A stretch of 37,579 nt of DNA from Zoogloea sp. (lineage in GTDB: Bacteria; Pseudomonadota; Gammaproteobacteria; Burkholderiales; Rhodocyclaceae). The DNA is taken from positions 1-37,579 of the forward strand of contig NZ_JAQUVG010000023.1 in NCBI RefSeq assembly GCF_028693495.1, read 5' to 3'. Positions 1-37,579 of the stretch are shown here, piece after piece (position 1 is the stretch's first letter; every line of letters starts with the position of its first letter). The notes under the pieces are model-generated. The model searched no databases. It worked only from the letters and a program-made list of their open reading frames with translations, and was not told where the DNA came from. The translations under genes and the position numbers were made by a program.

Positions 1-720
1 AACAATATTTCCGGCACCGTAGCCCTGACTGAGGTGATGGCTGCCGCCGGAGTCAAGTCTCTGGTGTTCAGTTCTTCCGCCACGGTCTATGGCGATCCCG
101 CCAGTGTGCCCATCCGGGAGGATTTTCCTACTGGCCCTACCAATCCCTATGGTCGCACCAAGTGGATGATGGAGTACGTGCTTTCCGATCTGGCTGCTGC
201 CGATCCGGAGTGGCGGGTGGCCCTGTTGCGTTATTTCAATCCTGTGGGGGCCCACGAGAGCGGTCGTATCGGTGAGGATCCCAACGGCATGCCCAACAAT
301 CTGATGCCGTTCGTCAGCCAGGTTGCGGTGGGGCGCCTTCCTCGACTCAGGGTTTTTGGTGGTGATTACCCTACAGTGGATGGTACGGGTGTCCGGGATT
401 ACATTCATGTGGTGGATCTGGCCGTGGGCCACGTCGCGGCACTACAGCGCCTCACAGAACGTCCGGGCGTATTGACGGTCAATTTGGGCACCGGGCGCGG
501 CTACAGTGTCCTCGAAGTGATCAAGGCCTTTGAACATGCCAGCGGCCGGTCCGTGCCTTTCGATATCGTGGAGCGACGTCCGGGAGATGTGGCGCAGTGT
601 TATGCGGAGCCGGGTCTTGCTGAGCGAGAGTTCGGCTGGCGTGCCAGCAGGGGGATCGACGAGATGTGTGCGGATGCCTGGCGCTGGCAGAGTTCCAATC
701 CAGAGGGGTATCCAGATTGA
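1..720 (+). CDS. galE: UDP-glucose 4-epimerase, 3' part (5' end outside window)
   Basis: GalE interconverts UDP-glucose and UDP-galactose in the cytoplasm using bound NAD, supplying galactosyl units for surface polysaccharide. The reading frame is open from base 1, so the N-terminal Rossmann glycine motif lies upstream and about 239 residues are visible. Family signatures are clear: NNISGT at the first codons, the catalytic SSSATVYG segment, and the Tyr/Lys pair in NPYGRTK. The C-terminal RRPGDV segment that helps hold the nucleotide sugar is also present. The first in-frame ATG (base 34) is not the true start because homologous sequence runs upstream of it. The stop overlaps the start of the next gene. 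Function is near certain; which polysaccharide it serves is unknown. Confidence 0.95.
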
Positions 721-1106
721 GCAGCGAAGATTTTTCTGTCAGTGATGAACTGAATGTGATCGGGGGGCCATTGCTGGCCTGCAGTTATTCTCCCCTGACC
801 GGCTGGATGAGGACGGGTTGCTGTGAAGCCGATCCGGCTGACCTTGGGCGTCATCATGTGTGTGTCAAGGTTACCGCCGAGTTCCTGAAATTCAGTCTGC
901 TGCGGGGGAATGATTTGTCCACCCCGCGGCCGGAGTACCGCTTTGCAGGCCTGAAGCCCGGTGATCGCTGGTGCCTGTGCGCCCTGCGCTGGCGGGAAGC
1001 CTGGGAGGCGGGCGTAGCGCCACCGGTAGTTTTGGCGGCAACCCACAGGGCTGCGTTGGAGGTGATCCCTTTTGAGGCCCTGCAGAGCCATGCCCATGAA
1101 GGCTGA
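717..1106 (+). CDS. DUF2237 family protein (unknown function)
   Basis: A 129-residue cytoplasmic protein of the DUF2237 (COG3651) family, whose biochemical role is not established. Conserved family features are visible: the CSYSPLTGW segment followed by a GCC motif, the [10 protein letters not shown] segment, RGNDLSTP, and [12 protein letters not shown] near the middle. The several conserved cysteines could bind metal, but that is inference. I chose the TTG at 717 because it overlaps the galE stop in a TTGA junction, has an AGGGG-type ribosome site about nine bases upstream, and gives the usual family length. Upstream ATG codons in this frame lie inside galE. The overlap implies translational coupling to galE. 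Confidence 0.85.
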
Positions 1107-1116
1107 GGCCACTGGT

Positions 1117-2535
1117 CTAGTGGCGGGCTACCCATTCCAGCAATAAATTCTGGGCTTCCCGGCTTGCGGCAGCATGGGTATGGTTGATCATCATTACCAC
1201 GATGTAACGACGGCCGCTGACTCCGAGCACGTAGCCAGCCAGGCTGCGAACCCCGTCCAGCGTCCCCGTCTTGATGTGGGCGTTACCAGAGGCTGGTGTG
1301 CCGGCGAAACGCTTCCGGGCGGTACCGTCGACGCCTGCGATCGGGAGTGATGCAAGCAATTCGGGCATGTGGCGGCCGCGCCATGCATGTTGCAGGACCT
1401 GCGCCAGGCTGCGGGCGCTGATCCGTTCCCGGCGTGAGAGGCCGGAACCATTCTCGATCACCAGCCCTGCAGTGGAAATGCCGCTGGACCGCAGGGTGTC
1501 AACAATTTTCCTGACACCTCTGGATACCGAATCCTCGTCTCCATGCTCCAGGTTTCCAAGGGTGGCCAGCAAGTGACGAGCGATCACGTTGTTTGACCAT
1601 TTGTTCATGTCCCTGATCACTTCGGCCAGGGGAGGAGACGGACTCTCTGTCAGCAGGGTGGTGTGGCTGGGGGCGGGCGCGTCGCGGAACTGACCGTCGA
1701 TTTCACCGCCCAACTCGTGCCACAGACTGCGGAAAAGGGCTTCGAACAGGCGTGTCGGCGAGACCGGGGAAAGATTCCAGACGAAGTCCTGTGTGCATGC
1801 TTCGGGCAGTGTGCCCTCGATGCGCAGGGTAATGCCTGAGCCGGTGCGCTCTGTCGTTGCGCCCAGCCCTGCCGTGGGGTCCGCGCAGACGCCACCGCTG
1901 CGCTGGACCTGGCTCTCCAGCTGCAGCCCTTCGAACGGCGGATCCATCAGGATGCGGGCGCCCGTGGGGGTGGGGGTCAGGCGTACCGGCAGGGCGCCAT
2001 AATCCACCTGAAGCGCGTCTGCGCCCATGTTGTAAGGGCGCAGGGGGCGTTGGTCGAAGGCTGCCGGATCATGGGGAGGCAGCCGGAAGACGCTCCGGTC
2101 GATGAGCACATCTCCGGCGATGCGTTGAACACCACGCATGCGCAGGTCTCGCAACATTTGCCACAGGCGCTCCCGGGAAAGGCGGGGGTCACCACCCCCA
2201 ACGATGTGAAGATTGCCGGTCAGTACGCCATCCCGCTGGGCCTCGCTGGCGAGCAAGCGGGTCTGCCAGACATGGGCGGGACCCAGGTTTTCGAGGGCGG
2301 CCCAGGCCGTCACCACTTTCATGACCGATGCGGGAGTCATTGCTTCGTCGGCCCGGTGGGCGATGAGTGGTTTTGCTCCGTCCACTGGAAGGACCAGCAG
2401 CGAAACGGCGGAGTCAGGAATTCTGTTGTCCCTGAGACTGGTTTCTACGCTGTGAGGCCACGTGTCGGTTGCCCGGGCGGCCGGAGTTGCGCTTAAAAGG
2501 GCGGCGAGAAGGGTGCAGCAGGTGCGCATCAGCAT
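1117..2535 (-). CDS. dacB: D-alanyl-D-alanine carboxypeptidase/endopeptidase, PBP4 type
   Basis: A periplasmic class C penicillin-binding protein (472 residues, family length) that removes terminal D-alanine and cleaves D-Ala-mDAP cross-links of peptidoglycan. An N-terminal signal peptide ends near ARA (residues about 20-22). The three active-site motifs are present: SVMK with nucleophile Ser70 and Lys73, SNN at about 314-316, and KTG at about 422-424. The long insert between the first two motifs is typical of PBP4. Two near-adjacent ATG codons (residues 1 and 3) could start it. It is convergent with the DUF2237 gene and divergent from petA. A GATAAT box on the minus strand at 2562-2567 is a possible -10, without a clear -35. 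PBP4 enzymes are non-essential remodellers in E. coli. Confidence 0.93.
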   Translation of the reverse strand: MLMRTCCTLLAALLSATPAARATDTWPHSVETSLRDNRIPDSAVSLLVLPVDGAKPLIAHRADEAMTPASVMKVVTAWAALENLGPAHVWQTRLLASEAQRDGVLTGNLHIVGGGDPRLSRERLWQMLRDLRMRGVQRIAGDVLIDRSVFRLPPHDPAAFDQRPLRPYNMGADALQVDYGALPVRLTPTPTGARILMDPPFEGLQLESQVQRSGGVCADPTAGLGATTERTGSGITLRIEGTLPEACTQDFVWNLSPVSPTRLFEALFRSLWHELGGEIDGQFRDAPAPSHTTLLTESPSPPLAEVIRDMNKWSNNVIARHLLATLGNLEHGDEDSVSRGVRKIVDTLRSSGISTAGLVIENGSGLSRRERISARSLAQVLQHAWRGRHMPELLASLPIAGVDGTARKRFAGTPASGNAHIKTGTLDGVRSLAGYVLGVSGRRYIVVMMINHTHAAASREAQNLLLEWVARH

Positions 2536-2793
2536 GTCTGAAATCGATTCGGCAGATTCTGATTATCTCGTGCAGTTGTTTTCCAGTGGGACTTGTACTG
2601 TGCAGGGAGTGGGCTGGAAAACAGCGCAGAAGGGCCGCCCGAGGCCCTGTCAGGGGCTTGGTCGCTTCGATAATTCCCAATGCTGGCGCGGGTTTAGCAC
2701 CATGACCCTTTTTTTGGGTAAGGGTTTTCGCTATACTCCGCAAGTTTTCAGTATTGCGATCTTCGAAGTCTCTTTTATTGAGGTTAGTGGGCC

Positions 2794-3387
2794 ATGAGCG
2801 TGGATCAGAAAGTGGATGGGGGGCGGCGCCAGTTGTTGCTGGTGACGTCGGCTGCGGGGGGCGTGGCCGCTGCAGCGGCTGCCGTTCCGTTTGTCGCGAG
2901 CCTGACGCCGTCCGAGCGTGCCAAGGCAGCCGGTGCGCCGGTTGAGGTGGATATCAGCAAACTGCAGCCGGGTCAGATGATGACTGTCGAGTGGCGCGGC
3001 AAGCCGGTGTGGATCATCAACCGCACCAAGGAAATGCTGGAGTCCCTTAAAAAGACGGAGGGAGAGGTCAGCGATCCCAAGTCCGATAAGCCGATGCAGC
3101 CGGCCTATGCCCAGAATGAAACCCGCTCCATCAAGCCGGAAATCCTGGTGGCGGTAGGCATCTGCACCCATCTGGGGTGCTCTCCGTCCGACAAGTTCAA
3201 GACGGGGGCCGACAGCGGAGTGGCTCCCGACTGGGCTGGTGGCTTCCTGTGTCCCTGTCATGGCTCCACCTTCGACATGGCGGGTCGTGTTTACAAGAGC
3301 AAGCCTGCTCCGGACAACCTCGAGATCCCGCCGCACAAGTATCTGAGCGACGCCAAGATCATCATCGGCGAAGACGGAAAGGCATAA
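2794..3387 (+). CDS. petA: Ubiquinol-cytochrome c reductase, Rieske iron-sulfur subunit
   Basis: The [2Fe-2S] Rieske subunit (197 residues) of the cytochrome bc1 complex takes an electron from ubiquinol at the Qo site and passes it to cytochrome c1. Cluster ligands are CTHLGC at residues 124-129 and CPCH at 153-156. The N-terminus carries a twin arginine (residues 11-12) before a long Ala-rich hydrophobic segment, fitting Tat export with the segment kept as membrane anchor. A GAGGT ribosome site precedes the ATG by nine bases. It is the first gene of petABC, four bases before petB. A TATACT box at 2732-2737 may be the -10 of the operon promoter, but no convincing -35 is spaced properly. Identification is secure. 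Confidence 0.97.
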   Translation: MSVDQKVDGGRRQLLLVTSAAGGVAAAAAAVPFVASLTPSERAKAAGAPVEVDISKLQPGQMMTVEWRGKPVWIINRTKEMLESLKKTEGEVSDPKSDKPMQPAYAQNETRSIKPEILVAVGICTHLGCSPSDKFKTGADSGVAPDWAGGFLCPCHGSTFDMAGRVYKSKPAPDNLEIPPHKYLSDAKIIIGEDGKA

Positions 3388-3390
3388 ACG

Positions 3391-4656
3391 ATGACGACCA
3401 AATCTCAAGCCGTGCTGGACTGGATCGACGAACGCTTCCCGCTTACGTCGACCATCAAGGGCCATCTCACCGAGTACTACGCCCCCAAGAACTTCAACTT
3501 CTGGTACTTCTTCGGCTCCCTGGCCCTGCTGGTGCTGGTAATCCAGATCGTCACCGGCATCTTTCTGGTGATGCACTACAAGCCGGATGCTTCCCTCAAC
3601 GCTGCGGGCGTGCCGGTGGCGTTTGCCTCTGTCGAGTACATCATGCGTGACGTCCCGGGTGGCTGGTTGATCCGCTACATGCACTCCACCGGAGCCTCCG
3701 CCTTCTTCATCGTGGTGTATCTGCACATGTTCCGTGGCCTCATCTACGGTTCATATCGCAAGCCCCGCGAACTGATCTGGATCTTCGGTACCCTGATCTT
3801 CCTGGCGCTGATGGCCGAGGCTTTCATGGGCTACCTGCTCCCCTGGGGCCAGATGTCCTTCTGGGGCGCCCAGGTGATCGTTAACCTGTTCTCCGCGATC
3901 CCTGTCATCGGTCCCGACCTTTCCGTCGTGATCCGCGGCGATTTCGTGGTCTCCGACGCGACCCTCAACCGCTTCTTCTCCTTCCACGTCATTGCCGTGC
4001 CGCTGATCCTCATCGGCCTGGTTGCTGCCCACATCGTCGCCCTGCACGAAGTCGGCTCCAACAACCCGGATGGCGTTGAAATCAAGAAGAAGAAGGGGGC
4101 TGACGGCCACCCTCTGGACGGCATCCCCTTCCACCCCTACTACACCGTCAAGGATATCGTGGGCGTGGTCGGCTTCCTGATCGTCTTCTCCCTGATCGTG
4201 TTCTTTGCGCCTGAGGGCGGTGGCTACTTCCTGGAGTTCAACAACTTCATCCCGGCAGATCCCCTGAAGACTCCGCCGCATATTGCACCGGTGTGGTACT
4301 TCACTCCCTTCTACTCCATCCTGCGTGCGGTCACCTATCCGCTGTTTGGCATCGATGCGAAGTTCTGGGGTGTGGTAGCCATGGGCGCTGCGGTCGTGAT
4401 CATCGCCTTCCTGCCCTGGCTGGATCGTAGCCCGGTCAAGTCCATCCGCTACAAGGGTGGTCTGTACAAGGCGATCCTGGCTGTCTTCATTGTCTCCTTC
4501 TTCATCCTCGGCTACCTCGGCGTGCTGCCCCCGACTCCGGGTCGCACCATCGTGTCCCAGATCTGCTCGGTGATCTACTTCGGCTTCTTCCTGTTGATGC
4601 CCTGGTATTCCAAGATCGACAAGTGCAAGCCCGTGCCTGATCGCGTGACCGGTTAA
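3391..4656 (+). CDS. petB: Cytochrome b of the bc1 complex
   Basis: The membrane core of the bc1 complex (421 residues), holding hemes bL and bH and the two quinone sites that run the protonmotive Q cycle. Four heme ligands are seen with the family spacing: His98, His112, His199 and His214. The Qo-site motif usually written PEWY reads PVWY here (residues 300-303); this variant is known from beta- and gammaproteobacteria. About eight or nine hydrophobic helices are visible, and the last one precedes a short charged tail. The gene starts four bases after petA, and its stop overlaps the petC ATG by one base, so the three subunits are likely translated as a unit. Confidence 0.97.
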   Translation: MTTKSQAVLDWIDERFPLTSTIKGHLTEYYAPKNFNFWYFFGSLALLVLVIQIVTGIFLVMHYKPDASLNAAGVPVAFASVEYIMRDVPGGWLIRYMHSTGASAFFIVVYLHMFRGLIYGSYRKPRELIWIFGTLIFLALMAEAFMGYLLPWGQMSFWGAQVIVNLFSAIPVIGPDLSVVIRGDFVVSDATLNRFFSFHVIAVPLILIGLVAAHIVALHEVGSNNPDGVEIKKKKGADGHPLDGIPFHPYYTVKDIVGVVGFLIVFSLIVFFAPEGGGYFLEFNNFIPADPLKTPPHIAPVWYFTPFYSILRAVTYPLFGIDAKFWGVVAMGAAVVIIAFLPWLDRSPVKSIRYKGGLYKAILAVFIVSFFILGYLGVLPPTPGRTIVSQICSVIYFGFFLLMPWYSKIDKCKPVPDRVTG

Positions 4657-5414
4657 TGAGAATGAACGCCATGAAAAAACTTTTGACGTCTCTCCTGTTT
4701 GCCCCGCTGATGGCCCTTGCCAGCGGCGAGGTGCTGCACCTGGACAAGGCCCCGGTTTCCACCGAGCCAGCGGCGCTCCAGAATGGTGCCAAGCTCTTCG
4801 TGAACTACTGCCTGAACTGCCACGGCGCGAGCTACATGCGCTACAACCGGCTCCAGGAAATCGGTCTGTCCGAGCAACTGATCAAGGACAACCTGATGTT
4901 CACCGCTGACAAGATCGGCGAGCCGATGCGCATTGCCATGCAGCGTGACGAAGCGAAGGTGTGGTTTGGTGCCGCGCCCCCGGATCTCACCGTGATCGCC
5001 CGTTCCCGCGCTTCCGAGTTCGGGAGTGGTGCGGACTGGCTGTACACCTACCTGCGCAGCTTCTACCGGGATCCCGAACGGCCCACGGGCTGGAACAACG
5101 TGATCTTCGAAAACGTGGGCATGCCCCATGTGCTGTACGAGCTGCAGGGTGACATGGTCGCCAAGGTGGAAGAGAAGGATGATGGTCACGGCGGCAAGAC
5201 CAAGTCCATCACGCTTGAGCAGGGCAAGCCTGGCAAGATGTCCAAGGAAGAGTATGACAAGGCCACTGCAGACCTCGTTTCCTATCTGGTCTGGATGGGC
5301 GAGCCGGTTGCCGAGACTCGCAAGAGTATTGGCAAGGTCGTGATCGCTTTCCTTGGTGTTCTCTTCGTACTCTCCTACCTTCTCAAGAAGAATTACTGGA
5401 GAGACATACACTAA
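4656..5414 (+). CDS. petC: Cytochrome c1 of the bc1 complex
   Basis: The c-type heme subunit (252 residues) accepts electrons from the Rieske protein and delivers them to soluble cytochrome c on the periplasmic side. An N-terminal Sec signal ending near ALASG is followed by the heme-binding CLNCH motif at residues 52-56. A GEPMRIAM segment and WFGAAPPDLT, typical of cytochrome c1, follow. A C-terminal transmembrane helix (about residues 224-243) anchors it, with a short basic cytoplasmic tail. The ATG at 4656 overlaps the petB stop; in-frame ATGs at 4662 and 4671 are alternatives, the last giving a compact MKKLL-type signal peptide. It closes the petABC operon; a strong hairpin lies downstream. 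Confidence 0.96.
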   Translation: MRMNAMKKLLTSLLFAPLMALASGEVLHLDKAPVSTEPAALQNGAKLFVNYCLNCHGASYMRYNRLQEIGLSEQLIKDNLMFTADKIGEPMRIAMQRDEAKVWFGAAPPDLTVIARSRASEFGSGADWLYTYLRSFYRDPERPTGWNNVIFENVGMPHVLYELQGDMVAKVEEKDDGHGGKTKSITLEQGKPGKMSKEEYDKATADLVSYLVWMGEPVAETRKSIGKVVIAFLGVLFVLSYLLKKNYWRDIH

Positions 5415-5456
5415 TCGGCGCGTAGCCGAAGCAGTTTCTTGCCAGTATCGAGCAAG

Positions 5457-5488
5457 ACACGCCATGTGCCCTGTGGTGCATGGCGTGT
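5457..5488 (+). terminator. Strong hairpin between petC and sspA without a U-run
   Basis: Arms 5457-5470 and 5475-5488 pair over 14 positions (two of them G-T) around a CTGT loop. No run of T follows, so it is not a classical Rho-independent terminator. It could be an attenuator, a processing or stability element at the petC 3' end, or a weak terminator. The sspA ATG is 31 bases further on. Confidence 0.5.
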
Positions 5489-5518
5489 GATTCAGAGTAT
5501 CCGTGGGGTAACACAACG

Positions 5519-6115
5519 ATGATGAATTTGTATTCCGGAACGACAGATCCTTTCAGTCACCGGTGCCGTATCGTGCTCTATGAAAAGGGCATGGATTTCC
5601 AGGTGATTGATGTCGATCTCTTCAACAAGCCGGAAGACATCGCAGTGATCAACCCGTATAACCGGGTTCCTGTGCTGGTTGATCGTGATCTCGTGCTGTA
5701 CGAGTCCAACATCATCAACGAGTACATCGACGAGCGTTTCCCGCATCCCCAGCTGATGCCGCCCGACCCCATCATGCGTGCCCGGGCTCGCCAGCTGCTG
5801 CATACCTTCGAACTTGAGTTGTTCTCCCATGTGGGCACCCTGGAAAAGAATCCCAAGGGTGCCGAAAAGGAACGTGCCCACGTCCGTGACCAGCTGACTC
5901 AGCTGGCTCCGATGTTCACCAAGCAGAAGTTCCTTCTTGGGGATGAATTCTCCATGCTTGATGTCGCCATCGCGCCGCTGCTGTGGCGCCTTGATCATTA
6001 CGGCATCGAGTTGCCCCGTTCTGCCGCTCCGCTCATGAAATATGCGGAACGGATTTTCAGCCGCCAGGGCTTCATTGATGCCATGACCCCCTCCGAAAAG
6101 GTCATGCGCCGCTAA
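5519..6115 (+). CDS. sspA: Stringent starvation protein A (GST-fold RNA polymerase-associated)
   Basis: SspA binds RNA polymerase and modulates transcription in stationary phase, stress and virulence; it has a glutathione S-transferase fold but no known transferase activity. The protein (198 residues) shows the thioredoxin-like N-domain (SGTTDPFSHRCRIVLYEKG), the NPYNRVPVLVDRDL cis-proline region and the ERFPHPQLMP segment. The PHP triplet there matches the surface patch known to be functional in E. coli SspA. I place the start at the ATG pair 5519/5522, preceded by GTGGGG; an upstream ATG at 5480 lies inside a hairpin and encodes non-family residues. Gene order petABC-sspA-sspB is common in beta- and gammaproteobacteria. 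Confidence 0.93.
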   Translation: MMNLYSGTTDPFSHRCRIVLYEKGMDFQVIDVDLFNKPEDIAVINPYNRVPVLVDRDLVLYESNIINEYIDERFPHPQLMPPDPIMRARARQLLHTFELELFSHVGTLEKNPKGAEKERAHVRDQLTQLAPMFTKQKFLLGDEFSMLDVAIAPLLWRLDHYGIELPRSAAPLMKYAERIFSRQGFIDAMTPSEKVMRR

Positions 6116-6125
6116 GCCAGGTCGG

Positions 6126-6144
6126 GGCCGCGCAAGTCGCGGCC
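6126..6144 (+). other. Hairpin between sspA and sspB
   Basis: GGCCGCG (6126-6132) and CGCGGCC (6138-6144) form a perfect seven-pair stem with a five-base loop, followed only by a weak TCTGCCTTT tract. It may partly attenuate read-through from sspA into sspB or mark an mRNA end. Confidence 0.4.
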
Positions 6145-6203
6145 TCTGCCTTTAAACCGGCTTCTTTTGGCCGTCTGCTTCTTCTGCCGAACGTCCTGCA
6201 ATC

Positions 6204-6635
6204 ATGACTGACATCTCCACCAAGCCCTATCTGATCCGTGCCATTTTTGAATGGTGTGTGGATCAAGGCCTGACCCCTTATCTTGCCGTCTCTGTAGACA
6301 ACCGGACAAGCGTGCCGCGTAATTTCGTTCAGGATGGGCAGATTGTGCTGAACGTCAGTCCGGATGCGACGCAAAGTCTGGTGATGGGCAATGAGCTGAT
6401 TGCCTTTCAGGCCCGTTTCAGTGGGGCTGCCCAGAATATTTCCATTCCGGTAGAGAACGTTGCTGCCATCTATGCCCGGGAAAATGGACATGGCATGGCT
6501 TTCGAGGTGCCGGATCTGTCGGCGCAGGCAGAAATGCCGGCGCCCATGGATGAGGTGCTCACCGAAGCGGTCGAAGAAGACGCGCCGGAGCCCCCCAAGG
6601 GCGGAGGTCGTGCCCGTCTCAAAGTTGTCAAGTAA
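6204..6635 (+). CDS. sspB: ClpXP protease specificity-enhancing factor SspB
   Basis: SspB is the adaptor that delivers ssrA-tagged polypeptides, and some other substrates, to the ClpXP protease. The 143-residue protein has the folded substrate-binding domain (about residues 1-105: KPYLIRAIFEWCVDQGLTPY, VNVSPDA-like and AIYARENG segments). A flexible acidic linker rich in Glu, Ala and Pro follows. The final residues (RARLKVVK) match the short C-terminal ClpX-binding tail known from E. coli SspB. It lies 88 bases after sspA with a hairpin between, so it may be co-transcribed or partly independent. Identification is firm because both functional ends are present. Confidence 0.93.
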   Translation: MTDISTKPYLIRAIFEWCVDQGLTPYLAVSVDNRTSVPRNFVQDGQIVLNVSPDATQSLVMGNELIAFQARFSGAAQNISIPVENVAAIYARENGHGMAFEVPDLSAQAEMPAPMDEVLTEAVEEDAPEPPKGGGRARLKVVK

Positions 6636-6752
6636 CGACGGGCGCGCCTTCTTAATGCATCTCAGGGGCACGGTATCATCCGTGGTCTAGAGTTGTACCT
6701 GCGGCAGTCCCTGTCGTGAATCTTGTCCCCTTACCTGAGCAGAGGTTATCCC

Positions 6753-7238
6753 ATGGCTGCCATGGAAATGAATGAAAAGCTGACCCTTGGTCTTGGGCCG
6801 ATGGACCAGACCCACCAGGATTTCGTCGATGCCTACAACGCCTTGCTGGGTGCGTCCGGTCAGGCCTTGCTGGATGCCATGGACGCGTTCATCGCCCATT
6901 CGGTCGAGCATTTCGATCAAGAGAACCTCTGGATGGAGAAGATCGGCTTTCCCGGATGTCACAAGGCGGAGCATGACCGGGTCCTCGCCGTCTGTCGCGA
7001 TGTGCGCAAGCGTCTCGAGCGGGGTGATACGGCGCTGGTCCGCCAGCTGATCCAGGAAATTCCCGTCTGGTTCGGCAATCATGTGAGCTCGATGGATGCT
7101 GCCTTGGCGGCCTACATCCAATCCATTGGTTTCGATACGGAAACCGGAGAGATTCGCAACCCTGCTGCGATGGAGGGTGGCGGCTGTGGTGGGGCTCCCG
7201 CGACGGAGGAGGCCTGTCATACTCCTCAGCCAGCCTGA
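6753..7238 (+). CDS. Bacteriohemerythrin with Cys-containing C-terminal tail
   Basis: A 161-residue non-heme di-iron protein that reversibly binds oxygen; bacterial members are proposed to deliver or sense O2 in microaerobic bacteria. All seven canonical iron ligands can be placed: His21, His53, Glu57, His70, His74, His110 and Asp115, with family spacing. The ATG at 6753 follows a GAGGT ribosome site and gives a normal N-terminus; an upstream in-frame ATG (6723) adds ten non-family residues. The tail beyond residue about 135 is unusual, with a Gly-rich GGGCGGA segment and a second Cys-His pair near the end. The gene stands alone, with its own terminator, between sspB and a PilZ gene. Oxygen-related role is inferred from family. 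Confidence 0.92.
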   Translation: MAAMEMNEKLTLGLGPMDQTHQDFVDAYNALLGASGQALLDAMDAFIAHSVEHFDQENLWMEKIGFPGCHKAEHDRVLAVCRDVRKRLERGDTALVRQLIQEIPVWFGNHVSSMDAALAAYIQSIGFDTETGEIRNPAAMEGGGCGGAPATEEACHTPQPA

Positions 7239-7244
7239 GTCTGC

Positions 7245-7266
7245 AAGCGCCCGTGGGGCGCTTTTT
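7245..7266 (+). terminator. Rho-independent terminator after bacteriohemerythrin
   Basis: AAGCGCCC (7245-7252), a three-base GTG loop and GGGCGCTT (7256-7263), followed by T to 7266. The hairpin starts seven bases after the stop codon. Confidence 0.85.
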
Positions 7267-7364
7267 CAATGGCATCGTTCTTTTGCTTGGTCGCAGGGAG
7301 TATCGGGCACGAGCTCAGGCTCCCTGTCCAGAGTGCCTCCCGCGACCTGATGAGCGTCAGTCAC

Positions 7365-7391
7365 TAAATTATTTCGGCTCCCGGACGATAA
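7365..7391 (+). promoter_or_regulatory. Candidate sigma-28 (FliA) promoter for the PilZ gene
   Basis: TAAATTAT (7365-7372), exactly 11 bases, then GACGATAA (7384-7391). The enterobacterial FliA consensus is TAAAGTTT-N11-GCCGATAA, so spacing is exact and 13 of 16 consensus positions match. The predicted start site would be near 7398, about 24 bases before the ATG. The downstream product is a YcgR-like PilZ protein, a class often controlled by FliA. Confidence 0.65.
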
Positions 7392-7421
7392 CGCAGGAGT
7401 CCGATTCACAGGCACTTTCCC

Positions 7422-8297
7422 ATGTCTTTCGTCAAAGTCACTGAAGCCGATCTGCAACTGGGACTTCCTGTTCCCTGGCCCTTGTATGACGACAAGAGAC
7501 AGTTGCTGTTGGCCAAGGGCGGGGTCATCGGATCCGAGAGTCAGCGTAGCCAACTTCTACTGCGCGGCCTTTACCGCCGACTGCCAGCAGTGGAAGGCCG
7601 GGTTGGACCTGAAGGAGAGAAACCGGCGGATGACACCTGCGCTTTCGATGACATCCGGCTGGATATCGGCGACACCCTGCAGTTGCAGACTCAGAGTGAC
7701 ACCGCCCAGACCCGTTACTACGTCAAGTTGATTGGCTATTTCAAGGGCAGGAGCGTCATCGTTACCACGCCGACTCAGGACGGCAAGGTGCTCCTGATGC
7801 GGGAGGGTCAGGCTTTTGTGGTGCGCTTGTTCTCGGGCAAGAGCGTCTACGCCTTCAGCTCCGCCATTGTCAAGGTGGCCAACGTACCTTTTCCCCATCT
7901 CCATCTTACTTATCCCAATCAGGTGCGCGGTCTCGTGGTGCGCCGTGGTGCCCGTGCCCGGGTGAACCTGATTGCCGCGGTTCAGGGGGGCGACGGCCGT
8001 TCCCATGCTGCCACCCTGGTGGATTTGAGTACCGGCGGTGCCATGCTGACGGCCAAGGCACCCATGGGCACCAAGGAGAACCGGATTTTTCTGAAATTCC
8101 GGGTCACGGTCAATGAGGTGGAGCAGTACCTCACGATCCCCGGCGTTTTGCGGTCGGTGCATGCCGCAGGGGTCTCCGAGGGAGATGCGCCGTTGATTCA
8201 TCATGGGGTCCAGTTTGAAACGCTCCCCCATGCCGAACAGGTCGTACTGTCTGCCTTTGTTTATCGCACCTTGTTTGAAGAGAGCGCGGACGCCTGA
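7422..8297 (+). CDS. PilZ-domain c-di-GMP effector, YcgR-like
   Basis: A 291-residue cytoplasmic protein likely to read c-di-GMP and act on motility. Residues about 8-52 form a small module (DLQLGLPVPWPLYDD, then LLLAKGGVI) resembling segments found with HD-GYP proteins elsewhere in this window. Residues about 75-165 look like the YcgR N-terminal (PilZN-type) domain. The C-terminal PilZ domain begins near 170 with both c-di-GMP-binding motifs: the arginine cluster at 174-180 (RxxxR) and D201-L-S-T-G-G. In enterobacteria YcgR brakes flagellar rotation when c-di-GMP is high. A FliA-type promoter immediately upstream supports a flagellar link. Monocistronic, between hemerythrin and convergent dadA. 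The exact target is unknown. Confidence 0.85.
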   Translation: MSFVKVTEADLQLGLPVPWPLYDDKRQLLLAKGGVIGSESQRSQLLLRGLYRRLPAVEGRVGPEGEKPADDTCAFDDIRLDIGDTLQLQTQSDTAQTRYYVKLIGYFKGRSVIVTTPTQDGKVLLMREGQAFVVRLFSGKSVYAFSSAIVKVANVPFPHLHLTYPNQVRGLVVRRGARARVNLIAAVQGGDGRSHAATLVDLSTGGAMLTAKAPMGTKENRIFLKFRVTVNEVEQYLTIPGVLRSVHAAGVSEGDAPLIHHGVQFETLPHAEQVVLSAFVYRTLFEESADA

Positions 8298-8377
8298 GAC
8301 CTTCGGTCAGGGCGTTCCTGCCGTGACAAGGCGACGCCCTGGCGGCCTGGCTGTCCAGGGGGGCGGTTTCCTTCCCG

Positions 8378-9631
8378 TCAGCCTGAAAACGGAAACATGG
8401 GCTCCGGCGGTTGTCCCGTGACCAGGTCGGCGAGGGCTTTTCCGGAGCCACAGGCCAGCGTCCAGCCGAGGCTGCCGTGCCCGGTATTGAGATACAGCCC
8501 GGGAACGGATGTCCGGCCGATCAGCGGGATGTTGCTCGGTGTGGCAGGGCGCAGTCCGCACCAGTGTTCGGCGGCTCCGGTATCCGTCAGGTCCGGGAAG
8601 TGTTCGTCCAGCCAGTGCAGGAGCGTGGCGCTGCGCAGGGCGTTCGGGCGAAGGTCGTAGCCATTGAGTTCGGCCGTTCCTGCAATTCTTAATCGATTGC
8701 CCAGACGGGAACAGACGATGCGCCGGGATTCGTCCGTGAGGCTCAGATGGGGTGCCCGTTCCGGTGCCAGGATGGGCACGGTGATTGAATACCCCTTGAC
8801 CGGATAGACGGGGAGCTTCAGTCCGAGGGGAGCAACCAGGCGTGCGCTGTAGCTGCCGGCAGCCACGATGCAGGCGTCCGCTCGCAGCATGCCCAGGCGC
8901 CCCTCTGAATCGCGAATCCGTACCCCATGCAGACCTTCTGTGCTGCGGTCGAAGCCTTGAAGCCGGATGTTGAACTGGAAGTCGACGCCCGCCTCAGCCG
9001 CCTTGGTGGACAAGGCCTGGCAGAACAGGTGCGCATTTCCGCACTCGTCGTCCACACCATGCAGAGCTCCGGCAAGGCGGGATTCCATGAAAGCCAGCGA
9101 AGGCTCCAGTTCGAGGGTTTCTCCCGGGGTCAGGACCCGGGCACGGATACCCAGGGCTTCCAGTTGAGCCTGTTTGGCTGGCAGGTGTTTCAGTTCCGAC
9201 TTCTTTTCGAAGAGATGCAGGATGCCACCCTGGCCCGCTTCGTACTGGATACCGGTCTGTTCGCGCAGGGCCTGGAGCTCCCGTCGGCTGTACAGGGCAA
9301 GGCTGGCAATGGCGCGGGTGTTGCGGTGGGTGCGGGCTGGCAGGCATTCCCGTAAAAACTGGAAAGCCCATTTCCATTGCGCCGCATCGGCCCGCCAGCG
9401 AAACAGGAGGGGGGCGTCCGGTCGTCCCAGCCAGCGCAGGATCGTCGATGGGGCTGAGGGGTTTGCCCAGGGCTCGGGATGGCTGACCGAAATCTGTCCG
9501 CCGTTGGCGTAGCTGGTTTCCAGCCCGGGGCCGGGTTGTCTGTCGATGACGGTGACCTTGCATCCGGCCTGGCGCAGGTACCAGGCACTGGTGACGCCGG
9601 CAAGGCCGGCGCCGATGACCACAACTTCCAT
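8378..9631 (-). CDS. dadA: D-amino acid dehydrogenase, FAD-dependent
   Basis: DadA oxidatively deaminates D-amino acids (notably D-alanine) to 2-oxo acids and ammonia and passes electrons to the respiratory chain at the inner membrane. The 417-residue protein starts with the FAD-binding dinucleotide motif VVVIGAGLAGVTSAW and ends with the typical GLRPATPSNIPLIG and NTGHGSLGWT flavin-contact segments. I start at the ATG ending at 9631, because the motif begins right there; a longer frame to 9805 would add 58 residues unlike the family and run into fbp. It is divergent from fbp, with about 135 bases between starts. No alanine racemase gene lies next to it in this window. A related DAO-family specificity cannot be excluded. 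Confidence 0.88.
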   Translation of the reverse strand: MEVVVIGAGLAGVTSAWYLRQAGCKVTVIDRQPGPGLETSYANGGQISVSHPEPWANPSAPSTILRWLGRPDAPLLFRWRADAAQWKWAFQFLRECLPARTHRNTRAIASLALYSRRELQALREQTGIQYEAGQGGILHLFEKKSELKHLPAKQAQLEALGIRARVLTPGETLELEPSLAFMESRLAGALHGVDDECGNAHLFCQALSTKAAEAGVDFQFNIRLQGFDRSTEGLHGVRIRDSEGRLGMLRADACIVAAGSYSARLVAPLGLKLPVYPVKGYSITVPILAPERAPHLSLTDESRRIVCSRLGNRLRIAGTAELNGYDLRPNALRSATLLHWLDEHFPDLTDTGAAEHWCGLRPATPSNIPLIGRTSVPGLYLNTGHGSLGWTLACGSGKALADLVTGQPPEPMFPFSG

Positions 9632-9766
9632 GGTGCAGAGTGAGAATGTTCCAGAATGAGGGAGCTGTTCGTCTTGATTGCAGCGAAAGGCGCAATGATA
9701 AACGACGTAAACGCAGGATCCAGGCGATAATTGCAGCTTTGTCAGGTCTTTCCGGAGAGCCCACAG

Positions 9767-10768
9767 ATGCGTCGAGTCACGCTTACCCAGTTTCTGATCG
9801 AACAACAGCGAAAAGGTTTAATGAGTGCAGACCTGCGCTTGCTGATTGAAGTGGTGGCACGAGCCGTCAAGGCCATCGCGGTGAACGTGTCCAAGGGCGC
9901 CCTGGCGGGGGTGCTCGGCGAGGCGGGCAGCGACAACATCCAGGGCGAGGCCCAGAAGAAGCTGGATGTGATCGCCAATGACATCCTGATTCAGGCCAAT
10001 GAGTGGGGGGGGCACCTGGCAGCGATGGCCTCCGAGGAGGTCGAGGAGATTCGTCCGATCTCTGGCGACTATCCGAAGGGGGCTTACCTGTTGCTGTTTG
10101 ATCCCCTGGATGGTTCCTCCAACATCGATGTCAACATTTCCGTCGGCACGATCTTTTCGGTCCTGCGCTGCCCCGCAGGGGTGAGTGCCCCGACCGAAGC
10201 CGACTTCATGCAACCGGGAAGTGCCCAGGTGGCGGCGGGTTACGCGGTATATGGTCCGTCCACCCAGCTCATCCTGACCGTCGGCGACGGTGTGCATGGG
10301 TTCACCCTCGACCGGGAGATGGGGAGCTTCATTCATACCCATGCCGACATGACGATTCCCGAGGACACCAAGGAGTACGCCATCAACGCCTCCAACGAAC
10401 GTTTCTGGGAGGCTCCGGTGCAGCGCTACATCGGCGAGCTGAAGGCGGGCCAGGACGGTCCCCGTGGCCGCGACTTCAACATGCGCTGGGTGGCGTCCAT
10501 GGTCGCTGACGTCCATCGCATCCTGACCCGGGGCGGCATCTTCATGTATCCCATGGACAGCAAGATGAAGGACAAGGGTGGCAAGCTCCGTCTCATGTAT
10601 GAAGCGAATCCCATGGCCATGATTGTCGAGGCTGCCGGCGGTGCTGCTTCCACGGGGCGCGAGCGCATTCTGGACGTCACGCCTGTCCAGCTGCACCAGC
10701 GGGTGCCGGTGGTGCTCGGGTCGAAAAACGAAGTGGAGCGGGTCGTCCGCTATCATCTGGAAGGCTGA
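9767..10768 (+). CDS. fbp: Fructose-1,6-bisphosphatase, class I
   Basis: FBPase hydrolyses fructose 1,6-bisphosphate to fructose 6-phosphate, the committed step of gluconeogenesis, and serves the Calvin cycle in autotrophs. The protein (333 residues, E. coli length) has the metal-binding [10 protein letters not shown] segment, the ASEE motif upstream of it, the [12 protein letters not shown] strand and the C-terminal [15 protein letters not shown] signature. The ATG at 9767 follows a GGAGAG ribosome site and gives the family N-terminus MRRVTLTQF; an upstream in-frame ATG at 9731 adds twelve non-family residues. Divergent from dadA. The gap holds a TTGATT/TGATAA pair with 16-base spacing near 9673-9700 that is only a weak promoter candidate. 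No Calvin-cycle gene is adjacent, so gluconeogenesis is the simpler role. Confidence 0.95.
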
Positions 10769-10878
10769 TCCGGCCTTCTGCGCCGATCCGGCCGGAATCG
10801 CTGCTTCCGGTTGAATCGTTTTGCGCCGCGGTGGTCGAAAAAGGCGTTGGCCCGTGCCGATTCCTGCCAGGTGACGCC

Positions 10879-13800
10879 ATGTCTTCTGAATATTCCTCCA
10901 CCGCATCAGAGGCTTCCCCCGAAACCTTCGCCGGGGCGTGGGATGCGTTCCGTTCTGCCCTCGACGCTGCCACCCGGCGTTCCGAGCCCGAGTGTGTCCG
11001 GGCGCTTGTTCCCGAGGGGCGCTTTTCTGCCGAGCAGCAGGTCCGCATCCATGCCCTGGCCACCCGCCTGGCCACGGGGGTCCGTCTTGATTTGAGTCGC
11101 GCGGGGGGCGGCATCAATGCCCTGATGAGCGAATTTTCCCTGGACAGCGGGGAAGGCGTTGCCCTCATGAGTCTTGCCGAGGCACTCCTGCGGGTGCCTG
11201 ACGAGGCGGGACGGAGCGCGTTGCTCCGGGACAAGCTGTGTGACAAGGACTGGTCGGGGCACCTCGGCTGCAGTCCCTCCCTGCTGGTCAATGGTGCAGC
11301 CTGGAGTCTGGCCCTGACGGGGTCTCTGCTGGCATCCGGTGAGACCGGGGATCGCGGCGTGCTTCATGGCCTGCTCTCCCGAGGTGGGACTGCGCTGGCG
11401 AGACAGGGCGTGGAGTTTGCGATCCGCCATCTTGGTAGGCAGTTCGTGCTGGGCGAAACCATTGCCGAAGCCCTGGCGCAGGCGGGCAGTGCTGCTGGCG
11501 CAGGGTATCTTTATTCTTTTGACATGCTTGGTGAGGCGGCCATGAGTGCCGAGGCTGCAGAAGCGTACTGCGGCGCTTACACCCAGGCCATTCGTGCGAT
11601 CGGTGCCGCCGATCGGCAGAGAGGGGTGGTCAGCGGCAACGGCCTGTCCGTGAAGCTGTCGGCCCTTCATCCCCGCTATGCCTGGTCCCAGCGTGGCCGG
11701 GTTGTGGCCGAATTGTTGCCTCGGGTGCGCCACCTGTGCCGGCTGGCCCGGGATGCGGACATCAGCCTCACCATTGATGCCGAGGAGTCCGATCGGCTGG
11801 CGTTGTCCCTCGACATCCTCGCTGCGCTCATGATTGATCCCGAACTGGCGGGCTGGTCCGGCCTCGGGGTTGCCGTGCAGGCCTACCAGAAACGGGCGCC
11901 TGTGGTGATCGATGGCTTGATTGCCCTGGCACGGATGCGCCAGCGTCGCCTGATGGTGCGTCTGGTGAAGGGCGCCTACTGGGATGGGGAAATCAAGCGA
12001 TGCCAGCAGGACGGGCTTGAGGATTACCCGGTGTTCACCCGCAAGGCCCACACGGATCTGGCCTATCTGGTCTGCGCGCGACGCCTGCTGGCGGCGCGGG
12101 ATGCCGTGTTCCCCCTCTTCGCGACCCATAACGCCCATACGGTTGCGGCGGTGATCGAGTTGGGCGGGCCGTTCCAGCGAGGCGATTATGAGTTTCAGTG
12201 CCTGCATGGCATGGGAGGCAGTCTCTATCGACAGCTGATCTCGGCAGAGGCAGGAGGACTGCAGCGTCCGGTCCGGGTGTATGCGCCGGTGGGGAATCAC
12301 CAGACCCTGCTCGCGTATCTGGTACGGCGCCTGCTCGAAAATGGCGCCAACACCAGTTTCGTCAACCGCATCATGGATGAGCGCCTGTCCATCAGCACGC
12401 TTCTGGACGATCCTGCCTACCGGGCCGCCGCCGATGAAGGTCTGCCCCATCCTCAGGTCCCCTTGCCGCCGGCATTGCATGCCGATCGGCGCAACAGCCG
12501 GGGCCAGGATCTGGCCTCTGATCGAGTGCGTCAGGGTTTTCTGGCGGCACTGGCTGCGAGCCGGCAGGCGGGTCTGCGGGCCGAACCCCGCCTGACCTGC
12601 CGTGCCGAGGGGACAGAGAGTGCAGAGTGGCGTGACGTGTGTAATCCCGCCAGTACGGCTGAACGGATAGGGTTCGTGCGGTTTGCGACTTCAAGCGAGG
12701 TGGCTGCGGCGCTGGCTGCGGCACAGGCGGCGGCCCCAGTGTGGGCGGGCACACCTCCTCTTCAGCGGGCGCTTGCCCTGGAGCGGATGGGTGACGCCCT
12801 TGAAGACGCCTGTCATGCCTTCGTGGCTCTGCTGGTCCGGGAGGCAGGGAAGACCATTCCGGCGGCGCTGGGGGAAGTGCGCGAGGCGGTGGATTTCTGC
12901 CGTTACTACGCAGCCTCCCTGAGATCCGATCCGTTGCCGGGGGCTGAAGCCCTGGGGCCGGTGGTGGCGATCAGCCCCTGGAATTTTCCCCTGGCGATTT
13001 TCGTGGGGCAGATCGCCGCGGCGCTGGCAGCGGGTAATCCGGTGATTGCCAAGCCGGCAGAGCAGACGCCCCTGGTGGCGGATCAGGCCGTGGCCTTGTT
13101 CCACGCGGCGGGTATTCCTCCTGACGTGCTCCAGTGTCTGCCCGGTCCGGGGGAGACCGGGGCTGCGCTGGTGGCTGACAGGCGTGTCCAGGGCGTGCTC
13201 TTTACCGGCTCCACGGCGGTGGCCCGTCAGATTCATCGCTGTCTTGCCGGACGGGGTGACATCCCGCTGGTTGCCGAAACAGGCGGTATCAATGCCATGA
13301 TCGCCGACTCCACTGCCCTGCCCGAACAAGTGGTGGCCGACGCCCTGCTGTCCGCCTTCGATTCCGCCGGTCAGCGCTGCTCAGCCCTGCGACTGCTGTG
13401 CGTGCATGAGGAGATCGCCGAGAGGGTCGTCACGCTTCTGGATGGCGCGATGGCGGAGTTGTGCGTGGGGGCCGGGGAGTGCTTCGAGACCGACTTGGGG
13501 CCGTTGATCGATGGGGATGCCCGTCTCCGGATCGAGGCGTGGATCGAGGCCCAGCGGGCCAACCGCCGCAAGGTGCTGAGGCGAAGCTTGCCGCAAGCCT
13601 GCCAGGCAGGCCATTTCGTTGCGCCCACCCTGGTCATGATCGACTCCCCAGCCGATCTCCAGCAAGAGGTGTTCGGGCCGGTGCTGCACGTCCTGTCGTA
13701 CCGGGAAGCAGGGCTGGACCGGCTGATGGATGAAATACTCGCCAATGGCTATGGCCTCACCTTCGGGATCCAGTCTCGGGTGGACGCCCGGATTGAGCAT

Positions 13801-14547
13801 CTGCTGGCCCGCGCCCGGATGGGCAACCGCTATGTCAATCGCAGCATGATCGGTGCGGTGGTGGGAGCACAGCCTTTTGGTGGTGAAGGCTTGTCCGGAA
13901 CAGGGCCGAAGGCGGGTGGCCCCCTTACGCTGCGGCGTCTGGTCCGGACGAAGAGCAGGCCCCTGCCGGAGCTGCCCCGTCCCCATCGGCCCGTGCTTGA
14001 CCATCTGGAAGCCTGGCTGGCCGGGTGTGCCATCGAGGGAATGGGGGAGGGGGCAGGGGGACGCCTGCGTCATGCCATCGAAACCTACCGGGCGTACTCC
14101 CTGGAGGGGCTGGTTGTGCCGCTTCCAGGGGTTACCGGAGAGTCCAATCGCCTTTCCTTTCATCCCCGCGGGGACGTGCTTGCCCTGGCGGACGGCCCGG
14201 AGGCCTGGTTGCACCAGTTCGCTGCGGCGCTGGCCAGTGGCAATCGCCTGGTGGTACCGGAAGGGCCCCCCGTCCCGGGGTGGCTGGCCACCCTGCCGCC
14301 CGTTCTGAGGGCTTTTGTCGAGCGCTGCGGGGATCCTCTCAGCGCAGAGGTGCAGGGGGTGCTGGTGGATGGTCCGGATCCGCTGTTCTGGAGGCGGGCC
14401 TTCGCGGAACACAAGGCAGTGATTCTGCCGGTTCTCGTCCCCGCGCCCCTGTATTGCCTGGAGCGTCTGGTTGTGGAGCGCTGTGTAAGTGTAAACACGG
14501 CTGCTACGGGTGGAAATGCAGGTCTTCTGGGACTTGCGGATGTCTAG
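10879..14547 (+). CDS. putA: Bifunctional proline dehydrogenase / P5C dehydrogenase, type B PutA
   Basis: PutA oxidises proline to glutamate in two steps: an FAD proline dehydrogenase feeding quinone and an NAD-dependent glutamate-semialdehyde dehydrogenase, with the intermediate channelled. The 1222-residue protein shows KLSALHPRY near residue 258, VKGAYWDGEIKR near 364 and the GNHQTLL segment near 472 for the first domain. For the second it shows ISPWNFP near 698, ETGG near 800 and catalytic Cys834 in GQRCSAL. A C-terminal domain of about 180 residues ends with the conserved NTAATGGNAGLL-type seal. No ribbon-helix-helix DNA-binding domain precedes the first enzyme domain, so it is type B and not a self-repressor. 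Start at 10879 follows AGGTGA; an upstream ATG (10831) adds 16 residues. Starts 110 bases after fbp. Confidence 0.95.
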   Translation: MSSEYSSTASEASPETFAGAWDAFRSALDAATRRSEPECVRALVPEGRFSAEQQVRIHALATRLATGVRLDLSRAGGGINALMSEFSLDSGEGVALMSLAEALLRVPDEAGRSALLRDKLCDKDWSGHLGCSPSLLVNGAAWSLALTGSLLASGETGDRGVLHGLLSRGGTALARQGVEFAIRHLGRQFVLGETIAEALAQAGSAAGAGYLYSFDMLGEAAMSAEAAEAYCGAYTQAIRAIGAADRQRGVVSGNGLSVKLSALHPRYAWSQRGRVVAELLPRVRHLCRLARDADISLTIDAEESDRLALSLDILAALMIDPELAGWSGLGVAVQAYQKRAPVVIDGLIALARMRQRRLMVRLVKGAYWDGEIKRCQQDGLEDYPVFTRKAHTDLAYLVCARRLLAARDAVFPLFATHNAHTVAAVIELGGPFQRGDYEFQCLHGMGGSLYRQLISAEAGGLQRPVRVYAPVGNHQTLLAYLVRRLLENGANTSFVNRIMDERLSISTLLDDPAYRAAADEGLPHPQVPLPPALHADRRNSRGQDLASDRVRQGFLAALAASRQAGLRAEPRLTCRAEGTESAEWRDVCNPASTAERIGFVRFATSSEVAAALAAAQAAAPVWAGTPPLQRALALERMGDALEDACHAFVALLVREAGKTIPAALGEVREAVDFCRYYAASLRSDPLPGAEALGPVVAISPWNFPLAIFVGQIAAALAAGNPVIAKPAEQTPLVADQAVALFHAAGIPPDVLQCLPGPGETGAALVADRRVQGVLFTGSTAVARQIHRCLAGRGDIPLVAETGGINAMIADSTALPEQVVADALLSAFDSAGQRCSALRLLCVHEEIAERVVTLLDGAMAELCVGAGECFETDLGPLIDGDARLRIEAWIEAQRANRRKVLRRSLPQACQAGHFVAPTLVMIDSPADLQQEVFGPVLHVLSYREAGLDRLMDEILANGYGLTFGIQSRVDARIEHLLARARMGNRYVNRSMIGAVVGAQPFGGEGLSGTGPKAGGPLTLRRLVRTKSRPLPELPRPHRPVLDHLEAWLAGCAIEGMGEGAGGRLRHAIETYRAYSLEGLVVPLPGVTGESNRLSFHPRGDVLALADGPEAWLHQFAAALASGNRLVVPEGPPVPGWLATLPPVLRAFVERCGDPLSAEVQGVLVDGPDPLFWRRAFAEHKAVILPVLVPAPLYCLERLVVERCVSVNTAATGGNAGLLGLADV

Positions 14548-16324
14548 CTGCGGGGTTGGGCCTGCTAGAATCCGGGCCGTGCCTTTTTTCCCGTCATTCT
14601 TCCGTTGCATTGCGCTCTGCCTGCTGTTGCTGCCGCTGGTCGCTCCGGCGCAGGCCCAGAGCGTTCCGGTTCGCCTTGATGCGCCGGAGCCCCTGGGGGA
14701 GCTCCTTAAAAAACATCTGGATTTTCTCGGGCAGCGGGATCCGGCGAGCCTCGATGACGGGGGGCAGATCGCCTTGATGCGCAGGGCGCGCAAAGAGATT
14801 CGTGAAATTCTGGCGACGGAGGGTTATTTTTCACCCGCCATCAACCGGGGGCGGGATGAGGATGGAAATCTGACGATCCAGGTGGTTCCAGGGGCCCGGA
14901 CCACCATCACTGCCGTCGAGCTCTCCTTCAGCGGAGAGATCAGCCATGAGGGGGAGGGGCGTCCTGACAGGCTGGCGGCCTTGCGTGCCCGCTGGGGGCT
15001 GCCAGTCGGACAGCCTTTCCGGCAGGCAGACTGGGATGGTGCCAAGCAGCAGCTACTGGATGCCCTGGCCACTCGAGAACATGCCGCGGCCCGTATTGTG
15101 GAAAGCCAGGTTCTGGTGGATGCGGAAAAGGCGACTGCCGCCTTGCGGGTGCATCTGGATTCCGGACCGGTGTTCCGCTTTGGTGTCTTGCAGGTGAGCG
15201 GCCTTTCCGATCATGACGAAAGCCTGGTGCGGCGTTACCGGCCTCCCGAGCCTGGGACGCTTTACAGTCTCGAGCGTCTGCTGCGCTTTCAGACGACACT
15301 CCAGAACACGCCCTATTTTGCTTCGGTGGTGGCGGAGATCGATCCCCAGACCGCAAGCCCTGAGGCTGTTCCGGTACGGGTCCAGGTCGTGGAGGCTCAA
15401 CCGAAACGGGTCGGTTTTGGTGTGGGTATCAGCAGCAACACAGGGTATCGGGTCGAAACCAGCTATCGCAACACCAACTTCCATGGCCATGCCTGGAACC
15501 TGAACAGTGGTGTGCGGCTGGAGCAGCGTCGCCAGCTGGGGTATGCGGACATTTTTCTGCCGCCAGCCACCAACGGCAACCTGGACAGTATCGGTGTGCT
15601 GGCCGAGCAAACCGACATTTCCGGCCTCAAGACCCAGCGCCAGGCCATTGGTGTGGTCCGGACCATGCCGAGTGGCAATATTGAAAACCGCCTGGCCTTC
15701 AACTACCAGCACGAGATCCTGACCCCGGACGGCAGCCAGCGCAGCAGTCGGGACGCCCTGACCGCCAACTGGTCATGGACCCATCGTGCCGTGGATGACA
15801 TCCTGGATCCCCATGAGGGGCATGTGCTCAACCTGCAGCTGGGAGGGGCTTCCAGGGCCCTGTTGTCGGATCGTAATTTTGTCCGGATTTATGGGCGCTA
15901 CCAGCACTTCATCCCGGTCCGGAGCAGGGATGTCCTGATCCTGCGGGCGGAGGGCGGCATGACCGTGGCGGAATCCCGGGAGGGCGTACCCCAGGACTTT
16001 CTGTTCCGTACCGGGGGTTCCCAGACCGTGCGGGGCTATGGCTACCAAAGCCTCGGAGTGAGAGACGGCACGGCAACTGTCGGGGGGCGCTACCTGGCAG
16101 TGACCAGCCTGGAATATGTGCATTGGTACAAGGGCGACTGGGGGCTGGCAGCCTTTGTGGATGCGGGCAACGCCAATGACGAGCGGAAGCTCTTCAAGAT
16201 GCAGCTGGGTTATGGGCTGGGTCCCCGCTGGCGCAGCCCGGCCGGCCCGATTGCCCTGGATCTGGCCTATGGCCAGAGCGACCACCGGCTGCGTCTCCAA
16301 TTTGCCATCGCCATCGCCTTCTGA
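14540..16324 (+). CDS. tamA: TamA-like outer-membrane Omp85/BamA-family translocation protein
   Basis: TamA is an outer-membrane beta-barrel with three periplasmic POTRA domains that, together with inner-membrane TamB, supports insertion of certain outer-membrane proteins and lipid transport. The protein (about 594 residues) has a signal sequence ending near APAQAQS. POTRA-like segments follow over about residues 40-290, including the GPVFRFGVLQVSG segment. A 16-strand surface-antigen barrel follows, with the family GGSQTVRGYGYQSLG motif (the lid-lock VRGY-type sequence). The chain ends in Phe. Start is uncertain: ATG 14540 overlaps the putA stop, while GTG 14579 would give a shorter, standard signal peptide. 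Notably, no tamB follows, although the pair is usually adjacent. Confidence 0.88.
   Translation: MSSCGVGPARIRAVPFFPSFFRCIALCLLLLPLVAPAQAQSVPVRLDAPEPLGELLKKHLDFLGQRDPASLDDGGQIALMRRARKEIREILATEGYFSPAINRGRDEDGNLTIQVVPGARTTITAVELSFSGEISHEGEGRPDRLAALRARWGLPVGQPFRQADWDGAKQQLLDALATREHAAARIVESQVLVDAEKATAALRVHLDSGPVFRFGVLQVSGLSDHDESLVRRYRPPEPGTLYSLERLLRFQTTLQNTPYFASVVAEIDPQTASPEAVPVRVQVVEAQPKRVGFGVGISSNTGYRVETSYRNTNFHGHAWNLNSGVRLEQRRQLGYADIFLPPATNGNLDSIGVLAEQTDISGLKTQRQAIGVVRTMPSGNIENRLAFNYQHEILTPDGSQRSSRDALTANWSWTHRAVDDILDPHEGHVLNLQLGGASRALLSDRNFVRIYGRYQHFIPVRSRDVLILRAEGGMTVAESREGVPQDFLFRTGGSQTVRGYGYQSLGVRDGTATVGGRYLAVTSLEYVHWYKGDWGLAAFVDAGNANDERKLFKMQLGYGLGPRWRSPAGPIALDLAYGQSDHRLRLQFAIAIAF
14566..14571 (+). 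promoter_or_regulatory. Possible -10 element for tamA
   Basis: TAGAAT at 14566-14571 lies eight bases before the GTG at 14579 in the tamA frame. No matching -35 is found at the usual spacing. If used, the transcript would be nearly leaderless from the GTG. Confidence 0.25.
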
Positions 16325-16502
16325 TCAACACGCTCTCGCAGTAGAGCCTGCGTGCCAATCCAGAGGGGCTGCCTGCTCATGGGCAAGGGGACGCCTCGGG
16401 GACAGCCTCTTCCGGACGTGGTCAACGCGGCCCGCTACTGGTGCGTTGAACTCCTGCGACCTTTTGCCACCCGGGATGTTGTCATTGCGGTGCGCTGCCT
16501 GA

Positions 16503-16531
16503 TTGGCAAAGCCGTAGGGGAAGTTTAGACT
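16503..16531 (+). promoter_or_regulatory. Sigma-70-type promoter for the cytochrome c gene
   Basis: TTGGCA (16503-16508), a 17-base spacer and TAGACT (16526-16531). Transcription would start near 16538, giving a leader of about 38 bases containing the GAGAGGA ribosome site. Confidence 0.7.
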
Positions 16532-16575
16532 CCAAGCACACTTGCTTTAGCCACACACAAACCGAGAGGATCACA

Positions 16576-16884
16576 ATGAAGAAGCTCGTTGTCGTTGCCG
16601 CCATCGCCGGCCTGATGGGTTCCACCGCTGCCTTCGCCAGCGCTGACTTGGCCAAGGCCAAGAACTGCCTGGCCTGTCATGCAGTGGACAAGAAGATGGT
16701 TGGCCCGGCTTACAAGGATGTGGCCGCCAAGTACAAGGGTGACAAGACCGCCGAGGCCAAACTTGCCGAGAAGATCGTCAAGGGTGGCGTGGGGGTCTGG
16801 GGCCAGATGCCGATGCCCCCCAATCCCCAGGTCAGCGCTGCCGAAGCCAAGACCCTGGCAGCCTGGGTTCTGGCCCAGAAGTAA
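16576..16884 (+). CDS. Class I cytochrome c (c8/c551 type), periplasmic
   Basis: A small soluble electron carrier of 102 residues (about 80 after export). A Sec signal peptide ends at AFA (about residue 21). The single heme is bound at CLACH (residues 31-35), and a GxMPMPPNPQVS segment at about 76-87 gives the axial methionine (Met78 or Met80). This matches cytochromes c551/c8 that serve nitrite, perchlorate or oxygen reductases. It has its own promoter, a strong GAGAGGA ribosome site and a terminator, so it is a single-gene unit. It could accept electrons from the bc1 complex encoded about 11 kb upstream, which is an inference from family roles only. Confidence 0.92.
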   Translation: MKKLVVVAAIAGLMGSTAAFASADLAKAKNCLACHAVDKKMVGPAYKDVAAKYKGDKTAEAKLAEKIVKGGVGVWGQMPMPPNPQVSAAEAKTLAAWVLAQK

Positions 16885-16902
16885 GCCTTTTCAGGTCTGC
16901 GA

Positions 16903-16927
16903 AAGCCAGCCGAGTGCTGGCTTTTTT
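16903..16927 (+). terminator. Rho-independent terminator after cytochrome c
   Basis: AAGCCAGC (16903-16910), loop CGAGT and GCTGGCTT (16916-16923), followed by T to 16927. Confidence 0.9.
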
Positions 16928-16972
16928 GTTTAAGGCTCATGGAGGTGGGGCTGTTACAGTTTCATGATGCCC

Positions 16973-16992
16973 GTGTTGCGAACATGCAACAC
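16973..16992. promoter_or_regulatory. Palindrome upstream of the porin gene, possible operator
   Basis: GTGTTGC (16973-16979), six bases, GCAACAC (16986-16992): a perfect seven-base inverted repeat about 155 bases before the porin ATG. It has no T-run and lies just after a terminator, so a regulator binding site is more likely than a terminator. The binding protein is unknown. Confidence 0.4.
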
Positions 16993-17028
16993 TTGTCCTG
17001 CTGCCGCGCCCAAAAAACAACGCTGTCC

Positions 17029-17058
17029 TTGCCCTGGGGTTTCCCTAACACCCACAAT
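17029..17058 (+). promoter_or_regulatory. Weak promoter candidate for the porin gene
   Basis: TTGCCC (17029-17034), an 18-base spacer and CACAAT (17053-17058), four of six matches in each box. It would give a leader of about 80 bases. Confidence 0.35.
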
Positions 17059-17144
17059 GCAGGCCAACTTCTCGTTAGAGAGGTGAAATTGGTCAGCCCC
17101 GCCGCAAGCGGAGCGCGCCAGTCTTCAATCATGAGGAGAAACAT

Positions 17145-18308
17145 ATGCAAAAGAAACTGATCGCTCTGGCCGTTGCTGGCCTGGCTTCCACCGGTGCCTT
17201 CGCTCAAGCCAACGTGACCGTTTACGGCGTGGCTGACGCTTCCTTCGATGTGGTCAAGATTGCTGGCGATGCCAACAACGAGCTGGGCAACACCACCCGC
17301 GTGTCCACCAACTCCTCCCTGATCGGTTTCAAGGGTGCCGAGTCCCTGGGCAACGGCCTGACCGCCGTGTTCCAGTTTGAATCCGCTGTCGGTTTCGACA
17401 ACGGTGGTGCTCTGGGCACTTCCCGTGACAGCTTCGTTGGCCTGTCCGGCGGCTTCGGTACCGTCGTTCTGGGTAACCTGACCGGCCCGACCCGCGCTCT
17501 GGGCGCTGCCCTGGACGTGAACAGCGGTGCGACCGGCATCGGCGCGAACACCGCCCTGCTGGGCAAGCTGGGCAACAACCTGATCGGCACCACCGACGCC
17601 AACGGCAACTACGGCGGCGGCTCCACCTGCGGCCGTTCCACCGTTTGCGCATCGATCTTCGATACCCGCTGGAAGAACGCCATTGCCTACGTTTCCCCGA
17701 CCTTCGCTGGCCTGAACGCCACCTTCGCGTACGTCGCCAACGAAAACAAGGCCCTGAACGGTCTGACCCCGGCCAACACCACCGGCTTCGACACCGGCCT
17801 GAAGTACGCCAACGGCCCGATCATGGCTGCCGTGACCTACAACGCCGTGTACACCAACAACGCCGCTGATCTGAAGATCTCCGACTTCCGCGTTGGTGGT
17901 TCCTACAACTTCGGCGCTGCATCCGTCCGTGCCCTGTTCGATCTGGCCCGTGCTGACAATTTCGGCGGCAACAAGGTTACCCAGGCTGTCTGGGGTCTGG
18001 GCGCCACCTACAACGTGACCCCCGCTTCCAAGCTGGTCGGTCAGGTGTACGTTGCGCGTGACCTGAAGGTCAACGGCTCCAGCGCTGATGATAGCGGTGC
18101 CAAGCTGTTCACCTTTGGTGTCGAGCACAGCCTGTCCAAGCGCACCATGCTGAAGGCCACCTACTCCATGGTCAACAACGACAAGCTGGCTTCCTACGAC
18201 TACGGCATCAACGCCGCTGGCGTGAACGCCGGTGCTCTGCCTGTTGGCGCTTCCACCCTGGGCGCCACCGTGCAAGGCGTGTCCCTCGGCCTGCGTCACA
18301 CCTTCTAA
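17145..18308 (+). CDS. General porin, Omp32-like trimeric beta-barrel
   Basis: An outer-membrane porin of 387 residues that lets small solutes, often anions in this betaproteobacterial family, cross the outer membrane. A signal peptide MQKKLIALAVAGLASTGAFA is followed by the typical mature start ANVTVYGVADASFD. The chain ends with LGLRHTF, the terminal Phe recognised by the BAM complex. Strand-turn repeats run throughout, and FKGAESLGNGL and the DSFVGLSGGFGTVVLGN segment are family hallmarks. An unusual pair of cysteines (GGSTCGRSTVCA, about residues 162-168) could form a disulfide in an external loop. Codon use is very uniform and optimised, an ATGAGGAGA ribosome site precedes the ATG, and two terminators follow, pointing to high expression. 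Confidence 0.95.
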   Translation: MQKKLIALAVAGLASTGAFAQANVTVYGVADASFDVVKIAGDANNELGNTTRVSTNSSLIGFKGAESLGNGLTAVFQFESAVGFDNGGALGTSRDSFVGLSGGFGTVVLGNLTGPTRALGAALDVNSGATGIGANTALLGKLGNNLIGTTDANGNYGGGSTCGRSTVCASIFDTRWKNAIAYVSPTFAGLNATFAYVANENKALNGLTPANTTGFDTGLKYANGPIMAAVTYNAVYTNNAADLKISDFRVGGSYNFGAASVRALFDLARADNFGGNKVTQAVWGLGATYNVTPASKLVGQVYVARDLKVNGSSADDSGAKLFTFGVEHSLSKRTMLKATYSMVNNDKLASYDYGINAAGVNAGALPVGASTLGATVQGVSLGLRHTF

Positions 18309-18336
18309 TTCAGACTCCGTCTGAATCTGGAATCGA

Positions 18337-18360
18337 CGGGCACCTTCGGGTGCCCGTTTT
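18337..18360 (+). terminator. Porin terminator 1, UUCG tetraloop
   Basis: CGGGCACC (18337-18344), TTCG loop, GGTGCCCG (18349-18356), then TTTT. The extra-stable UUCG loop caps a perfect eight-base stem. Confidence 0.9.
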
Positions 18361-18363
18361 CAT

Positions 18364-18395
18364 GGGGCGGCCGCTGTGCCGCCCCAGTCTTTTTT
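18364..18395 (+). terminator. Porin terminator 2, tandem
   Basis: GGGGCGGC (18364-18371), six-base loop, GCCGCCCC (18378-18385), then AGTC and six T (18390-18395). It follows the first terminator by only three bases. Confidence 0.75.
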
Positions 18396-18564
18396 GATGC
18401 CTCCTGGACCGTGTGATGTTTGCCCGCTGACAGCCGAGGGGATGTCTGGCCTGGCTGAGGTCTTGCGTCAGGAGCCCTGGGGGCAAAAGGGGTGTCAGGT
18501 GGTATGGGATGCGCGGGGAGGGCAGGCCCGTGCCACCCTGCAGGAAGCGCCGGCCCACAAGAAA

Positions 18565-18594
18565 CAACCCGTGACGCGGTGGCGTGACGGGTTG
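18565..18594 (-). terminator. Hairpin terminator downstream of proB
   Basis: Arms 18565-18577 and 18582-18594 pair at 12 of 13 positions with a four-base loop. On the minus strand a T-rich tract (TTGTTTCTTG) overlaps the end of the stem, 40 bases after the proB stop. Confidence 0.6.
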
Positions 18595-18634
18595 CTCGTG
18601 GTGGAGGGCGACCGGCCCCCGGCGTGTGCCGGTT

Positions 18635-20933
<2,299 letters not shown>

Positions 20934-20947
20934 TCAGGCCCTGAATG

Positions 20948-20977
20948 AAAAAAAGCCCTATCGCGAGATAGGGCTTT
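20948..20977 (-). terminator. Terminator after rpmA, before obgE
   Basis: Read on the minus strand, AAAGCCCTATC, a four-base loop and GATAGGGCTTT (arms 20967-20977 and 20952-20962) are followed by T down to 20948. The perfect 11-base stem separates the ribosomal protein genes from obgE. Confidence 0.9.
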
Positions 20978-20996
20978 GAATACGTGCGAGCTGAAC

Positions 20997-21260
20997 TTAT
21001 TCAGCAGCGGGCACGATGTTCACGGTGCGACGCTTGCTGGCGCCCTTGACGGTGAACTGAACGGTGCCTTCGGTCAGCGCGAACAGGGTGTGATCCTTGC
21101 CGATGCCGACGTTTTCGCCCGGGTGGTATTCGGTGCCGCGCTGGCGAACGATGATGTTGCCGGCGAGGACGAACTGACCGCCGTAGCGCTTGACGCCTAG
21201 ACGTTTGCTTTCTGAGTCGCGACCGTTACGGGAACTGCCGCCAGCTTTTTTGTGTGCCAT
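20997..21260 (-). CDS. rpmA: 50S ribosomal protein L27
   Basis: L27 (87 residues) lies at the peptidyl-transferase centre of the large subunit, with its N-terminal arm reaching the P-site tRNA. The arm [18 protein letters not shown] is fully conserved here without the cleavable extension found in Firmicutes. The [18 protein letters not shown] and [11 protein letters not shown] segments are typical. The start follows an AAGGAG ribosome site and lies 12 bases after the rplU stop, giving the standard rplU-rpmA operon. Confidence 0.98.
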
Positions 21261-21272
21261 GTCGGTTTCTCC

Positions 21273-21584
21273 TTAAGCCGAGATCGCGTCGATGCGCAGC
21301 TCGGTGTAGTTCTGACGGTGACCCTGATGCTTCTGGTAGTGCTTGCGGCGACGCATCTTGAAGATCTTGATCTTGTCGTGGCGGCCGTGGGAAACCACGG
21401 TTGCCGTGACGGTGGCGCCAGCGACCACGGGGGTGCCGATCTTCACAGACTCGCCTTCGCCGACCATGAAGACCTGGTCGAGGGTGATTTGCGAGTCCAC
21501 GTCAGCCGGTATCTGTTCTACTTTGAGTTTTTCGCCGACGACGACACGATACTGCTTGCCGCCGGTTTTTATGACCGCGTACAT
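21273..21584 (-). CDS. rplU: 50S ribosomal protein L21
   Basis: L21 (103 residues) is an early-assembling large-subunit protein that binds 23S rRNA and contacts L20. The sequence [20 protein letters not shown] and the C-terminal [19 protein letters not shown] signature identify it directly. A GGAG ribosome site precedes the ATG by seven bases. It is the first gene of rplU-rpmA and has a near-consensus promoter on the minus strand about 40 bases upstream. Confidence 0.98.
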
Positions 21585-21622
21585 GGATGTACTCCGAGTA
21601 AAGAGTTTTCAGGGAACGCGGC

Positions 21623-21651
21623 AGTATATTGATCCGATGGAGGAATGTCAA
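21623..21651 (-). promoter_or_regulatory. Near-consensus sigma-70 promoter for rplU-rpmA
   Basis: On the minus strand, TTGACA (21651-21646), a 17-base spacer and TATACT (21628-21623). The -35 is perfect and the -10 matches five of six, fitting a highly expressed ribosomal operon. Confidence 0.9.
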
Positions 21652-21672
21652 TGAGCGTTCCGGGGCGTGAGG

Positions 21673-21694
21673 CGGGGTCATGTCAGTGACCCCG
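21673..21694 (-). terminator. Hairpin after the PstS-like gene
   Basis: CGGGGTCA (21673-21680), six-base loop and TGACCCCG (21687-21694) form a perfect eight-base stem four bases past the stop of the upstream minus-strand gene. No U-run follows, so termination strength is uncertain. Confidence 0.5.
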
Positions 21695-21698
21695 AGGT

Positions 21699-22124
21699 TC
21701 AGGGAAGCCGGAGCACGACGTAAAGCCTGGGGGCCGCTTCGCCGGAGGGCAGGTAGCCGATGACGTGAGGTGTCTCACCCAGCCACTGGAGGGCCTCGTT
21801 CAAGGACTGGGCTTCCCGGGGCGGGGTGGCGCGGCCGGTGAACACCTGCCTGGACCAGTAGGCCCGGATCTGGGCTGGATTTTTACCTGTCAGTTTCAGA
21901 TAGAAGTCATCCCTGATGGGGCCCGGGGGAAGGTCCACCAGCTTGACCGGCGTGCCGTCGGGCAGGGTTGTGGTACGCCCGAGGAACAGGGCTTCCACCT
22001 GGTTGCGCTTGAGTTCGATCGGCCGGCCGGCACCAGCCTGGCTGGTCACAACCACGATTTCGCCCCGGGCTGCCTGGGCAAGCAGCAGCGGGAAGATCAG
22101 GGTAAGGAAGGGCAGCACACGCAC
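21699..22124 (-). CDS. Small PstS-like periplasmic protein
   Basis: A 141-residue exported protein with a signal peptide ending near AARG. The mature part (IVVVTSQAGAGRPIELKRNQVEALFLGRTT-type start, then FYLKLTGKNPAQIRAYWSRQVFTGRATPP) resembles one lobe of PstS-like phosphate-binding proteins, in which such short stand-alone versions are often annotated as phosphate ABC transporter substrate-binding proteins. It is too short to be a full two-lobe binding protein, and no ABC transporter genes are adjacent. It starts nine bases after the stop of an outer-membrane protein gene that is itself coupled to a GGDEF/EAL sensor. A role as a periplasmic ligand-sensing or regulatory partner is therefore plausible but unproven; no ligand can be named. 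Confidence 0.75.
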   Translation of the reverse strand: MRVLPFLTLIFPLLLAQAARGEIVVVTSQAGAGRPIELKRNQVEALFLGRTTTLPDGTPVKLVDLPPGPIRDDFYLKLTGKNPAQIRAYWSRQVFTGRATPPREAQSLNEALQWLGETPHVIGYLPSGEAAPRLYVVLRLP

Positions 22125-22133
22125 GCGGGTGAC

Positions 22134-23327
22134 CTAGAAAACGAAATCCAGGGAGACACTCAGCACATGGACCGTGTCAGGCGGGATCTGATAGTTGGTG
22201 GTGGCCGCTTCGGTCAGAAAGCTCCCGCGGCTCTCCCCTGCGGGTTTGATCCTTTCCAGCTGGGCTTTCAGCGCAAGGTTGCGTGCCGCATCCCAGCGGG
22301 CGCCCAGGGCGAGGGAGGCCTGGGCCTTGTTGCGGGAGGCGTTGAAGGTACGCAGGAGTCCGGCGAGCCGGGGGTCGGCGAGCTCCGCTGCGCTGACCGG
22401 GCCGTCCTGGGTCTGACGGGCGATCGTGAAGTAGGGCATCAGGGGGCCGGAGCGATGGCCACCGGCGAAGTACCAGCCGTGGGCGTCGGGCATGTAACGG
22501 TCTGCCCGGCGCTGGACATATTCTCCGATGGCGAGCCAGTTGCCTTCTTCCCACTGAAACCCTGCCGAACTGAAGCGCGCCTTGCCCTTCTCGCCGCTCA
22601 GCTCGTCCATTACGCCAGCATTGCCACTGGCTTCGAACTGGGTGCGCAGGAACTGGGTGAACGGGTCTCTCCAGAGCACATGGACCTGAGCGCGGGCATG
22701 GGTGAATTGCAGGTTCAGGTTGCCCCGGGCCAGGCTGAGCTTGAGGCCCCGGGTGTTGCGCATGTGGCTGCTGCCCTCGCGGATCGTCACCGCGCTGTTG
22801 CCCATCATCGCCTGCAGCTCGAGGGCCGTATCCAGGAGCGTGTAGCGGTACAGGAGGTCGCCTCCGTCCAGCTCGGAGAACAGGTTGAGGGCATAGACCT
22901 CGATGGGGGGGCGCACCCAGGGGGTGATGTAATTGACGTTGAGGGCGTCGGAGAACATGAAAAAGGGCGTCCGCGTCCGTCCGGTGCGCAGGGTCAGTGC
23001 GGGGGTGATCCGGTAGCGCAGGAAGGCCCAGGTGATCTGGGGGGTGTAGGTGTCTCCAGGCTGTTTGCGGGTGACGGCCTGTACCGTGAAGTCCAGGGTG
23101 TCGGAAATGCGCCCGGTTCCTTGCAGTCCGAACACCGAGTCCACGCTGGGGTCAAGGGTGCTGCCCGCGCCGCTGTCCTGAAGCAGGTTGCTGCGAAAGC
23201 GGTAGTCGTCCCGATCGGAGCGCACCACGCCCAGGGTGGCAAAGCCGGTGAGGTCGTAGCGGGGGGCCGCGGTGTCGGCCAGGGCGCAACTGCTCACCAG
23301 CAAGAGCAGGCAAAGTGGTGTCTTCAT
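22134..23327 (-). CDS. Putative outer-membrane beta-barrel protein (uncharacterised)
   Basis: A 397-residue protein with a signal sequence (MKTPLCLLLLVSSCALA) and amphipathic beta-strand pattern throughout, ending in VSLDFVF with the terminal Phe of outer-membrane barrels. Motifs such as YDLTGFATLGVVRSD at the mature start and LRTGRTRTPFFMFSD resemble phosphate-selective or carbohydrate porin-like families, but I cannot assign a specific family. A Cys at residue 14 in VSSC could be read as a lipobox; the ALA cleavage site is more likely. The ATG ending at 23327 overlaps the stop of the GGDEF/EAL gene as ATGA; an ATG nine bases earlier is an alternative. Middle gene of a three-gene minus-strand cassette. 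Confidence 0.75.
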   Translation of the reverse strand: MKTPLCLLLLVSSCALADTAAPRYDLTGFATLGVVRSDRDDYRFRSNLLQDSGAGSTLDPSVDSVFGLQGTGRISDTLDFTVQAVTRKQPGDTYTPQITWAFLRYRITPALTLRTGRTRTPFFMFSDALNVNYITPWVRPPIEVYALNLFSELDGGDLLYRYTLLDTALELQAMMGNSAVTIREGSSHMRNTRGLKLSLARGNLNLQFTHARAQVHVLWRDPFTQFLRTQFEASGNAGVMDELSGEKGKARFSSAGFQWEEGNWLAIGEYVQRRADRYMPDAHGWYFAGGHRSGPLMPYFTIARQTQDGPVSAAELADPRLAGLLRTFNASRNKAQASLALGARWDAARNLALKAQLERIKPAGESRGSFLTEAATTNYQIPPDTVHVLSVSLDFVF

Positions 23328-25804
23328 GAGTGGCATCCCGGAGCGGGCATGCGGATGGCGAGCCAGTCGCTGGCCTGCTCTGCCGGCAGGGCCTGGGAGA
23401 ACAGGTAGCCCTGTCCGAAGTCGCACTCCAGCTCGGCCAGCAGGCGGGCCTGGGCGGGAGACTCGATGCACTCGGCGATCACGCTGATGCCGAGTTCGTG
23501 GGCCAGGCGGATGGTGGCGCCGACGATGGCCCTCAGGCGGGTGTCGTTTTCAATCTCGCGGATGAAGGAACCGTCCAGCTTGATGGTGTCGCAGGGGATC
23601 GAGTGGAGATAGCTGAGGGACGAGTAGCCGGTGCCGAAATCGTCGATCAGGATCTTGAGGCCACGGGCACGCAGCTGCGCCAGTTGATGGATGGCCAGCT
23701 CCCGGCGGCTCACCAGGGTGCCTTCGGTGATTTCCAGCTTGAGTACGCTGGGCGGGAGTCCGTGGCTTTCGATGCAGGTGACGATCTGTTCGGCCAGGTC
23801 ACTCTGGTTGAGCTGCCGGGGGGACAGGTTGACGCTGATGGAGAGGTGCTCGTCAGCCAGCCCGGCGGCACGCCAGGCGGTCAGGCTGAGGCAGCTCTGG
23901 TTGAGCATCTGCATGCCGAGATCGTGGATCAGGTCGAGGGACTCGGCCATCGGGATGAAGGCGTCCGGACCGATTCGCCGGGTGCTGGCGTCCGGCCAGC
24001 GGACCAGGGCTTCGAAGCCGGCGACCTGTCCGCTGTGCAGTGCGACGATGGGCTGGAAGTGGGCCTGCAGCGCTCCGTTGCCCAGGGCGGCCCGCAGTTC
24101 GGATTCGAGCTGCAGGTCATGGAGGACCTGCTGGTGCATCGGGGCCTGGAACAGGGTGATGGTGTCGTCCGTGCTGCTGCGGGAACGGTGCATGGCATTG
24201 TCGGCGTCCCGCATCAGGTCCTCCGCCCGGTCGAAGCCGCCGCTGCCCAGGGCCACCCCGATGCGGGTCTTGGGGTAGAGGGTGTGGCCGTTGAGGTTGG
24301 CACTCCCGGCCAGGCGCTCCTGCAGGCTGCGGGACAGGCGGATGGCTTCGGCAGCATCGGGAATGTCGTTGAGCAGCAGCGCGAACTGGTCCCCGCCGAT
24401 GCGTCCCACCACATCACCGGGGCGGGACAGATCCTTGATGCGGCTGGCCATCAGCCGCAGCAGGTCGTCGCCGGCGGAGTAACCGAGGCTGTCGTTGATC
24501 ACGTGAAAGCGTTCGATATTGATGTGGAGAACGGCAAACTGATTGCCCTGGGCCCGGTCTGCGTGAAGGAGTGCGTTCTGCAGGTGCTCGACAAAGAGGG
24601 CCCGGTTGGACAGGCCGGTGAGTCCGTCGTGGAGGGCGTCGTGAAGCAGCTGCTCTTCCGCCCGCTTGCGCAGGTGAATGTCGCTGATGGAGCCGGCCAT
24701 CCGGATGCTCCGCCCTGAGGCCGGGTCGTGCCGGGCGATGCCCCGGACGAGGATCCAGCGGTAGTCCCCGTCGGCGTGGCGGGTCCGCAGCTCTGCATGC
24801 AGATGGGTGGTTTCGCCCTTCAGGTGGGCGATCAGGCGCAAGCGGAAGGTTTCCCGGTCGTCTCCGTGGATCATGGCCGTCGCCAGGGCCGGGTTGCCTT
24901 GCAGGCTGTGATTGTCGAGGCCCAGGATCTCGTGGAAGCGCGGAGCGAAATAGCAGGTGTCGGCCAGGATGTCCCAGTCCCACAGCCCGTCATTGGCGGC
25001 GTGGGTGGCGAGGGCGTAGCGCTCCTCGCTCAGGACCAGCTGGCGGGTGGTGGACTCCAGTTCGACGATGCGGGCCTGGAGGGCGTCGGCCATGCGGTTG
25101 AAGTGGCGGCAGAGCTGGGTGAGTTCGTCATTTCCCCGCTCGGGAATCCGGTGGCCCAGCTCGCCCGCGGCAATGGCCTGACTGCCCCGCAGCAGGTGGC
25201 TCAGGTTGCGTGTCATCAGATAACCGAGGGTGCCGAGCAGGGCCAGGGTGAGGAGGATCTCGACACTGGCGATGAGGACCCCCTGGCTGAGGATGTGCTG
25301 TCTGGCCTGGGCCAGGATCGCCACCGAGACCCCGAACTGGAGGAAGCCGACTTCGTTGCGCTCGAGGAGCAGGGGCCGCCGGATGTGGATCAGGTGTTTG
25401 CCCTGCCCGGGCCCGGTCTGGAGCGACTCGAGGGCATCGGGTGGGGGCAGGGTGTCCAGGGCAGGCAGGCCGGCGGCAACCCGCGTCCGGCCTCTGGCAT
25501 CCACGATCCGCACATAGACCAGGCCTTCCTGGGCTTCATGGAGCAGTTCGCCCAGGGCATCCTGGAGTTCCGCGTAGCGCCCCTGGGGAATGTAGGCATC
25601 CGTGACGACGTTGAGGATGGCAGCGTTCTGGGACACCAGGGTCTGCAGGCTGGCGTTGGTGGCGTCATTCATGAGGCGCCCGCTGTTGGCCAGCAGCAGG
25701 GTCAGCATCACGACCTGGACCACGGTACTGGCCAGAAGGAGACGCACCCGGATCGGGAGTGTTCCGAAAAGGGTCTGGACGAAGCGGTTGGCGGGGCCGT
25801 GCAT
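23324..25804 (-). CDS. Membrane sensor with HAMP, PAS, degenerate GGDEF and EAL domains
   Basis: An inner-membrane c-di-GMP enzyme of 826 residues. Transmembrane helices at about 20-40 and 174-197 enclose a periplasmic domain of about 130 residues. HAMP (about 196-248), PAS (about 258-385), GGDEF (about 395-555) and EAL (about 565-815) follow. The GGDEF signature reads GGDQF (470-474), losing the metal-binding Glu, but the RxxD inhibitory site (RPGD, 461-464) is kept at exact spacing. The EAL domain keeps EAL (598-600), NLS, the EITEG, DDFGTGYSS and KLD segments and a Glu in AECIE, so c-di-GMP hydrolysis is likely, possibly gated by ligand at the GGDEF I-site. Start at 25804 chosen over upstream ATG codons lacking homologous residues. 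Coupled by ATGA overlap to the barrel gene downstream. Confidence 0.9.
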   Translation of the reverse strand: MHGPANRFVQTLFGTLPIRVRLLLASTVVQVVMLTLLLANSGRLMNDATNASLQTLVSQNAAILNVVTDAYIPQGRYAELQDALGELLHEAQEGLVYVRIVDARGRTRVAAGLPALDTLPPPDALESLQTGPGQGKHLIHIRRPLLLERNEVGFLQFGVSVAILAQARQHILSQGVLIASVEILLTLALLGTLGYLMTRNLSHLLRGSQAIAAGELGHRIPERGNDELTQLCRHFNRMADALQARIVELESTTRQLVLSEERYALATHAANDGLWDWDILADTCYFAPRFHEILGLDNHSLQGNPALATAMIHGDDRETFRLRLIAHLKGETTHLHAELRTRHADGDYRWILVRGIARHDPASGRSIRMAGSISDIHLRKRAEEQLLHDALHDGLTGLSNRALFVEHLQNALLHADRAQGNQFAVLHINIERFHVINDSLGYSAGDDLLRLMASRIKDLSRPGDVVGRIGGDQFALLLNDIPDAAEAIRLSRSLQERLAGSANLNGHTLYPKTRIGVALGSGGFDRAEDLMRDADNAMHRSRSSTDDTITLFQAPMHQQVLHDLQLESELRAALGNGALQAHFQPIVALHSGQVAGFEALVRWPDASTRRIGPDAFIPMAESLDLIHDLGMQMLNQSCLSLTAWRAAGLADEHLSISVNLSPRQLNQSDLAEQIVTCIESHGLPPSVLKLEITEGTLVSRRELAIHQLAQLRARGLKILIDDFGTGYSSLSYLHSIPCDTIKLDGSFIREIENDTRLRAIVGATIRLAHELGISVIAECIESPAQARLLAELECDFGQGYLFSQALPAEQASDWLAIRMPAPGCHS

Positions 25805-25920
25805 GGATGGGATTATGCACGAACGGATATTAAATCCGGGTGCTCCCATGCAAAATGGCACACCCGGGGCAGGGCTGTGGCTGGGTCCGGGGAGGGCGCC
25901 CCTCCCCAGACCGGACAACC

Positions 25921-25950
25921 GGGGCTGCCTGCCGCAGCCCCGCTGCGGGG
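25921..25950 (-). terminator. GC-rich hairpins just after glnS
   Basis: GGGGCTGC (25921-25928) pairs with GCAGCCCC (25934-25941), and the overlapping CCCCGC-T-GCGGGG (25938-25950) offers an alternative stem directly at the glnS stop. No U-run follows on the minus strand, so this may terminate weakly. Another GC palindrome lies at 25889-25907. Confidence 0.4.
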
Positions 25951-25951
25951 T

Positions 25952-27673
25952 TTACTTTTTCCAGGTATCGCGGAGGGTGACGGTACGGTTGAAGACCGGA
26001 GCCCCGTCCCGGGTGTCCACCCGATCCGCCACGAAGTAGCCGTGGCGCTCGAACTGGAAGCGGGCTTCCGGCCTGGCTGCACGCAGGGCGGGTTCGAGCT
26101 GGGCGGTGATCACCTTCAGGCTGCCCGGGTTGATGTCGTCCAGGAAATCCCGCTCCACCCCCTCGGGGTCGCCTTCGCGGCGGTTGCCCGGGTAGGCATG
26201 GGCGAAGAGCCGGTCATACAGGCGCACCTCGGCGGTGTAGGCGTGCTCCACCGAGACCCAGTGCAGGTTGCCCTTCACCTTGTAGTTGTCGGCGCCGGGC
26301 GTGCCGGACTTGGAGTCGGGCAGGTACTCGCACAGCACTGCGGTGATGTTGCCGTCGGCATCCTTCTCGCAGCCGGTGCACTTGACCACGTAGCCGTAGC
26401 GCAGGCGGGCCATGTTGCCCGGGTAGAGGCGGTGGTAGCCCTTGACCGGCGTCTCCATGAAATCCTCGCGCTCGATCCACAGTTCGCGGCCAAAGGGCAT
26501 CTCGCGCTTGCCGAGCTCCGGGTGTAGCGGGTGGTTGGGGGCGTGGCAGCGCTCCGTCTGGCTTTCGGGGTAGTTGGTGATGATCAGCCTGAGCGGATCC
26601 AGTACCGCCACGCGGCGCTCGGCGGCTTCGTTGAGGTGCTCGCGCATGCAGTCCTCAAGCACGCTCATGTCGATCCACGAGTCGCCCTTGGACACCCCGA
26701 TGCGCTCGGCAAAGCGGCGGAAGCCCTCGGGGGTGAAGCCGCGGCGGCGGGCGCCGACCAGGGTCGGCAGGCGCGGGTCATCCCAGCCGGCCACGTGCTT
26801 CTCGTCCACCAGCTGGATCAGCTTGCGCTTGGAGAGCACCACGTAGGTGAGGTTGAGGCGGGCGAACTCGATCTGGCGCGGCACCGGGCGGGGGAAGAAA
26901 CCGCCCTCGGCCAGGCTGTCCAGCAGCCAGTCGTAGAAGGGGCGCTGGTCTTCGAACTCCAGCGTGCAGATGGAGTGGGTGACGTCCTCCAGCGCGTCCT
27001 CGATGGGGTGGGCGAAGGTGTACATCGGGTACACGCACCAGCGGTCGCCGGTGCGGTGGTGGGTGGCGTGGCGGATGCGGTAGATGGCCGGGTCGCGCAG
27101 GTTGATGTTGGGCGAGGCCATGTCGATCTTGGCGCGCAGGATGTGGGTGCCGTCGGGAAACTCGCCGGCCTTCATGCGCTGGAACAGTTCGAGGTTTTCG
27201 GTGACGCTGCGGTTGCGGAAGGGGCTGTCCTGGCCGGGGCTGGACAGGGTGCCGCGGTAGGCACGCATCTCCTCGGCCGACAGCGAATCCACGTAGGCCT
27301 TGCCGACGATGATGAGGTGCTCGGCCATGGCGTACATCTTGTCGAAGTAATCCGAGGCGAAGTACAGGTGCTCACCCCAGTCGAAGCCCAGCCACTGCAC
27401 GGCCTCGATGATGGCGTCCACGTATTCCTGTTCTTCCTTGGTCGGATTGGTGTCGTCGAAGCGCATGTGGCAGGCGCCGCCGTAAGCCTCGGCCAGGCCG
27501 AAGTTGAGGCAGATGCTCTTGGCGTGACCGTAGTGCAGGTAGCCGTTGGGCTCCGGCGGAAAACGGGTCTCCACCCGGCCGCCCCACTTGCCGGCACGGC
27601 GGTCTTCGTCGATCAGGTTGCGGATGAAGTTGCTGGGGCTGGAGTCTTCTGTCGGGGTGCTCGGAGCGGTCAT
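25952..27673 (-). CDS. glnS: Glutaminyl-tRNA synthetase
   Basis: GlnRS, a class I aminoacyl-tRNA synthetase of 573 residues, charges tRNA-Gln with glutamine. The N-terminal FPPEPNGYLHYGHAKSICLN contains the HIGH-type signature (HYGH), followed by RFDDTNPTKEEQEYVD. The KMSKS-type loop reads VLSKRKL. The C-terminal anticodon-binding barrels start near residue 340. A CxxC pair (KCTGCEKD, about residue 430) followed by further Cys is slightly unusual. The ATG ending at 27673 is the natural start. A minus-strand TACAAT (27741-27736) with a poorly spaced TTGGGG may be its promoter. Direct glutaminylation is the normal route in beta- and gammaproteobacteria, and this gene was acquired from eukaryotes early in their history. 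Confidence 0.97.
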   Translation of the reverse strand: MTAPSTPTEDSSPSNFIRNLIDEDRRAGKWGGRVETRFPPEPNGYLHYGHAKSICLNFGLAEAYGGACHMRFDDTNPTKEEQEYVDAIIEAVQWLGFDWGEHLYFASDYFDKMYAMAEHLIIVGKAYVDSLSAEEMRAYRGTLSSPGQDSPFRNRSVTENLELFQRMKAGEFPDGTHILRAKIDMASPNINLRDPAIYRIRHATHHRTGDRWCVYPMYTFAHPIEDALEDVTHSICTLEFEDQRPFYDWLLDSLAEGGFFPRPVPRQIEFARLNLTYVVLSKRKLIQLVDEKHVAGWDDPRLPTLVGARRRGFTPEGFRRFAERIGVSKGDSWIDMSVLEDCMREHLNEAAERRVAVLDPLRLIITNYPESQTERCHAPNHPLHPELGKREMPFGRELWIEREDFMETPVKGYHRLYPGNMARLRYGYVVKCTGCEKDADGNITAVLCEYLPDSKSGTPGADNYKVKGNLHWVSVEHAYTAEVRLYDRLFAHAYPGNRREGDPEGVERDFLDDINPGSLKVITAQLEPALRAARPEARFQFERHGYFVADRVDTRDGAPVFNRTVTLRDTWKK

Positions 27674-27841
27674 CTGGTCTTACCTTGCAGGACGGGCGCC
27701 GGGTGGCAGGTCCACCCGAACTGGAAAATCCCGCGATTGTAGCCGATGCCGCCCCGCCCCAAGCCTGCCCGTGGCGTCGAGGCCGGGGGGCCGCGCGCGT
27801 GGCCTGTGTCCCGGGGGTGCAACGGATGGGGCTGGAGCCAT

Positions 27842-27847
27842 TACAAT
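27842..27847 (+). promoter_or_regulatory. Possible -10 box upstream of the REC-GGDEF-EAL gene
   Basis: TACAAT at 27842-27847, 65 bases before the ATG at 27913. No good -35 at normal spacing was found. Confidence 0.3.
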
Positions 27848-27912
27848 GAACGGCTACTGCAGTCCCTGGCCGGATCAACCCTGGCCCGAGGACGGACGAT
27901 CACCCTGCGCCC

Positions 27913-30066
27913 ATGACACAGACTGATGACCCCCACGTCCTGATGGTGGACGACGACCCCCTGACCCGCCTGGTCGCCGGCACAGCCCTCCGTGAGGGCG
28001 GCTTCCGGGTGAGCGAGGCCGCGAGCGGGGAAGAGGCCCTGGCGCGGCTCGACCGGGAGGACGTCCCCGATCTGGTCCTGCTCGATGTGATGATGCCCGG
28101 CCTCAGCGGTTTCGAAGTCTGCTGCCAGTTGCGTGCCCGCCCGTGGGGCGCCCTGGTGCCGGTGATCATGCTCACCGGGCTCGAGGACAGCGAGTCGGTG
28201 GAGCAGGCGTTCGATGCGGGCGCCACGGATTTCATCTCCAAGCCCATCAACGGGAGCCTGTTGCGGTTCCGTATCCGTTACGTGCTCCGCGCTGCCCGGC
28301 TGATGAAGGAGCTGGCTCGCAACCAGAGCCGCCTCGAGCATTCCCAGCGGATTGCCCGTCTGGGCAGCTGGGAATGGACGGTCGATGAGGAGGAGGTGGA
28401 GCGCTCGGCCCAGTATTTCCGCCTGTTTGGTGGTGCTCCGGAGGCGTTCGGCCCGTCGATGGAGGCGGTCCTCGAGCATGTCTATGCTCCCGACCGGGAC
28501 AGGGTGGCCGCGGCGCTCGAGGGTGCCCGGCGCGGGCAGGCCTATCAGCTGACCTACCGGATCGTCTGGCCCGACGGCAGCGTGCGGACCGTGCTGGAAA
28601 CCGCCGAGCCCGCAGCCGGTGGGGAAGGCGATGGGCGCTCTGCACCGCTCGTCATGGAGGGGAGCCTGCAGGACATCACCGAGCAGGTAGATGCCCAGCG
28701 GCGTATCCGCCAGCTCGCCTATTTCGATCATCTCACGGGCTTGCCGAACCGGGAGTTCTTCCGGGAGGCTCTGGTCGTCGCGGCCGTGCGCTGCCTGCGC
28801 AACGACAGCCGCTGCGCGGTGATGGTGGTGGACCTGGACCGTTTTGCCCGTATCAATGACAGCCTCGGCCCCGAGCGGGGGGACCAGGTTCTCCAGGTGA
28901 TCGGCCACCGCCTGCGGGAGGCCATGGGGGATCGTATCCCGGCCGATCCGCCCGCTGGAGGGGGAATGCCGGTGTTCCGGGTGGCACGCCTGGCGGCCGA
29001 CGAATTTGGCATCCTGGTTCAGGATGTGGGGTCCGTGGACGAGGCCCTCGAGATTGCCGGGCGGCTCCTGCGGGTGGTCCAGGTGCCCATCCGGGTGCCC
29101 CAGCAGGAGATTGCCCTCTCGGCCAGGATCGGTGTGGCCGTGATGCCCGATCACGCCTGCGATGCGGATGCCCTTCTGAAGGCAGCGGAAACCGCCCTCA
29201 ACCGGGCCAAGCGCAGCAATGGCGAGCCCGTTTCCCTGTTCTCCGAAGAGATGAAGATCGCCGCCCTGCTGCGCTTCACCCTGGAAGGCGAGCTGCGCAA
29301 GGCCCTTGCCGAGGGCAGCCTCCAGGTGGTCTATCAGCCCATCGTGACACTGCCCGAAAGACGGGTGGTCAAGGCCGAGGCCCTGGTGCGCTGGTTCCAC
29401 GGAACCCGTGGGGCCGTGCCGCCCCCCGAGTTCATCTCCCTGGCCGAGGAGACCGGCATGATCGTGCCCCTCAGCCGTCTGGTGATCGAGCGGGTGTGCC
29501 GTGACATCGCGGACCTGGAGGATCGCCTGCCCCCGGATTTCCGGGTCAGCATCAATCTCTCCGGTGTCAACTTCATGGATGTCCGGCTTATTCCCACCGT
29601 GGAGGAGATCCTCCGCAGGGCGGGTGTCCCGCCCACCCGGATCGAGTTCGAATTGACGGAGACCGTATTGATGCGTGACCTGGATTACGCCACCAGCACC
29701 CTGGGGCAGCTGCGGGAGAGGGGCATCCGGGTGGCGGTGGATGATTTCGGCACGGGCTACTCGTCCCTGGCCTACCTGCGGCGGCTGGCCGTCGATACCC
29801 TCAAGATCGATCGTTCCTTCATTCACGAGCTCAGTGACGGCCAGGGCATCGCCATCGTCGAGGCGGTGATCGGCCTGGCCCGCAGCCTGGGTCTGGAGGT
29901 GGTGGCTGAAGGGGTCGAGACGACCGCCCAGCTTCAGGCGCTGGTCGAAAGGGGCTGCCACCAGATCCAGGGGTATCTGTTTGCCCGGCCGATGGCGCCT
30001 GGCCTCCTGGCCGGGATGCTCTCCCGGGTGCTGGAGATCCCGGAGGATCCCCTTCCCCGGGGCTGA
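27913..30066 (+). CDS. Response regulator REC-PAS-GGDEF(degenerate)-EAL
   Basis: A cytoplasmic 717-residue response regulator predicted to hydrolyse c-di-GMP under phosphorylation control. The receiver domain (1-120) has an acidic pocket, phosphoacceptor Asp58, Thr88 and Lys110. A PAS domain (about 130-265) follows. The GGDEF domain (about 270-440) has AADEF (361-365) in place of GGDEF, so cyclase activity is doubtful. The EAL domain (about 450-705) keeps EAL (489-491), INLS, FELTE, DDFGTGYSS (Asp610-Asp611), KID and AEGVE, so it is likely an active phosphodiesterase. No kinase is in its own transcription unit; the histidine kinase of the convergent operon, 1.3 kb away, is a candidate partner. 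Its stop is nine bases from the stop of the convergent REC-HD-GYP gene. Confidence 0.92.
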   Translation: MTQTDDPHVLMVDDDPLTRLVAGTALREGGFRVSEAASGEEALARLDREDVPDLVLLDVMMPGLSGFEVCCQLRARPWGALVPVIMLTGLEDSESVEQAFDAGATDFISKPINGSLLRFRIRYVLRAARLMKELARNQSRLEHSQRIARLGSWEWTVDEEEVERSAQYFRLFGGAPEAFGPSMEAVLEHVYAPDRDRVAAALEGARRGQAYQLTYRIVWPDGSVRTVLETAEPAAGGEGDGRSAPLVMEGSLQDITEQVDAQRRIRQLAYFDHLTGLPNREFFREALVVAAVRCLRNDSRCAVMVVDLDRFARINDSLGPERGDQVLQVIGHRLREAMGDRIPADPPAGGGMPVFRVARLAADEFGILVQDVGSVDEALEIAGRLLRVVQVPIRVPQQEIALSARIGVAVMPDHACDADALLKAAETALNRAKRSNGEPVSLFSEEMKIAALLRFTLEGELRKALAEGSLQVVYQPIVTLPERRVVKAEALVRWFHGTRGAVPPPEFISLAEETGMIVPLSRLVIERVCRDIADLEDRLPPDFRVSINLSGVNFMDVRLIPTVEEILRRAGVPPTRIEFELTETVLMRDLDYATSTLGQLRERGIRVAVDDFGTGYSSLAYLRRLAVDTLKIDRSFIHELSDGQGIAIVEAVIGLARSLGLEVVAEGVETTAQLQALVERGCHQIQGYLFARPMAPGLLAGMLSRVLEIPEDPLPRG

Positions 30067-30092
30067 GCCCCGGCTTCAGCCCGGCATTTTTT
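30057..30092. terminator. Possible bidirectional terminator between convergent signalling genes
   Basis: CCGGGGCT-G-AGCCCCGG (30057-30073), effectively a stem with a small loop, spans the stop of the plus-strand gene. Six T (30087-30092) follow 13 bases later. The distance from stem to T-run makes this only moderately convincing. Confidence 0.35.
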
Positions 30093-31374
30093 CGGGGGGC
30101 TTGATGGCGATGGACAGACGTACCCCTTCGGACGCTTCCAGCTCCCGCAATTGCCGGATCAGGCTCTCATCCAGCACGAAATCGGCCGCCAGGAGCATGA
30201 CCCCGTCCCGGGTCAGCAGGTCCCGCGCCAGCACCATGCCCGGCCGCAGGGCGGCAGGGTTCAGTTCGGAGGTGCTGGCGCTGATGACCTCGGTGGCGCC
30301 CAGAATGTCCACCAGGGCATCCACCACCTGGGGACAGTAGCGCTTGCCCCGGTTGTGCTGAATGAAGGTCAGTGCCTCCTCGGCCTTGAGCTTGCGGGGG
30401 GACAGGGTACCGATCTGCAGGCCGTCATACTCGTTGGCGACCGCCAGGATGCGGGCGCCGTAGGGAATGGTCAGGCCGGACAGGCGATCCGGGTAACCCT
30501 GGCCGTCCCAGCGTTCATGGTGGCTGCGGATGTAGGTGCCTGCCTTGCGCAGGTTCTCGAGTCCCATCAGGGCGGCCTGTCCGGTAACCGGGTGCTTGCG
30601 CAGCAGCCCCAGTTCGTCACCGGTCATGTGGGAGACGGGTTTGGCCAGCAGCTCGTCCGGCAGGCCGATCTTGCCCACGTCGTGGAGGAGGCCGGCGAGC
30701 ATCACGTCCTGGGCATCGGCGGCAGAAAAATGGAGGCGCAGGGCGATCTTGCGGGCCAGGTCGGCCACCCGCCGGGAGTGACCGGAGATGGCGCCCTCCC
30801 GCAGCTCGATCAGGTTGGAGAACACCCGGATCGAGGTCAGGAAGTGCTGCTTGAGCTTTTCGTGAGCGCCCCGCAGCTCCGCGGTGCGCGCCTCCACCTT
30901 CTGCTCGAGGCTGGCATTGAGGGTCTTCAGCTCTGCGTTCTGAGCCCGGGTCAGGGCTTCGAGGCGGTTCTTTTCCCGCTCCAGGGCCTTGCGCTCCAGG
31001 GCCTCCCGGACGGTCAGCACCACCTCCTGGTCGTTCCAGGGCTTGGAAATGTAGCGGGCGATCTGGCCCGCATTGATGGCGGCGATCGTCGACTCCATGT
31101 CCGCGTAGCCGGTCAGGAGCAGCCGGACCACGTCCGGGTGGCGTTTGCGGGCCTCGGTCAGGAAGGTCGCCCCGTCCATGCCCGGCATGCGCATGTCGGA
31201 GATGATCAGGTCCACCTTTTCCCGGTCCAGGATCTCGAGGCCCTCGGCGCCGCCGCTGGCGATGAGGACTGTGTAGCCGTGGGGGCGGAACAGGCGTCGC
31301 AGGGATGACAGGATGTTGGCTTCGTCGTCGACGCAGAGCAGGGTGAAGCTGGGGGTGTCGGGGGCTGCGTTCAT
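30076..31374 (-). CDS. Response regulator REC-HD-GYP, c-di-GMP phosphodiesterase
   Basis: A 432-residue RpfG-like regulator that probably degrades c-di-GMP (to pGpG or GMP) when phosphorylated. Receiver domain 10-128 has DDE at 16-18, phosphoacceptor Asp60 and Lys111. A coiled coil (about 130-175) leads to the HD-GYP domain (about 180-355), with HD at 231-232, the HHERWDG segment from 285 and GYP at 293-295, so metal ligands are intact. The C-terminal segment (about 372-422, LRPGMVLARDLLTRDG then LIRQL) matches the module forming the small 104-residue protein upstream. Last gene of a five-gene operon; its ATG overlaps the kinase stop as ATGA, and GGAG lies upstream. Its receiver is close to that of the operon's first gene. 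Confidence 0.93.
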   Translation of the reverse strand: MNAAPDTPSFTLLCVDDEANILSSLRRLFRPHGYTVLIASGGAEGLEILDREKVDLIISDMRMPGMDGATFLTEARKRHPDVVRLLLTGYADMESTIAAINAGQIARYISKPWNDQEVVLTVREALERKALEREKNRLEALTRAQNAELKTLNASLEQKVEARTAELRGAHEKLKQHFLTSIRVFSNLIELREGAISGHSRRVADLARKIALRLHFSAADAQDVMLAGLLHDVGKIGLPDELLAKPVSHMTGDELGLLRKHPVTGQAALMGLENLRKAGTYIRSHHERWDGQGYPDRLSGLTIPYGARILAVANEYDGLQIGTLSPRKLKAEEALTFIQHNRGKRYCPQVVDALVDILGATEVISASTSELNPAALRPGMVLARDLLTRDGVMLLAADFVLDESLIRQLRELEASEGVRLSIAIKPPEKMPG

Positions 31375-33179
31375 GGGGGGGCTCCGGCAGGATCCTGATG
31401 CTGGACCGGGAGGGTGATCCGGAAGGTGGTGCCTGCGCCAGGGGTGCTGCTCACGCTGATTTTTCCGTTGTGTTTCTGCACGATGCCGTAGGAGAGGGAC
31501 AAGCCGAGGCCGGTCCCCTTGCCGACGGGTTTGGTGGTGAAGAAGGGATCGAAGATCCGGTCGATGACGGCCTGGGGTATTCCGCTGCCGTTGTCGGCCA
31601 CCTCGATCCAGACCTTGTCGCCGCCCTCCATGCCGGTGCGCACGGTGATGGTGCCCCGCTGCCCTTCGGGCATGGCATGGGCGGCATTCACGAACAGGTT
31701 CATGAAGACCTGGTTCAGCTGGGACGGCAGGCAGTCCACTCGGGGGAGCGGGCCGTATTCCCTGACCACTTCGGCCCGGTACTTGATTTCGTTGCTGGCC
31801 ACATTGAGGGTGCTGTCCAGGCCCTGGTGGAGGTCCGCCGCCTGCCAGTCCTGGGTGGATTCGGAGCGGGAGAAGTCCCGCAGATCCTGCACGATCTTGC
31901 GTACCCGTTCGGTGCCTTCCTCTGACTCGCTGATCAGCTGGTGGATGTCCTCCCGCAGGAACTGGAAGTCGGCAGCCTCCTTGGCGGATGCAATCGCGGC
32001 CCGGTCTTCCGGCGGGAGACTGGCCTCCCGGGCCTCGTAGCTGTCCATCACCGACAGGAGCTGACCTACATAGGTCTTCAGGCTGCGGATGTTGGAATTG
32101 ACGTAGCCGATGGGATTGTTGATTTCATGGGCGACCCCTGCAGCCAGCTGGCCGATCGAGGCCATTTTCTCGGACTGGACCAGTTGCTGCTGGGTGTCGT
32201 GCAGGCGGCAGTTGAGTTCGGTGAGCTCGGCGTAGCGTTTCAGGAGTTCCTCCTCGGCCCGCTCCCGCCGCTCGATGTCCTGCTCCAGGCTGGCCTTGGC
32301 CTGCTGGAGCTGATCGGTGCGCTGGGCCACCTTGGCTTCCAGATCGGCGTGCATGCGCAGCAATGCCATCTCGGCAAATTTGCGCTCGGTGATGTCCTGC
32401 AGCGTCTCTATCGCTCCGATCACCTCCCCCAGGGCATTCTTGAGGGGCGCTGCCGTGAAATGCAGCCAGCGCCCGCTGTCCCCCAGCTGGGGGAAGAAGT
32501 CTTCTGCTTCATAGGCGCCCTCCACATGGGGTGAGCGGCGGATTTTCTTGTCGCCGTAGAACTGCATGATGTCCTCGACCTGCCCGGACACGATCAGATC
32601 GGCGAGGATGGGGCGCTCCACGTCATAGAAGGCCACCCACGGCCGGCGGGTGCCCACCATCCGGGCTGCAGGGATGCCGAGCGCCTGTTCGCAGGCGTGG
32701 TTCCAGTGGGTCACCACCTGATGGGCATTGATCACCAGGGTCGGCACGGGGTCGCCGTCAATGATCTGGGTGAGCAGCTGCTGGGTCTGTTGCTGAGCGG
32801 CTTCGGCGCGTTTGCGTTCGGTCACGTCGATCAGGCTGCAGATGGTCGTCGGGGTCCCGGCGATGAGCTCCCGGTTGATCATCAGCTCCACCCAGCGCTG
32901 TTCCTTGTCCCGTGTGCAGATCAGGGTCTCGCAGCGGGAAAACGGCTGGGCTTCCCGGGGCGCCATTTCGCTGCACTGGCGCAGCCTTTCGTGGACATGG
33001 GCCGGAAAGAGCTCCCGGTAGTGCATGCGGGCCAGGGTTTCCGGGCTGTGGCCGGTCAGCCGCGACATGGCCCGGTTGGCGAACAGGATCTGCTCGCCCC
33101 GGTGCAGGAGGATGGCTGCGCTGAGGGATTCGGCGAGGGGAAACAGGGATGAGGGCAGCAGAAAAGGCGACGGCGTCAT
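31371..33179 (-). CDS. PAS-PAS sensor histidine kinase, no transmembrane segment seen
   Basis: A 602-residue histidine kinase. Two PAS domains (about 15-125 and 135-262, the second with a PAC tail [15 protein letters not shown]) are followed by a long coiled coil (about 270-335). The phosphorylation site His351 lies in [13 protein letters not shown], an NtrB/ZraS-like H-box. The ATPase domain has the N box ([16 protein letters not shown]), DNGSGIP and [16 protein letters not shown]. No convincing membrane helix is present, so sensing is probably cytoplasmic. It lies between an HDOD gene and a REC-HD-GYP gene with which it overlaps by four bases, making REC-HD-GYP the obvious partner. The REC of the operon's first gene is a second candidate. 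Signal unknown. Confidence 0.93.
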
Positions 33180-33186
33180 GGTCGGC

Positions 33187-34035
33187 TCAAAGCATCAGGC
33201 GGTAGCTTTCAAAGCGGTTCCGGGTGTCCTCCAGCACTGCCAGCAGGACTTCCCAGCTCAGTCCCAGGCCGGTCACCGTTTCCTGATCTAGGCGGGGCAC
33301 CTGGCTCCACTCGTCCTTGCCTTCGTCCAGGTCCAGGGCCTGGGAGATGGCATCCGCGTAATGGATGATGCCGGCCATCCCGCCGGGGGCGCCCCGTTGC
33401 GGGTCGTGGTGCCAGGCCAGGGCATCCACGATGTCGGCCGGAAAGTTCCAGCGGGCGGTCAGGGCGGCCCCCACCTGGGCATGGTCGAAGCCGAAGATCC
33501 GGCGTTCCGCATCGGTCAGCGGAAGGTCCCCGGAGTGGGCCAGCTCCAGGCAGCGGCTGAAGTGATCCGGATCGAGCACCATCAGCGCCAGCCGGCCGAT
33601 GTCGTGGAGCAGACCCGCGATGAACAGGGACTCCGGGCGGCGCCCCAGGGCCTGGGCCAGGGCCTGGGCCGCGACTGCCGTGCCCAGCACGTGACGCCAG
33701 AAACGATCCTGATTGAACCCGGCGGCGCAGCCGGCCGGCAGGCTGGTCACCACCGCCGCGGCCAGCACCAGGGAGCGTACCGAGGACAGGCCCAGCACCA
33801 CGATCGCATCATGGATCGAACTGACCCGGGCCTGCAGCCCGTAGAAGGGGGAGTTGGCCACCCGCAGCACCCGGGCGGCAATCGCCTGGTCCTGGGCGAT
33901 CTGGTGGGCCAGTTTGTCGATATCCGTGTCGGCGCCCGCCATCGAGGCCAGCACCTCCATGGCCACGGCCGGCATGGCCGGCAGCTTGTGGATATGGGCG
34001 ACGAGTTCGTCCAGGGTAAAGGGCGCACTGCTCAT
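33187..34035 (-). CDS. HDOD domain signalling protein
   Basis: HDOD proteins are HD-superfamily relatives, usually without hydrolase activity, that work as protein-interaction modules in c-di-GMP and motility signalling. The 282-residue protein starts MSSAPFTLDELVAHIHKLPAMPAVA. It has the family RVLRVANSPFYGL and FIAGLLHDIGRLALMVL segments and a late WHHDPQ segment. An HD pair is retained in LLHDIG, but the full HD-GYP metal set is absent. I start at the ATG ending at 34035, which overlaps the upstream stop as ATGA and follows AAGAGA; the longer frame is antisense noise. It sits third in the five-gene operon, just before the kinase gene, with a seven-base gap. Its partner is unknown. Confidence 0.9.
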   Translation of the reverse strand: MSSAPFTLDELVAHIHKLPAMPAVAMEVLASMAGADTDIDKLAHQIAQDQAIAARVLRVANSPFYGLQARVSSIHDAIVVLGLSSVRSLVLAAAVVTSLPAGCAAGFNQDRFWRHVLGTAVAAQALAQALGRRPESLFIAGLLHDIGRLALMVLDPDHFSRCLELAHSGDLPLTDAERRIFGFDHAQVGAALTARWNFPADIVDALAWHHDPQRGAPGGMAGIIHYADAISQALDLDEGKDEWSQVPRLDQETVTGLGLSWEVLLAVLEDTRNRFESYRLML

Positions 34036-34346
34036 TGGAGTCTCTTCATGCGAAAGGCCAGCACGGCGTGGAGCAGGGCCTGGGCGCCAGGGTCGTCGGT
34101 GGCATGGCGGAACAGGTGCATCACCCGCTGGCGGATGGCCTCCCGCTGCCTTTCCTGGTCGGCGGGGTCTTCCGGCGCGATGATGAGCAGTGTTTCGATG
34201 CTCCGCCGGCCGAGGCTGACCAGGTGATTTTCCGTCAGGGTGGTTCCGGCTGGAAGCAGGATGGTGCCGTTCCGGTCGGTGACCGGTGCCCCGAGCACCA
34301 TGCCGGGCTGTGCTTCTGCGAGGGCGAGGGTGAGGACGGTGCTCAT
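34032..34346 (-). CDS. Small stand-alone 'PGM' module protein (uncharacterised)
   Basis: A 104-residue soluble protein that I cannot place in a named family. Residues about 10-58 (AEAQPGMVLGAPVTDRNG, then LLPAGTTLT and a short Leu-rich helix) match in pattern the C-terminal segment of the REC-HD-GYP protein in the same operon and the N-terminus of the PilZ protein at 7422. They also resemble the small N-terminal domain often seen ahead of HD-GYP domains (DUF3391-like). The remaining 45 residues form charged helices without known motifs. Both ends overlap neighbours by four bases (ATGA), so it is translated in step with the EAL-REC-PAS and HDOD proteins. A role as a docking or assembly factor is inference. 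Confidence 0.85.
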   Translation of the reverse strand: MSTVLTLALAEAQPGMVLGAPVTDRNGTILLPAGTTLTENHLVSLGRRSIETLLIIAPEDPADQERQREAIRQRVMHLFRHATDDPGAQALLHAVLAFRMKRLQ

Positions 34347-35893
34347 GCTGCGGGTTTGGCACAGGTGAAGGTGAGCAGGCAGCCCCGGGAGTGGCCGAAG
34401 GCGCCCAGGGTGTGGGCTTCCACCCGGAAGAGGCGGGTGCCGCAGAGGATCTCGGCCTTGCCCTCGCCAGCGGAGAGCAGCGGATGGAAGTCGGCCGGCA
34501 GCACATCCACCGCGTCCTGGCCGAGCAGGCGGGGCTGTTCGGAGAACAGGGCCTCGGCAGCCCGGTTGCAGAAGGCGATCATCCCGCCCGGATCCACCCC
34601 GATCACCGGCAGCGGCATGACTGCCAGGGCCTCCTGGGTCATGCTGAGGGCGGCCTCGTCCAGCCCCAGGCGGCGCTCCTGCTCCGCCAGGACCGACTTG
34701 AGGCGCTCGTTCATCCGGGCCAGTTCCTGATTGGCCTGCTGCAGTTCGGCGCCCAGGCGACGGTTGTCGTCGGCCAGAGCCTTGCGGCGGAAGGCTTCTT
34801 CGATGTTGGCCCGCAGCATGGCGTCGTCCCAGGGCTTGGTCAGGAACTTGTAGATGGCGCCCTCGTTGATGGCATTGGTCACCGACTGGAGATCGGTGTA
34901 GCCCGACAGCACCATGCGCACGGTGTCCGGCACCATGTCCTTGGCCTTGCGCAGGAACTCGACCCCGGTCATGCCCGGCATGCGCTGATCGGAAACGATC
35001 ACATCCACCGGGTTGGCAGCCAGGATCTCGAGTCCCTGCTGCCCCCCGCTGGCGGTCAGGATGGTATAGCCGTCCCGGCGCAGCAGGCGGCGCAGGGAGG
35101 ACAGGATGTTGTCTTCATCATCCACCAGCAGCAGGGTCTTGCGGGGTATCGGATCCCGGATCAGGTGTCCATCCAGCCGCCGCCCGTCGGCAAGCAGCTG
35201 GCCAAATTCCGCCGGCCGCAGGGCCGCCCCCAGGTACGGACCGGCCAGGATGTCGGCGCCACAGGCTTCCATGACCGAAGCGTGGAGAGGCGAGTCGATG
35301 CCCTCTGCACACACCGCCAACTTCAGGCGGTGGGCGCGACTGGCCAGGGCCCGGGCGATGGCCACGCCTTCCGGGTCTGCCGTGACATCCCGCGCCAGGC
35401 TGGCCGGAATCTTCATGCCATCCAGGAACTGGGCGTGGAGTGCCGCCAGATGGATGCCACTCCCGCTGGACACGTCGATCATGAAACGCACGCCGCAGGT
35501 CTTGAGGTGGGCGAGGGCCGCGCATTCCTCCGCCGAGATGCCGTCCTTGCCGCAGTGGATATGGAACTCCAGGCATCCAGGCGCCAGGCAGGCCTCCAGG
35601 AGAATGCCGTTGATCCGGTGGGCGACGTCGGTGTCGCACAACAGGTCCAGCTCCGCAGCCAGGGCCAGGGTCAGCGGGCGGTTCCGGGTGTGGTTCCAGC
35701 GGGCCATCTGGGTGCTGGCCGCCCGCAGCATCGCCAGGCTGGCTTCGCCGGATGCGCCCAGGGTCACTGCCCGGGGCTGACCGTCCAGGGCGGAGTAGAG
35801 CTCGGCCCCGGTCAGTTCGCCGCTGTGACAGTCATAACGTGGCAGGTAAAGCAGGGTATCCACCTCGGAGGTGGGGGCGGCTGGACAGTCCAT
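34343..35893 (-). CDS. Degenerate EAL-REC-coiled coil-PAS signalling protein
   Basis: A 516-residue cytoplasmic protein, first gene of the operon. Residues about 10-235 have the EAL fold pattern (LYLPRYDCHSGELTGAELYS at the start; CAEGID and ILAGPYLG at the end), but EAL reads ELY. The Asn of NLS, the EITE Glu and the second Asp of DDFG are replaced, so catalysis is unlikely. The receiver domain (251-370) has DDE at 258-260, phosphoacceptor Asp302 and Lys353. A coiled coil (about 371-412) and PAS domain (about 418-510) follow. An EAL domain placed before a receiver is unusual. The ATG ending at 35893 follows GGAG; the longer open frame upstream is antisense to hrpA. A FliA-like promoter lies 80 bases upstream. 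Confidence 0.88.
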   Translation of the reverse strand: MDCPAAPTSEVDTLLYLPRYDCHSGELTGAELYSALDGQPRAVTLGASGEASLAMLRAASTQMARWNHTRNRPLTLALAAELDLLCDTDVAHRINGILLEACLAPGCLEFHIHCGKDGISAEECAALAHLKTCGVRFMIDVSSGSGIHLAALHAQFLDGMKIPASLARDVTADPEGVAIARALASRAHRLKLAVCAEGIDSPLHASVMEACGADILAGPYLGAALRPAEFGQLLADGRRLDGHLIRDPIPRKTLLLVDDEDNILSSLRRLLRRDGYTILTASGGQQGLEILAANPVDVIVSDQRMPGMTGVEFLRKAKDMVPDTVRMVLSGYTDLQSVTNAINEGAIYKFLTKPWDDAMLRANIEEAFRRKALADDNRRLGAELQQANQELARMNERLKSVLAEQERRLGLDEAALSMTQEALAVMPLPVIGVDPGGMIAFCNRAAEALFSEQPRLLGQDAVDVLPADFHPLLSAGEGKAEILCGTRLFRVEAHTLGAFGHSRGCLLTFTCAKPAA

Positions 35894-35973
35894 CAGGTCT
35901 CCAGAGGGGGGAAAGCGGCACTTCCGGACAGAGTGCTCGGGTGCACGAAATCCTGCAAGGGCAATCCACCCAG

Positions 35974-36000
35974 GTATCGGCAGCCCGCCGGCAGGCTTGA
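35974..36000 (-). promoter_or_regulatory. Candidate sigma-28 (FliA) promoter for the five-gene signalling operon
   Basis: On the minus strand, TCAAGCCT (36000-35993), exactly 11 bases, then GCCGATAC (35981-35974). Compared with TAAAGTTT-N11-GCCGATAA, seven of eight -10 positions match, and the -35 keeps T-AAG-T; TCAAG is also common in beta- and gammaproteobacterial FliA sites. It ends 80 bases before the ATG. Confidence 0.5.
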
Positions 36001-36075
36001 GGGCGGGCGCGGGGAAGGGAGGGCTTTTTGTCCGGGGAGAGGTCCGGGCATGGGGTGCGGTGGGGTACGGCAGGG

Positions 36076-36081
36076 TAAAAT
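36076..36081 (+). promoter_or_regulatory. Possible -10 box for hrpA
   Basis: TAAAAT at 36076-36081, 67 bases before the hrpA ATG, five of six matches to the sigma-70 -10. No clear -35 is visible. Confidence 0.35.
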
Positions 36082-36148
36082 CCCGCCCCTGCGCTCCCGC
36101 TCCGGGCGCCGCAGCCGTAAACCTGTCCGACTCTCCGCCGTAGCGCCC

Positions 36149-37579
36149 ATGCCCGTCTCCCCCCCGCGGTCCGACCGCAACGATCCTTATGCCCTGCTCG
36201 AAGACTGCCTGTCGGCCGACCGTCCGGCCCTGCGCCGCGACCTGCGCCGCCTGCCCCGGCGCCCGCGCAGCCTGGCCGAGCTGCCGGAGCCCCTGCGCCT
36301 GCGCATCGCCGATTCGGCGGCCCGCCTGAGCGCCCGGGCGGCGGCCCTGCCCAAGCCGGATTTCCCCCCCGAGCTGCCGGTCAACCAGCGCAAGGACGAG
36401 ATCGCCGAGGCCATCCGCACGCACCAGGTGGTCATCGTGTGCGGCGAGACCGGCTCCGGCAAGACCACCCAGCTGCCCAAGATCTGCCTCGAGCTGGGCC
36501 GCGGGGTGGCCGGCCTGATCGGCCACACCCAGCCCCGGCGGATCGCCGCCCGGGCCACCGCCAGCCGCATCGCCCAGGAACTGAAGAGCGAGCTCGGCAG
36601 CATCGTCGGCTACAAAATCCGCTTCACCGACCGCATCGGGCCCCAGAGCTACATCAAGCTGATGACCGACGGCATCCTGCTCGCCGAGACCCAGGGCGAC
36701 CCGCTGCTGTCGGCCTACGACACCCTGATCATCGATGAGGCCCACGAACGCAGCCTCAACATCGACTTCCTGCTCGGCTACCTGCGCCAGCTGCTCGTCA
36801 AGCGGCCGGACCTGAAGCTGATCGTCACCTCGGCGACCCTGGACGCCGAGCGCTTCGCCCGCCATTTCGGCAAGGGCGACACGCCGGCGCCGGTTATTGA
36901 AGTATCGGGCCGGCTCTATCCCATCGAGATGCGCTACCGCCCGGTGGAGCGGGACGAGCCGAAACCGCTGCGCCCGGGCGAGGCGCCACCGCGCCAGGAC
37001 AGCCGCGGCCCCGACCGCGATCTCTACGACGCCCTGGTGGACGCGGTGGACGAGGCCCATCGCAGCGGTCCCGGCGACGTACTGGTGTTTTTGCCCGGCG
37101 AGCGGGAGATCCGTGAAGCTGCCGAGGCCTTGCGCAAGGCCCACCACGCCGCCGGCACCGAGATCCTGCCCCTGTTCGCCCGCCAGTCCGCCCAGGAGCA
37201 GGCCCGGGTGTTCGCCCCGTCCAAGGGGCGGCGGGTGGTGCTGGCCACCAACGTGGCCGAAACCTCCCTCACCGTGCCGGGCATCCGCTATGTGGTGGAC
37301 ACCGGCCTGGCCCGGCTCAAGCGCTACAGCCACCGCAACAAGGTGGAGCAATTGCAGATCGAGAAGATCGCCCAGTCGGCGGCCCGCCAGCGCGCCGGGC
37401 GCTGCGGCCGGGTGGCCGATGGCGTGTGCTTCCGCCTCTACGACGAGGACGACTTCAACAAGCGCCCGGCCCACACCGACCCGGAGATCCTGCGCTCGTC
37501 CCTGGCCGGGGTGATCCTGCGCATGAAGTCCCTCAAGCTCGGTGAGGTGGCCGACTTCCCCTTCATCGACGCGCCCCTG
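36149..37579 (+). CDS. hrpA: ATP-dependent RNA helicase HrpA, 5' part (runs off window end)
   Basis: HrpA is a DEAH-box helicase (about 1300 residues) that processes some mRNAs and resolves stalled ribosomes. The first 477 codons are visible. Walker A GETGSGKTTQ is at about 99-108, the HTQPRRIAARATA motif Ia follows, DEAH is at 196-199, SAT (motif III) at about 230, and the second RecA domain has LVFLPGEREI, NVAETSLTVPGI and QRAGRCGRV (motifs IV-VI). I chose the ATG at 36149 because the N-terminus then aligns with the family's helical region; no strong ribosome site is present. Very GC-rich with an almost complete antisense open frame. Divergent from the signalling operon. Confidence 0.94.
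   Translation, partial: MPVSPPRSDRNDPYALLEDCLSADRPALRRDLRRLPRRPRSLAELPEPLRLRIADSAARLSARAAALPKPDFPPELPVNQRKDEIAEAIRTHQVVIVCGETGSGKTTQLPKICLELGRGVAGLIGHTQPRRIAARATASRIAQELKSELGSIVGYKIRFTDRIGPQSYIKLMTDGILLAETQGDPLLSAYDTLIIDEAHERSLNIDFLLGYLRQLLVKRPDLKLIVTSATLDAERFARHFGKGDTPAPVIEVSGRLYPIEMRYRPVERDEPKPLRPGEAPPRQDSRGPDRDLYDALVDAVDEAHRSGPGDVLVFLPGEREIREAAEALRKAHHAAGTEILPLFARQSAQEQARVFAPSKGRRVVLATNVAETSLTVPGIRYVVDTGLARLKRYSHRNKVEQLQIEKIAQSAARQRAGRCGRVADGVCFRLYDEDDFNKRPAHTDPEILRSSLAGVILRMKSLKLGEVADFPFIDAPL

Follow-up and report, generated by a model that had tools for sequence, protein, structure and literature searches.

The window analysed here, a stretch of 37,579 nucleotides from Zoogloea sp., holds five minus-strand open reading frames, A to E, packed into positions 30076-35893, which probably encode a branched two-component module built around E, a response regulator of the NosR family. 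In several relatives the cluster runs on into genes for a small receiver protein, an MglA-like GTPase, a second kinase and a REC-MshEN-T2SSE ATPase, and this extension of the operon into GTPase, second kinase and motor ATPase is new here.

Organisation of the operon and its response regulator

Read by eye, the A/B, B/C and D/E junctions are ATGA overlaps and seven bases separate C from D. Open reading frames and junctions are in accordance with the preliminary description, which presented the genes as a tightly coupled five-gene operon, and its proposed make-up of one kinase, two receivers, an HDOD protein, an HD-GYP protein and a decayed EAL domain agrees with the Pfam domains (Table 1). It had also spoken of a phosphorelay. 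No HPt domain was found in A-E with Pfam, the only trace being an HPTransfase match at an E-value of 0.054 in D, and for that reason the phosphorelay reading was dropped; judged from its domains, the operon looks like a branched two-component system in which one kinase is paired with two receivers.

Table 1. Genes of the operon, domains of protein A and the convergent neighbour in the window
Feature	Positions	Strand	Basis
A: EAL(degenerate)-REC-coiled coil-PAS, 516 aa	34343..35893	-	ORF, Pfam
A: degenerate EAL domain, residues 16-222	35228..35848	-	Pfam EAL 6.6e-20; 4/8 key sites kept
A: receiver domain, residues 255-364	34802..35131	-	Pfam REC 4e-22
A: PAS domain core match, residues 423-472	34478..34627	-	Pfam PAS 0.0036, 17.7 bits, cut-off 22.6
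B: 104-aa protein, barrel-like module and two predicted helices	34032..34346	-	Profile matches
C: HDOD protein, 282 aa, HD-type ligand pattern	33187..34035	-	Pfam HDOD 1e-62
D: PAS-PAS histidine kinase, 602 aa	31371..33179	-	Pfam PAS, HisKA and HATPase_c
E: REC-HD-GYP, 432 aa, NosR family, B-like C-terminal module	30076..31374	-	Pfam, NCBIfam
F (context): REC-PAS-GGDEF-EAL	27913..30066	+	Convergent with the operon, nine bases away

Protein E matches the Pfam models of the receiver (1.8e-23) and HD_5/HD-GYP (4.4e-38) domains and scores 558.8 bits against the NCBIfam NosR model NF053512 (cut-off 400), its residues 12-424 aligning to positions 1-422 of the 422 in the model. Since the model is passed over its full length, E belongs to a described family, and the idea of E as a protein of no known family was given up once NCBIfam named it NosR. 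The preliminary description had not recognised the operon as a characterised system; this has to be qualified for E, which is in a named family, and holds for the five-gene set A-E, on which no paper was found among the literature matches listed. Its picture of E as an active-looking hydrolase likewise survives only in part. The HD, HHE and GYP motifs are kept, as are six (H199, H231, D232, H261, H285 and H286) of the eight metal ligands for which PmGH is the reference in the available part of its description (PMC4159591), while Ala195 stands at the E185-equivalent position and Asn314 at that of D305, the asparagine being present in all 26 of the aligned E proteins. The eight-ligand set of an HD-GYP c-di-GMP phosphodiesterase such as PmGH is therefore incomplete in E (predicted structure with pLDDT 81.9), which makes c-di-GMP hydrolysis uncertain; the same part of the PmGH source reports some remaining activity for the mutants E185A and D305A.

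Protein C is a member of the HDOD family (211.6 bits, cut-off 22.9) that has no receiver domain and keeps the HD-type ligand pattern H, HD, H, HH, D. Eight kinase residues are invariant in 26/26 D sequences, and the best NCBIfam match of D, T2SS_HK, reaches 399 bits, under its cut-off of 450; close paralogs of D elsewhere in the genome (C107, C34 and C167, 55-61%) make cross-talk possible. Protein B (predicted structure with pLDDT 87.6) has no match to a Pfam or NCBIfam family. Its profile matches are the C-terminus of E and also RNA polymerase beta' and MoeA chains, and with Foldseek nothing was obtained at an E-value of 0.001 or below, the best being 4.4e-3. B is best described as a small module similar to the barrels of MoeA and RNA polymerase and to the C-terminus of E, and the view of it as wholly new was rejected on this profile and fold comparison.

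Conservation of the neighbourhood and its extension to motor genes in relatives

Loci were picked by similarity to A, and domain calls are BLAST matches to the window proteins at bit thresholds that we set; no PAS match was obtained in 17/80 named and 2/40 family loci. The preliminary description had proposed a search for a conserved neighbourhood, with rarity of the genes as neighbours as its refutation. In the tally, whose named and family groups overlap, at least six named loci (L073, L087, L093, L097, L098 and L100) lying on contigs equal in length to ones taken without a name, and which undercounts because at L120 the anchor lies on the first of two copies, the second having B and HDOD alongside, an HDOD gene was found within 3 kb downstream of REC-PAS in 30 of the 37 testable family loci and in 48/71 named loci, so that the genes are not rarely neighbours. 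A kinase lies near REC-PAS in 30/33 family and 47/63 named loci, and HD-GYP on either side of it in 26/33 and 50/63. Two counts speak against a branched module around E: HDOD, kinase and HD-GYP occur together with REC-PAS in only 22/33 family and 30/63 named loci, and B, detected in 17/37 and 15/71, goes undetected in over half.

The set beyond E is seen at its fullest in L040 (genome G012), where A, B, C, D, E, small REC, GTPase, histidine kinase and REC-MshEN-T2SSE are contiguous, and seven more loci hold variants that differ in the presence of B and the number of kinases (L189, L190, L191 and the named L104, L116, L119 and L143; the ATPase extends past the locus end in L116 and L143). Of 20 GTPase loci, 18 contain the triad of GTPase, kinase and ATPase, and 13 have an adjoining REC-HD-GYP of the E type. 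The window's own genome carries the triad on another contig, C168. Its GTPase, which we take to be MglA-like by resemblance, is a small single-domain Ras/Arf-like P-loop protein (Pfam Arf 3.2e-7, 30.4 bits, cut-off 22.3), with SGKTTN invariant in the 11 aligned sequences. The machine had been said to look complete, which is not supported, as the clusters of several relatives hold more genes and the GTPase, kinase and ATPase of this genome lie on a different contig.

The adjacency of GTPase and motor genes in some relatives suggests that the operon may steer a pilus-type motor. It would then be the sensory half of a larger machine with a type IV pilus or type II secretion-like motor as its output, the halves at two loci acting together in this genome, a reading that we consider quite possible, if somewhat short of probable. 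In accordance with it are the contiguous arrangement in L040 and its seven variants, the counts for the triad and the adjoining REC-HD-GYP, and the triad on C168. The receiver of the T2SSE ATPase on C168 points in the same direction, being the second-closest paralog of the A receiver in the whole genome (2.1e-32, 47%), after the E receiver (1.4e-38, 55%) and ahead of the next at only 3.4e-11. REC-PAS is also found in 14/20 family genomes with the GTPase versus 26/130 without it, a hand count not corrected for relatedness. However, the halves are unlinked in the window's genome and the small REC was not seen on C168, two of the four same-genus genomes (G094 and G133) have the operon and no GTPase match, and such a match is absent in 26 of the 40 REC-PAS genomes. 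Kinase 2 on C168, considered as the nearest paralog of D, is in fact only the fifth-closest. A further point against is the MshEN domain of the C168 ATPase (Pfam MshEN 2.9e-19). The available part of its description gives two tandem 24-residue RLG...Q motifs as the basis of c-di-GMP binding (PMC5013675); motif II is without RLG and Q in the window's genome and most of 28 aligned orthologs, a G being kept in L130 and L149. MshEN was at first favoured as the route from c-di-GMP to the motor, but is unsupported in that role since motif II is degenerate.

More speculative, and in our view doubtful, is an undescribed nine-part machine composed of REC-PAS with or without GGDEF-EAL, B, HDOD, kinase, NosR-type REC-HD-GYP, small REC, MglA-like GTPase, second kinase and REC-MshEN-T2SSE ATPase. 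In such a machine the place and timing of a pilus- or secretion-type motor's activity would be governed jointly by the two kinases and the Ras-like GTPase, and the usual roles would be swapped, the HDOD protein keeping the metal site and the HD-GYP and EAL parts serving as sensors or scaffolds.

Decay of the EAL domain

At the EAL sites E, N, E, D, D, K, E, Q protein A reads E, A, C, D, V, K, E, A and thus lacks the active-site set of an EAL phosphodiesterase, which bears out site by site the degenerate EAL domain first described. Three congeners that were compared keep 1/8 key sites each versus 4/8 in A, while all 15 EAL positions listed are kept by 16/17 fused relatives from other genera, and within the genus identity is 40-43% in the EAL part versus 85-91% in the receiver. 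The conserved half of A is REC-PAS: receiver motifs are intact in the alignment, and the PAS part is conserved there despite its Pfam score below the cut-off. The place of A is occupied in relatives by GGDEF-EAL-REC-PAS or a bare REC-PAS, and in the window's genus GGDEF has been lost and the EAL site has decayed. L045 has no GGDEF and a kept EAL site, which indicates that GGDEF by itself has been lost outside this genus as well.

The loss of EAL sites in A and its congeners, their retention in fused relatives and the low within-genus identity of the EAL part would all fit a c-di-GMP enzyme cluster in decay, of which the remnant persists chiefly on account of E and the EAL work has passed to F, whose EAL sites are intact, whose GGDEF motif reads AADEF and which has the same position in L032, L033, L034 and L072. 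This is unlikely, however, as none of the five frames is interrupted in the window or in the genus loci L032, L033, L034, L072 and L107, and receiver and kinase motifs are intact.

Wide occurrence was rejected, a clear REC-PAS ortholog (>300 bits) being present in 2/299 and a strong GTPase in 3/299 sampled phylum genomes, the window's own genome counted in both. The rarity of REC-PAS would suit ordinary signalling genes adjacent by chance, a very improbable reading largely contradicted by the neighbourhood tally, because many genera share the gene set, which is also partly present in Methylococcales-, Nitrospirae- and Desulfobacterota-type records, and judged from this recurrence alone the set is more than chance.

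Proposed mechanism and comparison with known systems

In the branched module around E, which we favour, kinase D would sense a signal through its PAS domains and phosphorylate two closely related receivers, those of A and E. Phosphorylated E might then alter c-di-GMP, or its own partners, through an HD-GYP domain with a changed metal site. A would be a regulatory receiver and C a second output or a docking part, and B, like the C-terminus of E, may compete with that C-terminus or bridge proteins, possibly within a complex. In favour of this module are the close packing of the genes, the invariant kinase residues of D, the NosR membership of E, the recurring neighbourhood and the receivers of E and of the C168 ATPase as the two best paralogs of the A receiver. 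Against it count the two missing ligands of E, the close paralogs of D and the lack of a NosP-type gene next to the operon. The domains, packing, conservation, EAL decay, changed HD-GYP site, module common to B and E and NosR membership are read from the sequences, and the specificity of phosphotransfer, the enzymatic activities, a complex, the signal and the output are inferred.

Among the nearest described systems is that of NosR, studied in Burkholderia as NosR-NosP-NosK; the accessible part of that work reports a motif altered to HG-GTP in NosR and a kinase, NosK, without a recognised sensor domain (PMC12570481). The likeness lies in a kinase beside a REC-HD-GYP regulator, E passing the NosR model, and in a FIST protein and a short kinase directly after E in L044 and L052. 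A FIST (NosP-type) protein and kinase are in the same cluster in L041, L044, L052 and L066, which argues for the branched module. No FIST/NosP protein lies beside the window operon, which thus does not encode a FIST NO sensor with its kinase and regulator, and the one FIST match of the genome (C142:385-921), on another contig, is weak at 4e-14. Unlike NosK, kinase D has its own PAS domains, the operon adds the REC-PAS, HDOD and B genes, and E keeps HD and GYP with Asn at the D305-equivalent, in contrast to the HG-GTP given for Burkholderia NosR in the part of the source at hand.

HnoD is an HD-GYP-type protein, and RpfG (REC-HD-GYP) of Xanthomonas acts on pilus motor proteins via PilZ adaptors. 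RpfG is a precedent for an HD-GYP regulator on pilus motors, and differs in that the motor ATPase in the window's relatives bears its own receiver. HnoX-HnoK-HnoB-HnoD of Shewanella resembles the operon, as far as the available section of the source describes it, in combining a single kinase with an EAL regulator and with HnoD, another regulator, which tunes it (PMC8846402). The phosphodiesterase is active there, whereas here the EAL site of A has decayed and the operon has HDOD and B in addition. MglA, a Ras-like GTPase, is linked to response regulators and motility, and the available part of that account (PMC4316618) describes no group of MglA polarity systems whose neighbourhood includes a REC-T2SSE ATPase, HD-GYP and HDOD. 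DVU0330, an HDOD protein that keeps the HD residues, is given in the excerpt of its study as weakly active on bis-pNPP and inactive on c-di-GMP (PMC4114195); C shares the HDOD domain with DVU0330 and GsmR, and differs from them in lacking REC and in its more complete ligand pattern, H, HD, H, HH, D.

HDOD proteins and NosR-type HD-GYP regulators are common and poorly placed in pathways. The conserved operon ties both to one kinase, and in relatives the link extends to a Ras-like GTPase and to a motor ATPase with its own receiver. It thereby offers concrete partners for these proteins and may help to explain how environmental bacteria steer such motors.

Composition of the operon

The five minus-strand genes A to E claimed in the preliminary description were all found in place, and so were their coupled junctions, with an ATGA stop/start overlap at A/B, B/C and D/E and 7 bases separating C and D. 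By Pfam, A contains EAL, REC and a sub-threshold PAS, C is an HDOD protein, D combines PAS domains with HisKA and HATPase_c, and E joins REC to HD_5 (HD-GYP); B has no Pfam assignment. In the neighboring gene F, AADEF replaces GGDEF and the EAL sites are intact, and F occupies the same convergent place at four other loci (L032, L033, L034 and L072).

Features discussed in the text
Feature	Location	Positions	Remark
C, HDOD protein with HD-type metal ligand pattern	window	33187-34035	
F, REC-PAS-GGDEF-EAL	window	27913-30066	convergent to operon, nine bases from E
PAS-PAS chemoreceptor-like gene, then MglA-like GTPase, kinase, REC-MshEN-T2SSE ATPase	L161 (G000:C168)	4591-10512	another contig of the window's own genome
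FIST (NosP-like) protein and kinase	L041	6285-7568	in or at end of cluster
FIST (NosP-like) protein and kinase	L044	6895-8052	in or at end of cluster
FIST (NosP-like) protein and kinase	L052	14355-15503	in or at end of cluster
FIST (NosP-like) protein and kinase	L066	9392-10900	in or at end of cluster
Extra HDOD and kinase pair	L104 (Methylotenera record)	2965-5938	directly upstream of cluster

E passes the NCBIfam NosR family at 558.8 bits (cut-off 400) with nearly the whole protein covered, as do its counterparts tested, which pass that cut-off at three of three loci (L044, L104 and L130). NosR was studied in Burkholderia with NosK and with NosP, whose FIST domain is linked to NO (available text of PMC12570481). 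The earlier reading of E as an active-looking hydrolase holds for part of the site: in alignment with the HD-GYP reference PmGH, H199, H231, D232, H261, H285 and H286 are kept, but Ala195 stands at the place of E185 and Asn314, invariant in 26 aligned proteins, at that of D305. Alanine at E185 or D305 of PmGH lowers activity without abolishing it (available text of PMC4159591). E could have weak phosphodiesterase activity or serve as a sensor.

The EAL part of A was rightly called degenerate, since four of eight central EAL sites are left in it; the three congeners compared keep one each. Outside the genus the counterparts of A are GGDEF-EAL-REC-PAS proteins in many loci and bare REC-PAS proteins in many others, and among 17 fused relatives all residues at 15 EAL positions are kept in 16 (the exception is L046), with the GGDE letters intact in 8. 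Within the genus (L032, L033, L034, L072 and L107, of which L072 and L107 are Zoogloea records among the named relatives sharing the architecture of A) identity to A is 85-91% in the REC part and 40-43%, or over all five loci 40-46%, in the EAL part. The loss of EAL sites and the low EAL against high REC identity show, at sequence level, that A is a receiver with a decayed enzyme part. The EAL part is diverging fast within the genus while the REC part stays similar. The counterparts in G139 (L048) and G017 (L050) have an in-frame TAG inside the match, possibly a sign of decay.

The ligand-pattern residues of C, H115, H144, D145, H185, H209, H210 and D228, are conserved in 31, 33, 31, 33, 31, 32 and 21 of 33 proteins, respectively. 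Five solved HDOD relatives, two of them versions of MmoQ, were aligned with C; on our reading of the alignment, the H, HD, H and HH positions are all conserved in 3hc1, and each of the other four differs at one or more of them. The pattern need not mean activity: DVU0330, which has the HD residues, was weakly active on bis-pNPP and inactive on c-di-GMP (available text of PMC4114195).

In D all eight kinase residues checked are invariant in 26 of 26 proteins, and its best NCBIfam match, T2SS_HK, at 399 bits lies under the cut-off of 450. In profile comparison B resembles the C-terminal end of E (probability 96.7, E-value 3.4e-10, 45 columns), RNA polymerase beta' (6wmr, 7.5e-9) and MoeA chains (0.02-0.05), and with its predicted model (mean pLDDT 87.6) Foldseek ranked MoeA first, as a weak match. 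These modules presumably share the sandwich-barrel fold.

Conservation of the neighborhood

With the REC-PAS half of A as query, clear orthologs were found in 39 of 150 family genomes (at least 338 bits); G017 matched at 276 bits over part of the model only, and the next best reached 231. We examined 40 loci from 39 of these 40 genomes, leaving out the window's own, and identified neighbors by BLAST to the window proteins, counting only loci with enough sequence. The proposed conserved neighborhood was borne out for three partners in most family loci: an HDOD gene lies at most 3 kb downstream in 30/37, a D-type kinase at most 6 kb away in 30/33 and an HD-GYP protein upstream or downstream in 26/33. 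All three are present in 22/33, and B in 17/37. The best 80 named loci from 587 confirmed relatives, a group sharing at least six contigs with the family loci, gave 48/71 for HDOD, 47/63 for the kinase, 50/63 for HD-GYP, 30/63 for all three and 15/71 for B. These 80 include Rhodoferax, Duganella, Herbaspirillum, Gallionella, Methylotenera, Methylomonas, Chromatiaceae, Nitrospirae and Desulfosarcina, and the distant ones retain only part of the gene set. The REC-PAS ortholog is rare across the phylum: 11 of 299 sampled genomes pass 1e-60, and only two, the window's genome counted, exceed 300 bits.

The GTPase-kinase-ATPase genes

In several relatives the genes that come after E encode a small REC protein, an Arf/MglA-like GTPase, a further kinase and an ATPase of REC-MshEN-T2SSE architecture, and in L040, from family genome G012, all nine genes, B among them, are contiguous. 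GTPase, kinase and ATPase occur together in 18 of 20 GTPase loci examined (from 18 of the 20 GTPase-bearing family genomes and from G282 and G308); of the other two, L183 stops at the contig end and L197 has no nearby ATPase. An E-type REC-HD-GYP protein adjoins in 13 of the 20. The ATPase in the window's genome stays under the NCBI cut-offs for PilB (555 of 676) and GspE (546 of 630). The nearest paralogs of A's REC in that genome are the RECs of E and of the ATPase, after which the ranking drops from 2.1e-32 to 3.4e-11. A fixed partnership is argued against by 26 of the 40 REC-PAS genomes (counted by hand) and two of four same-genus genomes, which have no GTPase match, by the second kinase being only the fifth-closest paralog of D, and by the MshEN of the window's genome, which is without the canonical second c-di-GMP motif. 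A bolder reading, in which operon, small REC, GTPase, second kinase and ATPase form one nine-gene machine with roles swapped between the HDOD and HD-GYP/EAL parts, seems to us rather unlikely.

Relation to NosP-NosK-NosR

Of the 150 family genomes 89 have a FIST protein, and among the matches listed at least four are encoded in or next to the cluster. L044 and L052 have genes for a FIST protein and a short kinase directly behind E; L041 and L066 have their FIST and kinase genes inside the cluster, E being undetected in the former and upstream of A in the latter. Searches of literature titles and abstract openings found no description of the five-gene set or of the GTPase-kinase-REC-T2SSE triad, so the preliminary view of an uncharacterized system stands for the gene set, but not for E, a member of a studied family. 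The likeness to NosP-NosK-NosR lies in this membership and in the FIST and kinase genes within or next to the cluster in the four relatives; the window operon differs in having no FIST protein and in its additional genes. We class the operon as a probable NosR-type two-component module with HDOD, REC-PAS and B in addition.
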